A stretch of DNA of 64,000 bases from Peptoanaerobacter stomatis (GTDB taxonomy: Bacteria > Bacillota > Clostridia > Peptostreptococcales > Filifactoraceae). The stretch lies in assembly GCF_000238095.2 (NCBI RefSeq), contig NZ_JH815225.1, positions 274,724 to 338,723 of the forward strand, read 5' to 3'. Shown here piece after piece: positions 1-64,000 of this stretch (position 1 is its first letter; every line of letters begins with the position of its first letter). Made by a program: the position numbers and the translations under genes. Below the pieces are notes generated by a model. That model searched no databases. It was not told where the DNA came from and was given only the letters and a program-made list of their open reading frames with translations.

Positions 1-759
1 CTTACAGATGTAAAAGGTGATATAAAGTTTGACAATGTAAGTTTTTCATATCCGCTTAGTGAGGTAAATGTCCTTGATAATGTAAGTTTTTCAATAAAAC
101 GTGGCGAAAATGTTGCACTTGTAGGTTCATCAGGAGTTGGAAAAACAACTATATCCAACCTTATACCAAGATTTTATGACATAAATTCAGGCAGTATAAC
201 TCTTGACGGAATAAATATAAAAGATATAAAGCAAATTAGTCTAAGAAACAATATAGGAATAGTTCAGCAAGATGTGTATTTATTTTCAGGTACAGTTTAT
301 GAAAATATAATATATGGTAAAAAAAATGCTTCAAAAGATGAGGTAGTAAAAGCAGCTAAAATGGCAGGTGCGTATGATTTCATAATGGAGCTGGAAAATG
401 GATTTGATACCCACATTGGAGAAAGAGGAACAAAATTATCAGGTGGACAAAAACAAAGGATAAGTATAGCGAGAGTATTTTTGAAAAATCCTCCTATTTT
501 GATATTGGATGAAGCAACTTCAGCATTAGATAACACAAGTGAAGCAATAGTGCAAAAATCTCTTGAAACTTTGGCAGATGGAAGAACAACATTTACTATA
601 GCTCATAGATTATCAACTATTAAAAATGCTACAAAAATATTGGTCCTTACAGAAAATGGCATAGAAGAAAGTGGCACACATAGTGAACTTATGAATAAAA
701 AAGGCGTATATTATAATCTATATAATAAAAATATAGACGAAACAGCTGTAAATCTATAA
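1..759 (+). CDS. ABC exporter, C-terminal ATPase part (5' end outside window)
   Basis: The reading frame is open from base 1, so this is the C-terminal 252 residues of a longer protein. It holds a complete ABC nucleotide-binding domain: Walker A GSSGVGKTT, Q-loop VQQDVYLF, signature LSGGQKQR, Walker B ILILDEATSALD and switch region IAHRLST. These are the features of half-transporters of the MsbA/LmrA type, in which a six-helix permease domain precedes the ATPase; that domain would lie upstream of the window. The protein should use ATP to export a lipid, drug or peptide from the membrane. The substrate cannot be told from this part. A MITE-like repeat follows the stop codon. Confidence 0.92.
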   Translation, partial: LTDVKGDIKFDNVSFSYPLSEVNVLDNVSFSIKRGENVALVGSSGVGKTTISNLIPRFYDINSGSITLDGINIKDIKQISLRNNIGIVQQDVYLFSGTVYENIIYGKKNASKDEVVKAAKMAGAYDFIMELENGFDTHIGERGTKLSGGQKQRISIARVFLKNPPILILDEATSALDNTSEAIVQKSLETLADGRTTFTIAHRLSTIKNATKILVLTENGIEESGTHSELMNKKGVYYNLYNKNIDETAVNL

Positions 760-785
760 TGTATTTGATGTTTAACTATATTTTA

Positions 786-891
786 TACTAATAAGCATTT
801 ATAATGCCCAGTATTTAATATTTGATGATTCATGGAGTATCAATAAATTTGTTGTAATATGATTACATGGCTATTTAATAGGTTTTTAGTA
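786..891. repeat. MITE-like repeat, copy A
   Basis: An AT-rich 106 bp segment bounded by TACTA on the left and TAGTA on the right, each abutting TA-rich sequence. The right end (TTTTTAGTATTAA) closely matches the right ends at 8796-8800 and 5507-5511. No coding capacity. It fills most of the gap between the ABC exporter and the flavoprotein gene. Confidence 0.5.
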
Positions 892-939
892 TTAAATGTT
901 TTTTAACATACAAATTTTATAAAGGATGATGTAACATAT

Positions 940-2547
940 ATGGTTATTGAATGCAAAGAAAAATGTGATGTTTTAGTTATAGGAGCAGGTATAGCCGGTA
1001 TTAGTGCGGCTATACAAGCTGCAAAATGCGGTTCTTCGGTTGTACTTACAAGCAGTACGGCAATTTTTTCAGGTTCAAGCTTTTTCCCAGGAACCTGGGG
1101 CTTGGGTTTGATAGGCCCGGAAGATGAAAAAGACGAAGCTGATCTCGAAGAGAGTATAGCAAGAGTTGGATGTGGTATGACAAAACCTGAAATTGTCAAA
1201 ACTTTTGTACATAATATAAATCCTTCAATATATGACCTTGAATCAAGGGGAGTTAAATTGAGAACTGCAGAAAAACAAGATGAAAAAGAGTTTATCCCTT
1301 GTTTTGATCATAAGAGAAGGAATTGGAATGGGCTTGAAGCAGAAAGCATGAGAGCAGTTTTTAAAAAGGAGCTTTTAGAATATAAAGTAAAACTTTGTCC
1401 GTATTATGAAGCACTTGAACTTATAAAGAATGATAAAAGAGTGTGTGGAGCGGTATTTGGACACAAAGATGCTATACTTGCTATAAGAAGTAAAGCTGTA
1501 ATTCTTGCAACAGGTGGATATGGAGGATTGTTTAAGAATTATTTAACTACATCTGATATTATGGGTATGGGACATGCCATAGCTCTTAGAGCAGGTGCAA
1601 GTTTGATAAATATGGAGTTTATGCAGATGATGCCTGGATTTATTTCACCTTCACCAAAGACGGTATTTAATGAAAAAACATTTCGTTTCTCGTCATTTAG
1701 TGATGATAAAGGTAATAATATTTTTAAAAATATACAGGATTATACAGAACTTTTAGAGCAACGCTCCACTCATGGACCTTTTACTTCGGCTTGTATGGAT
1801 AGAGAAATTGATTTTATAATTGCTAAGGAAGAACTTAAAGGAGGAGTTTATGTAAGATATTCTGATGAAATGAAGAATAACCCTCCCGAGTTTATAAAGA
1901 CATATTTTGAGTGGCTTAAGGATAAAAAAGGACTTACATTTAATGATACTGTTAGCGTTGGAATATTTGCACATGCAGCTAATGGAGGTATAAAGATAGA
2001 AAGCGATGCCTCTACAGAAGTATCCGGACTTTACGCTTGCGGTGAGGTAACAGGTGGCATGCATGGAGCAGATAGAATAGGAGGTCTTTCCAGCGCAAAT
2101 GGTCTTGTTTTCGGAAGAATAGCCGGAAATTCTGCTGCAATAGACTCAAATACTGAGACGATTTCTGATGAAAAAATAATTTTAAAAGCACATTATGTGT
2201 TTGATTATAGCTCAAAACTTGCAATGCTTAGAAAAATAATGACTGAGAATGCCATGATATCACGAAACGAAATCGGATTAAATAAAGCTATAAATTTTTG
2301 TAAGCAAACCTTAGAAGAAATTAACAGAAGCACTGAAAATTTATCAGATAAAGCTAAAGTAATCGAATATTATCGTCTTTCAGCCAATCTTTTTACTGCG
2401 ATGGCAGTATTAAAACCGGCTATTCTTAGAAAGGAAAGCAGGGGTTCTCATTATAGGGAAGATTATCCTGAAATTATTAAATCTGAAGATAAAAGAATTT
2501 GTATATTTGAAAAAGACGGAAAAATAAAGGCTATGTATGAAAGATAG
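940..2547 (+). CDS. FAD-dependent fumarate reductase/aspartate oxidase-type flavoprotein
   Basis: A 535-residue protein of the FAD_binding_2 family (fumarate reductase and succinate dehydrogenase flavoprotein subunits, L-aspartate oxidase). The N-terminus has the Rossmann dinucleotide motif VIGAGIAGISAA (about residues 12-23). AVILATGGYGG follows around residue 190, and a late ACGEVTGGMHGADRIGG segment around residue 366 is the typical FAD-contacting part of these enzymes. It should oxidise or reduce a dicarboxylate-like substrate in the cytoplasm. No iron-sulfur or membrane-anchor subunit gene is adjacent, so it probably works as a soluble oxidoreductase with an unknown partner. AAAGGA lies 13 bases before the ATG, a little far. 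The family is firm; the substrate is not determined. Confidence 0.8.
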   Translation: MVIECKEKCDVLVIGAGIAGISAAIQAAKCGSSVVLTSSTAIFSGSSFFPGTWGLGLIGPEDEKDEADLEESIARVGCGMTKPEIVKTFVHNINPSIYDLESRGVKLRTAEKQDEKEFIPCFDHKRRNWNGLEAESMRAVFKKELLEYKVKLCPYYEALELIKNDKRVCGAVFGHKDAILAIRSKAVILATGGYGGLFKNYLTTSDIMGMGHAIALRAGASLINMEFMQMMPGFISPSPKTVFNEKTFRFSSFSDDKGNNIFKNIQDYTELLEQRSTHGPFTSACMDREIDFIIAKEELKGGVYVRYSDEMKNNPPEFIKTYFEWLKDKKGLTFNDTVSVGIFAHAANGGIKIESDASTEVSGLYACGEVTGGMHGADRIGGLSSANGLVFGRIAGNSAAIDSNTETISDEKIILKAHYVFDYSSKLAMLRKIMTENAMISRNEIGLNKAINFCKQTLEEINRSTENLSDKAKVIEYYRLSANLFTAMAVLKPAILRKESRGSHYREDYPEIIKSEDKRICIFEKDGKIKAMYER

Positions 2548-3040
2548 AGTTAAACAAATATATAATCATTGAAATTCAAACATTATAAACAAGAATAACA
2601 AAAATATTACATTTATATTACAAATATAAAACCTGCACTTTTTACCGGGGAAATTTTGATTAAATAGTGATAAAATGTTTTTAGTAATCAAGTTCAATAT
2701 TTATATCAACTGTCACCTATTTAGTAGCTGTTAACATTACATACATATTTTTTTAAAAGTGAGTGAAATCTTAGAATTTTATGAAACAATATTTACCATA
2801 AAATTTCAATTTAATTACACGTCATAGTAAAAGTCAATAGAATAATAGATATTCTTATTTTAGAACATTAATTATTTAAGACGAAAATTAACATAATTAA
2901 AGTAAAATAATGTGAAATATAAGCATTGTTAAAAAATATTAGTAATATTTTAAAAAACAGATAAAAAATAGAAAGGCATTTGATTAATATTGGACAATTA
3001 CATATCAAAAAATTATCAAAATTAAAAGGAGGTAATATTG
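2548..3040. other. intergenic region before the surface-protein gene
   Basis: About 490 bp of very AT-rich sequence with no convincing reading frame or RNA gene. It contains the left copy of a 30 bp direct repeat (2963-2992) and the ribosome binding site of the SLH gene (AAGGAGG, about 3026-3032). I see no clear promoter or riboswitch. Confidence 0.5.
2963..2992. repeat. 30 bp direct repeat, left copy, flanking the SLH gene
   Basis: This 30 bp stretch recurs at 5196-5225 with two mismatches (28/30). The two copies bracket the SLH gene 3041-5164 almost exactly. The role is unknown; they could be recombination sites, remnants of insertion, or a shared transcription signal. Confidence 0.6.
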
Positions 3041-5164
3041 ATGTTAAAAGCAAAAAGAATCTCAATGTTAACGATTTTTATGCTAATTATGAGTATCATA
3101 AGTACACAAGTATATGCAGAGAAAATTCCATTTACAGATGTCTCAGAGAAATCCTGGTACTATGATGATGTCAAATCAGCGTATGAATCAAACCTTATCA
3201 ATGGTAAAAAAGCAGATAAGTATGCACCAGACGACAATATGACAGCAGCAGAAGCAGTAAAACTTGCAGCAGCAATGCACAAGTTAAAAAACGAAGGAAA
3301 GGTAGACTTTGCATCATCAAAGCCATGGTACAAAGTATATGTAGAGTATGCCAAGCAAAAGAATCTGATAACAGATGATTTAGATTGGAATAAGAAGATA
3401 ACAAGAGCAGGGTATATGCAAATCTTCGCCCAGATACTAACAGACGAAGAATCAAAGAAAAATAGCGTAGCAGATGGCTCAATACCAGACGTACCGATGA
3501 CACATCCAAGTGCACAGGCGATATATAAGCTATATAGAGCAGGAGTAGTAGTAGGAGTAGATGATAAAAGAAATTGTTCACCAGGAAGCAATATAAAGAG
3601 AAGTGAAGTAGCAGCGATACTAATAAGGATGATGGATGTAAAACGCAGATTATCATTTAGTATAGAAGCACCAGCACCTGGAACAACACCACCAGCTACA
3701 ACGCCACCTGGAGGCACAACTACACCAGAAGAAAAACCACTTAGAATAACTAAGCAACCAGAAAATGTAATAGGAGATTTTATTGGAGATGTAGTGACAT
3801 TAGAAGTTAAAGTAGAAGGAGGAAAGGAGCCATATAACTATCAATGGCAATATAGAAAAGTAGGAGACAGAGATTATACAAACATTAGGATAGTAGACGA
3901 AGCAACAAATGTATTAAAATATACTGTAGATAGAGATGCCTATGATTGTAGGTGTGTGATTACAGATGCAAAAGGTAATAAAGTAACAAGTAATGCAGCA
4001 AGAGTAGAACTGACTACAGGTCCGCTTAGAATCACAAAAGAACCAGCTGAACTTATAGAAGGAAAAGAAGGAGATTTTGTGACATTAGAAGTTGAAGTAG
4101 CAGGAGGAAAACAACCATATACCTATAAATGGTATCGAAAAATAGCTGTAGCCAATATACAAGCTATTGAAGAAGTTCCATATGAAGGAAGTAAAACAAG
4201 GTCAGTAAAAGTTCCTTTTGTTCCAGAAACCAGGTATCAATATTTATACCGATGCGAAATTATAGATGCAGATGGAAACCGTGTGGTAACTAAATTTGCA
4301 TTAGTGAGAGTAGATCCAAGTACAGCACCGCCTATAATAATAAAACAACCTGAAAATAAACTTGGTATTCCATCAGGTCATACAGTGTCATTGGAAGTCA
4401 AAGCATCAGGAGGCAAGGAACCGTATAGATATCAATGGGAAGAAAGAAAAGAAGGAGACATAAATTATACAAACAGTATGGTAGAAGGAAATACAAGAAA
4501 TGTATTAAGACCAAAAGTAGAAATGTTTACCTATTATTATCGATGTGTGATTACAGATGCAAACGGCAATAAAGCGACAAGTGATGAAGCAAAAGTAGAA
4601 ATAGATCCAAATACAGTGCCAATTAAAGTAACCAAACAACTTGTGGATGTAAGAGGCGTGCCAGGAGATGTTGTTACGTTGGAAGTTGCGGCAGAAGGAG
4701 GAGTGCCACCACTAAGATATCAATGGCAAGAAAGAAAAGTTGGAGATGCAGAGTACAAAAACCTTCCATTTGCTACAGCAACTACACATAGAGTACCTGT
4801 AACAGGTGAGCCATATGATTACCGATGTGTAATTCATGATGCAAAAAACAGATGGGTTATGAGTAATAAATCAAGAGTAGTATGGAAAGTTCGAATTGAC
4901 AAAGAACCTGAGGATGCAAGTGGTAGGTTAGGAGATAGGGTGACGTTGGAAGTCAAAGCTGAGGGAGGTATAAAACCTTATAGATATCAATGGGTATATG
5001 TAAAAGATGGAGACACAGTATTTAGAAATAGTACGTCAGAAGGAAATACAACAAATGTATTAAAACCTCCTGTAGAAAATGATATCTACTGGTATGTTTG
5101 TAACATTATGGATGATGAAGGAGTTCAAGTGATGAGTAGAAGAGTACAGGTTCGTAAAAGATAA
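3041..5164 (+). CDS. secreted SLH-domain surface protein with five Ig-like repeats
   Basis: A 707-residue secreted protein. The N-terminus is a signal peptide (basic start, hydrophobic core, likely cleavage after QVYA near residue 26). Three S-layer-homology repeats follow (about residues 27-205; typical pieces IPFTDVSEKSWYYDDV and FTDV-like restarts), which normally bind pyruvylated secondary cell-wall polymer. A Pro/Thr linker (about 210-228) leads to five tandem Ig-like repeats of about 90-95 residues, each opening with a variant of RITKQPEN and containing VTLEV.AEGG..PYRYQW and a late Y.CRVI.DA.GN strand. It is probably a cell-surface adhesin or S-layer-associated structural protein. AAGGAGG eight bases before the ATG fixes the start. 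A rho-independent terminator follows at 5360-5386. The gene is flanked by direct repeats. Confidence 0.88.
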   Translation: MLKAKRISMLTIFMLIMSIISTQVYAEKIPFTDVSEKSWYYDDVKSAYESNLINGKKADKYAPDDNMTAAEAVKLAAAMHKLKNEGKVDFASSKPWYKVYVEYAKQKNLITDDLDWNKKITRAGYMQIFAQILTDEESKKNSVADGSIPDVPMTHPSAQAIYKLYRAGVVVGVDDKRNCSPGSNIKRSEVAAILIRMMDVKRRLSFSIEAPAPGTTPPATTPPGGTTTPEEKPLRITKQPENVIGDFIGDVVTLEVKVEGGKEPYNYQWQYRKVGDRDYTNIRIVDEATNVLKYTVDRDAYDCRCVITDAKGNKVTSNAARVELTTGPLRITKEPAELIEGKEGDFVTLEVEVAGGKQPYTYKWYRKIAVANIQAIEEVPYEGSKTRSVKVPFVPETRYQYLYRCEIIDADGNRVVTKFALVRVDPSTAPPIIIKQPENKLGIPSGHTVSLEVKASGGKEPYRYQWEERKEGDINYTNSMVEGNTRNVLRPKVEMFTYYYRCVITDANGNKATSDEAKVEIDPNTVPIKVTKQLVDVRGVPGDVVTLEVAAEGGVPPLRYQWQERKVGDAEYKNLPFATATTHRVPVTGEPYDYRCVIHDAKNRWVMSNKSRVVWKVRIDKEPEDASGRLGDRVTLEVKAEGGIKPYRYQWVYVKDGDTVFRNSTSEGNTTNVLKPPVENDIYWYVCNIMDDEGVQVMSRRVQVRKR

Positions 5165-5195
5165 ATTCTCCTTGAATCATTTTTATACTTCATTT

Positions 5196-5225
5196 AAAAA
5201 ATAGCAAGGTATTTGATTAATATTG
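5196..5225. repeat. 30 bp direct repeat, right copy, flanking the SLH gene
   Basis: Matches 2963-2992 at 28 of 30 positions in the same orientation, about 30 bp after the SLH stop codon. Confidence 0.6.
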
Positions 5226-5359
5226 AGTTGTTATGAACTAAAATACAAAACATTTTTATCGATATGACAAGAGTTGTTATTGCAAATATAATTTCTTGTT
5301 ATGTTTGTAAATGGTTAGATAATTTATTCAGCGATAATTAGTCTACAATATATAAAAAG

Positions 5360-5386
5360 CACACTATTTTATGTAGTGTGTTTTTT
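5360..5386 (+). terminator. rho-independent terminator after the SLH gene
   Basis: A 7 bp stem CACACTA/TAGTGTG with a seven-base loop, followed by six T residues. The gap 5165-5700 otherwise holds the right direct repeat, a MITE-like repeat (5412-5511) and featureless AT-rich DNA. Confidence 0.8.
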
Positions 5387-5411
5387 ATGCTAAAATGCCA
5401 TAAATTTATTA

Positions 5412-5511
5412 TACTATTGCCTAATGAAAATAACATATATTTATATTTTAATAAACTAATGCACTTTATTATTAGCTATTACTATATATATTTTTTAAAC
5501 AGGTTTTGGTA
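5412..5511. repeat. MITE-like repeat, copy B
   Basis: A 100 bp segment starting TACTATTGCCTAAT and ending AGGTTTTGGTA. The ends are imperfect inverted repeats of one another and resemble those of copies A (786-891) and C (8700-8800). No coding capacity. Confidence 0.5.
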
Positions 5512-5700
5512 TTAAATTATACTACATAATTATATATTATAAAGTATCTACTATTAAAATTATATTTTGATTTTTCTTATCATACTATAAATTATATTTA
5601 AAATTATCATAAAATATAATAAATTTTTATATTGTTGTTAGATTTTATATAAAAAAGGTATAAAAATAATTATATAAAATATATTAATTTAGAGGTTATT

Positions 5701-6606
5701 ATGCTTGATAAATTACAAAAATATGGAATAAGCGACAATATTATAAATGAACTTAGATATTTTAGACAATATTATAAAACAGATGATAGTGTCATTAATA
5801 GAATACAAGAGCCTAAGAGTTTTTATTATGGCATAGATGTTTGGGAACAATGTCTTTATGCACTTTTAAATTCACAAAATATACTTTTAGTAGGCACAAA
5901 AGCTACTGGGAAAAATATACTTGCAGATAATCTGGCATATGCTTTTGCAAGACCTAAATGGACAGTATCTTTTCACAACTTTTTAGATGCTGATGATTTG
6001 ATAGGGGTAGATACTTATAAAAACTCACAAGTAGTTTTTAGAAATGGTTCAATAAGTGAGTGTTCCATATATGGAGGCTTTGGTATATTAGATGAGATAA
6101 ACATGGCTAAAAATGATGCCATATCGGTTTTATACTCAGCACTTGACTATAGAAGAGTAATAGATATATCAGGATATAAAAAAATAGATATATCCGAGCC
6201 TACAAGATTTATAGCTACAATGAATTATGGCTATTATGGAACAAAAGAACTCAATGAAGCATTAATATCAAGATTTGCAGTAATACAAATGCCAAAGCTT
6301 AATAAAGATATGATATTTGAAATATTAAAAGGTTCTTTTACGAATATAAATGAAGACAGCTTACAATTATTATCAGAAATATTTGAAAATTTACAGACAA
6401 AAGCACAAAATGGACAAATATCATCAAAAGCTGTAGATTTAAGAGGGCTTATAGATGCTGTATCTCTTGCCAAAAAAGGAATGAATATAAGCAAGGCACT
6501 TCAGATATGTATTACAAATAAAGTATTTGACGAATATGAAAGACAAATAATATCTGATTTAATAAAATTAAAATTATCGAATAAAATTTCTTTGGCAGGT
6601 GATTAA
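5701..6606 (+). CDS. MoxR-type AAA+ ATPase
   Basis: A 301-residue AAA+ ATPase. Walker A is GTKATGKN (about residues 66-73), Walker B is GILDEIN (about 129-135), and the sensor region is FIATMNYGYYGTKELNEALISRF. This is the signature of the MoxR/RavA/NorQ branch, whose members act as chaperones with a vWA-domain partner, often for metal-centre insertion or complex maturation. The vWA gene follows one base downstream, as expected for such pairs. An AGAGG element precedes the ATG. The client protein is unknown; no cofactor enzyme is encoded beside it. Confidence in the family is high. Confidence 0.85.
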   Translation: MLDKLQKYGISDNIINELRYFRQYYKTDDSVINRIQEPKSFYYGIDVWEQCLYALLNSQNILLVGTKATGKNILADNLAYAFARPKWTVSFHNFLDADDLIGVDTYKNSQVVFRNGSISECSIYGGFGILDEINMAKNDAISVLYSALDYRRVIDISGYKKIDISEPTRFIATMNYGYYGTKELNEALISRFAVIQMPKLNKDMIFEILKGSFTNINEDSLQLLSEIFENLQTKAQNGQISSKAVDLRGLIDAVSLAKKGMNISKALQICITNKVFDEYERQIISDLIKLKLSNKISLAGD

Positions 6607-6607
6607 T

Positions 6608-8347
6608 ATGGAAGTATCTTCATACTATGATAGGGGCAGAATATCAAATATAGTGTGGACAATCACAGATAAATACGGATATGAAGTCGATTTTTCTCTT
6701 ATAGAGCAAGATTATTTTTCCTATGAATTAATATATAATGCCACTATAATAGGCTCGGTATATAACATACTTGACTATAAGATGATAGCAGATTTTATAA
6801 AAAGTATTAAAGAGCAAATAAATAAAGCTAAAGAGATACTTACACTATTTTTTATGTGTATTGAAGAAACTTGTATAAATAAAAATATGGAATTTATAAA
6901 AAATATAGAAAATATCAGATATGAAAATTATAAATACAATATAAAAATTTTGAGTGAAACAGGAAAAAAAGACAAGCTATATAATATGTTGAGATTGGCA
7001 TATTGGCATAATAATACAGATAAAATCATGATATTTCCACACAATATAATTCACATAATAAGAAGTATAGGTGAATTTAAAACAGTAGATAACACCATAG
7101 ACTTTATAGAAAAATTTAAAAAAATAATTAATTTATACTTTAAATTTGAGGAAGACAACATAAAGCAAAATATTGAAAATTCACAGAATATAAATGAAAA
7201 AACTAAATCTGCCATAGCTATATCAATAAAAAATAATAAAGAGAAGATATATGAGTTTTTCGAAGAATATACATCTTCAGAATTCAATCCTAATGAAAGT
7301 ATAATTGAGAAAAATTTTTCTGCAGACTCATCTACCATAGATGAAAAAGAAGATACATCAAAAGAAGAAGAAAACCTAAAAAAAATGGAAAACTACTATG
7401 GTAAAACTATGTTTGACATAAATAAACTGCATATATTGGAAAAAAAGTATTGCAAAGATATACATCACGCATATAAACTTTTTTTTACAAAAGGGGATTT
7501 GTCATCTATAAAAGAAGATTATAGAAAAAATCAAATTGAGCAGGAGCAAAATAAAAATAAATATGAATATATGAGCAAGAAAGAGTATTACGATAGGTCT
7601 ATAGAAAAGTTGAAATCCATAATAAAGCAAAGTTTGGCTCAAAATGAAAATGTAAAAAATAAATCATACAGCGGTAACGTAGATGCAAGGCTTATATATA
7701 AAGCAGAAAAGATAAATGATTATAAAATTTTTTGGAAAGAAAAAAGAAGAGATGAAATAAAATTTCTCGTGGATATAGTTATAGATTCAAGTGCCTCGTT
7801 GCTTGAAAAGCAGAGCAAATTATCGGTTCAAGCTTATATAATATCAAAGGCATTGGAAGATTTGAAGATAGAAAATTCTATAAAAACATTCAACAGTTTT
7901 ATGGATTATACAGTTATAAAAATATTGAAAGACTATGATGATATGAAAAGTGAAAATTGCTTTGATTATTTTTGTAGCGGTGGAAACAGAGATGGGCTTG
8001 CAATAGATGTTATAGGTTCGATGTCAAATAATATGAGTGATTACAAAAAGATGATGATAATATTCACAGACGCAAAACCGTTTGATGTACAAGTATTACA
8101 CGCTATAGGAACAAAAGCTAAAAAACCATATCAAGGAGATATCGCAATAGATGATACAGCAAATGTTATAAGAAAACTAAGGCAGAAAAGCACAAAGGTA
8201 TGTGGTATATTCAGTGGTCAAGAAGAAGATGTAGGCGTAATAAGATATATATACGGCAGTGATTTTTTGCATATAAATTCAGTAGAACAGCTTTCAACCA
8301 AAGTAGGTAGATTTATAAGCGATTATATAAGTAATTTTTACGAATAA
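6608..8347 (+). CDS. vWA-domain partner of the MoxR ATPase
   Basis: A protein of about 579 residues. The N-terminal two thirds is charged and Lys/Glu-rich with no recognisable domain. The C-terminal 200 residues form a von Willebrand A domain with a MIDAS-like DSSAS (about residue 393), a conserved GGNRDGLAID segment and IFTDAKP (about 484). It resembles the NorD/CobT/ViaA-type partners of MoxR ATPases, which bind metal through the MIDAS and link the ATPase to its client. I chose the ATG one base after the ATPase stop; a GTG at 6599 would overlap the upstream gene. The pair is probably translated together. Confidence 0.8.
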   Translation: MEVSSYYDRGRISNIVWTITDKYGYEVDFSLIEQDYFSYELIYNATIIGSVYNILDYKMIADFIKSIKEQINKAKEILTLFFMCIEETCINKNMEFIKNIENIRYENYKYNIKILSETGKKDKLYNMLRLAYWHNNTDKIMIFPHNIIHIIRSIGEFKTVDNTIDFIEKFKKIINLYFKFEEDNIKQNIENSQNINEKTKSAIAISIKNNKEKIYEFFEEYTSSEFNPNESIIEKNFSADSSTIDEKEDTSKEEENLKKMENYYGKTMFDINKLHILEKKYCKDIHHAYKLFFTKGDLSSIKEDYRKNQIEQEQNKNKYEYMSKKEYYDRSIEKLKSIIKQSLAQNENVKNKSYSGNVDARLIYKAEKINDYKIFWKEKRRDEIKFLVDIVIDSSASLLEKQSKLSVQAYIISKALEDLKIENSIKTFNSFMDYTVIKILKDYDDMKSENCFDYFCSGGNRDGLAIDVIGSMSNNMSDYKKMMIIFTDAKPFDVQVLHAIGTKAKKPYQGDIAIDDTANVIRKLRQKSTKVCGIFSGQEEDVGVIRYIYGSDFLHINSVEQLSTKVGRFISDYISNFYE

Positions 8348-8381
8348 TATGAAAATTTTTATAAAAAAGCTCAAAAAAATA

Positions 8382-8410
8382 TTGAAATATGATAATTTAT
8401 ATATTATAAT
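8382..8410 (+). promoter_or_regulatory. promoter of the alaS T-box leader
   Basis: TTGAAA (8382-8387), a 17-base spacer and TATAAT (8405-8410) make a near-consensus sigma-A promoter. Transcription would begin near 8417, just before the T-box leader. This also argues that the open frame across 8349-8531 is not a gene. Confidence 0.75.
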
Positions 8411-8416
8411 CTATAA

Positions 8417-8680
8417 GATATTAAAAAGATATTGCAAGAAGAGTAAGATTTTATATATTTTTCAGAGAGAAAACGTAAGGTGCGAGTTTTTAAATATATG
8501 TCCGAAAGCTGACTTGCAAAATGAAAGTTAATTCATTTAATCTTCAAATTCTAATAAAATTTGACGTTGATTACGTTATAATCCAAAAGATATGAGATTT
8601 TTAAGTTCTTGTATGAACAAGGGTGGTACCACGATAATTCGTCCCTAATACTTTATAAGTGTTAGGGATTTTTTTATGCT
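8417..8680 (+). promoter_or_regulatory. T-box riboswitch upstream of alaS
   Basis: The leader carries the T-box sequence AAGGGTGGTACCACG (about 8619-8633) immediately before a terminator hairpin (TCCCTAATAC pairing with GTGTTAGGGA, 8642-8668, then seven T). Near its 5' end are GAAGAGTAA and AGAGAGAAAA, typical of Stem I. A likely specifier loop reads GAAAGCTGAC, where GCT is an alanine codon, in keeping with the alaS gene downstream. Uncharged tRNA-Ala should stabilise the antiterminator and allow read-through. The T-box and terminator are clear; the exact specifier position is inferred. Confidence 0.9.
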
Positions 8681-8699
8681 GAAAATAAATTTATATTAA

Positions 8700-8800
8700 T
8701 ACTATTACCTATTCAAATCCATTTTTTATATATGATGGTTTTAAACTTATTTAAATCACTGTCGTTTGAAAAAAGTATGGCTTTTTAATAGTTTTTAGTA
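8700..8800. repeat. MITE-like repeat, copy C
   Basis: A 101 bp segment between the alaS T-box and alaS. The left end TAATACTATTACCTATT and the inverted right end TAATACTAAAAACTATT agree at 14 of 17 positions, so these are terminal inverted repeats. Similar in length and ends to copies A and B. Confidence 0.6.
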
Positions 8801-8837
8801 TTAATCATATTATATTTATAGAAAGGGATTGATTGAA

Positions 8838-11480
8838 ATGGAATTTATGAAAGCAAATGATATAAGAAAAAAATATCTTGATTTTTTTAAGAGCAAAGAA
8901 CATTATGTAAAAAACAGTTTTTCATTAGTGCCTAAAAATGATAAGAGCCTTTTACTTATAAACGCAGGTATGGCTCCGCTAAAAAATTATTTTTTAGGAA
9001 TTGAAGTACCTCCTTCAAAAAGAATGGCAACTTGCCAAAAATGTGTAAGAACCGGAGATATAGAAAATGTTGGAAGAACAGCAAGACACGCTACTTTTTT
9101 TGAGATGCTCGGAAATTTTTCTTTTGGAGATTATTTTAAAAAAGAGGCAACAAGTTTTGCTTGGGAATTTGTAACAAAAATTCTTAAACTTGATGAAGAT
9201 AAACTTTGGGTTACTGTATACGAAGAAGATGATGAAGCATTTGATATATGGAAAAATAAGGTGGGCGTATCAGAAGAGAGAATAGTAAGACTTGGAAAAG
9301 ACGATAATTTCTGGGAAATAGGAAACGGTCAAGGTCCTTGCGGTCCATGTTCTGAAATCTACATAGACAGAGGAAAAGAATATGGTTGTGATGATCCAAA
9401 TTGTAAACCGGGTTGTGATTGTGACAGATTTTTAGAGTTTTGGAATTTGGTATTTACACAATTTGACAAACAAGTTGATGGTAGCTACAAAAAATTGGAG
9501 CATCCTAACATAGATACAGGTATGGGATTGGAGAGAATGGCTTGTATAATGCAAGGTGTAGACTCTATATTTGATATAGATACTATGAAACAGATAAGAA
9601 CAAAAATATGTGAAATATCAGGTAAAAAATATAATGAAAATGAAAAAACAGATGTATCTATAAGAATAATAACAGACCATTTAAGAGCTATAACATTTAT
9701 GGTGAGTGACGGTATAGTGCCTTCAAATGAGGGAAGAGGATATGTTCTTAGAAGATTGGCAAGAAGAGCGATAAGACATGCCAAATTGATAGGCATAGAT
9801 AAAAAATTTATAAATGATGTTGCAAATGTAGTTATAGATGTATATGCAGACGGATATGAAGATCTTGTAACAAATAAAGATTATATAAATAAAATACTGA
9901 AGATGGAAGAAGAAAAATTCAACGAGACATTAGACACAGGAATAAATATCTTAAACGCATATATTGAAGATGCAGTTAAAAATAATGACAAAAAAATAAA
10001 AGGCGAAGACGCATTCAAATTATATGACACATATGGTTTTCCGTTGGAGCTTACAATAGAAATTGCTGAAGAAAAAAATTGCTCAGTAGATAAAGAAGAA
10101 TTTGAAAATCAAATGCAACAACAGAGGGAAAGAGCAAGAAATGCAAGAGCAAAAGGCACTGATATAGGCTGGAAAGATGAAATATCAAGTTTGGATTTAT
10201 CAGTAAAAAATACAGAATTTGTAGGATATGACAGTCTTGAAATTGAAAATTCTATACAAGATATAATTTTTGAAAAAAAGATAGTAGATGAAGCATTGCA
10301 AGGACAAGAAGTTATATTGATTTTCGACAGAACGCCTTTTTATGCAGAATCAGGTGGACAAGTGGGAGATATTGGACAAATTTCAGGAGAAAATTTCAAA
10401 ATAATTGTAAATGATGTAAAAAAATCTACTAACGGATTATACTTGCACCACTGCACAATAGAAGAAGGAAGAGTAAAAAAATCAGAAAAAGCTGTTTTAA
10501 AAGTTGATAAGGATATAAGATTTGCAACAAGAAGAAATCACACAGCTACACATCTATTGCACAAAGCGTTAAAAATTGTACTTGGAGATCATATACAACA
10601 AGCGGGTTCATTAGTATCAAGTGACAGATTAAGATTTGACTTTAATCATTTTTCAGGTATGAGCAAAGAAGAAATATCTATGGTGGAAAAAATAGTAAAT
10701 GAGCAAATATATAATGCACTTGATGTGAAAACAGAAGTTATGTCTATAGAAGATGCAAAGAATACAGGAGCAATGTCATTGTTTGATGAAAAATATGGTG
10801 ATATGGTAAGAGTTTTAAGTATCGGAGATTTTTCAAAAGAATTTTGTGGTGGTACACATGTAACAAATTCAAATGATATAGGTATGTTTAAAATAACATC
10901 AGAAGGCGGAGTTGCATCAGGAGTAAGAAGAATAGAGGCCATAACAGGATTGAAAGTATATGAGTATCTGCTTGGCGAAGAACGTCTTATAGATACGGTA
11001 TCCAATATAATAAAATCATCTAAAGAAAATATAGAAAAAAGAATAACAGAAGTAGTGGAAGAAAATAAATCATTAGATAAAAAATTAAAACAGATACAAA
11101 ATGAATCTGCCAAAAATACTCTTGATACTCTTATAAAAAATGCCAAGCAAATAAAAGATGTTAAGCTCATAACATATTCATATGAAAATATGCAAGATGA
11201 TGTACTAAGGGATATAATGCAGGAAATAATTGACAAAACTGAAAATACAATAGTGATATTTTCAAATGTTATTACAGAAACAGGTAAATTATCCTTTATA
11301 TGTATGGTTGACAAAGCACTTATACCTAAATACAACGCAGGGAAAATAGTGAAAGAAGTAGCCGTTACAACAGGAGGAAATGGTGGCGGAAAGCCTAATA
11401 TGGCACAAGCCGGAGGAAAAGATATAAGTAAAATCTCTGAAGCTTTTGCAAAAGCAAAAGAATTTATAGAAAATATATAA
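8838..11480 (+). CDS. alaS: alanyl-tRNA synthetase
   Basis: An 880-residue protein of standard AlaRS length that attaches alanine to tRNA-Ala. The class II catalytic core is at the N-terminus (MKANDIRKKYLDFFKSKEH, then motif 2 around RTGDIENVGRTARHATFFEM). The editing domain carries the zinc-binding RNHTATHLLHKAL and FCGGTHV motifs (about residues 570-670). The C-terminus is the DHHA1-type C-Ala domain ending GGNGGGKPNMAQAGG. A four-cysteine cluster near residue 190 (CDDPNCKPGCDC) is common in clostridial AlaRS. I chose the ATG nine bases after GAAAGGGA rather than an in-frame TTG at 8829. Expression is under the upstream T-box. A strong terminator follows. Confidence 0.97.
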   Translation: MEFMKANDIRKKYLDFFKSKEHYVKNSFSLVPKNDKSLLLINAGMAPLKNYFLGIEVPPSKRMATCQKCVRTGDIENVGRTARHATFFEMLGNFSFGDYFKKEATSFAWEFVTKILKLDEDKLWVTVYEEDDEAFDIWKNKVGVSEERIVRLGKDDNFWEIGNGQGPCGPCSEIYIDRGKEYGCDDPNCKPGCDCDRFLEFWNLVFTQFDKQVDGSYKKLEHPNIDTGMGLERMACIMQGVDSIFDIDTMKQIRTKICEISGKKYNENEKTDVSIRIITDHLRAITFMVSDGIVPSNEGRGYVLRRLARRAIRHAKLIGIDKKFINDVANVVIDVYADGYEDLVTNKDYINKILKMEEEKFNETLDTGINILNAYIEDAVKNNDKKIKGEDAFKLYDTYGFPLELTIEIAEEKNCSVDKEEFENQMQQQRERARNARAKGTDIGWKDEISSLDLSVKNTEFVGYDSLEIENSIQDIIFEKKIVDEALQGQEVILIFDRTPFYAESGGQVGDIGQISGENFKIIVNDVKKSTNGLYLHHCTIEEGRVKKSEKAVLKVDKDIRFATRRNHTATHLLHKALKIVLGDHIQQAGSLVSSDRLRFDFNHFSGMSKEEISMVEKIVNEQIYNALDVKTEVMSIEDAKNTGAMSLFDEKYGDMVRVLSIGDFSKEFCGGTHVTNSNDIGMFKITSEGGVASGVRRIEAITGLKVYEYLLGEERLIDTVSNIIKSSKENIEKRITEVVEENKSLDKKLKQIQNESAKNTLDTLIKNAKQIKDVKLITYSYENMQDDVLRDIMQEIIDKTENTIVIFSNVITETGKLSFICMVDKALIPKYNAGKIVKEVAVTTGGNGGGKPNMAQAGGKDISKISEAFAKAKEFIENI

Positions 11481-11518
11481 TTTTTTATAAAATTTAAAAA
11501 TTGAATAAATGTTTTGAT

Positions 11519-11564
11519 AATTTAAACTATTATTTATTTTTTACAAATAATAGTTTAAATTTTT
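11519..11564 (+). terminator. rho-independent terminator after alaS
   Basis: A long perfect AT stem (ATTTAAACTATTATTT with its complement, 16 bp) followed by a T run. Being symmetrical it could terminate from both sides. Confidence 0.75.
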
Positions 11565-11606
11565 GACTGTTTTATGTTATAATCTTATGGAAAGGATTTG
11601 ATTACT

Positions 11607-12374
11607 TTGGAACATTATTCAAGAGATAGAGTATTACTTAGAATTTTGAACACCGTGTTTTTTGCGGTTTTATTATTTATAAATATAAGATTATCTTTTT
11701 TTTCAGGAGATAAATCATTTGTAAATTATGCTGATATAAAATATTTTATGTCACCATATAAATTTTTGTATATATTGAACTTTATATCACTTGTATATAT
11801 GTCTGTATTTGTAATAATTCAACTGGATTCTTCCAGTCATGGCATTAAGAAAAAAGTAGTTGAAAATTATAGTTTTTTCTTAATGTTAACATTTATTTTT
11901 ATGGGCATGCATTTATATTTTTTGATTCAAAAAAGATATAGTCTTGCATTTTTAAATATCATTATAGCCAATGCTTTGACAGTAATACTATATATAAAAT
12001 CTCAAAATATGAAAAGATATATGTATAATGATGAAGTACGAGTATTTGTATATCCGTTTTCTGTTTTTTTCGCTTGGAATGCAATAATGCTTTTTATGAC
12101 ATTTAATATTATGTTTAAATCGTCTTTGGTTATTGGTAGTACTATATCTATAATATTTGCCTTCGTACAACTTTTCATTATAGTTGCAATAAGCATATGT
12201 GCATTATGCTTTTTTAGAGACACTATTTTCATAGTTATACAGCTTTTATATTTATTAACAGTAGCTGTAAATACAGGTTTGAATGATTATTTTATGCCTG
12301 TGGGATATTTATGCTTTTTATCAATAATACTTGTATTCGTATTTTTGTACAGGAGTAAAAAAAGAAAAAAATAA
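11607..12374 (+). CDS. multi-pass membrane protein of unknown function
   Basis: About 255 residues with roughly seven hydrophobic segments, starting with LRILNTVFFAVLLFINI near the N-terminus and ending in a short basic tail (RSKKRKK). Charged residues are few and clustered between helices. I recognise no family. AAAGGA at 11591-11596 favours the TTG at 11607 (ten-base spacing) over the TTG at 11598. It lies alone between the alaS terminator and gltX, in the same direction as gltX, with a 54-base gap before it. Confidence 0.65.
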   Translation: MEHYSRDRVLLRILNTVFFAVLLFINIRLSFFSGDKSFVNYADIKYFMSPYKFLYILNFISLVYMSVFVIIQLDSSSHGIKKKVVENYSFFLMLTFIFMGMHLYFLIQKRYSLAFLNIIIANALTVILYIKSQNMKRYMYNDEVRVFVYPFSVFFAWNAIMLFMTFNIMFKSSLVIGSTISIIFAFVQLFIIVAISICALCFFRDTIFIVIQLLYLLTVAVNTGLNDYFMPVGYLCFLSIILVFVFLYRSKKRKK

Positions 12375-12428
12375 GTAAAGAATTTATCGAATAAATATAT
12401 TAATTGAAAAAATATACAGGAGGTTTTT

Positions 12429-13907
12429 ATGTCAGTTAGAGTAAGATTTGCACCTTCTCCTACCGGATTTGTTCATATCGGAAGTTTGAGGACAGCATTA
12501 TACAATTATCTTTATGCAAAGAAGAACAATGGGGTTTATTTATTAAGAGTGGAAGATACAGATAGAACAAGACTTGTAGATGGTGCGATAGAGTCTATGC
12601 TAACTTCTCTTAAATGGGCCAATATAAGCTCTGATGAAGGTGTATGTATATCTGATAAAAATGAAATAACACAATTAGGAGAAGACGGACCTTATATACA
12701 ATCAGAAAGACTTGATATCTATAAAAAATATATAGACATCTTAGTTGAAAAAGGCCATGCTTATTATTGCTTTTGTTCAAAAGAAAGACTTGAAAGTTTA
12801 AGAGAAGAGCAAAAACAAAGAGGTGAAGATACTAAATATGACGGACATTGTAAATCTTTATCTAAAGAAGAGATACAAAGAAGAATTGCAAACGGAGAAG
12901 AATATGTAATAAGATTAAAAATGCCTAAAAATGTAGATATAGCGTTTGATGATGTCGTTAGAGGCAGAGTTGTTATAAATTCGGATACAGTTGATGATCA
13001 GGTGCTTATGAAATCAGATGGTTTCCCTACATATCATTTTGCGGTTGTAGTAGATGATCATCTTATGAAAGTTACGCATATAATAAGAGGAGAAGAGTGG
13101 CTTACTTCAACACCTAAGCACGTCATGATGTATGAAATGTTCGGTTGGGAAAAACCTACTTTTGTTCATCTTCCAAATATATTGAATGCTGATAAGAAAA
13201 AATTGTCAAAAAGACAAGGCGATGTGGCAGTAGAAGATTTCAGAAAAAAAGGCTATTTACCTGAAGGTCTTATAAATTATATAGCACTGCTCGGCTGGTC
13301 TCCTGAAGAAAATAAAGAGATATTCTCTCTTGAAGAACTCGTTGAAAACTTTTCATTAGAGAGAGTTTCAAGTAGTGGCGGTGTATTTGATGTTGCTAAA
13401 TTGAATTGGGTAAATGCACATTATATAAAAGAATATCCGATAGAAAAACTTGTAGAATTGTCAATACCTTTTGTTGAAGAGTCAGGATTGATGACAAAAG
13501 AGGATATTAAAAATAATTCTAAATGGCTGTATTTAGCAATGGATACAATAAGAGACAGACTCAGCTATTTAAAACAATTTCCGGATGAAATAAAGACTTT
13601 CTTATTAGATAATATAGAAAATGTTGAAGATGAAGCTATTCAATTCATGAAATTGGAACATATGAAAACACTTTATGAAATTGTAAAATTAGAAATAGAA
13701 AATACAGATATTATAAATGCGGAATTTGTAGACAATCTATTTGCGAAATTGAAAGAACAGAAAATAAAAGGTAAAAATCTGTTCATGGGACTTAGGGTTG
13801 TAATAACAGGACAAACACATGGACCTGATATCCATAAGTCAATGGAATTAATGGGTAAACAAAGACTGCTTAAACGTCTTGAACAGACAAAACAATATAT
13901 ATTTTAG
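12429..13907 (+). CDS. gltX: glutamyl-tRNA synthetase
   Basis: A 492-residue class I synthetase that charges tRNA-Glu (and possibly tRNA-Gln if it is non-discriminating). The HIGH signature is [19 protein letters not shown] near the N-terminus. A Cys-rich patch ([10 protein letters not shown], about residues 113-122) leads to the connective domain, and the KMSKS equivalent is KKLSKRQGD (about 257-265). The C-terminal helical anticodon-binding domain ends with the usual [27 protein letters not shown] precedes the ATG. No T-box is visible upstream. Length and motifs are normal. Confidence 0.97.
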
Positions 13908-13917
13908 CATATATATG

Positions 13918-13954
13918 GTGTATCTGAAAGGTATAATGCTCTTTTAGATACACC
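13918..13954 (+). terminator. hairpin after gltX
   Basis: Inverted repeat GGTGTATCT/AGATACACC with a 19-base loop, ten bases after the gltX stop. A T run is lacking, so it may be a weak terminator or a 3' stabilising hairpin. Confidence 0.5.
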
Positions 13955-14083
13955 ATAGTATTACCGGCAAGTAATACTAATATTCGTTTAATTGATATAT
14001 AAAATTTATATGATTTTTTTACTTTGAGTATATAATAATTTTACTTAGTATAAAAATAAACTTATAATTATTTGGAGAAAAGA

Positions 14084-14860
14084 ATGCTTTTAGTATGTGA
14101 TGTAGGCAATACAAATCTTGTTTTCGGGCTTTATGAAGGAAGAACTTTAAAACATAGTTTCAGACTTGGTACAGATCCGACTATGACATCTGATGAGTAT
14201 GGAGTATTTGTAAAAATGCTCATAGAGGAAGAAGGTTATAAATTTTCAGACATAGATGATGTTATAATATCATCAGTGGTACCAGAGGTAATGCACTCAT
14301 TAGACAATTTTGCTTTTAAGTTTTGTAAGAAAAAACCGTATATAGTAGGACCGGGAATAAAAACGGGAATAAATATTAAATATACAAATCCTTCACAAGT
14401 AGGCGCAGATAGAATAGTGAATGCAACAGCCGGATATGAAAAATATAAATCAAATCTAATATTGATAGATTTTGGTACGGCAACTACATTTTGCAGTGTT
14501 TCTAAAGATGGAGATTATTTGGGAGGACTTATAACTCCCGGAATAAAAATATCAGCAGATGCATTGTTTTTAAATGCCTCAAAATTGCCAAAAGTAGAAA
14601 TAAAAAAACCGGAGAATGTAGTTGCAAAAAACACTGTAAGTGCAATACAAAGCGGTATATATTATGGCTACTTAGGACTTGTAGATAAAATAGTATCTCA
14701 AATGTTATTAGAACTCGGTTGGAAAGAAGGAGAATACAATATAATAGCGACAGGAGGACTTTCACAGCTTATTGTAAATGAATCGATTCATGAAATAGAA
14801 GTGAATAAAACCCTTACATTAGAAGGCTTAAGAATAATATATGAAAAAAATAAACAATAA
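14084..14860 (+). CDS. coaX: type III pantothenate kinase
   Basis: A 258-residue protein that phosphorylates pantothenate in the first step of coenzyme A synthesis. It shows the type III (ASKHA-fold) motifs: [16 protein letters not shown] at the N-terminus, GPGIKTGI and GADRIVNA in the middle, and [10 protein letters not shown] for phosphate binding, with GGLITPGI following. Length is standard. GGAG six bases before the ATG at 14084 supports this start over an in-frame TTG at 14072 that overlaps the binding site. It overlaps dusB by 20 bases, so the two are co-transcribed, an arrangement frequent in low-GC Gram-positives. Confidence 0.95.
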
Positions 14861-15836
14861 TTTAAAAATAGGCGATAAACTGTATGAAGGTGTTATTGCA
14901 ATACCGGCTCCTATGGCGGGTTATACGGATTTACCGTTTAGAACTATATGTGAAGAATTCGGTGCTAAACTGACTTTTACTGAAATGGTAAATGCTAAAG
15001 CATTGTGTTATGAAGATGAAAAGACATTTTCCATGTTGAACGTAAAAGGTCAAAAATATGATATAGCAGTTCAAATATTCGGTAGCGAAGTAGAATATAT
15101 GACTGGAGCTGTTAAAATAATAAATCAGCTCGGTATATTTTCACACATAGATATAAATATGGGGTGTCCTGCACCTAAAATAGTAAAAAACGGTGATGGC
15201 AGTGCACTTATGAAAACTCCTGAGCTTGCAGCTGAAATAGTGAAAAATGCAAAAAAAGTATCAAAATTGCCTATAACTGTAAAAATAAGAAAAGGTGTAA
15301 ATGAAAAATCTGTAAATGCGTTGGAATTTGCAAAATTAATGCAAGATAGCGGTGCAGATGCGATAACAATACATGGAAGAACAGCCAATCAGTATTACAG
15401 TGGCACAGCGGATTGGGATATAATAAAAGAGATAAAAGAAAATTTGAGTATACCTGTAATAGGAAACGGAGATGTAAAGTCACCGGAAGATGTTCAAAAA
15501 ATCATTGAATGTACAAATTGTGATGCTGTTTTAATAGGTAGAGGCTCACAAGGAAATCCGTTTATATTTTCTCAGATAAATGACTTCTTTAAAAATGGTG
15601 TTTATGATGAAATAGATGATTATATAAGAATAGTTACAGCATTGAAGCATTATAAAAAAGCCATAGATATTTTTGGAGAAAGTACAGCAGTTAGAGAAAT
15701 GAGGAAACAACTCAACTGTTATTTAAAGGGAATAAAAAACTCATGTTCTATAAAAAATGCTATAAACACAGAACTGTCATATAAAAAAGTTATAGAGGCA
15801 CTTTCTGATTTTTCCAAAAGCTTGACATTAAATTAG
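14841..15836 (+). CDS. dusB: tRNA-dihydrouridine synthase (DusB family)
   Basis: A 331-residue FMN enzyme that reduces uridines in the tRNA D-loop. Visible motifs are [15 protein letters not shown] (FMN contact), [20 protein letters not shown] with the catalytic Cys, [22 protein letters not shown] and [12 protein letters not shown], in the normal TIM-barrel order. The start overlaps the end of coaX by 20 bases. The last codons contain a near-consensus -35 box for the following greA-lysS transcription unit. Length and motifs are ordinary. Confidence 0.95.
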
Positions 15837-15850
15837 CAATGGTATATAAT
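15822..15850 (+). promoter_or_regulatory. promoter for greA-lysS
   Basis: TTGACA (15822-15827), a 17-base spacer and TATAAT (15845-15850), matching the sigma-A consensus exactly. The -35 box lies inside the end of dusB. It predicts a leader of about 185 nt before greA, in which I see only a small palindrome around an ACACAAAT/ATTTGTGT pair. Confidence 0.85.
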
Positions 15851-16042
15851 TCTTACTTAAAGCTTATCATTCAGTTATTATTTCAAAATATTTTTATATA
15901 AATGAGTCAATATTAAGCCTAATATCATTTATAAAAAACAAATAATACTGATATACTTACACAAATATATATTAAATTTGTGTATAAACTTTTAAAAGCA
16001 ATTAGCTATAACTTAATATTGAAAAAAGGAGAGCTGCAATTA

Positions 16043-16537
16043 ATGTCTACACCAAACGAAAATTATATAATACTTACAAAAGAGGGATACGAGAATATAG
16101 AAAAAGAACTTGAAGAATTAAAATCAGTCAGAAGAAAAGAAGTTTCAGATAAACTTAAAGTAGCACGCTCTTTTGGAGATTTATCAGAAAATGCAGAATA
16201 TGACGAAGCTAAAAACGAACAGGCACAATTAGAAGAAAGAATAACAAAACTTGAAAACATACTTAGAAAAGCCGAGATAATATCAGAGTCCGATATGAAG
16301 ATGAATGTTGTAAATGTCGGATCTACTGTTAAATTTTCTATAAAATATCCTGATGGAGAAGTAGAAGAAGAAGAGTATACGATAGTAGGTAGTGCAGAGG
16401 CGAATCCTTCAGAAGGTAAAATATCAAATGAGTCTCCAATAGGAAAAAGTCTTTTAGGCACAAAAAAAGGACAAAAAGTAGATGTACAAGTGCCTGATGG
16501 AATAGCAAAACTAAAAATTTTGTCAATAGCATATTAA
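16043..16537 (+). CDS. greA: transcription elongation factor GreA
   Basis: A 164-residue GreA. The N-terminal half is the antiparallel coiled coil that enters the RNA polymerase secondary channel ([28 protein letters not shown], with the acidic tip [18 protein letters not shown]). The C-terminal half is the FKBP-like domain ending with [20 protein letters not shown]. It rescues backtracked polymerase by stimulating transcript cleavage. The start is the ATG at 16043, preceded by AAAGGAG; an upstream extension in the same frame has no support. lysS follows 35 bases downstream, the usual low-GC Gram-positive order. Confidence 0.96.
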
Positions 16538-16572
16538 AATAGAGCATAAATTTATCCAAATTAGGAGGAGTA

Positions 16573-18501
16573 ATGGAAGGCGAACAAATAATCCTTAATG
16601 ATATAGAGAGATTAAAATATGAAAAATTATTAAAATTACAAGAAAATGGCAAAGATCCATTTAAAATAGAAAAATTTGATCAAACACATCATTCTAAAGA
16701 GATAAAAGATAATTTTGAAGACTTTGACGGAAAAGAAGTATCAGTAGCAGGAAGAATGATGAGTTTTAGAAGTTTCGGTAAAGCAACTTTTATTGATATA
16801 CAAGACAAAGACGGAAGAATTCAAAGTTATGTAAGAAAAGATCAGCTTGGAGAAGAGCTTTATAAAGAATTTAAAGAATTTGACATCGGAGATATAGTAG
16901 GTGTTACCGGAATAGTATTTAAGACACAAAAAGATGAGATATCTATAAAAGCGTCAAGCATACAATTATTGTCAAAATCTCTTAGAATATTACCGGAAAA
17001 ATATCACGGTCTTAAAGACATGGATCTTAGATATAGACAAAGATATGTTGATTTAATTGTAAATCCTGAAGTAAAAGAGGCTTTCCTAACAAGAAACAAG
17101 GCTATAAAAGCTCTTAGAGATTTCTTGGAGCAAAGAGAGTTTATAGAAGTGGAAACACCTATACTTAACACTATTGCCGGAGGAGCTGCCGCAAGACCGT
17201 TTATAACTCATCACAACACTCTTGATATAGATATGTATTTAAGAATAGCAAATGAATTATATCTTAAGAGATTGATAGTAGGCGGATTTGAAAAAGTATA
17301 TGAAATGGGTAGAATGTTTAGAAATGAAGGAATGGATATGAAACACAACCCTGAGTATACAGCTATGGAACTATATCAGGCATATGCAGACTATGAAGAT
17401 ATAATGAAACTTACAGAAGAAGCTGTTGCATATATGGCTGAAGCCGCAACAGGTTCAACGCTTATAGAATATCAAGGCAAACAAATAGACTTAAAACCGC
17501 CTTGGAGAAGATTATCTATGACAGATGCAATAAAACAATATGCTAATATAGATTTTGACACTATAAAAACAGATGAAGAAGCGGTTGAATTGGCAAAAGA
17601 ACATGCTGTAGAAATAATACCTGAAATGACAAGAGGTCATGTAATATCAGCTATATTTGAAAAATATTGTGAAGAAAAATTGATAGAACCTACATTTATA
17701 ACACATCATCCTGTAGAAATATCACCACTTTCAAAAAGAAATCCTGATGATCCGAGAATAACAAACAGATTTGAGGCATTTGTAAATACTTGGGAAATAG
17801 CAAACGCATTTTCAGAATTGAATGATCCTATAGACCAAAGAGCAAGATTTATGGCTCAATTAAGACAAAGAGAGCTTGGGGATGAAGAAGCTCAAATGCT
17901 TGATGAAGATTTTCTGAATGCAATAGAAGTAGGTATGCCACCTACAGGTGGACTTGGAATTGGAATAGATAGAGTAATAATGTTACTTACAAATTCAGCA
18001 AGTATAAGAGACGTAATCTTATTCCCTACAATGAAGCCAATGGCTAAAAAAATGGCTGAAAATCAAGATTTATCATCTCAAGATGACAAATCTTGCAATG
18101 AATCTATTACAGATTTGAAGAAAATAGATTTGTCTAAAGTGAAAGTAGAGCCTTTATTTGAAGATATGGTAGATTTTGAAAAATTTTCTGAGTCAGATTT
18201 TAGAGTAGTTAAGGTTAAGAATTGCGAAGAAGTTACTAAGTCAAATAAATTATTAAAATTCACATTAGATGATGGAACAGAAAAGGATAGAATAATTTTA
18301 TCAGGTATAAAAAATTACTATAGTGCTGAAGAATTAATAGGTAAAACTTTGCTTGCGATAACTAATTTACCGGAAAGAAAAATTATGGGTGAACCGTCAC
18401 AAGGAATGCTTTTATCTGCTATATATGAATATAATGGTGAAGAAGCGTTAAATCTCATTATGTTGGATGGAAATATACCTGCTGGAGCAAAAATATATTA
18501 A
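16573..18501 (+). CDS. lysS: lysyl-tRNA synthetase (class II) with C-terminal tRNA-binding domain
   Basis: A 642-residue protein that charges tRNA-Lys. Residues 1-485 are a normal class II LysRS: OB-fold anticodon-binding domain ([21 protein letters not shown]), motif 2 around [16 protein letters not shown] and motif 3 [15 protein letters not shown], ending with the conserved FPTMKPM. About 150 extra residues follow: an acidic linker, then a tRNA_bind (MetRS C-terminal/EMAP-II-like) domain with [37 protein letters not shown] and [12 protein letters not shown]. This domain usually raises tRNA affinity in MetRS or Trbp111; on LysRS it is uncommon. AGGAGG precedes the ATG. From 18026 on, the sequence is duplicated at 51036, so the 3' end may be supplied by the island. 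Confidence 0.95.
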
Positions 18502-18812
18502 AATAAGAATTTATTATAAAAAACTGATGTTGAATTTAATAATTTGACTTCAGTTTTTTATGTTTTAGTATTATTATATTTTCAATTATAAATACTGTGT
18601 AAGTCTAATGTTCAATCTAAAAATTACTTAATAAATAAGCTGAAAATAAACTGATAAAGTTAGAAGTTAAGGAGGTGATTTTATTGAATCCTTTAGTTGT
18701 ATATTATTCATATTCAGGAATAACAAGAAAATTAGCAGAAGATATTGCATTGATTACAGATGGAGATTTGAGAGAACTTAAACCACAAAAGCCTTATTCC
18801 TTTTCATATAAT
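18026..18812. repeat. long direct repeat, left copy (lysS 3' end to flavodoxin start); putative attL side
   Basis: This 787 bp segment recurs at 51036-51926, where a 114 bp MITE is inserted. Homology begins at CTACAATGAAGCC in the lysS FPTMKPM codons and ends at TTCATATAAT in the flavodoxin gene. In the lysS part I count 11 mismatches in about 476 bp. The two copies bracket the whole accessory island, consistent with integration of an element that carried its own lysS 3' end. Confidence 0.85.
18520..18559 (+). terminator. terminator after lysS
   Basis: AAACTGA pairing with TCAGTTT, then a T run. The same structure is present in the right duplicate at 51531-51570. Confidence 0.65.
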
Positions 18813-18869
18813 CCCGACTTTATCACTTTTAAGACAGTACAATCACCTTATAAAGATTCAATACACTAG
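18684..18869 (+). pseudogene. truncated flavodoxin gene (left duplicate)
   Basis: A TTG start behind AAGGAGG gives NPLVVYYSYSGITRKLAED, identical to the start of the intact flavodoxin at 51798. After about 43 shared residues (at 18812) the frame leaves the flavodoxin sequence and stops at 18869. The second half of the protein, including the GSPNWLKTFAPP region, is missing. It cannot bind FMN as a complete flavodoxin and marks the inner edge of the left duplication. Confidence 0.8.
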
Positions 18870-18890
18870 CTTTAAAGGTGATTGTTTTTA
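18840..18890. terminator. rho-independent terminator at the left island edge
   Basis: CAATCACCTT pairs with AAGGTGATTG across a loop of about 25 bases, followed by TTTTT. It lies at the end of the truncated flavodoxin frame and just after the stop of the minus-strand remnant, so it may serve either strand. Confidence 0.65.
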
Positions 18891-18892
18891 GT

Positions 18893-19085
18893 TATTTTTT
18901 GTTGTATACGAATCCTTTTGCATAATTTTTTAACTCTTCATACTTTACTATTCCTTTTTCCCACTCTATTCCTAATACTTCATTTAATTTTTTCATTTCT
19001 TCATTTTCTTGAAGTTTGTAGTAATCATCTTTTAGTTTACTTGCTTTTGCACTGTTTAAGCCATTTATTATTTTATGACTACTTA
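18893..19085 (-). pseudogene. C-terminal remnant of an unidentified protein, cut by the IS630 element
   Basis: On the minus strand an open frame of 64 codons runs from the IS630 left end (19085) to a TAA whose complement is at 18893-18895. It reads ISSHKIINGLNSAKASKLKD, then YYKLQENEEMKKLNEVLG and ends GFVYNKK. It has no start codon of its own near the IS border, so it looks like the C-terminus of a larger gene removed or separated by the insertion. The charged, helical composition is phage-like, but I cannot assign a family. Confidence 0.45.
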
Positions 19086-19152
19086 TACTAAAATCTAATA
19101 GAACTATGGATATATTTCATAAAATATGATATACTAATATAGGGTGAAAAAA

Positions 19153-19650
19153 ATGCATAAAATTAGTATAGAAGAAGCGAAAAAAATAAGCGAAATAAGA
19201 AATACAATTAAAGATAAAAAAGAAGATAAAAGACTACATGCTATACAATTAAGAGGACAAGGGAAAAGTAATAAAGAAATAGCTGAAAAACTTGATACCT
19301 CAATTAAAGTAGTAAATAACTGGATATGCAAATACGTAAAAGAAGGAATAGAAGGACTTTTAAGCAAGGGGCAAAAAGGAAATCATAGAAATCTAACATT
19401 TGAGCAAGAAGAAGAAATGTTAAAAAAATTTGAAGAAAAAGGCAAAAAAGGACAGATAATAACAGTCAAAGAAATAGAAGAAGAATATGTAAAAATAGTA
19501 GGACATAGTATAGGAACAGCACAAGTATACTATGTTCTAAAAAGACATGGGTGGAGAAAAGTAATGCCAAGAAGTAGACATCCGAAGAAGGCAAATCAAG
19601 AGGTAATAGAAACCTCAAAAAAATTAACAGTATGGCAGAAGAGTTATTAA
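19153..19650 (+). CDS. IS630-family transposase, first frame (HTH part)
   Basis: 165 residues: an N-terminal helix-turn-helix of the HTH_29/Winged type (RLHAIQLRGQGKSNKEIAEK, then LDTSIKVVNNWICKYVKEG) and a second DNA-binding part ending VYYVLKRHGWRKVMPRSRHP. The frame stops 18 bases into the next one. A run of seven A (19617-19623) in the frame A_AAA_AAA is a canonical -1 slippery heptamer, and a -1 shift there joins this frame to the DDE frame. ATG 19153 follows AGGGTG with six-base spacing. Confidence 0.85.
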   Translation: MHKISIEEAKKISEIRNTIKDKKEDKRLHAIQLRGQGKSNKEIAEKLDTSIKVVNNWICKYVKEGIEGLLSKGQKGNHRNLTFEQEEEMLKKFEEKGKKGQIITVKEIEEEYVKIVGHSIGTAQVYYVLKRHGWRKVMPRSRHPKKANQEVIETSKKLTVWQKSY

Positions 19651-20180
19651 ACGTTTACCCTGATAAAATAGTAAGAATAATGTTTCAAGATGAAGCAGGT
19701 TTTGGAAGGATAAGCAAACCAAAGTATTGTTGGTGCACAAAGGATGTAAGAGCGGAGGTACCATATCATCACATAAGAGAATATAAATACGCATATGGAG
19801 CAGTAGAACCACAAACAGGAGAAAACTTCTTTTTAGTAATGCCATACTGCAATACAAATAATATGAACGTATTTTTAGAAGAATTATCGAAAGAATATAA
19901 AGAAGATATAATATTATTAGTATGTGATGGGGCAATATGGCACAAATCAAAGACATTAAAAATACCTCAAAACATAAAGATAACACATATACCACCATAT
20001 ACACCAGAGATGAATCCCATAGAGCAAATATGGAAACAAATTCGTCAGATGGGATTCAAAAATGAAGTATTTAGAACACTAAATGAAGTAGTAGACAGAT
20101 TATGTGACACAATAAATTTATTAACAAAAGATATGGTAAAAAGTATCACAAGAAGAGAGTGGATAAAATCCATAGCTTAA
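19632..20180 (+). CDS. IS630-family transposase, second frame (DDE catalytic part)
   Basis: 182 residues from an internal ATG, but probably made as a frameshift fusion with the upstream frame. It shows the DDE_3 catalytic triad: Asp in FQDEAGFGR, Asp in LVCDGAIWHKS and Glu in IPPYTPEMNPIEQIWKQIR. These are typical IS630 motifs. It ends 11 bases before the right terminal repeat. No internal lesion is visible, so the element may be active. Confidence 0.88.
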   Translation: MAEELLNVYPDKIVRIMFQDEAGFGRISKPKYCWCTKDVRAEVPYHHIREYKYAYGAVEPQTGENFFLVMPYCNTNNMNVFLEELSKEYKEDIILLVCDGAIWHKSKTLKIPQNIKITHIPPYTPEMNPIEQIWKQIRQMGFKNEVFRTLNEVVDRLCDTINLLTKDMVKSITRREWIKSIA

Positions 20181-20207
20181 ATAGAGTTTAGTATAATTGA
20201 ATTTTAT

Positions 20208-21179
20208 ATGAAAAATAAAAAGAAATTAAATCTTACTATGAAGGATATTGCTAAAAAAGTTGGAATAAGTGAAAGGACATTATATAGAGAAATAAAAAGA
20301 GGCATGGTTTATGGACTTTTAAACAGTGACCTTACAAAAAGAGATGAATATAGTGCACAAAAATCACAAAAGCAGTATACAGAAAATATAACTCAAAAAC
20401 AAAGAGAACTAAAAATAGGAAAAAATAGTGATTTAGCAAACTATTTAGAATATTTAATGCTTGAGAAAAAATATTCACCATATGCAGCAATAATAAAGGC
20501 AAAGTCTCAAGGATATGAAGTAAATATATGTGAAAAAACATTATATAACTACATTAAGCAAAAACTATTCTACAAATTAGAAGCAAAAGATTTACCATAC
20601 AAAAGACGAAAAAAAACAAAGATAAAGAGCCAAAAAACAATAAGAAAAATAGGAGAAAAAAGTATAGAAAAAAGACCCCTACAAGCAAATGAAAGGTTAG
20701 AATTAGGGCATATAGAAATAGATAGTGTAGTAGGGAAAAGACAGGGAAAAAGTTGCTGTTTATTAGTAATAACGGATAGACTAAGTAGATTACAGATAAT
20801 AAGAAAGATAAAATCAAAAAAAGCAAAATACGTAGTAGAAGAGATACAAAAGCTGAAGAAACAATATCCAAAAACATTTAATGAAAGATTTAAGACAATA
20901 ACAAGTGATAATGGAAGTGAATTTATGGATGCAAAATCCATAGAAGAAATGGGAGTAGATTATTACTATGCAGACAGTTATTGTTCATATGAAAGAGGAA
21001 GTAATGAAAACAACAACAAATTTATAAGAAGATTCATAAAAAAGGGAGAGGATATAAGCAAGGTATCACAAAGAAAGATAAAAGAAATACAAGATTGGAT
21101 GAATAATTATCCAAGAAGAATGTTTGGTGGAAAAAGTGCTAATGAAGTGCACTTAGAACATAGGGTAATGGAGCAATAA
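20208..21179 (+). CDS. IS30-family transposase
   Basis: A 323-residue transposase. The N-terminus has the IS30 HTH (MKDIAKKVGISERTLYREIKRG). The catalytic core has the first Asp in GHIEIDSVVG, the second in TITSDNGSEF and the Glu in YCSYERGSNENNN, followed by FIRRFIKKGEDIS. This matches the IS30 DDE arrangement. The usual first 15-20 residues before the HTH seem absent, and the IS630 right end lies only 15 bases upstream, so the IS630 insertion may have removed the original 5' end and left inverted repeat. I cannot define the right inverted repeat with confidence. Confidence 0.85.
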   Translation: MKNKKKLNLTMKDIAKKVGISERTLYREIKRGMVYGLLNSDLTKRDEYSAQKSQKQYTENITQKQRELKIGKNSDLANYLEYLMLEKKYSPYAAIIKAKSQGYEVNICEKTLYNYIKQKLFYKLEAKDLPYKRRKKTKIKSQKTIRKIGEKSIEKRPLQANERLELGHIEIDSVVGKRQGKSCCLLVITDRLSRLQIIRKIKSKKAKYVVEEIQKLKKQYPKTFNERFKTITSDNGSEFMDAKSIEEMGVDYYYADSYCSYERGSNENNNKFIRRFIKKGEDISKVSQRKIKEIQDWMNNYPRRMFGGKSANEVHLEHRVMEQ

Positions 21180-21249
21180 TGCTATTTATAACTTTTTTTT
21201 ATTTTTTATGACACTTACTATTGCAATTTATGGTCTTGTGCAAAATTAC

Positions 21250-21284
21250 TATATAACTTGACAAGCTACTTGTCAAGTTATATA
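21250..21284. repeat. perfect 16 bp inverted repeat (hairpin)
   Basis: TATATAACTTGACAAG is followed, after the loop CTA, by its exact complement, then an A-rich stretch. It may be a bidirectional terminator isolating the IS elements from the riboswitch-led unit, or a protein-binding palindrome. Confidence 0.75.
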
Positions 21285-21301
21285 ATAAAAAAAATAATTT
21301 G

Positions 21302-21330
21302 TTGATATCTGTCGAATTAAAGAGAATAAT
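21302..21330 (+). promoter_or_regulatory. candidate promoter of the riboswitch-led operon
   Basis: TTGATA (21302-21307), a 17-base spacer and AATAAT (21325-21330). The initiation point would be near 21337, about 20 bases before the conserved riboswitch core. Box matches are moderate. Confidence 0.5.
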
Positions 21331-21349
21331 TTTTTTCGTTGTATTGGAA

Positions 21350-21452
21350 CTTACACGAAATGAGGCAAACTTGTCTAAAGACAAGGACGCAAAACTTGAG
21401 GGACTAAGCCATAATTATTGGTATGTCAGCCAGTTGCAGTATCGGCTGGCAA
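21350..21452 (+). promoter_or_regulatory. cyclic di-GMP-I (GEMM) riboswitch
   Basis: The sequence carries the conserved blocks of the GEMM-I aptamer in order: GAGGCAAACTTG, a short stem (TTGTC/GACAA), GGACGCAAAACTTGAGGG, ACTAAGCC, and the second-domain AGCCAGTTGCAGTA. In known class I aptamers GGCAAAC...GACGCAAA...CTA...GCCAGGTTGCCG has the same order and spacing. It lies on the coding strand, 45-140 bases before a decayed HTH gene and about 400 bases before the GTPase/HSP70 operon. The 3' part (GCCAG ... CTGGC) can form an alternative hairpin that could be the expression platform. Whether c-di-GMP turns expression on or off cannot be read from the sequence. Confidence 0.85.
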
Positions 21453-21491
21453 TGTTTGCTAGCATTTATTTATTTAGGGAGCATTACTAAG

Positions 21492-21776
21492 GTGGAAATT
21501 GCTGAAATAAACAAAGAAGAATTATTGGCAGATTTTGTTGAAAAATTACCAACTATACGTAGAAAACTAAATATTTCACAGGGTAGACTTGGCGAAATGC
21601 TTGGGTTAAGTAGACAGTCAATATCTTCAATCGAAAGAGGAAGTGTTCAGCTGTAGTGGAATACATTTTTATCAATAGAACTGGTGATATTTGTCAATGA
21701 TCCAGATATTTTTAGTGAAATAACAGATAGTGACAAATATATGGCAATAGTAGAGAGCCTAAAAACTGATACTTGA
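21492..21776 (+). pseudogene. XRE-type HTH regulator interrupted by a TAG codon
   Basis: From GTG 21492 the frame gives an XRE helix-turn-helix (LPTIRRKLNISQGRLGEMLG, then LSRQSISSIERGSVQL). It stops at TAG 21654-21656 but continues in the same frame as WNTFLSIELVIFVNDPDIFS to TGA 21774-21776. Related regulators have Ser or Thr then WNTF after the HTH, so a single TCG-to-TAG change explains the break. The N-terminal 54 residues alone could still bind DNA. It sits directly behind the c-di-GMP riboswitch. Confidence 0.65.
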
Positions 21777-21841
21777 TAATGAGTCAATACGGCTTAATTA
21801 TATATTCTAAATTAAATCAAAAGAAAAGGATGGTGCATTTT

Positions 21842-22063
21842 ATGTTCAAACGTGATGGAGAAGAAGCAATTGTAGGTCTTGTAATTGGAATCGCAATTAT
21901 ATGTTTTATTGTTTATGTGATTGTGCTTTTGGCAACAATTATCGCAGGTGTAGCAGCCGCAAGTGGAACAATTTTTGGCGGCGGTTCTGCTATCAAAAAT
22001 TATACTCTTTCATTTAAAGAAAATGTAATTGATAGTAACAAACAAGCACCAATGGCTGCATAA
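21842..22063 (+). CDS. small membrane protein, first gene of the GTPase/HSP70 operon
   Basis: 73 residues with one long or two short membrane helices (AIVGLVIGIAIICFIVYVIV, then LLATIIAGVAAASGTIFGGG) and a polar C-terminus (AIKNYTLSFKENV). AAAGGA 11 bases upstream favours the ATG at 21842; an ATG at 21830 is also possible. It is 29 bases before the membrane-anchored GTPase. A similar small membrane protein (40728-40955) accompanies the paralogous GTPase, so the pairing is probably functional. Family unknown. Confidence 0.7.
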   Translation: MFKRDGEEAIVGLVIGIAIICFIVYVIVLLATIIAGVAAASGTIFGGGSAIKNYTLSFKENVIDSNKQAPMAA

Positions 22064-22092
22064 ATAATGTACATAGCAAGGAGGATTAGATA

Positions 22093-23592
22093 ATGGCTTC
22101 AGTAGCACAACCGGCAAAGAAAAGCTATTTCTTTGGGAAGGGTTATTCTGATGTACTAAACACCATTAGAGGCGCTTGGCAAAGGAATTTCGATTCTATA
22201 GGCAGATATAAAGATAATATTGCAGATGCGAAATATAGCGGAAAAGGTAGCTTTATTTTTCAATTGATTTTGAACGTTTTAGCAATGATTTCTGTCATAG
22301 TATTTGGATCTATCATCACTGCCGTAGTAAGCTTCATAAATATTGTGGTTGTGTTGGTAATGATGAGCTTTATTTATCTTGGATTTTCTATTATTTGGCT
22401 CACTGATAGAATATACTTGATGCGAAAAAAAATTTTTACGGCTTGTCATGAATGTAAAGAGAAATCATTAATTCCTACATATATTTGTCCAAAGTGTGGA
22501 GCAAAGCATACTAATTTAACACCTGGCGTTTATGGAATTCTGAAGCGAACATGTGTTGGCGAAGATCCAAACTCTTATTGTGGAGAGCAGTTACCAACAA
22601 CATTCTTTAATGGAAGAAGAAACCTCGAAGCAATTTGTCCTCATTGTTCAACTCCATTAGCTGATAGAGAGTCAGTTCCAATTTGTATTCCTGTTGTTGG
22701 AGGCAGATCAGTTGGAAAAACTGCGTTTATTACGGCGTTTTCAAAAGAATTTATAGATGAAGTAGCTCCTTCAAAACATTGGGAAACAGAATTTTATAAT
22801 GCTAACAAAGAAAATATATATAAAGAAATTGAACAGGATTACCTGACAGGAAGCACTAGAATGACGGATAGACCTCAAGACATTAATAAGGCAAGTTCAG
22901 TTTCGTTCAGTTTCTTTGTTAAAGGTGCATCATTTAAACCAGAAAGGCTTGTCCATGTTTATGATATAGCAGGAGAAGTGTTTACTGATAATAGTGAGAA
23001 TGAAATACAAAAGCAATATGAGTATTGTCAAGGTATTGTCTTGATGATAGATCCGTTTGCAATTCCTTCTGTTAGACATAGATGCGAGAGTCAATTAGCA
23101 CCGGAAGATATTGCGGGTATCGGAAAAGCAGATATAAATGGAATCGTTGATTCTTTCTTAAATAAACTAAGAGAAGTTACTGGTTTAAGTGATAAAAAAA
23201 TGTCCGCGGTACCGTTGGCTGTAGTTATTAGTAAAATTGATTCAGCAGGATTGATGACCGAAATAGGTGATGCGGCAATTAAAACTAAGATGGCAGCATT
23301 TCCTGATAAATTTACAGATTATTTTGATACACAGGATTATTTGTGCAGGAAATTTCTTAAAGAAAATGGAATGGAAAGTTTCTTGAACAATATTGATTTG
23401 AAATTTAAGGATAACAGATTTTTCTCATGTACAGCCATTGGACATACAAGAGATAAGGGACAATATAATCCACAAGGTATACTTCCTCCAATGCAGTGGC
23501 TATTTGGAAAAGCTGATTCAAAGATGGCGCAAACATGGGACGATATTAAGTTTAATAAAAAAGTAGCGAAGATAGAAGAAGATACACCTTAA
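22093..23592 (+). CDS. membrane-anchored zinc-ribbon GTPase (double-GTPase type)
   Basis: 499 residues. Two membrane helices (about residues 55-105) are followed by treble/zinc-ribbon cysteine pairs (CHECKEKS, CPKCGAKH, CPHC; about 117-190) and a P-loop GTPase domain. The P-loop is GGRSVGKT (about 202-209), the Walker B/G3 equivalent YDIAGE (about 291) and the G4-like specificity motif VVISKID (about 379). This matches, from memory, the TRAFAC-like DO-GTPase families found with GAP1 proteins in predicted conflict systems. It likely acts as a membrane-attached GTP switch. AAGGAGG precedes the ATG. grpE-like follows 12 bases on. It is clearly paralogous to 39268-40725 (shared PAKKSYFFG start, cysteines and C-terminus). 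Confidence 0.8.
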   Translation: MASVAQPAKKSYFFGKGYSDVLNTIRGAWQRNFDSIGRYKDNIADAKYSGKGSFIFQLILNVLAMISVIVFGSIITAVVSFINIVVVLVMMSFIYLGFSIIWLTDRIYLMRKKIFTACHECKEKSLIPTYICPKCGAKHTNLTPGVYGILKRTCVGEDPNSYCGEQLPTTFFNGRRNLEAICPHCSTPLADRESVPICIPVVGGRSVGKTAFITAFSKEFIDEVAPSKHWETEFYNANKENIYKEIEQDYLTGSTRMTDRPQDINKASSVSFSFFVKGASFKPERLVHVYDIAGEVFTDNSENEIQKQYEYCQGIVLMIDPFAIPSVRHRCESQLAPEDIAGIGKADINGIVDSFLNKLREVTGLSDKKMSAVPLAVVISKIDSAGLMTEIGDAAIKTKMAAFPDKFTDYFDTQDYLCRKFLKENGMESFLNNIDLKFKDNRFFSCTAIGHTRDKGQYNPQGILPPMQWLFGKADSKMAQTWDDIKFNKKVAKIEEDTP

Positions 23593-23604
23593 GGAGAAGT
23601 TGCC

Positions 23605-24342
23605 ATGCATGAAAATGAAAATAACGATAACGAGGTGGTTATGATAGGATCTGTGGATTCTCCCATTAATCAATCCGAGGATACTGTAGCACCAACATCT
23701 GATAATACAGAAAATCATTCAAAAATAAATGAAACGGATGCAGAAGATGGTGTAATAACAGATGAAGGTGAACCATCAGATATAGAACAAGCAAAAGAAC
23801 CTGTATCAAACAATGATACGCAAATTGTGATAAAGAGTTTGGAAAGTTTGACGGAAAAAGTGGAACATATGAATAAACTTTTTGAACAAAAAATCGCACA
23901 TACAACACATGAGGAAAAAATAGTAGACCAGATGCATGCAGAATTGCAAAAATACAAGCAAGATATGTATTCGCAACTAGTGCGGCCTATTTTAATGGAT
24001 ATAATAGAAATTCGTGATAGCATTCTACGTATTAGTGCGAATTATGCTTTAAAACCAGAAAACGAACAAAGTATCCCACTTAAAATGTTCAAAGACTATG
24101 CGTATGACGTACAGGATATTTTGGAAAAAAATAATATTACTATTTATGATGGAATTGAGGGAGAGACCTTTAATCCCATAAAGCAGAAGGCAATTAAAAA
24201 AGTAAATACGCCAGTGGAAGATCTTCACGGTAAAATTGCAGAAAGCTTAAGTAGTGGATATGAATATTTGGGAAAACCAATTTCACCAGAAAAAGTTTCA
24301 GTATATGTTTATCAAAAACCAGAAGAAACTGAGGAGGCATAA
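23605..24342 (+). CDS. GrpE-like nucleotide exchange factor
   Basis: 245 residues. The first 75 are acidic and disordered-looking. A long helix follows (ESLTEKVEHMNKLFEQKIAH, then HEEKIVDQMHAELQKYKQDM) that resembles the GrpE dimerisation coil. A C-terminal region (VEDLHGKIAESLSSGYEYLG, then KPISPEKVSVYVYQK) resembles the GrpE beta domain that opens the HSP70 nucleotide cleft. Its position four bases before a dnaK supports this role. It is divergent from housekeeping GrpE, so it probably serves only the HSP70s of this operon. AAGGAG lies before the ATG. Confidence 0.7.
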   Translation: MHENENNDNEVVMIGSVDSPINQSEDTVAPTSDNTENHSKINETDAEDGVITDEGEPSDIEQAKEPVSNNDTQIVIKSLESLTEKVEHMNKLFEQKIAHTTHEEKIVDQMHAELQKYKQDMYSQLVRPILMDIIEIRDSILRISANYALKPENEQSIPLKMFKDYAYDVQDILEKNNITIYDGIEGETFNPIKQKAIKKVNTPVEDLHGKIAESLSSGYEYLGKPISPEKVSVYVYQKPEETEEA

Positions 24343-24346
24343 ATAT

Positions 24347-25984
24347 ATGGCTAAATATGTATTTGGAATTGATTTGGGAACTACATATTCTTGTATTTCC
24401 TATGTGGATGAGACGGGAAGAGCAACCGTTGTAAACAATGCAGAAGGAACAAACACTACTCCTTCTGTTGTAAATTTTGCTAGTCCAAATCAGGTTGTAG
24501 TGGGACAGGTAGCAAAAGAGAATGCGGTTATTGACCCTAATAATACTATTTCATTAGTAAAAACATTAATGGGAAAATCAGATTTTGCGATTAATTATAA
24601 TGGCGAAGACAAATCCCCAGAAGAAGTATCAGCATATATTTTAAGAAAAGTAGCAGAGGACGCAGGTAAGCAGCTTGATACGGAAGTTAAAGATGTTGTT
24701 ATTACATGTCCTGCATATTTTGGTACAGCTGAAAGAACGGCTACAAAGAATGCTGGTATTATTGCGGGTCTTAATGTTTTGGAAATTATTAGTGAGCCTA
24801 CAGCAGCAGCTTTATATTATGGGTGTGCAAAAGAACAAGCTGAAAAGACAATTCTTGTTTTTGACTTAGGTGGAGGTACTTTTGATGTAACCATTATGAG
24901 TATAAGTTCAGAAAAAATTGAGGTTGTATGTTCAGATGGTAACCACGAACTAGGTGGAAAGGATTGGGACGAGGCAGTAATGAGATATCTCGCAGAAGAA
25001 TTTATCTCAGAAACTGGATTTGACGGAGAATTTGATGAATATGCTCAGCAGGATATGAGATTAAAGGCTGAGAAGGCAAAGCAACAACTTTCTTCACGAG
25101 AAGAAGTACCAGTTATGTTAGATGCAGCAGGTTTAAGAGCGAGAATTAGCCTTTCAAGAGAAAAATTTGATGAAATTACTTCTACATTACTTGGGGAAGC
25201 AATTGATAAAACAGATGCTGCAATAGCGATTGCTAAAGAAAAAGGTTACAATATTGATGAAATTCTTTTGGTAGGTGGCTCTACAAGAATGCCTCAGGTA
25301 ACAAAAGCATTGGTTGATAAATATGGAATGGAGCCTAAGATTCTTGAGCCTGATGAAGCTGTTGCAAAGGGTGCATCTATTCATGCTGTTAATGTTTACG
25401 TAAATAATCAAAAGAGCCTTGAACCAGGAGATTCAGGCGAAACCACAGTAACCGTAGGCGGAACAACAAAAGAAATAAATGCTGATGATTACAAAGAAGA
25501 GCTAGCTGTTCAACCAGAAATGATGAGTATAGGTGGAAAAACTCAGAAAGTTGTAGTTGCAACAACAAAGAGCTTTGCAATCGAAGTGCTAGCAAACAAT
25601 CAGCCTAAATGTTGCAACATAATTATTAAAAATCAAGCAATGCCTGATGGATCAATAACAGTTTCAAAAACATTTGGTACTAATGAAGCAAATCAGGATA
25701 ACTGTGAATTAGTAGTATATGAAAGTGACTTTATGGAAGATTATTTCGATATTGACGAAGATTTTGTCTTAGGAACAGCAACATTGGAATTGCCAGGAAA
25801 TCTTCCAGCCGGCGCTCCAATTGAAATAACCTTTACGTTGAATACAGAAGGAATATTGGAAGTTAGCGGTGTAGATAAGACAACTAATCGTGAAGTGCAT
25901 GCTACTATGCAGTCAAAGGGGATTATGGCCGAAGAAAAAGTAGATGAACTTAAAGAAAAATCAAAACGTATGGTTGTAATGTAA
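24347..25984 (+). CDS. HSP70 (DnaK-like) chaperone
   Basis: 545 residues. The ATPase domain begins YVFGIDLGTTYSCISYVDE and contains FDLGGGTFDVTI (about 171-182), GNHELGGKDWDEAV and LLVGGSTRMPQV. The substrate-binding beta domain follows a modified linker. The helical lid is shorter than in DnaK (about 600-640 residues). A Gly/Thr/Glu-rich insertion (SLEPGDSGETTVTVGG) sits between the domains, and the canonical DVTPLSLG linker-following motif is absent, so substrate coupling may differ. It is a specialised, operon-borne HSP70, not the housekeeping copy. The start is ATG 24347 with GAGGAGG just upstream, inside the end of the GrpE gene. Confidence 0.9.
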   Translation: MAKYVFGIDLGTTYSCISYVDETGRATVVNNAEGTNTTPSVVNFASPNQVVVGQVAKENAVIDPNNTISLVKTLMGKSDFAINYNGEDKSPEEVSAYILRKVAEDAGKQLDTEVKDVVITCPAYFGTAERTATKNAGIIAGLNVLEIISEPTAAALYYGCAKEQAEKTILVFDLGGGTFDVTIMSISSEKIEVVCSDGNHELGGKDWDEAVMRYLAEEFISETGFDGEFDEYAQQDMRLKAEKAKQQLSSREEVPVMLDAAGLRARISLSREKFDEITSTLLGEAIDKTDAAIAIAKEKGYNIDEILLVGGSTRMPQVTKALVDKYGMEPKILEPDEAVAKGASIHAVNVYVNNQKSLEPGDSGETTVTVGGTTKEINADDYKEELAVQPEMMSIGGKTQKVVVATTKSFAIEVLANNQPKCCNIIIKNQAMPDGSITVSKTFGTNEANQDNCELVVYESDFMEDYFDIDEDFVLGTATLELPGNLPAGAPIEITFTLNTEGILEVSGVDKTTNREVHATMQSKGIMAEEKVDELKEKSKRMVVM

Positions 25985-25990
25985 AGATAA

Positions 25991-26038
25991 ATATCCCGCT
26001 ATGTATCTAGTGATAGATGTATAGCGGGATAATTTTTT
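25991..26038 (+). terminator. strong hairpin between the two HSP70 genes
   Basis: TATCCCGCTAT pairs with ATAGCGGGATA, extended by TATCT/AGATG-type pairs in the middle, then AATTTTTT. It has the form of a rho-independent terminator but sits inside the co-directional operon, so it probably gives partial termination or mRNA processing between upstream and downstream genes. Confidence 0.75.
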
Positions 26039-26049
26039 AGGAGATTAGA

Positions 26050-28170
26050 ATGAGTATTAGAGTAGGTATAGATTTAGGAACAACATTTAGCGCGGTGGCG
26101 AGAATCAATGAAGTGAGTGGCAAACCAGAAATTATCAAGAATAGTTTTGATAGTCCAATAACTCCGTCTGTTCTTTGTTTTGAAGAAAATGGCAGAATTC
26201 TATTTGGTGAAGACGCAAAGAGCATGCAGGGAATGGGAAATATAAATGCCATTGCTTTTTTCAAAAGAAACATGGGAAATGATCAGTTCTGTGTGGAGTT
26301 TTTTGGAAAAACATATAATGCAACGGATTTATCCGCAATATTTTTACGTAGTATTGTAAAGGAAGCTGAACAGTCATGTAGAGAAAAAATTGATTCTGCC
26401 GTAATTACTGTTCCAGCCTACTTTACTCATAAAGAAAGACAAGCAACTATCGAAGCAGGGAAAAAAGCAGGCTTGGAAGTAATTGCAATTATAAATGAAC
26501 CAACCGCAGCCGCATTTGCATATGGCTTGAATGAAAAGGACATAGAACAAACCGTTCTTATATATGATTTAGGTGGTGGAACATTTGATGTTACGATTGC
26601 TCGCATTAATAAAGAAAAAATTGATATCTTAGGTAGCGATGGCAATCATGAGCTTGGCGGAAAAGATTGGGATGATTGCATAGCAAGATATTTAGCTAAT
26701 CAATTCAACGAAGAATATGGTGTGGATTTAACCGAAGATGATGAAATGGTTGCGTCATTACTTGTAACCGCAGAATCTGTAAAAAAACAATTAACTTCAA
26801 AAGATGAGGTCACAATCCCAATAGTATATAAAGATATTCGCGGTAGTGTTTCAATAACAGAAGAATTATTTGAGGACATTTCAGATTTTCTAATTGGAGC
26901 AACAAAAGATCTCACAAATAATTTGATAGAATCAATCGGATTATCATGGAGTGATATTACTGGAGCTATTCTAGTTGGTGGATCAACTCGAATGAGAATG
27001 ATACATAATTATGTGAGAGATATTTCAGGCAAAGATCCATTAGGTGGAGTTAATGTTGACGAAGCAGTTGCTCTTGGAGCGGCAATTAGAGCAAACATTG
27101 ATGATGCCGGAAAAAGTGTTACACCGACATTAATGGGAATTTTAGGTGGCAAGAAAAATATTAATATAATTGGGGCAAAGGAAGTTTCAGATGTAACAGC
27201 ACATGCTTTAGGAATGATAGCTGTTAGCGAAGACGGTGAACGGTATGAAAATAGTGTAATCATTCCGAAAAATACATCTATTCCTGCCACAATGACACGA
27301 TCATATAATTTTAGAACGAGAGCTAAAGACAATGAACTTGAGGTATACGTGCTCCAAGGGGCGTACGCAAGACCTTTAGACAACACAATCATTGATAAAT
27401 ATACAATAACCAAAATTGAAAAGACAGATAAGAATCCATCAGTAATTGAAGTTTCATATAAATATACATCAAATGGTGTTGTGGATGTCAGTGCAATCCA
27501 AAAAGATACGGGAAAAACACTTCCTATACGTATTGAAAAGGTGCCGGATGACATGAGCTGGACAGATGGATCTCCTAAAGATCAGATGGTAGCAATTGTG
27601 CCACTAGAAGTTGAAGTAATTCTTGCTGTCGATCTTTCAGGAAGTATGTCGGGCAATCCAGTTGCTAAAGCACAAGATGCGATGAAAGGATTTGTAAAGG
27701 AACTAGATCCAGAATTTACGAAAATTGGATTGTTGGCATTTGCTGATAGGACCAAAATGGTTGTCAAACCTACAAATGATTTTATGAAGGTTATAAGAGG
27801 AGTTGAAGGCATTGATGTTGAAGATGTTGGAATATGTAATAGAGCAGAACCATTTACAGATGCCTTTAATGAACTCAAAATGTCAAGGTTTGATAAGAAT
27901 AAAGATAAAATTCGATACTTGGTAGTCTTGACTGATGGTGTATGGGACGATCCTCATTCTGCTATTAGAAAAGCTAAAAGATGTCATAGTGAAGGAATCG
28001 AAGTAATGGCTTTAGGATTTGGAGGAGCAGATGAACATTTCTTGAAGCAGATTGCATCAACAGATGAATTTGCTTCGCTTACAAATTTATCTGAATTGAC
28101 GGGTTCATTCTCTAAGATTGCACAGGCGATTGGAGATAGTACTCCAGGATCAGGCTTAAAAATGATTTAA
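26050..28170 (+). CDS. HSP70-vWA fusion protein
   Basis: 706 residues. Residues 1-380 are an HSP70 ATPase domain (VGIDLGTTFSAVARINE, YDLGGGTFDVTIARI, GNHELGGKDWDDC, AILVGGSTRMRMI). A beta-rich substrate-binding-like part follows (ALGMIAVSEDGERYENSVII, about 395-500). Instead of the helical lid, the C-terminus is a von Willebrand A domain with an intact MIDAS (AVDLSGSMSGNP, about 525-536), a downstream threonine region and VVLTDGVWDDP (about 622). The fusion suggests metal-dependent protein binding coupled to HSP70 cycling. AGGAGA precedes the ATG. It is followed 15 bases later by the J-like protein, which may be its co-chaperone. Confidence 0.9.
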   Translation: MSIRVGIDLGTTFSAVARINEVSGKPEIIKNSFDSPITPSVLCFEENGRILFGEDAKSMQGMGNINAIAFFKRNMGNDQFCVEFFGKTYNATDLSAIFLRSIVKEAEQSCREKIDSAVITVPAYFTHKERQATIEAGKKAGLEVIAIINEPTAAAFAYGLNEKDIEQTVLIYDLGGGTFDVTIARINKEKIDILGSDGNHELGGKDWDDCIARYLANQFNEEYGVDLTEDDEMVASLLVTAESVKKQLTSKDEVTIPIVYKDIRGSVSITEELFEDISDFLIGATKDLTNNLIESIGLSWSDITGAILVGGSTRMRMIHNYVRDISGKDPLGGVNVDEAVALGAAIRANIDDAGKSVTPTLMGILGGKKNINIIGAKEVSDVTAHALGMIAVSEDGERYENSVIIPKNTSIPATMTRSYNFRTRAKDNELEVYVLQGAYARPLDNTIIDKYTITKIEKTDKNPSVIEVSYKYTSNGVVDVSAIQKDTGKTLPIRIEKVPDDMSWTDGSPKDQMVAIVPLEVEVILAVDLSGSMSGNPVAKAQDAMKGFVKELDPEFTKIGLLAFADRTKMVVKPTNDFMKVIRGVEGIDVEDVGICNRAEPFTDAFNELKMSRFDKNKDKIRYLVVLTDGVWDDPHSAIRKAKRCHSEGIEVMALGFGGADEHFLKQIASTDEFASLTNLSELTGSFSKIAQAIGDSTPGSGLKMI

Positions 28171-28185
28171 AAAGGAGACTTAATC

Positions 28186-31179
28186 ATGACAGAGAATTGG
28201 TATATAGTACTTGGATTGGATTTTGATCCAAATCCAGTCCAAGATGAGACTGTTATCGAACAGAAAATTGAAGAAAAAAGAAAATTCTGGTCAAGTAAAG
28301 CTAATGATTTTAATCATGGGGCAGAATATAGAAAATACTCTCAAATGCTTCCTGACATAAAAAAGGATATGATTGGACCAGAAAATATTAGAGCGGAACT
28401 AATAAAGGATGCTTGTGATAAAACATATGGTCCTATAGACAAGACTCTGAAAATGATTAAGAAGACAGAGATTCCGCAAGATACCATTGAAAAAATGGCA
28501 ACGAAGTTAAAAGTAGATGTTGAAACTGTTAAGCGAAGAGCATCTGCACTCGGAATCAAAATCGTTGCTTCCCAAGGTGGTGATTTTCAGGCAACTTATG
28601 ATAAATACTATAAGACTAAGCCTCAGAATGCAGATAAATACAATGGAATGAATGCCCTTTTGAAGAGCTTTAATGTTACAAATCTGTATGAGTTTTTATA
28701 TGCAGGCACAACAATAAAGAATTCACAGAATTTACCATGTGATGCACTTAAACAAAGAGCAAAGGAAAGAAAAACTAAAGAATTCTATAAAAATGATAGT
28801 GTAAGTGGATCTGGATCAAAGATTTGTGGGCAGTGCGATGAGTGTTTTAAAGACGAAGCAACAAAACAGATATATGATAAATATCTCGAATATAATGCCA
28901 GAAAAACAGTTTTAGATGAGTTAAAATCTTTTTTTGAATTAAGTGGTGAACTAACTCAAGATACGTATGCAGATTATACAGGAAGACTTACTGAAATTTT
29001 CAAAAATAGAAAAGATGCTGAAAATCTATTATTGGCATTTTGCAAAGTTGAGAAGATTCCAGTTCCTGCATCTGGTGTAGAAAAGAAAGAAAACACACAT
29101 ATAAAAATATGTAGATGCGGTTGTACAAACGATGTATCAGATGGAAGAAAATTTTGTAAAGCATGCGGACTAGAGTTAGAAATCAAATGTCCAAAATGTG
29201 GAACTATTAATGATGCAACTATAAATGTATGTAAATGTGGTTTTAAATTCGAAAACATAGATAAGGCCGTATCACTATGCGAATTAGCGTCAGATGCATT
29301 AGATACAATGGACTTTAGCGTTGCGGAAATGCATTTAAAAGATGCAGATAAGTATTGGCCGGGGTCAGACAGAGTTTCGCAACTAAACGAGAGACTAAGA
29401 GATCTAAAAAGCAGGGTAGGAACAGCAGTTGAAGACATGTGTAAAGCATGCAAAGAAAAAAAATATTATGAAGCAAGAAGACAGCTGGAAAGTGTCAAAA
29501 AGTTTTCTCCAAGTTATAGTGAACCCGCTATAGAGGAAGAAATTAACAATGGAATATTAACGGCAGAAAAATTCAAATCAATTGCTCAGAGTGGAAAAAA
29601 TGAAACGGAAATAGTTGATGCATGTACAAAAGCGTACGAAGCTTGTAACGATTGCCCTGGGGTACGTGAAATTATTTCTAAATATCCACCAGCTGCCCCT
29701 ACTGAATTAGTTGTTGTAGCAGACTCATCAGCAAAAGTAAACGTATTGTCATGGAAGAGAAGTACAACAGACGGTTTGCTCTATTATTCAGTTATAAGAA
29801 AAGAAGGAGCGATTCCTATTAGTGTACAAGATGGTACTTTAATCGGCAGAGTAAGTATGTGTAGCATAAATGATCAGAATGTCTTACCTGGAATACAGTA
29901 TTTTTATGCCGTATTTGCAGAAAGGGCGGGCGTATATTCGAATGCTTTAACTTATAAAGATGCCGTAAGTAATCTGTTTGAGATATCTGGAGTTAAAATT
30001 GCTGCGGGCGATGGCGTACTACAACTAAATTGGGATCCAATCGCAGATAATGCGACAGTTAATATTGAACGAAGCGATCATTTAGGGAAAACCACAAAGC
30101 TAAATTGCAATAGCAAATCTAACTTTGTAGATAAAGACTTAAATAATGATGAAGAGTATACATATAAAGTGTATTTATCATACTCAATTGGAATAAAGAA
30201 AACGGATACTAAGGGTATAAATATATCTGGTACACCAACAAGACCTCCACTTCCAATTGAAAAACTAGTGATTAAGCCATCTCAAGGAAATGAATTCCAA
30301 ATAGACTGGGAAAACCCTGAAAACAGTGATGTGCAGTTTTTTTACTCTACAAAGAAACCAGATTTCATAAGTGGAGATCTACTCCCTGTATCTACCTTAG
30401 AAAGCACGATGAATACGCTTATTGTAAGCAAAACATCAAATACTACAGGCACATTCAAATATGAAGGTGATGATTTGATATATGTAATTGCAGTTGTAGT
30501 AAAGTCGGGGTCAGCTGTAATTGGAACTATATCAAGAGCTAGTAAAGGTGGAACCGTAAAAGTAAATAGTGCAAGCCTTGTAAACGGTAAAATCATGATT
30601 AATGTTGAGTTGCCAAAAGATGTTACGGGCTTTGTTGTATTGTATAGACATGATCAATTTCCTGATGATATATCAGATACAAGCACAACAAGAAAATATA
30701 TTCCATTAAAGCAGTATCAGTATGATGGTGGTTTGGTCATTGATTCAAACGAACTAGAGAATTATTACTTTTCAGTATTTGCAGAATTTCGGCGAGATGG
30801 AGAGAGCGATTACTCAACAGGAACAGATTATTTATTTTCTAATGTATCCAAGGAAACTATCACATACTCAATTTCTGTGAATAAGAAACTATTTGGTGGA
30901 GGAATAATTAATCTTACATTTGAGAGTGAAAATAAAAAATTCAGACTGCCGGATATTGATGTAATGTCTGCACAGGATAGAGCACCGATGTTTAAAAAGT
31001 CAGGTAAACTCTTTCACCAAATAGAGGCACAAGAAACAAATGGAAGTGTAACAATTTCTATTCCGTTGAAAAAGGGATTGCCTCGAGAAACTTATATCAA
31101 ACCGTTTTTACAAGATGAAAATCTAGCGGGAAGATATGTATTAAAAATAAAGTTAGGATCAGATCACAAGATCAGTTAG
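28186..31179 (+). CDS. large J-like / zinc-ribbon / FN3 adaptor protein
   Basis: 997 residues. The N-terminus (NWYIVLGLDFDPNPVQDETV, then a basic helix) resembles a J-domain start, but no HPD tripeptide is present. A helical middle includes a Cys cluster (CGQCDEC, about 212-219). Around residues 305-360 there are two zinc ribbons (CRCGCTNDVSDGRKFCKACG and CPKCGTINDATINVCKCG). A TPR-like helical block follows (about 360-490). From about 505 there are two or more fibronectin-III-like domains (start PPAAPTELVVVADSSAKVNV). The C-terminal 350 residues are beta-rich. It may bridge HSP70s to partners or ligands. The loss of HPD means it may not stimulate ATPase in the ordinary way. AAGGAG precedes the ATG. 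Confidence 0.65.
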   Translation: MTENWYIVLGLDFDPNPVQDETVIEQKIEEKRKFWSSKANDFNHGAEYRKYSQMLPDIKKDMIGPENIRAELIKDACDKTYGPIDKTLKMIKKTEIPQDTIEKMATKLKVDVETVKRRASALGIKIVASQGGDFQATYDKYYKTKPQNADKYNGMNALLKSFNVTNLYEFLYAGTTIKNSQNLPCDALKQRAKERKTKEFYKNDSVSGSGSKICGQCDECFKDEATKQIYDKYLEYNARKTVLDELKSFFELSGELTQDTYADYTGRLTEIFKNRKDAENLLLAFCKVEKIPVPASGVEKKENTHIKICRCGCTNDVSDGRKFCKACGLELEIKCPKCGTINDATINVCKCGFKFENIDKAVSLCELASDALDTMDFSVAEMHLKDADKYWPGSDRVSQLNERLRDLKSRVGTAVEDMCKACKEKKYYEARRQLESVKKFSPSYSEPAIEEEINNGILTAEKFKSIAQSGKNETEIVDACTKAYEACNDCPGVREIISKYPPAAPTELVVVADSSAKVNVLSWKRSTTDGLLYYSVIRKEGAIPISVQDGTLIGRVSMCSINDQNVLPGIQYFYAVFAERAGVYSNALTYKDAVSNLFEISGVKIAAGDGVLQLNWDPIADNATVNIERSDHLGKTTKLNCNSKSNFVDKDLNNDEEYTYKVYLSYSIGIKKTDTKGINISGTPTRPPLPIEKLVIKPSQGNEFQIDWENPENSDVQFFYSTKKPDFISGDLLPVSTLESTMNTLIVSKTSNTTGTFKYEGDDLIYVIAVVVKSGSAVIGTISRASKGGTVKVNSASLVNGKIMINVELPKDVTGFVVLYRHDQFPDDISDTSTTRKYIPLKQYQYDGGLVIDSNELENYYFSVFAEFRRDGESDYSTGTDYLFSNVSKETITYSISVNKKLFGGGIINLTFESENKKFRLPDIDVMSAQDRAPMFKKSGKLFHQIEAQETNGSVTISIPLKKGLPRETYIKPFLQDENLAGRYVLKIKLGSDHKIS

Positions 31180-31191
31180 GAGTGAAATAAA

Positions 31192-32406
31192 ATGGCATTA
31201 AAGCAAACATTTATTTGTCCCTTTTGTTTTGAAGAACATAAAATTTCAAACGTACAATTTAGATGTACAAATAGACGTTGTAAAGATGTAGAAGATATTG
31301 AATTAACAAGATATGAAAATGGTGACATCTCAATTCCTAAAATGGGGAAGCCTACATTTAGGGTAGCAAGTAAAGGAATGTCAATACCTAAATCTGCAAA
31401 ATGCCCAGAATGCGGTAGCTCAACATATGCTGTAGTGTGTCCTTCTTGTCATAACAAATTACCTGAATCTACTCTTCTTGGTAAAGATATGATTATTTCT
31501 GTTGTAGGATCTCGTGATACAGGAAAGAGCCATTTCGTAGGTGTAATAATAAATGAGCTAATTGAGCGAATTTCCGTTAAGTACGGAGGAGCAATGGAAG
31601 GCTTTGATGATACAATGTCAAGATATAAAGCCGGAGCATACCAGAAATTATATATGGATATGCAAAAATTGGATTTGACAAAAAGTTCTGTTCAAGATGT
31701 CAACAATGGAGCATATAGACCATTAATTTTTACTCTCAAATTAAAACGTAAGGCATTGTTCAAGGAACAAATAGACAGTTTTACGTTGGTATTTTTTGAT
31801 ACAGCAGGAGAAGATTTAAACGATGAAGATACTATGAGTACTGTAAATAAATATATATGTAAATCTGCGGGTATTGTTTTCTTGCTAGATCCAATGCAAT
31901 TTCCAGCAGTAAGAAATCAGTTGGATGAAAACACTGTATCTAGAGCATCCTCGGTTGATTGGAAACAGGCTACAAGATCTGATGATATCATGTCAAGAGT
32001 TTCTAAATTAATTAGAAATGATAAGAAGATGAAAAGCGAAGCAAAAATTAATATTCCAGTTGCAGCAGTTTTCTCAAAATTTGATGCCATTGCACCACTT
32101 ATACCTGAAGGAAGCACTGTATTAGAAACAAGTCCTCATTGTAACGAAAAGGTATTTGATATGTCAGACTGGCATAATGTTGATAGTGAAATTCGTAGCT
32201 TACTAGTTGAATGGGGAGCTGAATCGTTTATATCACAGGTTGATGTGAACTATACCAATTATTCGTATTTCGCTGTATCGGCACTTGGAATGGACAACAA
32301 TCCTAAAGAAGATAGAAGGATAGACAGACCTCGCCCACATAGAATAGAGGATCCTTTACTTTGGATTTTAAAGGAAAACGGAGTAATTAAGCCAAGCAAA
32401 AAATAA
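31192..32406 (+). CDS. soluble zinc-ribbon GTPase (double-GTPase type)
   Basis: 404 residues without membrane helices. The N-terminus has zinc-ribbon pairs (ICPFCFEEHK, CTNRRCKD, KCPECGSS, VCPSCHNK; residues 8-90). The GTPase domain has the P-loop VVGSRDTGKSHFVG (about 102-115), G3 equivalent FFDTAGEDLND (about 200-210) and G4-like AVFSKFDAI (about 293-301). It is related to, but distinct from, the membrane-anchored GTPases at 22093 and 39268. The gene is followed after 14 bases by a GAP1-like gene, the partner expected for this class. It likely acts as a GTP switch regulated by that protein. Confidence 0.8.
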   Translation: MALKQTFICPFCFEEHKISNVQFRCTNRRCKDVEDIELTRYENGDISIPKMGKPTFRVASKGMSIPKSAKCPECGSSTYAVVCPSCHNKLPESTLLGKDMIISVVGSRDTGKSHFVGVIINELIERISVKYGGAMEGFDDTMSRYKAGAYQKLYMDMQKLDLTKSSVQDVNNGAYRPLIFTLKLKRKALFKEQIDSFTLVFFDTAGEDLNDEDTMSTVNKYICKSAGIVFLLDPMQFPAVRNQLDENTVSRASSVDWKQATRSDDIMSRVSKLIRNDKKMKSEAKINIPVAAVFSKFDAIAPLIPEGSTVLETSPHCNEKVFDMSDWHNVDSEIRSLLVEWGAESFISQVDVNYTNYSYFAVSALGMDNNPKEDRRIDRPRPHRIEDPLLWILKENGVIKPSKK

Positions 32407-32420
32407 TGGGAGGTAATGTT

Positions 32421-35081
32421 ATGGCAAAACATCAGATTATATATACATCATGCATGCGCGGAATAGATGGTGTTAATGATGGACAGCAGATCTTTTCTTA
32501 TGATGAGTCATTTGCTGATGGAAAAGCAGATGAAGTAAAAAGTCTATTTACATATCAAGTACCTGCGTTACCAGCGGGTACGTTAATGTCGGAGGAAATT
32601 GCATTAACAATGCCGGTAGCATTTAGCTATAGGCTACTCAAAAGTGGAAGTGCATCTGTAACATTAAATACTTATCTAGGCAGAGATTACATGGGAAGTG
32701 CAGGTAGATTTGGTAATCATTTAAGCCATTCTGTAGTATGTGACTTTAGTGATTTTGATATATATCCTTGCGAATTATATGCTAGCACAACATTAAGAAG
32801 TAGCATGACGTATGAGGAAGTAAATAATCCTGAGCCACCAGCTTATTTACCAACACCAGAGCTAATCAAAGGATATGTTATTGATCCTGATTCGATTGTA
32901 GAATTTTTAGGAATTTCAGACAATCTTGAAAGATATAAGCAGATGGTTACTGCTATGTTGCGATTTCAGACAGAGAAAAAAAGAATCGTAATATGTGATG
33001 AACCTGAAAATATAGTAAAGTGGATTGCAGCATTGCACTATACGTTGCCTTTGGATATTGCTAAAAATGTAAATTTTACAAGTTATGAATTTGACCCAGA
33101 ACTATCACCATCGCAGATATGTGGTGTTGTTTCAGAAGGAACAAGATACAATTGTATAAATTATATTTCTTCAAACAGGCATTATGTATTTGATTTTATT
33201 AATAATAAATTTACTCCGGTTGAAACAAATAATATATTGATGGACTTTTTGGATACGGCGTTTAGTTTTTCATATGATAGTTTAACTGATTTTCACTCGT
33301 TTATACTAAACAATACAATTTACAGAGAATGTAATGATAAATTCTATGCAGCTTTTTATCTTTACAATTTACTTTCAGAAGGGATTTCTGAGATTACGAA
33401 AGAGGAGTTTAATGAAATAGAGCAATTTGCAGAACAGTTTCTAACTGATGGTAAAAAAAAGGAAGTGGTATTTAAGCTATTAGAGGAACAGTATAATATT
33501 AATCAACTAGAAAACGATTATGCCTTGCTTGTGTTGGGATATATGCTCCAATCTCTTAATATTCTTGAGCGCACACAACAGAATATGGTTAAGCAGATGA
33601 TAGTGGACAGATTAATTATGTCTTTGTCTACAGGAAATATTTCAGAAGAAGACTATATACCTTTGTACAATAATATTGATAACATGGCTCGTTCAATCAA
33701 TTTAAGTATTCCGGCGGAATTGATGGTCGAAAAAAATAGAGATTCTTTGCTAAACGTATTATCTGAAAGTCCAGAGATGTGGAAGGTATATTTTATTGTA
33801 AGAATAATTAGTGAGTATGTTAAAGATATGAGTCTTTCTACAGAAGAATTATATCCAGATAGACCAATAGGGGCAATTTACTATGGCTTAGTGGGAAGTG
33901 TATATAGAACAGGTAGAAACAATGGCTATACAGTAATTGAGAAAATATTGGAAGGCTTTGAGAGTGATGTTGAATACTATGTGGATATGACTCTTAATAT
34001 CGAGGGCTTTTTAAAGGACTTGAATCTAGGTGAAGAAGATGTAGACCATCTTTGGGAGTATTTTTATGGTCAAGTGTTAAATAAAGATGATGTTTCATTT
34101 GAGGCAATCAACAAAAAGCTTGCAGAATATGATCTATTTGAAGAGATGTATCATTTGTATGAAAGAAATCTTAAGAAGAAAGCAAGTTTACCAGAGACAA
34201 GGGAATATTTTGAGTCATATTGGAATGCGTGGTTCTCTAGAAACAAAAAATATGGACAAGCATATGCCGCTATTGCATTAAAGACATATGAGGAAATTTA
34301 TGAAAGAAAAATTTCCACTATTCCGGATAAAGAACAATTCGATTATACGAGTGAAATCCTAAATATGGCCATGAAAATGGGAATAACTGACGATTATGTG
34401 AGCCTACTTTGTGAAACAATTCTTGAATATATTCCGATGGGAAAACGGACTTCAGAAAACAAAGAAACTATTAGTGAACTATATAAATATAATCGTGAAG
34501 TATTAAATAAGGCAATTGAAGGGAAATTGCTTTTGTTTATAATTGCATTGCAATTGAATAGGGTCACGCGAAAAAATGACATTATTACAACTGTTCAAAA
34601 AATAAAGTCGGTTTCAGTTGAAAGTGGTGCTTGTTTTGAAAGAATTGCCGACGGAAAAATAAAAGATTATTTCGAATGGGCATTTGATTCATTAGGAAAT
34701 TTTAACTTGACCAAGGAAGATTATGAAGCGCTTTATAGCTTATTTGATTTTACAAACTCTGTACATTCCATATTTATGGATTATTGGTGCAGAGCAATAT
34801 ATAAGGATAGTAAAGGAGACAAAGACTATTCAAGTTTTGCGGAGTTTTTGAGATTCATGTTTGACATGGGAAATCAGAATGATCAAGATATGGTCGGAAA
34901 ATACTTATGCAAACTAAGTAAATCAAAACTAGAAGATTTAAACGTTGAAATGCTTACAATTCACTTCAAGAGAGATCGTAAAGCAGCTCATGCTTGGTCA
35001 AATATAAGAGAGATTGCTGATAGTACTAATCCTTTGTTAAATAATCTTTCAAACTTGGGAAATTTATTCAAGAAAAAATAG
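32421..35081 (+). CDS. GAP1-like GTPase-associated protein
   Basis: 886 residues. The N-terminal part (HQIIYTSCMRGIDGVNDGQQ, then MPVAFSYRLLKSGSASVTLN, GRFGNHLSHSVVCDFSDFDI) has the pattern I associate with the GAP1-N2 domain of GTPase-associated protein 1. A middle region (LRFQTEKKRIVICDEPENIV, then WIAALHYTLPLDIAKNVNFT) fits the GAP1-M region. The rest is alpha-helical without motifs. GAP1 proteins are found next to zinc-ribbon double-GTPases in predicted conflict systems, and are thought to act as regulators or adaptors. Adjacent position and architecture agree. GGGAGGT precedes the ATG. Assignment is from memory of the family. Confidence 0.7.
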   Translation: MAKHQIIYTSCMRGIDGVNDGQQIFSYDESFADGKADEVKSLFTYQVPALPAGTLMSEEIALTMPVAFSYRLLKSGSASVTLNTYLGRDYMGSAGRFGNHLSHSVVCDFSDFDIYPCELYASTTLRSSMTYEEVNNPEPPAYLPTPELIKGYVIDPDSIVEFLGISDNLERYKQMVTAMLRFQTEKKRIVICDEPENIVKWIAALHYTLPLDIAKNVNFTSYEFDPELSPSQICGVVSEGTRYNCINYISSNRHYVFDFINNKFTPVETNNILMDFLDTAFSFSYDSLTDFHSFILNNTIYRECNDKFYAAFYLYNLLSEGISEITKEEFNEIEQFAEQFLTDGKKKEVVFKLLEEQYNINQLENDYALLVLGYMLQSLNILERTQQNMVKQMIVDRLIMSLSTGNISEEDYIPLYNNIDNMARSINLSIPAELMVEKNRDSLLNVLSESPEMWKVYFIVRIISEYVKDMSLSTEELYPDRPIGAIYYGLVGSVYRTGRNNGYTVIEKILEGFESDVEYYVDMTLNIEGFLKDLNLGEEDVDHLWEYFYGQVLNKDDVSFEAINKKLAEYDLFEEMYHLYERNLKKKASLPETREYFESYWNAWFSRNKKYGQAYAAIALKTYEEIYERKISTIPDKEQFDYTSEILNMAMKMGITDDYVSLLCETILEYIPMGKRTSENKETISELYKYNREVLNKAIEGKLLLFIIALQLNRVTRKNDIITTVQKIKSVSVESGACFERIADGKIKDYFEWAFDSLGNFNLTKEDYEALYSLFDFTNSVHSIFMDYWCRAIYKDSKGDKDYSSFAEFLRFMFDMGNQNDQDMVGKYLCKLSKSKLEDLNVEMLTIHFKRDRKAAHAWSNIREIADSTNPLLNNLSNLGNLFKKK

Positions 35082-35095
35082 AGAGGTATTGATGT

Positions 35096-38000
35096 ATGGC
35101 TGATTTTCCAGAATCTGCAGAGATGAAAAAAAATGTAGCTGATGTGATGACTAGGGGAATGGAACTAGTTGATTTATTTGTAAATAAAAATTATCTAATT
35201 GATATAGACCAATGTTCACCAATTCCATTAGATGACGGAGAAAAAACATTTTCAGCTATGTCCTTATTTCAAATCGATAAGATTGTATATGATTTGAATG
35301 AAAATATAAATGATAAATTAGTAAGTGTATATAGTGCTTTATCAAATTATGGTAGCTCTGCGATTCTGGTAATTTCTAGCGATGAAACAGGAGTTGGTTT
35401 TTATTTGGGTACAAGAGATACAAATAGACCAGATGTTGCAAAAGCAATTTTGAAAAAGAGCCTTAGAGGTAATTTTCCGGGTATAAATATCCTTGAAAAA
35501 AATGCATCCCAGATAGAAGCCTTTTTGCAAGATAAAATTCCAGAGGAATATTCTCACATGGCTGTGACAGCGGTTTCAATTGTGCCTAGTATGAGAGATG
35601 AAGAAGATAAGGATAGTTTTGTTCAAGGAATTGAAAAATTCATTGATTCAATGGCAGGAGAAAATTATACAGCTGTATTTGTATCATCGCCCTTAAGTAA
35701 GCAGGATTTGGAAGATAAAAAGCGAGGATACGAGGAACTATATTCTGCTTTATCACAATGTTCACAGATTGTAATGACATATGGTGAGAATGAAAGCGAT
35801 TCAGTTGCAGAAGGAATTAGTAGCGGATTTTCAAAATCAATTAATGACGGAATAAGTGACACTACAGGAAAAAATAGCGGTACTAATAGAAGTAAAGGGC
35901 GTTCTCATAACCACGGCTTCAGTTTCGGCTTGTTTGGAACTGGATTTAATATGAGCGGCGGAACAAATACGTCTATGGGTAGCTATGAAGGAACAAACGA
36001 AAGCCATACTGAGAATTATTCCGAAACAGAGACTACTAGTGATACGAAAACCAGTACTAAAACAAAAACACAAGGTACATCTGCAAGTATTCAATTAACA
36101 AGGCATAATAAAACTGTTGAAGAGTTACTTAAAAAAATAGATGAGCAACTTGAACGTATAAAAAATTGTGAATCATATGGTTTGTGGGATAGTGCGTGCT
36201 ATTTTATTGCAGATCAAGAAGAGGTGGCTATTGTTGCTGCTAATACATACAAAGCCTTAGTTGCGGGTGAAAAAACAAGTGTAGAAAATTCCTTTATTAA
36301 TATTTGGGATAGTGAATATGAACATCATGAAAAATCGCTTCAAATAATGGACTATCTTCGTTATGGTATGCATCCAAAATTTACATACGAAGCAAGTTTT
36401 TCAGGAACTGAATATGATAGTCAAGAAGTAACGGCAGCATCGCTTATAAGTGGAGTAGAACTTCCAATTTTAATGGGATTACCGCACAAATCTGTCAGTG
36501 GAGTTACATCAATTGAGGCAGCGGAATTTGGAAGAAATGTATTTCGCAAAGGCGGAGATAAACCAGACAGGGCAGTTAATATGGGTGCTATATATCATAT
36601 GGGAGAGGTATTTAAAAATAATAGAGTTGAGCTTAATCTTGAAACTCTAACATCTCATTGTTTTATTACAGGTTCCACTGGATCTGGTAAATCAAATACA
36701 ACTTCAAAGCTAATTGATGAACTGATAAAGCCAGAAAATAATGTCAAATTCATGGTTATTGAATCAGCAAAAGGTGAATATAAAATAGATTTTGGTGGTA
36801 TGCCAGGAATCAATATTTTCACCTCGAATCCCAAGTACTATTCAATGCTTTGCATTAACCCATTTGAATTTGATGAAGAAATACATGTATTGGAACATCT
36901 AGATAGATTAATAGAAATATTTAGTGCGTGTTGGCCTTTGTATGCAGCTATGCCAGCTATTTTAAAATCATCTTTTGAACGGGCATATATTATGCACGGA
37001 TGGGATTTGAACCATTCAACACACCAAGATATGGGAAATGGAAAATTTCCTAGTTTTAAAGATATCGTAAAGATTTTGCCTGTGATATTAAATGAATCAG
37101 AGTTTTCTGCTGAAACAAAAGGAAATTACGTTGGATCACTTGTAACAAGAGTAGAATCTCTTACGAATGGGTTGGTAGGCCAAATTTTTAATGGTGTACC
37201 TATTTCTGATGAGGTTTTATTTAATGAAAATACAATAGTTGATTTGAGTCGTGTGGGTTCTACAGAAACAAAAGCCCTCATTATGGGACTACTTGTATTG
37301 AAGTTAAGTGAATTTAGACAAGCGACATCCAAGGGAACTAATCTTCCATTGCATCATGTGACAATTATGGAAGAGGCACATAATTTGTTAAAAAGAACAT
37401 CAACTGATCAAGGACAAGAATCAGCTAATGTACAGGGAAAGTCTGTCGAAATGATCAGTAATTCAATATCTGAAATGCGAACTTATGGAGAAGGGTTTAT
37501 TATAGTTGATCAGTCTCCAACTGCAGTTGATATATCTGCAATAAAAAATACAAATACAAAGATTATTATGAGGCTGCCAGAAGCATTAGATTGTAAAGCA
37601 ATTGGTCATTCTATAGGACTGAATGATGAACAAATTCTTGAGTTAAGTAAGCTTGATAAAGGTGTTGCTGCAATTTTTCAAAATGATTGGTTAGAAACAG
37701 TACTAACAAAGATTGACAGATGTAGTGGGGCATATAAAATTTCGTCAGTAGTAAAAAATGATATGAATGCAGAGAAGGATGTCATTTTTAGCCTAATTGA
37801 AGAACTTATAAATGAATCTCAAGATAAAAAATATAATCTTAGTTGGCTAAAGGATTCGGTTCGTTCAAGCAAAGTAACAAAATCTTTTCAGACAACACTT
37901 GAAAAAATGGTCACTGATTTCTATGAAGAATGGATAAAGGGAAGCAAAAGAAATTTACTTGCTGAAGTAATCTTCAAAATTCTGAATTGCGGTGATTTGA

Positions 38001-38245
38001 TCAAGATGAACGAACCTGAATTGCCTGCAGGAATAAAGAAAAGTTCTATGTTAACTCCTGAGATCAGAAAGCAAGGAAATATATGGTGCGACAAGATATA
38101 TAAAGGACTAGACGTTTATGCAAACTTTTTAGATAAGTTTGTCAAGGATCAAGTATTTATGAATATCATTTTGCATCTGATAGAGGTCGATAAGAAATCG
38201 GATCAATATAAAGTTGCATTATACTGTGCAAAGCATAAAAAATAA
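35096..38245 (+). CDS. HerA/FtsK-superfamily (DUF87-type) ATPase
   Basis: 1049 residues. The N-terminal 240 residues are mixed alpha/beta with no known motif. A Ser/Thr/Gly/Asn-rich low-complexity stretch follows (about 240-335). The C-terminal half is a HerA-type ATPase: Walker A ITGSTGSGKSNTTSKLI (about 523-539), EFGR/AEFGRNVFRKGG beta-barrel-like part before it, Walker B VTIMEEAHNLLKR (about 754-766) and a sensor/arginine region IIVDQSPTAVDISAIKNTNT. HerA ATPases form hexameric pumps for DNA or protein translocation. In this operon it is the most likely motor or output module. It is the last clearly intact gene before a decayed effector-like gene. Confidence 0.8.
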   Translation: MADFPESAEMKKNVADVMTRGMELVDLFVNKNYLIDIDQCSPIPLDDGEKTFSAMSLFQIDKIVYDLNENINDKLVSVYSALSNYGSSAILVISSDETGVGFYLGTRDTNRPDVAKAILKKSLRGNFPGINILEKNASQIEAFLQDKIPEEYSHMAVTAVSIVPSMRDEEDKDSFVQGIEKFIDSMAGENYTAVFVSSPLSKQDLEDKKRGYEELYSALSQCSQIVMTYGENESDSVAEGISSGFSKSINDGISDTTGKNSGTNRSKGRSHNHGFSFGLFGTGFNMSGGTNTSMGSYEGTNESHTENYSETETTSDTKTSTKTKTQGTSASIQLTRHNKTVEELLKKIDEQLERIKNCESYGLWDSACYFIADQEEVAIVAANTYKALVAGEKTSVENSFINIWDSEYEHHEKSLQIMDYLRYGMHPKFTYEASFSGTEYDSQEVTAASLISGVELPILMGLPHKSVSGVTSIEAAEFGRNVFRKGGDKPDRAVNMGAIYHMGEVFKNNRVELNLETLTSHCFITGSTGSGKSNTTSKLIDELIKPENNVKFMVIESAKGEYKIDFGGMPGINIFTSNPKYYSMLCINPFEFDEEIHVLEHLDRLIEIFSACWPLYAAMPAILKSSFERAYIMHGWDLNHSTHQDMGNGKFPSFKDIVKILPVILNESEFSAETKGNYVGSLVTRVESLTNGLVGQIFNGVPISDEVLFNENTIVDLSRVGSTETKALIMGLLVLKLSEFRQATSKGTNLPLHHVTIMEEAHNLLKRTSTDQGQESANVQGKSVEMISNSISEMRTYGEGFIIVDQSPTAVDISAIKNTNTKIIMRLPEALDCKAIGHSIGLNDEQILELSKLDKGVAAIFQNDWLETVLTKIDRCSGAYKISSVVKNDMNAEKDVIFSLIEELINESQDKKYNLSWLKDSVRSSKVTKSFQTTLEKMVTDFYEEWIKGSKRNLLAEVIFKILNCGDLIKMNEPELPAGIKKSSMLTPEIRKQGNIWCDKIYKGLDVYANFLDKFVKDQVFMNIILHLIEVDKKSDQYKVALYCAKHKK

Positions 38246-38255
38246 GGTGATTGAA

Positions 38256-39250
38256 ATGAGCAAATATTGAATTGGATATTTGCAGTTGAATAGTAATAAA
38301 AAAATATTATATGACAAACTGGAAAAAGTAATAATAAATTATGAAACCACAGTAGATGTAACCTTAGGAAGTGATGTTGCTAATATATTAGGAACTGTTT
38401 TAGGAGACAATCCGGATATAGTACATGTTACAAATCCTAAGATTGTTATGGTTGGTGGACTCCTATTTCAAAAAGCTTCTTTGTTAGGAACTATAAATAG
38501 ACGTCAAGGGACAGTAATGGAGGATGAATTAAAGAAAAAAGCAGAGGAGATAGTCTGAGAAGTAGATAAAAACGCTCGAAATGATAGAGATATTTTGATG
38601 GGAATATCTGACTATTTTCAAAGAAACATTAGATATGACTACAACGATGCAAATTCATCGAAGGGAAATAATCCAAATGCTCATAATGCATATGATGCCA
38701 TTGTTCAAAACTTGGCAGTATGTGAGGGTATTGCCAAGGCATACTCCTTGATTTTGTCCTATTTTAATATAAGAAGTATGGCGGCATCTGGTAAAGCCGG
38801 AGGGGCTTTTTCGTTAATCCTGAATCATGCATGGAATATTGTAGAATATGAAAACGAATATTATCATTGTGATATTAAGTGGGATTTGTGTGGATATGTT
38901 GATAGACAGATATATTCGTATCAGTATTTTGGATTAGATGATTCGGAGATGTCCATAGATCACAAATGGAATCTAAAGACAGTCCCTAATTGTTCAGGAA
39001 GCAAATTATCATATTATAAAAATATAACAAATTATTTGCTTATTCGAATGATCAAATATCAGATATCATACGAAGGCAATATAACATTGGAAATAGTGTA
39101 ATACGCTTAAAAATGGACGATAAGCTTTCTTTTCCACAGAATACAAATGCCTTTATGGAAGAAAGAATTAGGAATGCTTTGGGAATACATGGTTTTCAAT
39201 ATTATTTGGATGATAAATCAAGGTGTTTGATAGTACTAAATATAACATAA
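38256..39250 (+). pseudogene. transglutaminase-like protease gene broken by two TGA codons and a frameshift
   Basis: An ATG behind AAGGTGA starts MSKY, then TGA (38268-38270), then IGYLQLNSNKKILYDK to a second in-frame TGA (38556-38558). The same frame then continues through a transglutaminase-like core: Cys in LAVCEGIAKAYSLIL, His in LNHAWNIVEYE and Asp in YHCDIKWDL. It stops at 39101. A different frame carries on with NSVIRLKMDDKLSFPQNTNA to 39250, so there is a frameshift near 39085-39100. The catalytic triad is conserved but expression of the whole protein should fail. It was probably an effector or processing peptidase of the operon. Confidence 0.75.
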
Positions 39251-39267
39251 AATTTGAGGTGAATAAG

Positions 39268-40725
39268 ATGAAGAAGGATACTCAACCAGCAAAAAAGAGC
39301 TATTTTTTCGGTCCTGGATGGAATGATTTAGGCAAGTTTATAAAAAGATTTTGGCAATTCAACCAAGACGATATAAAAAAGAAGGCAGAAAAAATTGAGA
39401 CGGGAAAAGGAATCATGTCTTTTTCTGGCGCAAGAGCTTTAATGTCTTGCATATCACTAATATTATTTGGAACTATTTTCTTTTGCCTTATAGCAGCCAC
39501 TGTATCTACTGTTTTGGGAGTGGCATTTTGCTTTGTGTACATATTGATATTAGCTATTTGGTTACTAGATCGTATTAATTTGATCAGTAAAGGAATTTTT
39601 GTTGCATGTCCAAATTGTAAGAGTAAATATTTAATACCGACATATATTTGTCCTAGTTGTGGGGAGAAGCATACAAAGCTTACACCAGGAAAGTATGGCG
39701 TATTTTTCAGGACTTGTAATTGTGGAAAAAAGTTACCATCCCATTTTTTGACAAAGAGAGGTAGTCTGGCCGCAGAATGTCCAAAATGTGGAGTTTCTCT
39801 AAGTGGAACGGCAACTAAGCCTTTGTGTATTCCAATTATAGGTGGACGTTCTTCTGGAAAAACTGCTTATATTAACGCATTTTCATATGAATTTATAGAA
39901 AAAGTAGCTCCAAGAAATGGTATAGAGATAAAACATTATAATGAAGAAACTGAACGTTTTTATAATCATGATATTAGTAATGACTATATGGGCGGAACTA
40001 CTCGAATGACAAAAACTGAAATGGATCTTAAACAGGCCAGTTCAAAAGCGTTCAGTTTTATTATACATCACAATAAGATTAGTCCTGATCGATTAGTGCA
40101 AATTTATGATGTTGCGGGAGAAAGTTTTGTAGACAATACAGAGAATGAGGAACAATTGCAATACACATATTGTCAAGGAATCGTGTTTATGCTTGATCCA
40201 TTGTCAATTCCTATGGTTAGAAATCATTTAGATGATACTATAAGCGAGATAGATAGATCTAGTGTAGGTACACTAGATGTAGACTTAGTATTGGATTCTT
40301 TCTTAAATAAAATTAGGCAGATTACGGGACAATCATCTACAGCGGTATTCAATATGCCTATAGCGATTGTTATTAGCAAAGGTGACATTAGAACTCTTGA
40401 TCGGTTTATCGGTGATGAAAAAATTTCTGAGTATATGACTGAAAATAATCTTGATATGGATTCATTTACAGTAGCAGAGGATGAATTGTGTAGAAAATTC
40501 TTGATGGAAAATGGATTGGCAAGTTTTGTAAGCAATATTGATTTGAAATTCAAAAATAATAGGTATTTTAAATGTAGCTCAATAGGACATACAAGGGAAG
40601 TCGGAAGATATAATCCACGCGGAGTATTAGAGCCGATGGAATGGATTTTTCAAACCGCTGATAGTGGAATGAAATCTATTTGGCATGAAAATAAATTTGG
40701 AAATATTAAGAGAGGCGATGAATAA
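39268..40725 (+). CDS. second membrane-anchored zinc-ribbon GTPase (paralogue)
   Basis: 485 residues, paralogous along its length to the GTPase at 22093. Shared features are the QPAKKSYFFG start, two membrane helices (about residues 60-110), zinc-ribbon pairs (CPNCKSKY, CPSCGEKH, CPKCG), P-loop GGRSSGKT (about 191), G3 equivalent YDVAGE (about 280), VISKGD in place of VISKID (about 369) and the C-terminal CSSIGHTREVGRYNPRGVLE. The Gly-for-Ile change in the G4-like motif is a small difference. TGAGGTG lies before ATG 39268; an upstream in-frame extension overlaps the pseudogene. It is followed by its own small membrane protein and a membrane-TPR protein. Confidence 0.8.
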   Translation: MKKDTQPAKKSYFFGPGWNDLGKFIKRFWQFNQDDIKKKAEKIETGKGIMSFSGARALMSCISLILFGTIFFCLIAATVSTVLGVAFCFVYILILAIWLLDRINLISKGIFVACPNCKSKYLIPTYICPSCGEKHTKLTPGKYGVFFRTCNCGKKLPSHFLTKRGSLAAECPKCGVSLSGTATKPLCIPIIGGRSSGKTAYINAFSYEFIEKVAPRNGIEIKHYNEETERFYNHDISNDYMGGTTRMTKTEMDLKQASSKAFSFIIHHNKISPDRLVQIYDVAGESFVDNTENEEQLQYTYCQGIVFMLDPLSIPMVRNHLDDTISEIDRSSVGTLDVDLVLDSFLNKIRQITGQSSTAVFNMPIAIVISKGDIRTLDRFIGDEKISEYMTENNLDMDSFTVAEDELCRKFLMENGLASFVSNIDLKFKNNRYFKCSSIGHTREVGRYNPRGVLEPMEWIFQTADSGMKSIWHENKFGNIKRGDE

Positions 40726-40727
40726 GA

Positions 40728-40955
40728 ATGGAAATAATTATTGCTTTAATACTTTTAGTCCTTGCATTATATGCTATTGTCTATGGATCGATATTTTTTA
40801 TCGCTGGAATGGCATATGGATATTGGGGATTATCGATAGGAATGGCACCTGTTCTTTGGTTACTCATGGGTATTGGTGCAATTGTAGGATTTATTTGTGC
40901 ATTGAAGAATGCTTTTAGAGCGGTAAGAGATCTTAGCGGAAAGGGTGTGAAGTAA
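40728..40955 (+). CDS. small membrane protein beside the second GTPase
   Basis: 75 residues, two hydrophobic helices (IIIALILLVLALYAIVYGSI and WLLMGIGAIVGFICAL) and a basic C-terminus (KNAFRAVRDLSGKGVK). It begins two bases after the GTPase stop and its own stop overlaps the next start (TAATG). Similar in size, topology and position to the small protein at 21842, though on the other side of its GTPase. Confidence 0.75.
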   Translation: MEIIIALILLVLALYAIVYGSIFFIAGMAYGYWGLSIGMAPVLWLLMGIGAIVGFICALKNAFRAVRDLSGKGVK

Positions 40956-42388
40956 TGGAACTAGAAGCGATTTGGCAAAAAATAGTTGAAGTTGCACTGA
41001 CCTTCTACAATTATGCTATGACTCAAGGTGAAAGCAATTTTATGTTGGTAAATTCTGACTTCATAAATGGAAATGATGTACCAGAAGAAGCAATGTATTT
41101 TTTCATCGGTTCATTCATCATAATGATATTATGTGCAATTTTTGCATGTGATTCCTTTAATATATTCCATCCTATAGAAGGAATTAGCGAATGGAAATCC
41201 AAGATATCTATCTTGAAAGTGGTAATTTTTGCTGCGGCAATTTTTTCAATTCACACTTTTTACAAAATGTTGGTCGGAATTGCAGGTGGATTTATTGGAG
41301 CCGATGCAAGTATAAGGACATTAGAGTGTCTTGGATCATATATTAATCCAATTGCAATAATGATTTATGCGTTTGCAATTAGCACGTTGACATTCCGTAG
41401 ACGGTGGTTTCAAGCATTTATGCTTGGATTAGCAGTATTTCTTACGCCATCAGCGATGTCGTTTTACGGTTTTACTAATGAGCACATTTCTCTATATGCG
41501 ACTGCGGGCGCAGTAGCAATTGTAGGTGGAATATTGCATGCATTATTCATGTATAAAAAGTGTACTCCATTTGTAGCATGTTTTGTATTAGATATTGTCT
41601 TTTTTATTTCTAAATACTTTGTGATTTATTATTCAGATGAAGTAAAACTAATAACTGCTACAGATATGTTAGGAAGAGTAAAGCAGTATATCGCTTGTGA
41701 GCAGATGGATTTTATATTTGCATTGATATTATTGTTAGTACTTTTTGCATATGAAATCGCAACATCTGAAACAGCAAAGATTAAAATATATGTGGTTTTA
41801 CCGATTGTTTTAGCAATTTTAACCGTGTTATCAATAATATTTGGAAAAACCGAACTTAAGTATCAACCGGACTATGAACAAGCGGTTTCATTATGGGAGA
41901 ACAATAATTACGAGGCGGCTCGTAATGCATTTATGGCATTGAACGGATATAAAGATAGTGATGAATATATAAGTAAATGTACCGAAAGAATAAATGCATC
42001 AATTTATGAGCAAGGCTTGGATCTTATACAGCAAGGAGATTATGAAGAAGCGATAAGATTATTTAATCTGATTTCAGATTATAGTGATGCTGTGGAAAAA
42101 ATTGAAGAATGTGAGACACACTTAACTAATAAATTGGCAGGAATATGGAATGGAGAACATGGAAGCGTGCTCACGCTAAATGAAGACGGAACTTGCTATT
42201 ATGTTGATGGTTCATCAGGTGAAGGATCTGGTACATGGTATGTGGATGATAAAACCACAATTAGAATAGAAACAGAAGCTCTAAATTATCAATTATATGC
42301 TTCCTTGGAAAATGGATATAATACTGAGTCAGTGTTAATGAAAGCCACTGGATCAAGTTGGAGAGATGAAACCTTCAGTAAACAGTGA
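40955..42388 (+). CDS. multi-pass membrane protein with TPR-like repeats
   Basis: 477 residues. Residues 40-300 contain about eight membrane helices (for example YFFIGSFIIMILCAIFACDS and IFALILLLVLFAYEIATSE). Residues 310-390 are two or three TPR-like repeats (QAVSLWENNNYEAARNAFMA, then GLDLIQQGDYEEAIRLFNLI). A C-terminal lipocalin-like or DUF-type beta segment follows (GIWNGEHGSVLTLNEDGTCY). The TPR part should lie on one side of the membrane as a protein-binding platform. The start overlaps the stop of the previous gene. Exact family unknown; it probably works with the second GTPase. Confidence 0.7.
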   Translation: MELEAIWQKIVEVALTFYNYAMTQGESNFMLVNSDFINGNDVPEEAMYFFIGSFIIMILCAIFACDSFNIFHPIEGISEWKSKISILKVVIFAAAIFSIHTFYKMLVGIAGGFIGADASIRTLECLGSYINPIAIMIYAFAISTLTFRRRWFQAFMLGLAVFLTPSAMSFYGFTNEHISLYATAGAVAIVGGILHALFMYKKCTPFVACFVLDIVFFISKYFVIYYSDEVKLITATDMLGRVKQYIACEQMDFIFALILLLVLFAYEIATSETAKIKIYVVLPIVLAILTVLSIIFGKTELKYQPDYEQAVSLWENNNYEAARNAFMALNGYKDSDEYISKCTERINASIYEQGLDLIQQGDYEEAIRLFNLISDYSDAVEKIEECETHLTNKLAGIWNGEHGSVLTLNEDGTCYYVDGSSGEGSGTWYVDDKTTIRIETEALNYQLYASLENGYNTESVLMKATGSSWRDETFSKQ

Positions 42389-42400
42389 AAGGTATCGTAC

Positions 42401-42972
42401 ATGAATATAGTTCAAAATGAAATCGAAAAATTAAATATAGAAGGGGAAGAACTGGAAAACACCGATGTTGACTTTGCTGATGGTGATGGAGTAAATGAAT
42501 TTGACGATTTTGTAAAAAAGATGAATGAAGGAGTAGATTCTTTAGAATATCCGGAAAGAAATTCTATATTCCAAAAATCAGATGAAAAACATCTGGAGCT
42601 TACTACGGAAGAAAATGTGAATAATATTATTGGTTCTATGACTGAAGAAAGAGAAATAAGATTCATACCAAATATCAAAGGTATGTGGGAAATAGAGAAA
42701 ACTTCTTAGAAGAAGTAGCACCTACACTTTTAAAATATTATTTAGATAATTATGAAAATATTTCTGCGAATGTCAATATACCAGAAAAAATTAATAGGGA
42801 TAATATCAATGAAGAATTGATTGTGAAGTTGATAAAAGTCAGAACTGTTTATTTTGATAGAAAAGGACAATATGGATGGTTGTGTGATTGTGTCTGGGAT
42901 GAAGAACATGGCATATGTATTTTGCTATCTGGAAATACATTAACAATTGAGGACTATGATTACCTATTGTAA
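42401..42972 (+). pseudogene. acidic-leader protein with DUF6985-like C-terminus, frameshifted
   Basis: The first frame (42401-42709, GAAAGG before ATG) encodes an acidic N-terminal module with DFADGDGVNEFDDFVKKMNE and TTEENVNNIIGSM, which is closely similar to the start of the protein at 43023. A second frame overlapping it (42685-42972) encodes ENFLEEVAPTLLKYYLDNYE and ends YFDRKGQYGWLCDCVWDEEH followed by GICILLSG. That end resembles DUF6985, a domain often found among immunity-like proteins. No ribosome binding site fits the second frame, so I read this as one gene split by a frameshift near 42690. It could alternatively be two genes. Confidence 0.55.
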
Positions 42973-43022
42973 TTTTAGAGAAAGAGCATAAAACTATACT
43001 GTAATTAAGGAGGAATTCCATA

Positions 43023-45179
43023 ATGGATGGATTTTCAGATATCGATAGTGGAAGTGAAGTTGGATCAGAAATAAGCGAAGTAGAATCAACAGACAGTGAT
43101 TTTGGTGATGGTGATGGTGTCAATGATTTTGATGAAACGTACGAGGACATGAACAGTGGTGACGAGACTATGGATTATTCTGAAGATACTCCAGAAGACC
43201 AAGATGTTTCAGAAAATGACACTGAAAATACAGATGCTACGGTAGATGAACAATTAGATGATTTTGATGATACGTCTGAATTGGAAGGAAACCAAGAAGC
43301 CGCAGATATCAGTGAAAGTAATAAGCAGACACCATCTGATTTTACAACAGATGAAAATGTAGACGATGTATTATCAGATTTTGATGATGATGCAGAATCT
43401 ATAGAAGATGGAACGATGGAGGAAACAGAAGAAAATAGTGAAGATACTGAGGCGGTAGAAACAGCGAACGAGTCTAATGAAGTGGCAGATGAAACAACAG
43501 AAAATACAAATGAGGCAGTTGATAATGAAACTGAAGCCTACGAAGAATCATCAGAGGAAGTAGAAACAGAGGACGAGTCTGGAGAAATGGCAGATGAAAC
43601 AGCTGAAAGTACAGATGAAGATTTTGATGCAGCGGAAGCTAACGACGAGTCATCAGAGGAAGTAGAAACAGAAGACGAGTCTGGAGAAATGACAGATGAA
43701 ATAGACGAGACCCCAGATGAAGATGCTGATGCAGTATCAGAAACTAACGATGAGTCATCGGAGACTGTAGAAACAGAGGATGAGTCTGAAGAAACAGCAG
43801 AGAGTGCAGATGAAACAGAAGATAATAATGACGAAACTGCCGAATCAACAAGTGAAACTGAAAATACAGAAGAAAATCAAACAGATTCTTCAACTGGCGA
43901 TTCTGCAGAAAAAAATGCAGCAGATTGGAGAAATGAGCAATCAGAATTAACTCCACATCAACGCATAGCAGAGTATATGAATGAGCATAACTATGGTAGA
44001 GAAGATTTTGCTACATATTCACAAGATCCTGTTTGGCAGGAATTGCATAGTGCTGCGTTTCCAGATTATGATTTAAGTGCTGTGACAAACACAAATGAAA
44101 TAAATGCTGATGTTAATCCGATTTCCGGAGGACGATTTGAAAACGTTTCATACCAGCAAGGACAAAATGATATAGGAGCACAAGGAACATGTGGTCCAAC
44201 ATCAATAGCGAATTCGTTGAATAGAGTAACAGAATCATCAGCATATTCAGAAAATGGTGTTTTGCATAATGCTATGGAAAATAATCTTTGTAATAAAAGT
44301 GATAATCCATATGCATGTGGAGGCACGACCACAGGGGATGTAGTAAAAATCATTGATAATGTAAAGGATCCTGAAAGTAATATACACACAGAAGTATATG
44401 AATATGGTAATGCATTAAGTGTTAATGATTTAGCTTTACGATTAGATGATCCTCATACTGTGGCCATGGTTGGAGTTGATTCTGCAACCTTATGGGATCA
44501 AAGAGGGGATGTAGCATGTTCGGGATTATTCCAACATACGGAAGCACCTTCGGATCATTGGATAACAGTTGATAGTCCTATCAGAAGTGAGTCTGGTGAA
44601 GTGACGGGATTTAACATAATTGATTCAGGTGGAGGTGTGTCAGAGGTATCACGCGATAGATTTGAATCAATGTATATGGGAGATGCTGGACATACTGTAT
44701 CAGACCCAACTGCAATTATAATTTCCAATGAGGGCGAAGCAACCAATATTTATCAGACATCTGAGGGAGCTGAAAGAGTCTCTAGCTATAAAGGTAGTGC
44801 AATGGAATCAGATGGGGGAGATCCACCAATAGAAATTGAAGGTGTTAAAATCTATAATACAGAGAAGACATTGTCTGGAGTTGAATTATCTGGAGAGCAA
44901 AAGGAAGTTAATCAATATTTTAGAGGGGATCAGTTTTCAAAAGAAGATTCTTTTGAGGGATCTTTGGAAAATGAACATAAAGAACAATTAGTAAAGACAA
45001 ATTGTGGGACAACTTGTGAACTTAATGAAAATTTGAACGGTTCATTAGATTCAAATCCTAAATATAGTGTAAAGATGTCTGAAGCTCAGATAAATGATCT
45101 TAACGAGCTTAAAGAACTAAGAGATAATGTTCCTGAAGTCAAAGAAGATACAGTTATGCAAAAGGTAATTTCACCATAA
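43023..45179 (+). CDS. acidic, repeat-bearing papain-fold (C39-like) protein, candidate effector
   Basis: 718 residues. The N-terminus (DSDFGDGDGVNDFDETYEDM) matches the module at 42401. Residues 45-295 are extremely acidic Glu/Asp/Ser/Thr with three imperfect repeats of ESSEEVETEDESGEM (period about 35 residues). Residues 300-560 look like a C39-like cysteine peptidase: QGTCGPTSIANSLNRV with Cys near 389, SDHWITVDSP with His near 510 and NIIDSGGG near 532. The last 150 residues resemble the linker before a toxin domain. It is probably exported or delivered and self-processing, but there is no signal peptide. TAAGGAGGAATT precedes the ATG. The following 400 bases look like a decayed continuation. 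Confidence 0.65.
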   Translation: MDGFSDIDSGSEVGSEISEVESTDSDFGDGDGVNDFDETYEDMNSGDETMDYSEDTPEDQDVSENDTENTDATVDEQLDDFDDTSELEGNQEAADISESNKQTPSDFTTDENVDDVLSDFDDDAESIEDGTMEETEENSEDTEAVETANESNEVADETTENTNEAVDNETEAYEESSEEVETEDESGEMADETAESTDEDFDAAEANDESSEEVETEDESGEMTDEIDETPDEDADAVSETNDESSETVETEDESEETAESADETEDNNDETAESTSETENTEENQTDSSTGDSAEKNAADWRNEQSELTPHQRIAEYMNEHNYGREDFATYSQDPVWQELHSAAFPDYDLSAVTNTNEINADVNPISGGRFENVSYQQGQNDIGAQGTCGPTSIANSLNRVTESSAYSENGVLHNAMENNLCNKSDNPYACGGTTTGDVVKIIDNVKDPESNIHTEVYEYGNALSVNDLALRLDDPHTVAMVGVDSATLWDQRGDVACSGLFQHTEAPSDHWITVDSPIRSESGEVTGFNIIDSGGGVSEVSRDRFESMYMGDAGHTVSDPTAIIISNEGEATNIYQTSEGAERVSSYKGSAMESDGGDPPIEIEGVKIYNTEKTLSGVELSGEQKEVNQYFRGDQFSKEDSFEGSLENEHKEQLVKTNCGTTCELNENLNGSLDSNPKYSVKMSEAQINDLNELKELRDNVPEVKEDTVMQKVISP

Positions 45180-45582
45180 CAGTTTGAGGGTTACACTAAA
45201 ACAGATAACCCCAATATGCAGGTAAGATGTTGCACCGTATACAAATAATATGGAACAAGCATATGAAACACTTCGCTTAGATTATAATGGTACATGCTAT
45301 AAGGAACCATCCGAAAATGGCGGAGAAATGTATGTTATGCGATTTACATCTGATTATTGTCCAAGCAATGAAGAATATCCTAAAATGGATGGAAGTCAGC
45401 CATGGAATAAGCCACCTTGCACAGGAACAGGATATACTGGAAGTAGTGAACATCTTGTACCAGAATACACATATGGAAGAGGACAAGATATTACAGATGG
45501 AGCAATTTATAAAATTGACAAAGATGGTAATGAAACCATGGTTGCAATGTGGAATCACGATCGATTTGAAAGAATTGAATAG
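45180..45582 (+). pseudogene. decayed C-terminal (toxin-like) domain of the upstream protein
   Basis: Directly after the stop at 45177-45179 the same frame continues QFEGYTKTDNPNMQ, then shifts to the frame of 45250-45582 (NNMEQAYETLRLDYNGTCYK, GGEMYVMRFTSDYCPSNEEY, YTYGRGQDITDGAIYKIDKD). No ribosome binding site precedes 45250. It reads as the C-terminal domain of the 43023 protein, cut off by one nonsense codon and one frameshift. Small variable C-terminal domains followed by an immunity gene are typical of polymorphic toxins. I do not recognise the enzymatic family. Confidence 0.55.
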
Positions 45583-45594
45583 AGAGGTAAGTAT

Positions 45595-46074
45595 ATGATT
45601 GCAAGATATAATAAATGTAACTATTTATATATGTCAAATAGACGAAAAAAAGAAATTATAACAACAAAAGAGCAAAAGACAGATTCTAGTTTTACAAAAG
45701 AAGGTAATTTATATTTTAAAAATATTCTCGAGGAGGAACTTTCGGATATTTATGACGTAGAAATTTGGGTCTCTTATAATGCAAATATTCCGAATACACC
45801 AGAACAATGGAAACTTGGAAGTGATAAATATGTAATTTCTGAAAATGGTATTTTATTAGTTTTTGCCGAAGGAATATTACCTGGATGGAATGTTATAGAA
45901 AAAAATGTTTGTTCCCAGAGGATAAATCTATCTGAAATATCGAGTGCACGAGTGGTATTTGTGTATAAGAAAAAAGATGGAAAAATGTTAGAAAATCATT
46001 TAGTAGAGGAAATTTCTATTGCTACAAGCGAATTAAATGAGTATTTTGAAAGATATAGCAAGTTTGGTTTGTAA
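45595..46074 (+). CDS. hypothetical protein, possible immunity protein
   Basis: 159 residues, no signal peptide or membrane helix. It contains VEIWVSYNANIPNTPEQWKL, LLVFAEGILPGWNVIEKNVC and a C-terminal Glu-rich helix (TSELNEYFERYSKF). It begins 12 bases after the toxin-like remnant with AGAGAGG before the ATG, the position of an immunity gene in polymorphic toxin loci. No family recognised; the role is inferred from position only. Confidence 0.6.
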   Translation: MIARYNKCNYLYMSNRRKKEIITTKEQKTDSSFTKEGNLYFKNILEEELSDIYDVEIWVSYNANIPNTPEQWKLGSDKYVISENGILLVFAEGILPGWNVIEKNVCSQRINLSEISSARVVFVYKKKDGKMLENHLVEEISIATSELNEYFERYSKFGL

Positions 46075-46089
46075 GAAAGGAGCATATGT

Positions 46090-46560
46090 ATGGAAAAAAG
46101 TATAGTAGTTAATAGTTTGATACAAAAGAATATTTTATCAGGTGCAAAAATTTCTCATAGTACATCGTATCCTGTGATTTATAAAGAATCTAATAAGTAT
46201 TATCTTGCGGTCTTTGTATTCTTTTTTTCAAAAGAAGATATTGTATCAGGAGCAGTGGCGCGTCCAACTATGTGGGCTATTATAGACATTGAGACAGGTG
46301 CAATCATAGAAGAAAGAGAAACAAAAAAAATTGACTTTTCAGATGCATCTTACGATGTGAAATACGATGTCAAAGCTGATGCACAATATGATACTTCAAA
46401 AAAATATTATGACGAGGCATTTGCTATTTTAGATTCTTGCAGAAGCAAGATTATAAATGATGGCAAATTTTATAAAGGAGAGTATCAATATTATCTTAAT
46501 AAAATTGTTGCCAATATACCAAAAGAATATCAAAGATTTTATTACGATTTGAGTGTTTAA
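46090..46560 (+). CDS. hypothetical protein, possible immunity-related
   Basis: 156 residues, soluble, with a beta-rich first half (YYLAVFVFFFSKEDIVSGAV, ARPTMWAIIDIETGAIIEER) and a helical second half (KKYYDEAFAILDSCRSKIIN, ending YQRFYYDLSV). AAAGGAG precedes the ATG 15 bases after the previous gene; the next gene starts one base after its stop. I do not recognise it. Co-directional with the toxin-like genes upstream. Confidence 0.6.
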   Translation: MEKSIVVNSLIQKNILSGAKISHSTSYPVIYKESNKYYLAVFVFFFSKEDIVSGAVARPTMWAIIDIETGAIIEERETKKIDFSDASYDVKYDVKADAQYDTSKKYYDEAFAILDSCRSKIINDGKFYKGEYQYYLNKIVANIPKEYQRFYYDLSV

Positions 46561-46561
46561 T

Positions 46562-47194
46562 ATGGTAAGTCCATTTGTCAAAGTATATGTGTACAGAAAA
46601 TTACAAAGTAAGAAAAGATTTTCTGAAATAGAAGATATTTTACTGGCAGAAATAGAAAAATATTTAATATGTGAAAAAGTCATTAAATACAATTGGTTTT
46701 GGTCAGCTGGAGCAAATGTACCAAATGCTTCAGCTACCATACCTGGATTAATATTGATTAATGCGGAATGGGCGTACAGAATAGTAATAGACAGTGATAA
46801 TTGTAATATGCATAATGCATTTGATATGACAATATGCCATGAACTGACGCATCAAGAAAATGATTTCTGCTACTTTGGATTGAAAAAGAATGATGTTAAA
46901 TTCGTTAACTGGATAAATGAAGTACATGCTGACTTTGGTGCAACCCAAAAAGCATTTAATGGGAAAAGAAGTTATGTAAAAGATGCAATTGAGTATAAAT
47001 TAAAATGCAAAATGCAAAAGGATAGGGATACATGGAGTCATCCATCATGGCTTAGGAGAATGAATTATCTTCTAAAATATAATTTTGATGAGAAATTGAT
47101 AAATGATATAGCAGGTGACGTTGGCTGTAAAAATGACATATTAATAGAAGCAATAGGAAAGCATTTTGATAAGATTGTATTGGAGGAAAAATAA
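46562..47194 (+). CDS. HExxH-type metallopeptidase-like protein
   Basis: 210 residues. CHELTHQENDFCYFG (about residues 98-112) gives the HExxH zinc motif, and INEVHADFGATQKAF about 25 residues later supplies a plausible third ligand (Glu or Asp). The order fits small zincin-fold peptidases. No signal peptide, so it would act in the cytoplasm or as a delivered effector. The ATG at 46562 is chosen; a GTG at 46553 overlaps the previous gene. It could process the neighbouring effector proteins, but this is inference. Confidence 0.65.
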   Translation: MVSPFVKVYVYRKLQSKKRFSEIEDILLAEIEKYLICEKVIKYNWFWSAGANVPNASATIPGLILINAEWAYRIVIDSDNCNMHNAFDMTICHELTHQENDFCYFGLKKNDVKFVNWINEVHADFGATQKAFNGKRSYVKDAIEYKLKCKMQKDRDTWSHPSWLRRMNYLLKYNFDEKLINDIAGDVGCKNDILIEAIGKHFDKIVLEEK

Positions 47195-47195
47195 T

Positions 47196-47294
47196 ATGAA
47201 ATTTGGCATGAGAACCCCAAGTTTAAAGAAATCTTTAAAAGCAAGAACGACCGGAAAGGCAAAGAGAAGTGTAAAGAAAGCTCTAATACAATGA
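47196..47294 (+). CDS. short basic protein, probably truncated
   Basis: 32 residues behind a good GGAGG: KFGMRTPSLKKSLKARTTGK followed by AKRSVKKALIQ. I have seen this type of start on small basic proteins in clostridial accessory regions, usually longer, so this is likely a truncated copy. Function unknown. Confidence 0.4.
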   Translation: MKFGMRTPSLKKSLKARTTGKAKRSVKKALIQ

Positions 47295-47560
47295 ATGATG
47301 TTTCTGTTTTCTATGTTGATAGTTCACCTGCTAAAAAGGGACATTTTTTTTATAACAATGAAATTCATTCTCCGGAAGAGTTGATAGAGTTTGCTCCTAA
47401 TATCTTAGTGATAGCTGTTGGTGATGCAAATATGATTCCGGTTTTAAAGAGAACAAAAGATTTATTTGGAAGTGAATATAAAAATAAAAGGGTTTATATT
47501 TTGGGGAAAATGATGAATCATGAATTCCAAATGGATCAATTTAAAGAGCAGAAATCATGA
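47291..47560 (+). CDS. hypothetical protein fragment
   Basis: 89 residues (VSVFYVDSSPAKKGHFFYNN, EIHSPEELIEFAPNILVIAV). The pattern resembles the Rossmann-like CoA/NAD-binding half of sugar-nucleotide or acyltransferase-associated proteins (DS.P.K.G...I.SPEEL....). No ribosome binding site is visible and the downstream half is missing, so it is probably a gene remnant. Confidence 0.35.
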   Translation: MNDVSVFYVDSSPAKKGHFFYNNEIHSPEELIEFAPNILVIAVGDANMIPVLKRTKDLFGSEYKNKRVYILGKMMNHEFQMDQFKEQKS

Positions 47561-47912
47561 TTATTGGTATTTGGAATCAAAAAATGAAGGCGGAATATGG
47601 GAATATAATAGTCAAGAGAAAGCTGTAAAATCTTTAGATTTTGCATTGCATCCTTAAGCTATAACCTTTATGAAACTAGTAAACATATCAGGAAAAAACT
47701 TGTGATTAAAAATATTTGGGTAGATATGCTACGGCAAAGGACCGAGCGGAATATGACAATTTGGCTATATACTTGAGCCAGACATGATGTAAGAAGCTTT
47801 TGTTTAAGAGATAGTACTTAAGAAGTGTATTATCTATTAAATTATACTTGAAACTATTCCGATAAAAGAATATACTTATATTGGACTTATTGTATCGTTC
47901 GGAGGGTAAGTA
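47561..47912. other. 350 bp gap, no gene
   Basis: I see no supported gene, RNA or terminator here. It separates the toxin/immunity-like genes from the restriction remnant and may hold scrambled remains of both. GGAGGG near its end is the binding site of the next gene. Confidence 0.4.
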
Positions 47913-48080
47913 ATGGACTATATAACAACGGTAGAAATGTCGAAAATATGGGGTATTTCCTCAAGAAGAATATCCTTACTTTGTAGCCAGGGAAGAGTAC
48001 CTGGTGCAGAGAAAAAAGGAAAAACATGGTTGTTGCCAAAGGATGCACAAAAACCAGTTGATCCACGCAAGAAAAAATAA
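47913..48080 (+). CDS. small HTH (excisionase-like) DNA-binding protein
   Basis: 55 residues: YITTVEMSKIWGISSRRISL then LCSQGRVPGAEKKGKTWLLP, a MerR/excisionase-type helix-turn-helix. GGAGGG precedes the ATG. Proteins of this kind often sit just upstream of type I restriction genes in Clostridia, and here an hsdR remnant starts 24 bases on. Confidence 0.75.
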   Translation: MDYITTVEMSKIWGISSRRISLLCSQGRVPGAEKKGKTWLLPKDAQKPVDPRKKK

Positions 48081-48104
48081 TGACGTATTGGAGGTGCCAT
48101 ACCT

Positions 48105-50002
48105 ATGAGGAGACCAGAAGATTCCAGAGTAAAGATTCCTGCCCTTGTACATTTCACGAGGCTTGGATATACCTATATGTCAATTAAAGATAAAGAGAGA
48201 AATGTTGACTATGATTGGGATACGAATATCTTTTATAGTCAGTTCTTGAGTGCCTTAAATCGAATTAATAATACAGAACTTACGTTAGAGGATGCAAAGA
48301 AGATTATCGAAGAACTCAAAATTAAGTTAGATAATGAGGGCTTGGGTAAATCGCTCTTTCACATTCTACAAACGGATATTAATGGAATTAAATTGATAGA
48401 TTTTAACGATGCTACAGGGACTCAGAATGATTATACAGTTGTCACTGAGCTACCATATGAAAATGGAGAAGATAATTTCAGACCAGACATCATCGTGTTA
48501 GTTAATGGAATGCCATTATCATTTGTTGAAGTAAAGCGTCAGAATAACAGAGAGGGTATCTTGACAGAGCGTAATCGAATGGAACGCTGTTTTGGAAATA
48601 AGGTTTATCGACGTTTTGTGGGAATAACACAGTTTACGGTATTTTCCAATAATAATGAGTACGATGATTCAGATATTGAACCAATTCAGGGAGCATTCTA
48701 TGCTTCCAGCAGCTACAAGCGAATGTTCTTTAGCAAATTCCGCGAGCAGCGATATGAAGAGCTAAGTGCAAAAATGCACGAAATAAACCCAGAAGATGAA
48801 TTCTTTATTCTAAGTGATACCAATTTAATTTCAATTAAAGGAACACCAGAATATGCTTCATCTATCAAAGAAGATTCGCCAACGAATCGTATCATTACAT
48901 CGTTATATACAAAAGATAGACTCCTATTTTTACTTAAATACGGTCTTTGTTATAAAACGACAACTGATAAGAATGGTATTACGCAGATTGAAAAACATAT
49001 TATGCGTTATCCACAGCTATTCGTAACACTGGCAATCCGAGATAAATTACGTGACGGTATCCGAAAGGGTGTTATATGGCATACACAGGGAAGCGGTAAG
49101 ACGGCTTAAGTATATTCAAATGTGCGTTTTCTGACTGATTATTTCAGTAAAGAAGAGCGAAAAGTAGCCAAATTTTACTTCATTGTTGACAGACTTGATT
49201 TAGCAAAGCAGGCAAAGAATGATTTTTTAGCTAGAGGCTTGAATGTAAAACTCATAAAAAACAAAGATGAATTTGTCAGCGATATTACAAATCCGGGAGA
49301 ATCAAATACGAGCGGAAAGGTGACGATGACAGTCATCAATATACAGAAGTTTTCTAAGGAGTCTGTAACAAAACCAGCTAATTATAATGTAGATGTGCAG
49401 AGAGGGTATTTTCTTGATGAAGCGCATAGAAGCTATAATCCTACAGGATCTTTTTTGGCAAACCTTATGCAATCCGATAGAGATGCGGTAACAGATAGCA
49501 CTTACGGGTACACCGCTTATTGGAGATGGATATAATACGAAGGATGTATTCGGCAATTATATTCATAAATACTACTATAATCAATCAATTGCAGATGGAT
49601 ATACGTTTAAAACTGATTCGTGAAGAAATAGAGACTACATATAAAAATCAGATGAATGATACTCTGGATCAGATTGTTAAACAAGGTAGTATTGCTAAAA
49701 AAGACTTTTATGCACATCCCAAATTTGTTGAGAAAATGGTTGATTATATCATCTATTATTTGGGGGAAGGAAGGAGCGCCTTAGATTCATCAATAGGTGC
49801 AATGATCGTATGCGATTCTTCAGAGCAGGCAAGAGAGGTTGATAGTCAGCTGAATAGATTTACTGCATATTCTCATGCTTTAGTATTACATGATGAAGGA
49901 ACAAAGCAAGAACGAAAAGATGTTCAGGAAGACTTCAAAAAGGGAAATATAGATATTCTTGTCGTATATAATATGCTGCTTACTGGATTTGATGCACCAA
50001 GG
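48105..50002 (+). pseudogene. hsdR: type I restriction endonuclease subunit HsdR, broken and truncated
   Basis: The N-terminus holds the HSDR_N nuclease domain (NFRPDIIVLVNGMPLSFVEV with the PD-(D/E)xK Asp and EVK) and the helicase P-loop THTQGSGKT. Straight after it an in-frame TAA (49107-49109) breaks the gene; the frame continues with NVRFLTDYFSKEERKVAKFY and the DEAH box LDEAHRSY. Frameshifts follow near 49495 and 49605, then AMIVCDSSEQAREVDSQL and NMLLTGFDAPR. The sequence leaves HsdR near 50002 and joins integrase sequence. No hsdM or hsdS is present. It cannot restrict DNA. Codon use is less AT-biased than the flanking chromosome. Confidence 0.85.
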
Positions 50003-50825
50003 AAAGCGTCAATACGGTATTACGACCGAGTTTTCAGTTAGCAGTCAGAGACGATATAATAAGGAAAAATCCGGTAGATGGGCCTATACGGAAATCCGTA
50101 AAAGAAATGGTGGCAGGCGAAAGACAAGAAGAGCATTAACACTTGATTAGCAGAGAGCCTTTATGAGTTATGTGGCAGAGAATCCATTTTTCTATCACTG
50201 GTATCCGTTTTTTACATTCTTGTTAGGAACCGGATGTCGAATCGGAGAGGCAATCGGAATGCGATGGGAAGATGTAGATATGGACAAGCGTATCATTAGT
50301 GTGAATCACGGCTTGACCTATTATGATAGACATGAGAACTCATATAAATGTGAGTTTCGTGTATCACTTCCTAAAACAGATGCAGGTATCAGAAGCGTCC
50401 CAATGATGCAACCTGTATATGATGTGTTAAAAGATGAATATGAGCGTCAGACCGAGGAAGGTTTCTGTGAGGAATATGTCGATGGAATGACGGGATTCAT
50501 ATTTACAAATCGCTTTGGTATGCCACACAATCCGCAGGCGGTAAATCGAGCTATCAAACGTATAGTTGACGCTCACAATGCAGAGGAAGAAGTAAGAGCA
50601 AAGAAGGAGAAGAGAGAGCCGGTAATCATTCCAAGGTTTTCATGTCATATCTTCAGACATACATTTGCTTCAAGATTCTGCGAGAACGAAACCAATGTGA
50701 AGGTAATTCAGGAAGTGATGGGACATTCCGATATTTCTACTACGATGAATATCTACGCAGAGGTTAGCAATCATGTGACAAAAGCATCATTAGAAAACTT
50801 AGCAAAAAACTTAGATGTGTTTTAG
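50003..50825 (+). pseudogene. tyrosine recombinase/integrase, N-terminus degraded
   Basis: The catalytic domain is intact in frame from 50163: Arg in TGCRIGEAIGMRWEDVD, His-x-x-Arg in SCHIFRHTFASRF, His in VMGHSDISTTMNIY with the nucleophilic Tyr. This is the Tn916/phage-type integrase core. Upstream fragments (LAVRDDIIRKNPVDGPIRKS in another frame, ALTLD before TAG 50148-50150) show at least one frameshift and one nonsense codon, and the N-terminal arm-binding domain is missing beyond 50003. A shortened protein from ATG 50163 could be made. It sits 210 bases from the right island border, where an integrase for this element is expected. Confidence 0.8.
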
Positions 50826-50884
50826 AAAAGAGCCTATGATTTCTGTAAGGAATCTAGTATAATAAAGCTATCTCACATTTGAGA

Positions 50885-50925
50885 TTGACTAAAAATAAAT
50901 CCAATGACCAAAAGTTGACTAAAAA
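50885..50925. repeat. two direct repeats near the integrase, possible arm-type sites
   Basis: TTGACTAAAAA occurs at 50885-50895 and 50915-50925, 30 bases apart, between the integrase and the lysS duplication. Repeats of this size and place resemble integrase arm-binding sites near an attachment core. Confidence 0.45.
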
Positions 50926-50989
50926 AAGGGTCTAAAAGGCAATCGAAAATAAGTCAATATAACTTGGTTGTTTGAAAGGATATAACTAA

Positions 50990-51511
50990 ATGGATATGAA
51001 TATAAATGAGTTCAACGAAGGGACAAAACAAGTCTCTACAATGAAGCCAATGGCTAAAAAAATGGCTGAAAATCAAGATTTATCATCTCAAGATGACAAA
51101 TTTTGCAATGAATCTACTACAGATTTGAAGAAAATAGATTTATCTAAAGTTAAAGTAGAGCCTTTATTTGAAGATTTGGTAGATTTTGAAAAATTTTCTG
51201 AGTCAGATTTTAGAGTAGTTAAGGTTAAAAACTGCGAAGAAGTTCCTAAGTCAAATAAATTATTAAAATTCACATTAGATGATGGAACAGAAAAGGATAG
51301 AATAATTTTATCAGGTATAAAAAATTACTATAGTGCTGAAGAATTAATAGGTAAAACTTTGCTTGCGATAACTAATTTACCAGAAAGAAAAATGATGGGT
51401 GAACCGTCACAAGGAATGCTTTTATCTGCTATATATGAATATAATGGTGAAGAAGCGTTAAATCTTATTATGTTGGATGGAAATATACCTGCTGGAGCAA
51501 AAATATATTAA
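50990..51511 (+). CDS. stand-alone C-terminal tRNA-binding domain of LysRS (right duplicate)
   Basis: 173 residues. The first 16 (MDMNINEFNEGTKQVS) come from the island end; from TMKPMAKKM on it is the lysS C-terminal extension, about 98% identical in DNA to 18026-18501. It contains the whole tRNA_bind domain ([49 protein letters not shown]) but no synthetase core. GAAAGGA nine bases before the ATG means it could be translated as a Trbp111-like free domain. It is more likely the displaced original lysS 3' end left behind by integration. Confidence 0.75.
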   Translation: MDMNINEFNEGTKQVSTMKPMAKKMAENQDLSSQDDKFCNESTTDLKKIDLSKVKVEPLFEDLVDFEKFSESDFRVVKVKNCEEVPKSNKLLKFTLDDGTEKDRIILSGIKNYYSAEELIGKTLLAITNLPERKMMGEPSQGMLLSAIYEYNGEEALNLIMLDGNIPAGAKIY

Positions 51512-51530
51512 AATAAGAATTTATTATAAA

Positions 51531-51570
51531 AGACTGATGTTGAATTTAATAATTTGACCTCAGTTTTTTA
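51531..51570 (+). terminator. terminator after the lysS 3' duplicate
   Basis: Same structure as 18520-18559 (ACTGA pairing with TCAGT, then TTTTTT). Confidence 0.6.
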
Positions 51571-51577
51571 TGTTTTA

Positions 51578-51691
51578 TACTATTTTCTAATAAAATTATG
51601 GATAACTTGTATAATTATATAAAATTAATATACATAGTCTACCAGAAAAATTAATTGTTATTATTTTCCATTATTCTATAAGATTTTAGTA
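51578..51691. repeat. MITE with IS630-like ends, copy D
   Basis: 114 bp present in the right duplicate and absent from the left one. Ends TACTATTTTCTAATAAAATT and inverted TACTAAAATCTTATAGAATA agree at 19 of 25 over 25 bp. Flanked by TA. The outer sequence matches the IS630 left repeat at 19086. An inverted relative is at 54587-54703. Confidence 0.75.
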
Positions 51692-51797
51692 CTAGTATGA
51701 TTATATTTTCAATTATAAATAATGTTTGAGCTTAAAATTAATTAACAAATAAGTTGAAAATAAACTGATAAAGTTAGAAGTTAAGGAGGTGATTTCA

Positions 51798-52259
51798 TTG
51801 AATCCTTTAGTTGTATATTATTCATATTCAGGAATAACAAGGAAATTAGCAGAAGATATTGCATTGATTACAGATGGGGATTTGAGAGAGCTTAAACCAC
51901 AAAAGCCTTATTCCTTTTCATATAATACAGCTGTAAAAGAAGTAAGAGAAGAAATTGAAAAAGGATATTGTCCTCCTCTTATTCAAGGGGCAGAAAGTAT
52001 TGAAAATGCAGAGGTGATTTTTGTAGGTTCTCCTAATTGGCTTAAAACTTTTGCTCCACCCGTTTTATCGTTTTTAAGAACGGTTGATTTAAGTGGAAAG
52101 ACCATAATTCCGTTTTGTACACATGGCGGAGGTGGTTTTGGGAGGATGATTGAAGATTATAAAAAGGAATGTAATCACTCAATTATAAAAGATGGAATAG
52201 CATTAAAAGGAGATTACAGTTTTGATGAACTTAAAACATGGTTAGATAGTAATTTGTAA
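51798..52259 (+). CDS. flavodoxin
   Basis: 153 residues of the flavodoxin_4-like family. The FMN phosphate loop is at the N-terminus (VVYYSYSGITRKLA), a GSPNWLKTFAPPVLSFL segment around residue 77 contacts the flavin, and PFCTHGGGGFGRM (about 108) is typical of this group. It would carry electrons in the cytoplasm. AAGGAGG at 51783-51789 favours the TTG start at 51798; the in-frame GTG at 51789 overlaps the binding site. A truncated copy is at 18684. Confidence 0.9.
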   Translation: MNPLVVYYSYSGITRKLAEDIALITDGDLRELKPQKPYSFSYNTAVKEVREEIEKGYCPPLIQGAESIENAEVIFVGSPNWLKTFAPPVLSFLRTVDLSGKTIIPFCTHGGGGFGRMIEDYKKECNHSIIKDGIALKGDYSFDELKTWLDSNL

Positions 52260-52498
52260 CTCCCGGTTTGACGAATTAAAATAATTAAATAAAAAAGTAA
52301 AGCATAGCAATTCAAAACAGTAAATCAAGCAGTTATAAAAAAGAGACAGTTGGAAATTTTATTACACAATTTCACAATTTTAGACTATAAAAATTGCTTT
52401 TAAAATGGTATAATGAATTAGTTTATAAAGATTAAATTCGCTTTTAATATATTGAAATTTGATAAGGTGAAATTATAATTATACAGGAGGAATGTATT

Positions 52499-52969
52499 AT
52501 GGGCTGGTTTGGAAAAAAGAAAGAATGGGATATTCAAAAGTCCGACGCAAACAAAAGCAGATTAAGAGAATTGTTTAATGGAGTTATGGAAGATGGACAC
52601 TCCTATGATATTGTTTATGGGTATGGCTTGAATATAAAAAACAGTGATTATATTTTAGCTCGTAAAACTACATACACATATACAAGTTTAATTATAGGTT
52701 ATCGTGAATCTGATATGAGCATAGCACTACTACAAACAACTCCGGAGCTTGAGGGCTGTAGTGAAGCTGAAATTTTTAAAAAAGACAATATTAAAAAAGC
52801 AAAAATTGCAACAGGTATGTATACGATTTATCATCAAGGAGGATTGATGGCAGGCTATACTCAATTTGCAACTTTAGCAGAAAATGATGAAAAATTTCTT
52901 GCTTATATATATCAGCCGGAAGAATATGATAAGTTTGATACATTCTTTAAGAAATTTTCAGGAAAGTAA
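52499..52969 (+). CDS. hypothetical soluble protein
   Basis: 156 residues starting GWFGKKKEWDIQKSDANKSR, with a beta-rich centre (YILARKTTYTYTSLIIGYRE) and IATGMYTIYHQGGLMAGYTQ. ACAGGAGG precedes the ATG. The next gene starts three bases after its stop, so they form a pair. No recognised family; no signal peptide. Confidence 0.65.
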   Translation: MGWFGKKKEWDIQKSDANKSRLRELFNGVMEDGHSYDIVYGYGLNIKNSDYILARKTTYTYTSLIIGYRESDMSIALLQTTPELEGCSEAEIFKKDNIKKAKIATGMYTIYHQGGLMAGYTQFATLAENDEKFLAYIYQPEEYDKFDTFFKKFSGK

Positions 52970-52972
52970 GCT

Positions 52973-53164
52973 ATGAATTGGATAACATATTTTTTAATCT
53001 TTTTAGCTATCTGTATTGTATGGTTTGTTATTACACGAATTTGGGTAAATGGAATAGATTTGATTATATCTGTTTTCAAGAAAATATTTGGATTAAATAA
53101 AAATAATAATGCAGAAAGTTGGCATACTTTGGAAGATATTAGGGATAAGAACAAAAAAGATTAA
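52973..53164 (+). CDS. small single-span membrane protein
   Basis: 63 residues. One N-terminal membrane helix (YFLIFLAICIVWFVITRIWV) and a charged C-terminal tail (WHTLEDIRDKNKKD). GGAAAG lies a few bases upstream. Follows the 52499 gene by three bases and ends 36 bases before a terminator. Function unknown. Confidence 0.6.
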   Translation: MNWITYFLIFLAICIVWFVITRIWVNGIDLIISVFKKIFGLNKNNNAESWHTLEDIRDKNKKD

Positions 53165-53200
53165 ATAACAAATACAATTAAATTTATAAGGCTATGAAGA

Positions 53201-53230
53201 ACAGTAAATCAAAACGGTTTACTGTTTTTT
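53201..53230 (+). terminator. rho-independent terminator
   Basis: ACAGTAAA pairs with TTTACTGT, then TTTTT. A near-identical hairpin recurs at 54711-54739. Confidence 0.8.
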
Positions 53231-53264
53231 ATCGTTCAAAATCAAGAATAAATATAAACATAAA

Positions 53265-53612
53265 ATGAAAAACATAGAAGAAAAAATTTTTAGAAATTGC
53301 AATATCAAATTGAACAAAATTTTAATATTCGATGAAAAAATTAATCAGTTGGAAAACAAAAGAAATAAACTGTTAAGCGAACAGAAGTTACAGGATAGAA
53401 AGAAAAGGGGGAAACGATTTTACAAAAAAGGAGCAGTTTTTAAAAATATCTTTACAAAAAGTAAAGATTTAGGCAAAGGGGAATTTTATAAGCCTATCAT
53501 ATTTTCAAATTTCAAAGAAGGAGTCAATCAAAAAATCTTAAAAATAATAGAGAAGCGAGAAAAAAGTGAAAATCAAAATATAAAAACACAAGAGGAGCAA
53601 ATGGATATCTAA
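53265..53612 (+). CDS. DUF3847-like small protein of mobile elements
   Basis: 115 residues, highly charged. Residues 20-60 (DEKINQLENKRNKLLSEQKL, then QDRKKRGKRFYKKGAVFKNI) follow the helix plus RKKRTHR.xxRGA pattern of DUF3847 proteins found near conjugation genes. It is longer and more divergent than usual. No other transfer gene is nearby, so it is an orphan remnant of a mobile element. The ATG has no clear binding site. Confidence 0.45.
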   Translation: MKNIEEKIFRNCNIKLNKILIFDEKINQLENKRNKLLSEQKLQDRKKRGKRFYKKGAVFKNIFTKSKDLGKGEFYKPIIFSNFKEGVNQKILKIIEKREKSENQNIKTQEEQMDI

Positions 53613-53841
53613 GAATAGTCCCTTGTTTACAAGGGTGCACTTATACACCATAAAGCAAGACACTAAATATATCAAAATGGAAATTGGAAATAGGTGTTTT
53701 TAAGAAATAAAAAGATAATCTATATTCTCAAATTATAGATATATGAAAAGAAGTGGAAGAAATATAAGCTGTATAGAAAAATTTCTGTAAGAAAATAGAG
53801 AATTAACACTGATCCAGAAGCAAAAATTAGAAATATAATTC

Positions 53842-53906
53842 ATGTAAAGGAAACTTGACAAAAATGCAAATAGGAATTACAATAATGTAAAGGAAACTTG
53901 ACAAAA
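53842..53906 (+). promoter_or_regulatory. promoter with a repeated operator-like sequence before the HTH gene
   Basis: ATGTAAAGGAAACTTGACA occurs twice, at 53842-53860 and 53884-53902, each followed by AAAAA. The first copy ends in the -35 box TTGACA (53855-53860); after 17 bases TACAAT (53878-53883) gives a near-consensus promoter. The second copy covers the start region, so the repeat is a likely autoregulatory operator for the HTH protein. The stretch 53613-53841 shows nothing else. Confidence 0.7.
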
Positions 53907-53921
53907 AGGAGAGTGGTGCGT

Positions 53922-54137
53922 TTGAAAAACAAATTGGATGAATTAAGAAAATTTAAAGGCTTAACTCAAGAAGAATTTGCAAAAGAATTAAGAGTTTCAA
54001 GGCAAACTATTAGTGCGATAGAAAATGGTAAATATAATCCATCTTTAGATTTAGCGTTTGAGATAGCACTATATTTTAATAAGACAATAGAAGAAGTATT
54101 TACTTATGAAAAGGAGGAAAAACATGAAAAAAAGTAA
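53922..54137 (+). CDS. XRE/YozG-type HTH regulator
   Basis: 71 residues: LDELRKFKGLTQEEFAKELR, VSRQTISAIENGKYNPSLDL and a C-terminal IEEVFTYEKEE. It is a typical short Cro/YozG-like regulator that acts with a membrane protein encoded next to it. AAAGGAG at 53906-53912 supports the TTG at 53922. Its end overlaps the next gene by 14 bases. The repeated element upstream is its probable binding site. Confidence 0.88.
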   Translation: MKNKLDELRKFKGLTQEEFAKELRVSRQTISAIENGKYNPSLDLAFEIALYFNKTIEEVFTYEKEEKHEKK

Positions 54138-54561
54138 TCTAATTTATGCTCTAATATATATTATATTAGCTGGAATATTTTTGTATGTGGCTATTATTTT
54201 TGACAATAAAATGTCGGGTATATTTTATGGAATGACAGGTGCTTTTGGAGGTAGTGGTATCGTTACTATAATTCGATATTTTTATTGGCAAAAGAATAAG
54301 GAGAAATATCAAGAAAAATTAGAAATTGAAGAGATAGAACAGCAAGATGAATTAAAACAAAAACTAAGAGATAAATCTGGAAAATATACTTATTGGATTG
54401 GAATGTTGATTATAACTCTATCTATTATTGTGTATTCTTTGCTTGGAGTTTTGAATATCATGGATACAGAGCATATTGTAATTTATTTAGGGGCATACTT
54501 AATTAGTCAAGTTTTTATCGGTATTATAGTTTTTAATCATCTATTAAAAAAATACGACTGA
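54124..54561 (+). CDS. four-helix membrane protein paired with the HTH regulator
   Basis: 145 residues. Four membrane helices (LIYALIYIILAGIFLYVAII; MTGAFGGSGIVTIIRYFYW; YWIGMLIITLSIIVYSLLGV; IVIYLGAYLISQVFIGIIVF) with a charged coil between the second and third (EKYQEKLEIEEIEQQDELKQ). AAGGAGG precedes the ATG within the end of the HTH gene. HTH plus DUF2178-like membrane pairs are common in Bacillota; they may sense membrane-active compounds. The role is inferred from the pairing. Confidence 0.75.
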   Translation: MKKSNLIYALIYIILAGIFLYVAIIFDNKMSGIFYGMTGAFGGSGIVTIIRYFYWQKNKEKYQEKLEIEEIEQQDELKQKLRDKSGKYTYWIGMLIITLSIIVYSLLGVLNIMDTEHIVIYLGAYLISQVFIGIIVFNHLLKKYD

Positions 54562-54586
54562 TAAATATCTAAATGAAAATCTATTT

Positions 54587-54703
54587 TAGCAATAAAATCT
54601 AATAGAACAATGGAAAAATATAATAATTAATTTTTTTAATAAACTGTTTATATTGATGTTATATAATTATATAAGTTATCCATAATTTTATTAGAAAATA
54701 GTA
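54587..54703. repeat. MITE with IS630-like ends, copy E (inverted relative of copy D)
   Basis: The reverse complement of this segment aligns along its full length with 51578-51691, including GGATAACTT.TATAATTATA near one end. Right end TAGTA at 54699-54703; the left end reads AATAAAATCTAATAGAAC, matching the IS630 left repeat at 19089-19106. Confidence 0.75.
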
Positions 54704-54710
54704 TAAATAA

Positions 54711-54739
54711 ACAGTAAATCAAAATGGTTTACTGTTTTT
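54711..54739 (+). terminator. rho-independent terminator, duplicate of 53201-53230
   Basis: ACAGTAAA/TTTACTGT stem and T run, with the flanking AATCAAAA.GG and TTGCTCAAAA also conserved. The rest of the gap to 55036 is AT-rich with no recognised feature. Confidence 0.75.
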
Positions 54740-55036
54740 ATTGCTCAAAAATGGAAAGGAAGTTAAAAAGACAAGCGTTAATAAATATAAAAATATGCTT
54801 GACGAAATACTTACTGTATTATTGCATAAGATTTATTCCTTTTTAAAATATTTTGAATATAAACTATTACTGTTAAAGTACTGATAATATAACAACATTG
54901 ACATAAATCATCAAAAAATATATAATTGTACAAAGATTTGTAATTCAAAGGATAGAGATAGAAGAAATATAAAACCATATTCTAATATAGTAAAAACTAA
55001 AAATGCAAATACTAAAGTCTATATGGGGGAGTCTAT

Positions 55037-56266
55037 GTGAAAAAGCCTTTTAACTTATTTACATATTTTGCAATAACGCTTGTAATCCTTACATTAACAG
55101 CTTGCAAGATGTGGGAGCCTAATGATTACAAACAAGACAATTATGAAAGTGTATTAGCATACTTAAAATCTGATTTGGAAAGTTATTTTGCAAGTGAAAT
55201 GCCAAATGTAGAGATTTTGGAAGTCAGTATTTACCAACCTTTTCGAAATTTAACCAATTGTCTGAAAGGAAAGGCAAGTATTAAAAAAAGTTCAGATTAT
55301 GGAGCGGATGCTGAAACTTTTAATTTCTTTTATGATTCTGGAAATGATATGCTTTACACAGACAGCGGAGATACTTTAAAACGTTGTATTCAAATCGCTT
55401 GTGATATGATAATTGAGAAACTGCCTGAAGATTTCTCTTATTCTAATCCAACTCTTTCTAAATTTGGATCTGTCGTTAAGCTAAAAGTTTATAATTTTGA
55501 TAATAAGACAGGTAAACGCTTAGAAAATGAAGAAGTCGAAATGATTGGGGATATGTTGCCATATGGTGTAAAGGATGATGAGCTTATAGAAATAGTAAAA
55601 GACACTCTCAAACATTCAAGTAAAAATGAGTTTGTTGCTTTTGATTGTAATGCAGTAGCTAAGTCTCACATATCCTATCATTTTTTTAGAGAAACACCGA
55701 ACGAAATTTTTAAAAATTTTCCATGTATTGATACAGTTGATATAGGATTTTATGATTTATCCGGTAATAATCTCGGTTTTCTCTCATCTTTTGAAGATGA
55801 TCGTCTGATTGAAAATTCTAAAAAAAAAGGGCACTACATTATCAATGAATACCATGTTCCAAAGTATTATGATTTATCTAAATGGTTGAAATTAAACGGT
55901 TATGACAACTACTACTATAATACTGACTATGATACAGGTAACTTGGTAGAAGAAAAGGAAATTATTTCTGAACATAACGGTTCAATGGCAGAGCGAACAG
56001 AGAAAGGATTTAGAGTAACGCTTGGAATATATGGAGAAATATTTTTATTAACAGAAGTAGACGGCAATGACGATGATGGCTCAGGAATTCCTTTAGAAGC
56101 AAAAATACTTTTGACAACTCTTGGCAAAGCTAATGACTCACCGGAAGGAACTATATTTCAATTAATAGAAGAACCATCTATGGGACCTGGATGGAAACGT
56201 ATAGCTGACGAAGATGGAAGTAGAAAGACATTCAGTGCAGGAACATATGAGTTTACTTATGAGTGA
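55037..56266 (+). CDS. lipoprotein of unknown function
   Basis: 409 residues. The N-terminus is a lipoprotein signal peptide: KKPFNLFTYFAITLVI then LTLTAC, with the lipobox LTAC (Cys near residue 23). The mature part has no recognised domain; it contains a repeated acidic pattern and ends KTFSAGTYEFTYE. It should be anchored on the outer face of the membrane. The start is GTG, set by GGGGGAG six bases upstream; the overlapping ATG is out of frame. It stands alone between a terminator and the rlmH-like gene. Confidence 0.78.
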   Translation: MKKPFNLFTYFAITLVILTLTACKMWEPNDYKQDNYESVLAYLKSDLESYFASEMPNVEILEVSIYQPFRNLTNCLKGKASIKKSSDYGADAETFNFFYDSGNDMLYTDSGDTLKRCIQIACDMIIEKLPEDFSYSNPTLSKFGSVVKLKVYNFDNKTGKRLENEEVEMIGDMLPYGVKDDELIEIVKDTLKHSSKNEFVAFDCNAVAKSHISYHFFRETPNEIFKNFPCIDTVDIGFYDLSGNNLGFLSSFEDDRLIENSKKKGHYIINEYHVPKYYDLSKWLKLNGYDNYYYNTDYDTGNLVEEKEIISEHNGSMAERTEKGFRVTLGIYGEIFLLTEVDGNDDDGSGIPLEAKILLTTLGKANDSPEGTIFQLIEEPSMGPGWKRIADEDGSRKTFSAGTYEFTYE

Positions 56267-56328
56267 TTTCATATACTTATTAATCGATTTAAAATATTAT
56301 TATGTATTAATAATTAAAGGAACAAAAA

Positions 56329-56712
56329 TTGAATATAACAATCTATCAAAACAGTATAAATAATGAATTATTGAAACCTTTGAAAACAGAATATATTAAT
56401 AGAATTAAAAAATATTGCAACATAAATATACAAAATGAAATTTTTTCTATACAAAACAAACAATATGTTATAAGAATTTCAAAAAAATCAAACACCATTT
56501 CATCAACAGATTTTGCGGATAAAATAAGCAGTATTTTAACAAGTGGATACTCTAATATAGTATTTTTAACAGGTGATATTATATCATCTCACGAAGATTT
56601 TGAAATATCTGTTACAAAGCTTAAAACTTCATATGAAATGGAGATAATTATGCTTTTAGAACAAATATATAGAGCATTTAAAATAAATAACAATGAGGTT
56701 TATCATAAATGA
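56329..56712 (+). CDS. RlmH-like 23S rRNA methyltransferase, divergent
   Basis: 127 residues. The C-terminal LLEQIYRAFKINNNEVYHK is the hallmark of RlmH (methylates pseudouridine 1915 of 23S rRNA). The N-terminus ITIYQNSINNELLKPLKTEY also fits. However, it is about 30 residues short, and the usual SAM-binding GGPYG/GGxxG loop is replaced by FLTGDIISSHEDF, so activity may be lost or altered. TTG start behind AAAGGA. It overlaps the DUF1385 gene by four bases (ATGA). Confidence 0.7.
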   Translation: MNITIYQNSINNELLKPLKTEYINRIKKYCNINIQNEIFSIQNKQYVIRISKKSNTISSTDFADKISSILTSGYSNIVFLTGDIISSHEDFEISVTKLKTSYEMEIIMLLEQIYRAFKINNNEVYHK

Positions 56713-57572
56713 AAAACGTAGGCGGACAAGCATTAATAGAAGGAATAATGATGAAAAGCCCTGAATTAAAATCAATATCCATAAGAAAACATACAGGAGA
56801 AATAATAACAACTACAAAAAAACTGAAAGAAAATCCTGTTAAGGACATCCCTGTAATAAGAGGGATATACTCTCTTATAACATCTGTAATTGAAGGTAGT
56901 GAAGATATAAATTATTCAGCATCATTTTTTGAAGATGAAGATGATAAACAGAGCAAATTTGAGCTGTTTTTAGAAAAATATATAAAAGTAGAAAACTTTA
57001 TGAGTATAATATCATTTACATTAGCAATATTTTTAGCAATTTTTATGTTTTTATTTATTCCGGCTACTGTTACAAAATTTTTTGAAAAAGATTCTGGTAT
57101 CTTATTTTCTTTAATAGAAGGCTTTATAAAAATATCTATTTTCGTGTCATATATAGCTATAATATCAAAATTGCCTGATATGAAAAAAGTATTTATGTAT
57201 CATGGTGCAGAACATAAAAGTATATTTGCATATGAAAAAGGTCTTGAATTAAATGTAGAAAATATCAAAAAAATGCCAAGATTACATCCAAGATGTGGAA
57301 CAAATTTTATAGCGGTGACACTTATAATTTCAATACTTGCAAGTTCATTTATACAAGTAGACAGCATAATTATAAGAGTGTTTACTAAAATTATAATTTT
57401 ACCATTAATAGCAGGCATATCTTACGAAGTGATTAAATTGGCAGGTAAATCAGGTAATATACTTACAAATTTATTGATATTCCCTGGAATGATGTTGCAA
57501 AAAATAACAACACAAGAACCGGAAGATAAGCAAATAGAAGTCGCTATAGCGGCACTCAAAAAAGTATTATAA
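56709..57572 (+). CDS. DUF1385 (YqhQ-like) membrane protein
   Basis: 287 residues. It begins NVGGQALIEGIMMKSPELKS, the characteristic DUF1385 start, and has MYHGAEHKSIFAYEKGLELN and PRLHPRCGTNFIAVTLIISI, also conserved. Four or five membrane helices. The biochemical role is unknown, possibly metal-dependent given the conserved His and Cys. It is translationally coupled to the rlmH-like gene and sits 23 bases before prmC, an order seen in many Clostridia. Confidence 0.9.
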   Translation: MKNVGGQALIEGIMMKSPELKSISIRKHTGEIITTTKKLKENPVKDIPVIRGIYSLITSVIEGSEDINYSASFFEDEDDKQSKFELFLEKYIKVENFMSIISFTLAIFLAIFMFLFIPATVTKFFEKDSGILFSLIEGFIKISIFVSYIAIISKLPDMKKVFMYHGAEHKSIFAYEKGLELNVENIKKMPRLHPRCGTNFIAVTLIISILASSFIQVDSIIIRVFTKIIILPLIAGISYEVIKLAGKSGNILTNLLIFPGMMLQKITTQEPEDKQIEVAIAALKKVL

Positions 57573-57595
57573 AAGTATTGAAAGGTACTTCAATT

Positions 57596-58453
57596 ATGAC
57601 AATAAGACAGATATACACATATTGTATAAATGAATTGAACAGTGATGAAAAATATATAGATACAGAATTATTGATTGCACATGTGTTAAAAAAAGACAGA
57701 TTATACATTAAACTTAACTTGGATGAAGAGATAAGCATGGAAGACGAAAATTATGTAAAATCAGGCATAAATGAACTTAAAATCGGAAAACCCATACATT
57801 ATATAACCAAGGTAAGAGATTTTTTCGGTTTAGATTTTTTTGTAGAAGAAGGCGTATTGATTCCAAGAAGCGATACTGAATTTTTAGTACAAGAAAGCAT
57901 AAACGCTTTGAATAAATTCGATAAAAAATTGCATGGGTTGGAAATAGGCGTAGGTAGCGGTATAATATCCGTATCATTGTTAAAAAATATTCCAAATTTG
58001 AAGATGACATGCATAGATATAAATGAGAAAGCAATTTTATTAAGCAGAAAAAATGCTGAGAAATTAGGTGTATCAGATAGGATATCACTCATAAATTCAA
58101 ATCTTTATGAAAATTTGCAAATACATGAATTTGATTTTATAATATCAAATCCTCCATATATTCCAACGGATGATATAAAATCACTTGAAGATAAAGTCAA
58201 AAATTTTGAGCCTATAAATGCCCTTGACGGGAGAAAAGATGGACTTTACTTTTATGATGAAATCTTAAAAGAAAGTAAAAAATACCTAAAAAAAGATTTT
58301 TTTATTTTTTTTGAGATAGGATATAATCAAGGAGAAGATTTAAAAAGTTTATTCAAAAAATATAATTTTATCGGAGATATAAAAATTATCAAAGACTATA
58401 ACAACAATGAAAGAGCAGTAGTATATCAAAATCGAATAAAAGTATTGAAATAA
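57596..58453 (+). CDS. prmC: peptide chain release factor N5-glutamine methyltransferase
   Basis: 285 residues. PrmC methylates the GGQ glutamine of RF1 and RF2. The N-terminal helical domain (TIRQIYTYCINELNSDEKYI) is followed by the SAM-binding domain with GLEIGVGSGIISVSLLKN and the catalytic IISNPPYIPTDDIKSLEDKV. YFFEIGYNQGEDLKSLF is typical of the C-terminus. ATG 57596 is chosen, with GAAAGG upstream; the upstream in-frame TTG is less likely. prfA does not follow, unlike in many relatives. Confidence 0.93.
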   Translation: MTIRQIYTYCINELNSDEKYIDTELLIAHVLKKDRLYIKLNLDEEISMEDENYVKSGINELKIGKPIHYITKVRDFFGLDFFVEEGVLIPRSDTEFLVQESINALNKFDKKLHGLEIGVGSGIISVSLLKNIPNLKMTCIDINEKAILLSRKNAEKLGVSDRISLINSNLYENLQIHEFDFIISNPPYIPTDDIKSLEDKVKNFEPINALDGRKDGLYFYDEILKESKKYLKKDFFIFFEIGYNQGEDLKSLFKKYNFIGDIKIIKDYNNNERAVVYQNRIKVLK

Positions 58454-58559
58454 TGTTGAAAAAATAATAAAAATATGATAAAATTTTTAAATAAAATTTT
58501 TTATTTTAAACATATATGAATTTATTTTAATGTTTTATAATTTGAATGGAGGTAGTGAA

Positions 58560-59114
58560 TTGAAAAGAGCAGCTGTGTTTTTTGCTGACGGATTTGAAGA
58601 GGTGGAGGCACTTACAGTTGTAGACTACCTTAGACGTGCTGACATTCATGTAGATATGATTTCCACTATTGATAATAAAATTTGTAGGGGAGCTCATGGT
58701 ATAGATGTAGCTATGGATAAATTGATGGATGAAATATCTGATGACTATGATGCGTATATTTTTCCGGGGGGCTCTGATAATGCAGCTTCAATGAGGCAAA
58801 ATAAAAAATTGTTGGATAAAGTAAAAAAAGTATTCAATGAAGATAAATTGGTCTGTGCAATATGTGCTTCGCCTACTGTATTATATGAAGCAGGAATACT
58901 TGTGGGTAAGAAAATAACTTCATATCCAGGAGTTTTCAAAAATATTAAAGGTGGATTTGATTATCTTGAAGAGAAAGTTGTGGTTGACGGCAACTTGATC
59001 ACATCAAGAGGCCCGGCTTTAACAGTATATTTTGCCCTTGAAATAATACAAGCTCTTGAAGGAGAAGAAAAAAGACAGCAAATAGAAAACCAGATTTTAT
59101 TAGCAATGATGTAA
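58560..59114 (+). CDS. DJ-1/PfpI-family protein
   Basis: 184 residues. The DJ-1 fold is shown by RAAVFFADGFEEVEALTVVD (with the acidic residue Glu near 16), the AYIFPGGSDNAASM strand and the nucleophile elbow VCAICASPTVLYEAG (Cys near 100). ITSRGPALTVYFALEIIQAL is the typical end. Members act in stress response or as deglycase/chaperone-like enzymes; the exact role is uncertain. TTG start eight bases after TGGAGGT. Confidence 0.9.
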   Translation: MKRAAVFFADGFEEVEALTVVDYLRRADIHVDMISTIDNKICRGAHGIDVAMDKLMDEISDDYDAYIFPGGSDNAASMRQNKKLLDKVKKVFNEDKLVCAICASPTVLYEAGILVGKKITSYPGVFKNIKGGFDYLEEKVVVDGNLITSRGPALTVYFALEIIQALEGEEKRQQIENQILLAMM

Positions 59115-59126
59115 AAGATTTATTAC

Positions 59127-59162
59127 TAAGGGATTTTCTTAAGTTTATGAGGAAGTCCCTTA
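59127..59162 (+). terminator. hairpin after the PfpI gene
   Basis: TAAGGGA...TTCTTA pairs with TGAGGAA..TCCCTTA, an imperfect stem, with a weak T tail. Confidence 0.5.
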
Positions 59163-59334
59163 ATTGTGTTTATAAAAATATTTTAATACTATTAATTTAT
59201 TAAATATTCGATTATAATAAAACTATTTATAATGAAATTATTATTTGGATTTATGATATTTTAATGCTTATTATTAATATATTGATAGAGTTTTGAATTA
59301 GTATTGATATCATTTTTGAAAGGAATGTTGAAAT

Positions 59335-61161
59335 TTGTCATTAAGAGAAGATATAAGAAATATTGCGATAATAGCCCATGTTGACCATGGTAAAACTACA
59401 CTTGTAGATGCATTGTTAAAACAAAGCGGTATATTTAGAGAAAATCAAGAAATTCAAGAGAGAGTTATGGATTCAAATGACCTTGAAAGAGAAAGAGGTA
59501 TTACAATTCTTTCTAAAAATACAGCTATTCACTATAAAAATGCAAAAATAAATATAATAGATACTCCGGGACATGCTGATTTTGGAGGAGAGGTTGAGCG
59601 TGTGCTTAAAATGGTTAATGGCGTTATTCTTGTTGTTGACTCTTTTGAAGGACCTATGCCACAAACAAGATTTGTGTTAAAAAAAGCATTGGAATTAAAC
59701 TTACCTGTGCTTGTGTGTATAAATAAAGTAGATAGACCTGAGGGTAGAGCTGAAGAAGTAGTCGATGAGGTTTTGGAACTTTTATTGGAATTGGATGAAA
59801 GCGAAAGATATCTTGATTCACATTTTATATTTGCATCTGCCATAGGTGGCTGGGCAACAGATGATTTGTCTGTGAAAAAAGATAATATGGAAGATATGTA
59901 CGAGGCTATTTTAAAATATATGCCTGCTCCTGAAGGTGACTTTGATGCTCCTCCTAAAATGCTCATATCAACGATAGATTATAATGAATATATAGGTAGA
60001 ATAGGAGTAGGAAAAGTAGAAAGCGGAATTATAAAAGTAAATCAGGAAATGCTTCTTATGAATTATCTTGATGAAAACAAAAAAGTAAAAGTTAAAATAG
60101 GTAAATTGTATGAATATGATGGTTTAAAGAGAGTGGAAGTTCCTGAGGCAAAAATGGGTTCAATAGTTGCCATATCAGGTATAGAAGATTTACAAATAGG
60201 TGATACTTTAACAGATCCTTCAAATCCGAATACTATTGAATTTGTCAATATTTCCGAACCTACAATAGCTATGACATTTTCTGTAAATGACTCTCCATTT
60301 GCAGGACAGGAAGGTAAATTTGTAACATCAAGACAAATCAAAGACAGATTACAAAAAGAATTGAATACAAATATTTCATTGAGAGTTGAAGAAACAGACT
60401 CAGCAGATGCGTTTAAAGTATCAGGAAGAGGAGAATTGCATCTTTCCATATTAATGGAAACTATGAGAAGAGAAGGCTATGAATTTCAAGTATCTAAGCC
60501 GGAAGTATTGTTTAAAACAGATATAAACGGAAAAAAACTTGAACCTATGGAGATAGCTGTAATAGATGTGCCTGAAGAATTTATGGGTTCTGTAATGGAA
60601 AAAATGGGGCTTAGAAAAGGCGAAATGAAAAATATGATACAAAGTAAAGGCGGATATGTAAGACTTGAGTTTTCTATACCGACAAGAGGTCTCATAGGAT
60701 ATCGTAGCGAATTTTTAACAGATACAAAAGGAAACGGAATAATAAATACGTTATTTGACAAATATGACGAATACAAAGGCACAATAGAAACAAGATCAAG
60801 AGGTTCCCTTGTAGCATTTGAATCAGGAGTGGCAGTAACATATGGGCTTTATAATGCACAAGAAAGAGGGATTTTATTTGTAGAACCGGGAGAAAAAGTA
60901 TATTCAGGTCAAGTTGTAGGATTAAATGCAAGACCTGAAGATATAGATGTAAATGTGTGCAAAAGAAAACAAGCTACAAATATGAGAGCATCAGGTTCAG
61001 ATGATGCGCTAAGATTATCTCCTGCAAAAAAAATGTCATTGGAAGAAACATTAGAGTTTATAGATGATGACGAACTTATAGAATTGACACCAATATCAAT
61101 GAGAATAAGAAAAAGAATATTAGATAAAGCACAAAGAGCAAAAGCAAGATCGAAAAATTAG
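59335..61161 (+). CDS. typA: GTP-binding protein TypA/BipA
   Basis: 608 residues of the translational GTPase family. G1 IAHVDHGKTTLVDALL, G2 around RERGITILSKNTA, G3 IDTPGHADFGGEVERV, G4 CINKVDRPEGRA. The EF-Tu-like domain 2, domain III/V and the TypA-specific C-terminal domain (GLNARPEDIDVNVCKRKQAT, then RASGSDDALRLSPAKKMSLE) are all present. It binds the 70S ribosome and helps 50S assembly and stress growth. TTG start ten bases behind GAAAGGA. Length normal. Confidence 0.96.
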   Translation: MSLREDIRNIAIIAHVDHGKTTLVDALLKQSGIFRENQEIQERVMDSNDLERERGITILSKNTAIHYKNAKINIIDTPGHADFGGEVERVLKMVNGVILVVDSFEGPMPQTRFVLKKALELNLPVLVCINKVDRPEGRAEEVVDEVLELLLELDESERYLDSHFIFASAIGGWATDDLSVKKDNMEDMYEAILKYMPAPEGDFDAPPKMLISTIDYNEYIGRIGVGKVESGIIKVNQEMLLMNYLDENKKVKVKIGKLYEYDGLKRVEVPEAKMGSIVAISGIEDLQIGDTLTDPSNPNTIEFVNISEPTIAMTFSVNDSPFAGQEGKFVTSRQIKDRLQKELNTNISLRVEETDSADAFKVSGRGELHLSILMETMRREGYEFQVSKPEVLFKTDINGKKLEPMEIAVIDVPEEFMGSVMEKMGLRKGEMKNMIQSKGGYVRLEFSIPTRGLIGYRSEFLTDTKGNGIINTLFDKYDEYKGTIETRSRGSLVAFESGVAVTYGLYNAQERGILFVEPGEKVYSGQVVGLNARPEDIDVNVCKRKQATNMRASGSDDALRLSPAKKMSLEETLEFIDDDELIELTPISMRIRKRILDKAQRAKARSKN

Positions 61162-61202
61162 TTTTGATGTTTGCGTTTATTGAAAACAGGTTGGTGTAAA
61201 AT

Positions 61203-62786
61203 ATGAAAGTTGATAATGCCATAATACTTGCTGCCGGAATTGGAGACAGGTTTTCGCCATTGACATATACTAAACATAAAGGATTAATAGATGTTTTAGG
61301 TGAAACAATGGTTGAAAGACAAATCAAGCAATTAATTGAGGCAGGAATAAATGATATAACAATAATAACGGGATATTTATCAAAAGACTATGATTTTTTA
61401 ATTGATAAATATAAAGGGATAGTTAAGATACTATTTAATGAAAATTATCTCACTAAAAATAATATATATAGTATGTATATTGCCAGAAAATTGTTGAGAA
61501 ATACTTATATATTGTCTTGTGACAATTACTATGTAAATAATATTTTCTCAAATATTGAATATAATGCTTGGTATTGTGCTGTATCATCACAAGCAGATAA
61601 AAATGAATGGGGATTAACATTAGACCATAATGATAAAATAATATCTATCTCAAAAACTGCTAAAAGCAATCAATATTATATGTATGGGGCAGTATTTTTT
61701 GATGAAAAACTTTCCGAAAAATTTAGAAATATTTTAGAAGAAATGTCTTGCGAATTAGAGAAAGAACATAGTGCTATTTCAAATTGTCTTTGGGAACAAA
61801 TACTATTAGATAATATAAATGAATTTGAGATATATGCAAAAAAAGAAAAAGAAAATAATGTATACGAATTTGAAAGTCTTGAACAATTAAGAAATTTTGA
61901 TATAAGATATAAAAATGATTGTGAAGATGCAATAATAAAAAAAATATCAGAAGTATTTGATGTAAAACAAGAAAAAATTACCAATATAGTTAGTCAAAAA
62001 ATGGGTATGACTAATGATTCATTTAGATTTGATATAGATAATGTAAGCTATATATATCGTGTAAGTGGAAAGAAGTCACATAAAATAATTGACAGGTATA
62101 CAGAAGCGCTTGTGTATAAAAAAATAAAAGATTTACACATATCTGACGAAGTAATATATATAAACCCACAAAACGGACATAAAATATCAAAATTTTTCTA
62201 TAATGCAAGAGTTATAAATCCTGCTTCAAAAGAAGAGGTATTTAGAGCTGTTCAAATGATAAAAAAACTTCATAATCAAAATATAAAAATAGATAAATAT
62301 TTTGATATTAAAGAAAATTTGTTATATTATGAAAGACTTGCTAAAGAAAAGGGTGTACAATTTTTTGAAGATTATGTGCAAGTAAAAGGAAAAATATTTA
62401 AAATATTGGAAGTTATTAAAAAGTTACCGATGAATGTATGTCTTTGTCATATAGATGCAATTAGAGATAATATTTTAATTACAGAAGATAACAGTTTGAA
62501 ATTAATAGATTTTGAATATGCAGCTATGCAAGATCCTATGATTGATATAGCTATGTATGCAATATACAGTAACTATAATTTTGAACAAATAAGAGAATTA
62601 GTTGATATATATTTTGCAGAAGAAGAAATTCCAAAGTATTCATACGAAAAAGCTATACTATTTGCTATATGTGGCGGATTACTATGGTATACTTGGGGGG
62701 AATATATGCAAAATAATAATGAATTAAAAGACTATTTGAAATCTATGTATGATTATGCTAAATTAGATGTTGACTTAACTATTTAA
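61203..62786 (+). CDS. phosphocholine cytidylyltransferase-choline kinase fusion (LicC-LicA type)
   Basis: 527 residues. The N-terminal 240 residues are a nucleotidyltransferase: NAIILAAGIGDRFSPLTYTK, IDVLGETMVERQI and YILSCDNYY, as in LicC (CTP:phosphocholine cytidylyltransferase). The C-terminal part (about 250-527) is a choline kinase/APH fold with CLCHIDAIRDNILI (the HxDxxxxN catalytic loop) and LKLIDFEYAAMQDPMIDIAM (the DFE metal site), as in LicA. Together they would make CDP-choline from choline for surface phosphocholine. Fusions in this order are known. ATG 61203 has a weak binding site. Confidence 0.88.
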   Translation: MKVDNAIILAAGIGDRFSPLTYTKHKGLIDVLGETMVERQIKQLIEAGINDITIITGYLSKDYDFLIDKYKGIVKILFNENYLTKNNIYSMYIARKLLRNTYILSCDNYYVNNIFSNIEYNAWYCAVSSQADKNEWGLTLDHNDKIISISKTAKSNQYYMYGAVFFDEKLSEKFRNILEEMSCELEKEHSAISNCLWEQILLDNINEFEIYAKKEKENNVYEFESLEQLRNFDIRYKNDCEDAIIKKISEVFDVKQEKITNIVSQKMGMTNDSFRFDIDNVSYIYRVSGKKSHKIIDRYTEALVYKKIKDLHISDEVIYINPQNGHKISKFFYNARVINPASKEEVFRAVQMIKKLHNQNIKIDKYFDIKENLLYYERLAKEKGVQFFEDYVQVKGKIFKILEVIKKLPMNVCLCHIDAIRDNILITEDNSLKLIDFEYAAMQDPMIDIAMYAIYSNYNFEQIRELVDIYFAEEEIPKYSYEKAILFAICGGLLWYTWGEYMQNNNELKDYLKSMYDYAKLDVDLTI

Positions 62787-62896
62787 CAGCAAAATGTTAG
62801 ATAGTTTGCTTAATTATAACTATTATACAGTTTTATAATTTATAAAAATTGAATTTTAAAATTAATTCATTATGTAATTAATGGAGTTGTTTTAAT

Positions 62897-64000
62897 ATGA
62901 AAAGTAAAATTTTAGAAAATTTAAATATCGGAAATATAGACACGTTATTAGATGACATAAAACAATATGAGGTTGAATATCCTTATGATTTTGATATATA
63001 TTCAATAAAAGCTTCCTATTATTTTATGGTAGGAGATTTATATAATGCTGAAAAAACACTTCTTAGTGGATATGATATAAATATATTTAATTTTGATATT
63101 TTATACAACTTAGCACTTGTGTATGAATATAAAAAAGACACTATTAATGCTATGAAATTTTATAATAGAGCAAAAATCATGGCAATGAATTATCTAATGG
63201 ATTTTAATGAAATTGATGATAAAGATTCTATTGAAACTTATAAAAAGCATATAGATTTAATAACAAAAAAAATTGATGAATTAAACACTATTTTTAATAA
63301 AAAAATTGAATTGTCAGAATCATCTAAAAATTTAACATTTTTATTAGAATTTAGCAAAGAGTTAGCAGATTATAGTAAAGAATATAATATAAATTTTGAA
63401 TTAGATGCAATGGAGCCATGGTGTTGGAAAGGACAGATTTATTTTGGAGAGCATTTAAGATATGATTCATCGTATTTTGTAGGATATTACAGTAGGATTG
63501 GTATTGTTCTTGAAAATACACAGGCATATAGAAGAGTGGAAATATTAAAAATATTAAAAATATTAAAAGATAGGTTAAATAATGATATAAATAATGATGA
63601 CAATATATTAAAAATAAGTGAAAAAGTATTGCTTCCTATATTATTAAAAGATGAAAATAATCTTATGATAGAAAAAAATGGCAAAACTTATGAAATCTTT
63701 CAACAGCCTAATGTATTTTACTATTATAAGTTTGATGAGGATATAAAGATAAAAAATAATAAATATTTAATTGCACAGCCTATAAAGTTACATTCAGATG
63801 ATAATAAGAAAAAGTTGATAATTAGTATATTCATAGATGGGTTATGTTGGAATACTGTAAAACAGGAAGGTTTTAAAAATCTAATGCCTAAAACTGAAAA
63901 CTTTTTTTCTGACGGTATAATTTGCAATAATTTTCATTCCAATGCAGAATGGACATATCCGTCCATGGCATCATATTTTACAGGTCAATATCTGATTAAT
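62897..64000 (+). CDS. TPR-sulfatase-like protein (3' end outside window)
   Basis: 368 residues to the window end. The first 110 are TPR-like (IYSIKASYYFMVGDLYNAEK, then NLALVYEYKKDTINAMKFYN). A middle region is without motifs. From about residue 310 it starts an alkaline phosphatase/sulfatase fold: KLIISIFIDGLCWNTVKQEG (metal-binding Asp) and HSNAEWTYPSMASYFTGQYL (Thr nucleophile as in phosphoglycerol/phosphoethanolamine transferases). It likely modifies a surface glycan and may act with the licC-licA fusion upstream. GGAG precedes the ATG. Residue coding shows a short 9 bp tandem repeat (63540-63566, ILK three times). Confidence 0.75.
   Translation, partial: MKSKILENLNIGNIDTLLDDIKQYEVEYPYDFDIYSIKASYYFMVGDLYNAEKTLLSGYDINIFNFDILYNLALVYEYKKDTINAMKFYNRAKIMAMNYLMDFNEIDDKDSIETYKKHIDLITKKIDELNTIFNKKIELSESSKNLTFLLEFSKELADYSKEYNINFELDAMEPWCWKGQIYFGEHLRYDSSYFVGYYSRIGIVLENTQAYRRVEILKILKILKDRLNNDINNDDNILKISEKVLLPILLKDENNLMIEKNGKTYEIFQQPNVFYYYKFDEDIKIKNNKYLIAQPIKLHSDDNKKKLIISIFIDGLCWNTVKQEGFKNLMPKTENFFSDGIICNNFHSNAEWTYPSMASYFTGQYLIN

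What the first reader, a model, noticed from the sequence alone, without database searches (positions are those of the whole stretch)
26050..28170. HSP70 whose lid is replaced by a vWA domain
The protein keeps a full HSP70 ATPase domain but carries a vWA domain with intact MIDAS (DLSGSMS) where the helical lid should be. It is next to a conventional-type DnaK, a GrpE and a J-like protein. This suggests metal-dependent capture of a partner coupled to the HSP70 cycle.
Basis: partly seen in the sequence, partly recalled or inferred. Interest (0 to 1): 0.7.

Follow-up and report, generated by a model that had tools for sequence, protein, structure and literature searches.

The report
Hsp70 with vWA replacing lid
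A bacterial Hsp70 chaperone has swapped its peptide-trapping lid for a protein-binding vWA domain and sits in a rare, probably mobile and possibly immune gene cluster, so a familiar folding machine seems to have been rebuilt as a switch for another job.

Summary
The architecture is real. Window 26050-28170 encodes an Hsp70 (ATPase domain plus beta-sandwich substrate domain) with a vWA domain in place of the helical lid. It belongs to a conserved operon with GrpE, a second Hsp70 that is also lidless, a zinc-ribbon/FN3 protein with a J-like N-terminus, DO-GTPases, GAP1 and a HerA-like ATPase. This is the HSP70 theme of the GAP1-N2 systems of Kaur et al. 2020, whose section text does not describe this fusion. 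Two details of the finding fail: the neighbouring DnaK is not conventional, and the MIDAS keeps DxSxS and the last Asp but lacks the usual Thr in 7 of 7 members. System Hsp70s keep five catalytic residues but lost the full VLLL linker and Arg167 (16 of 16); the J-like domain lacks HPD (7 of 7). So the ATP cycle is probably kept while lid and standard J trigger are gone. In one relative another module occupies the lid position; an unrelated locus probably fused Hsp70 to vWA independently. I read it as an ATP-driven switch presenting a vWA to partners; that mechanism is inferred.

The parts
26050..28170 (+). Hsp70-vWA protein, 706 aa: NBD ~1-360, SBD-beta ~378-497, linker ~500-519, vWA ~520-696
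   Evidence: Pfam, AF2 model, alignment of 6 orthologs
24347..25984 (+). Lidless DnaK paralog, 545 aa
   Evidence: Pfam HSP70 E 5e-109; alignment; trees
23605..24342 (+). GrpE-like nucleotide exchange factor
   Evidence: Pfam GrpE E 5.5e-12
28186..31179 (+). 997-aa protein: J-like helical N-terminus without HPD (J fold not confirmed), zinc ribbon (below Pfam cut-off), FN3-like repeats
22093..23592 (+). DO-GTPase (PF19993) with hydrophobic N-terminal stretches
   Evidence: Pfam E 8e-9; hydrophobic stretches read by eye
31192..32406 (+). Second DO-GTPase-like protein (below the Pfam cut-off)
   Evidence: Pfam PF19993 E 4e-4; matches in L056, L057, L058, L059
32406..35081 (+). GAP1 (GAP1-N2 plus GAP1-M domains)
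   Evidence: Pfam E 5e-15 and 9e-14
35096..38245 (+). HerA/FtsK-like ATPase, next to GAP1 in some relatives only
   Evidence: Pfam DUF87 E 6e-12; PADLOC HerA E 4e-19; 66-85% identical over the parts held in L053, L056, L057; no match in the L058 and L059 stretches
38595..39101 (+). Transglutaminase-like ORF, weak match; may or may not belong to the system
   Evidence: Pfam E 4e-4, below cut-off; 36% identical match in L053
39223..40725 (+). Third DO-GTPase
   Evidence: Pfam PF19993 E 2e-8
18023..18812 (+). Left copy of an imperfect direct duplication (3' end of lysS plus start of a flavodoxin gene)
   Evidence: blastn 97% over 553 bp and 89% over 257 bp with 51033-51926
51033..51926 (+). Right copy of the duplication (lysS fragment and start of the intact flavodoxin gene)
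50163..50825 (+). Tyrosine (phage-type) integrase near the right copy
   Evidence: Pfam Phage_integrase E 4e-28

Best explanation
It is a dedicated, rewired Hsp70 of a GAP1-N2 / DO-GTPase system. A pair of Hsp70 paralogs (lidless DnaK plus Hsp70-vWA), probably from an old duplication, keeps the ATPase residues. The helical lid, the hydrophobic interdomain linker and the J-domain docking Arg are gone. Inferred mechanism: ATP binding and hydrolysis, reset by the operon's GrpE, move NBD and SBD-beta as in other Hsp70s. In place of clamping peptides with a lid, the cycle exposes or withdraws the vWA, which docks a partner in the same system (GAP1, the FN3 protein or a DO-GTPase) and so sets a threshold for GTPase activation. 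This would parallel the MoxR-vWA chaperone/co-chaperone pairs of the sister 'ternary' conflict systems, here in one chain. Shown: domain anatomy, conserved operon, catalytic residues kept, lid, full linker, Arg167 and HPD lost, pair found together. Inferred: ATPase activity, vWA partner, threshold role, immune function.
For: Architecture in 6 of 6 aligned orthologs. Gene order DO-GTPase, GrpE, DnaK, Hsp70-vWA, FN3-type protein, DO-GTPase, GAP1 in L056, L058 and L059; L057 has the same order with only a remnant of the first gene; L056 has a YidD gene inserted before the FN3-type gene; L055 is cut after the start of that gene. Operon DnaKs and the Hsp70-vWA family fall on one side of a branch apart from 10 housekeeping DnaKs (98/96; 99/97). 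Catalytic T11, K70, E171, D194, T199 in 16 of 16 system Hsp70s; Arg167 in 0 of 16 against 10 of 10 housekeeping DnaKs; full VLLL linker in 0 of 16 against VLLL in 8 and ILLL in 2 of 10 housekeeping (labels are E. coli numbers set by motif). HPD in 0 of 7 J-like N-termini, first 100 residues. A review says D35 of HPD bonds R167 and that the linker raises NBD ATPase about 40-fold (PMC8215388, passages). Other GAP1-N2 themes carry vWA in separate genes or fused to FNIII, YtkA or TM parts (PMC7159879 section 29). Between window and L057 nonsynonymous differences per site are 0.12 (NBD), 0.09 (SBD) and 0.19 (vWA) with synonymous sites saturated.
Against: No activity data. PADLOC matches only the HerA-like protein. 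The MIDAS lacks Thr, so classical vWA ligand binding may be altered. Loss of linker and Arg167 could also mean weak NBD-SBD coupling, so the vWA might not be moved by ATP at all. The J-like assignment is weak (hhalign probability 16%, P 0.0016; no Foldseek match at E 0.001 or better). The tree tool warned that long branches meet, so the pairing of the two Hsp70 clades, and with it the duplication, may be partly an artefact. Only 4 of 398 phylum genomes carry any such fusion, the window's own among them and one of the unrelated kind.
Confidence: 0.45

Rival explanations
1. Lid-slot sensor: the lid position is an exchangeable payload site. The module there (vWA or another) recognises an invader-derived or stress ligand, and the Hsp70 body passes the signal to GAP1 and the GTPases.
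For: L091 (same genome as L057) encodes a parallel operon whose second Hsp70 (749 aa) has about 200 C-terminal residues with no Pfam match in place of vWA; it is sister to the vWA-bearing L114 protein (100/100). That operon has a separate vWA gene. vWA is the most diverged of the three domains between window and L057 (0.19 against 0.12 and 0.09).
Against: Only one swap seen. The 1178-aa protein at the GAP1 position of L091 has no Pfam match at 0.001 and its DO-GTPase match is below the cut-off, so that operon is placed by gene order. The vWA is conserved across two phyla, which fits an internal partner better than a variable invader ligand.
Confidence: 0.25
2. Private foldase: an ordinary, slightly degenerate DnaK/GrpE/J set that folds or assembles the large FN3-type and GAP1 proteins; the vWA is only an adaptor to them.
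For: GrpE and two catalytically complete Hsp70s are encoded; SBD-beta is kept and the model matches DnaK.
Against: Loss of lid, full VLLL linker, Arg167 and HPD together. The lid slows peptide release in DnaK (PMC8215388, passages).
Confidence: 0.2
3. Metal-dependent clamp: vWA acts as a functional lid that captures a partner through MIDAS-bound metal in phase with ATP hydrolysis.
For: DxSxS and the distal Asp conserved in 8 of 8; vWA begins where the lid would begin.
Against: MIDAS Thr missing in 7 of 7 family members; the linker 506-518 is of low confidence, so a fixed lid-like pose is not supported.
Confidence: 0.1

Closest known systems
GAP1-N2 DO-GTPase systems, HSP70/GrpE theme (Kaur, Burroughs, Iyer, Aravind 2020, PMC7159879, section 29 read)
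   Same: DO-GTPases, GAP1-N2/M, FN3-repeat protein with a DnaJ-like N-terminus, HSP70 plus GrpE, and a second HSP70 gene
   Different: The paper describes the second HSP70 as lacking its peptide-binding domain; here it keeps SBD-beta and carries vWA. The J-like N-terminus lacks HPD. A HerA-like ATPase follows GAP1. Figures of the paper were not available to me.
DnaK-type Hsp70
   Same: NBD and SBD-beta fold, catalytic residues
   Different: No lid, no VLLL linker, no Arg167; vWA at the C-terminus
MoxR-vWA chaperone/co-chaperone pairs of the ternary systems (same paper, passages)
   Same: An NTPase chaperone coupled to a vWA in a putative conflict system
   Different: MoxR is AAA+ and a separate protein; here an Hsp70 is fused to vWA. 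Similarity is of layout, not homology.
Hsp70-like subunits of CoCoNuT and McrBC-like systems (PMC11090510, passages)
   Same: Hsp70 NBD/SBD recruited into a putative defence system
   Different: There it is fused to McrB/McrC homologs or separate, with degenerate ATPase motifs; vWA is in TerY-like genes

Membership tests
Hsp70 superfamily (by homology) | Actin-like NBD with catalytic Thr, Lys, Glu, Asp, Thr | tested here: met
Hsp70 superfamily (by homology) | SBD-beta sandwich | tested here: met
   Pfam match to residue 497; aligned to about 499
Canonical DnaK | Helical lid SBD-alpha | tested here: not met
   vWA follows from residue ~520
Canonical DnaK | Hydrophobic VLLLD interdomain linker | tested here: not met
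   0 of 16 system Hsp70s have full VLLL; L091 variant keeps VLL; D393 kept in 6 of 7 Hsp70-vWA proteins
Canonical DnaK | Arg167 that contacts the J-domain HPD | tested here: not met
   0 of 16 against 10 of 10 housekeeping
J-domain protein (28186 product) | J fold | tested here: inconclusive
   helix pattern fits; hhalign probability 16%, P 0.0016; no Foldseek match at E 0.001 or better
J-domain protein (28186 product) | HPD motif | tested here: not met
   0 of 7, first 100 residues
vWA domain | vWA sequence profile | tested here: met
   PF00092 in 6 of 6
vWA with complete MIDAS | DxSxS, Thr, Asp (definition recalled) | tested here: not met
   Thr absent in 7 of 7; the other two motifs present in 7 of 7
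GAP1-N2 GTPase-centric system | DO-GTPase plus GAP1-N2/GAP1-M | tested here: met
GAP1-N2 GTPase-centric system | FN3-repeat protein | tested here: met
   Pfam fn3 in 3 of 5 aligned members at E 0.1 or better, best 1.3e-8; profile matches fibronectin 1.8e-5; the window copy alone gives no fn3 match
GAP1-N2 GTPase-centric system | HSP70 plus GrpE (second theme) | tested here: met
GAP1-N2 GTPase-centric system | Second HSP70 lacking its peptide-binding domain (subset in the paper) | tested here: not met
   second HSP70 keeps SBD-beta and has vWA; a subset feature, so membership stands
Anti-invader (conflict) function | Protection against phage or other invader | not testable with these tools
   predicted in PMC7159879; no experiment seen in my searches

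The most novel reading that the evidence does not exclude
The lid position of Hsp70 is an evolvable payload slot. In this system Hsp70 has become a J-independent, GrpE-reset ATP switch that displays a recognition module (vWA, or a different module in a parallel operon), works as a heteromeric pair with a lidless paralog, and gates a GTPase immune assembly; Hsp70-vWA fusion arose at least twice.
Probability: 0.3. Interest if true: 0.78.

Novelty: new variant of a known kind. Interest (0 to 1): 0.55.

Why it matters
Hsp70s are usually treated as one conserved machine whose lid, hydrophobic linker and J-protein trigger go together. Here is a natural family in two phyla that keeps the ATPase residues while dropping all three and fitting a binding domain where the lid was. 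It gives a direct test of which parts of the allosteric cycle are needed without a lid. It also suggests a specific, testable role for chaperones in the GAP1/DO-GTPase systems, for which my searches showed no experiment.

Tried and rejected
Assembly or frameshift artefact: rejected, orthologs have the same architecture in independent genomes. Broad chaperone of the order: rejected. In the search of 198 genomes with the whole protein (own included; 2 had no match; list of places truncated) every listed match outside G000 scores no better than E 3e-88; nearly all end near residue 495, and the three that run to 608-615 lie in 621-628-aa frames of DnaK size. Plasmid or phage gene: none of the 38 matching plasmid records and not the 1 matching phage record covers 80% of the SBD-vWA query in one place. 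Known defence family: PADLOC matches only the HerA-like protein and no NCBIfam match reaches its cut-off. J fold by structure: no Foldseek match at E 0.001 or better for the 300-residue model. The VIA second look at the Hsp70-vWA model covered residues 1-499 only, so it says nothing on the vWA.

A lysS insertion 'hot spot' was considered, because homology to G001 stops at window 18068; rejected because the G001 lysS ORF itself ends at 500 aa. dN/dS ratios could not be computed because synonymous sites are saturated. Single origin of the Hsp70-vWA fusion: AU p 0.014 against a clade of all 8 Hsp70-vWA proteins plus the L091 variant, but the group was named after a first tree and the L133 branch is long. 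GAP1 in L091: not confirmed, no Pfam match at 0.001. Literature: seven full-text searches showed no Hsp70-vWA fusion in their listings, nor did the passages that I saw of PMC7159879, PMC8195603, PMC11090510 and PMC11237479; most subscription papers and all figures are outside that library.

Full report
Observation. The 706-aa ORF at 26050-28170 matches Pfam HSP70 over residues 5-497 (E 4e-104) and VWA over 523-681 (E 3e-18), both above curated cut-offs. An AlphaFold2 model built on 6 orthologs (mean pLDDT 79.5, pTM 0.62) shows an Hsp70 NBD and SBD-beta, a low-confidence linker at 506-518, and alternating strands and helices at 520-696. Foldseek's best matches are DnaK and BiP (E about 1e-46); VIA aligns residues 1 to about 499 to them, best Z 45.2. 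By sequence the vWA stretch hits solved vWA-type proteins (4cn8 2e-10, BatB 3ibs 3e-6). So only the lid is replaced; the substrate sandwich remains.

Operon. On the same strand, with gaps of -1 to 65 bp, lie a DO-GTPase (22093), a GrpE (23605), a DnaK paralog (24347), Hsp70-vWA, a 997-aa J-like/zinc-ribbon/FN3 protein (28186), a second DO-GTPase-like protein (31192, below the Pfam cut-off), GAP1 with GAP1-N2 and GAP1-M domains (32406) and a HerA-like ATPase (35096). A weakly transglutaminase-like ORF and a third DO-GTPase follow at larger gaps. FN3 rests on relatives and a profile: Pfam fn3 in 3 of 5 aligned members, none in the window copy alone, and a profile match to fibronectin at 1.8e-5. 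This fits the GAP1-N2 GTPase-centric systems of Kaur et al. 2020 (PMC7159879; section 29 read in full; passages). That section reports HSP70 and GrpE in about 14% of GAP1-N2 neighbourhoods, in a subset a second HSP70 'sans its peptide-binding domain', and FNIII proteins typically fused to DnaJ or TPR. It does not mention an HSP70-vWA fusion; Figure 6 was not available to me.

Distribution. The single genome-contig scan used two strict peptide patterns; of 43 matching stretches 5 encode a relative: a Paenibacillus-named MAG (L055), Ruminococcus flavefaciens Y1 (L056), a Lachnospiraceae MAG (L057), Bifidobacterium tissieri (L058) and a Selenomonas (L059). The gene order DO-GTPase, GrpE, DnaK, Hsp70-vWA, FN3-type protein, DO-GTPase, GAP1 is found in L056, L058 and L059. 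L057 has the same order with only a remnant of the first gene. L056 has a YidD gene inserted before the FN3-type gene and two DO-GTPase matches after it. L055 is cut after the start of the FN3-type gene. HerA-like sequence follows GAP1 in L053, L056 and L057 but is not matched in the L058 and L059 stretches. In 398 genomes drawn from the phylum, 4 have an SBD-vWA match at E 1e-20 or better: the window's genome, G469 (the Selenomonas contig again), G306 (L114, a 733-aa Hsp70-vWA followed by a similar J-like/zinc-ribbon protein) and G576. GAP1-N2 itself is found in 10 of 398 phylum genomes, 9 above the cut-off, and in 8 of 396 genomes of the Bifidobacterium phylum. Of the 10, the window's genome and G469 have Hsp70-vWA. 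G332's contig starts just upstream of GAP1, so its Hsp70 part cannot be judged. In the fetched stretches (about 20 kb) of the other seven no match to the window's Hsp70s was found. Of the 8, one (L058) has the fusion; L107 has a lidless DnaK and L105 a partial Hsp70 (Pfam HSP70 E 1e-11), both without vWA in that gene; the stretches of the other five (12-20 kb) show no Hsp70 match, two of them (L106, L108) no match to any query.

A rewired chaperone pair. In trees of NBD plus SBD-beta the operon DnaKs and the Hsp70-vWA proteins form two groups that together stand apart from 10 housekeeping DnaKs (98/96, 99/97; midpoint root). The tool warned that long branches meet, so the pairing, and the old duplication that it suggests, is not certain. 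The two groups branch in broadly the same order, with L055 and L056 exchanged. The operon DnaK lacks the lid in 6 of 6 aligned loci, while the genome's housekeeping DnaK is full length. I counted 16 system Hsp70s (7 Hsp70-vWA, 1 variant, 8 lidless). Labels are E. coli DnaK numbers set by motif. All five catalytic residues are kept in 16 of 16. Arg167 is present in 0 of 16 and the full VLLL linker in 0 of 16 (the variant keeps VLL; D393 is kept in 6 of 7 Hsp70-vWA). The 10 housekeeping DnaKs all have Arg167 and VLLL (8) or ILLL (2). The J-like N-terminus lacks HPD in 7 of 7 (first 100 residues). A review states that D35 of HPD bonds R167, that H33 contacts L391 of the linker, and that the linker raises NBD ATPase about 40-fold (PMC8215388, passages). 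Loss on both sides of this contact is what a system that abandoned the J trigger would show. The J assignment itself is weak: helix pattern, hhalign probability 16% and P 0.0016, no Foldseek match at E 0.001 or better.

The vWA. DxSxS and the distal Asp are conserved in 8 of 8 fused vWAs. The motif-2 Thr (motif definition recalled) is replaced in 7 of 7 members of this family (C, C, G, G, L, G, S in the MAFFT alignment); my hand alignment by helix register also gives no Thr. The unrelated G576 protein has it. A Thr three residues further along (T603) is present in 4 of 7. So metal binding is possible but the classical complete MIDAS is not there. Nonsynonymous differences per site between window and L057 are 0.12 (NBD), 0.09 (SBD-beta) and 0.19 (vWA) with saturated synonymous sites.

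Lid as a module slot. The genome of L057 carries a parallel operon (L091): TM vWA protein, TM protein, GrpE, DnaK, a 749-aa Hsp70, a 929-aa protein, a DO-GTPase-like protein (below cut-off) and a 1178-aa protein at the GAP1 position without a Pfam match (TM parts and order read by eye). Its second Hsp70 has no vWA; about 200 C-terminal residues match no Pfam family. It is sister to the vWA-bearing L114 protein (100/100), inside the vWA group, so the C-terminal module seems to have changed within the group. In G576 a different Hsp70-vWA (689 aa, complete MIDAS) sits in an unrelated cluster with two further Pfam HSP70 proteins and a phage-baseplate-type protein. Holding it together with the family is disfavoured (AU p 0.014), though its branch is long and the group was named after a first tree. 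Two independent fusions are therefore likely, not proven.

Mobility. The operon lies in a segment bounded by an imperfect direct duplication: 18023-18812 matches 51033-51926 (97% over 553 bp, then 89% over 257 bp), covering the 3' end of lysS and the start of a flavodoxin gene (Pfam Flavodoxin_4). An integrase (50163-50825) lies by the right copy, type I restriction pieces lie nearby, and transposase-type ORFs lie at the left end. G+C in 2-kb steps is 0.327-0.361 from 22 to 46 kb, 0.28-0.30 at the left end of the segment (18-22 kb), and 0.235-0.322 outside it. With absence from the rest of the order sample, this points to horizontal gain. L056 also has an integrase close by. How the duplication formed is unknown.

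Mechanism and verdict. The best reading is an ATP-driven, GrpE-reset switch that presents a vWA to a partner within the GAP1/GTPase system. Anatomy and system membership are shown. Catalysis, partner, threshold role and immune function are inferred. It is a new variant of a known kind: the system class is in print; the vWA-for-lid exchange, the paired lidless Hsp70s and the joint loss of HPD, Arg167 and linker did not appear in the listings and passages that I saw.

Noticed in passing
L133 and L134 (G576, contig 1, 753000-785000): A separate cluster with an Hsp70-vWA of complete MIDAS, two other Pfam HSP70 proteins, a baseplate/VgrG-type protein (Phage_base_V E 4e-10) and a weak DUF4280/AHH protein; possibly an injection-type system using Hsp70s.
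   Followed up: partly
L091 1236-16398: Parallel operon in the genome of L057 in which the second Hsp70 carries a different C-terminal module and the vWA is a separate protein with Flg_new repeats.
   Followed up: partly
L105 (G781): A GAP1-N2 neighbourhood with a partial Hsp70 ORF, an AAA_2 ORF, and kinase, PP2C and weak vWA ORFs, which mixes two of the published themes.
   Followed up: partly
window 18023-18812 and 51033-51926: Long direct duplication of the lysS 3' end around a ~32-kb segment; origin of the duplication unclear.
   Followed up: partly
window 48105-50041: Type I restriction HsdR-like gene in three ORF pieces inside the segment, probably decayed.
   Followed up: partly
window 19144-21179: Transposase-type ORFs (HTH plus DDE_3 pair, and an rve/HTH ORF) at the left end of the segment.
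   Followed up: partly
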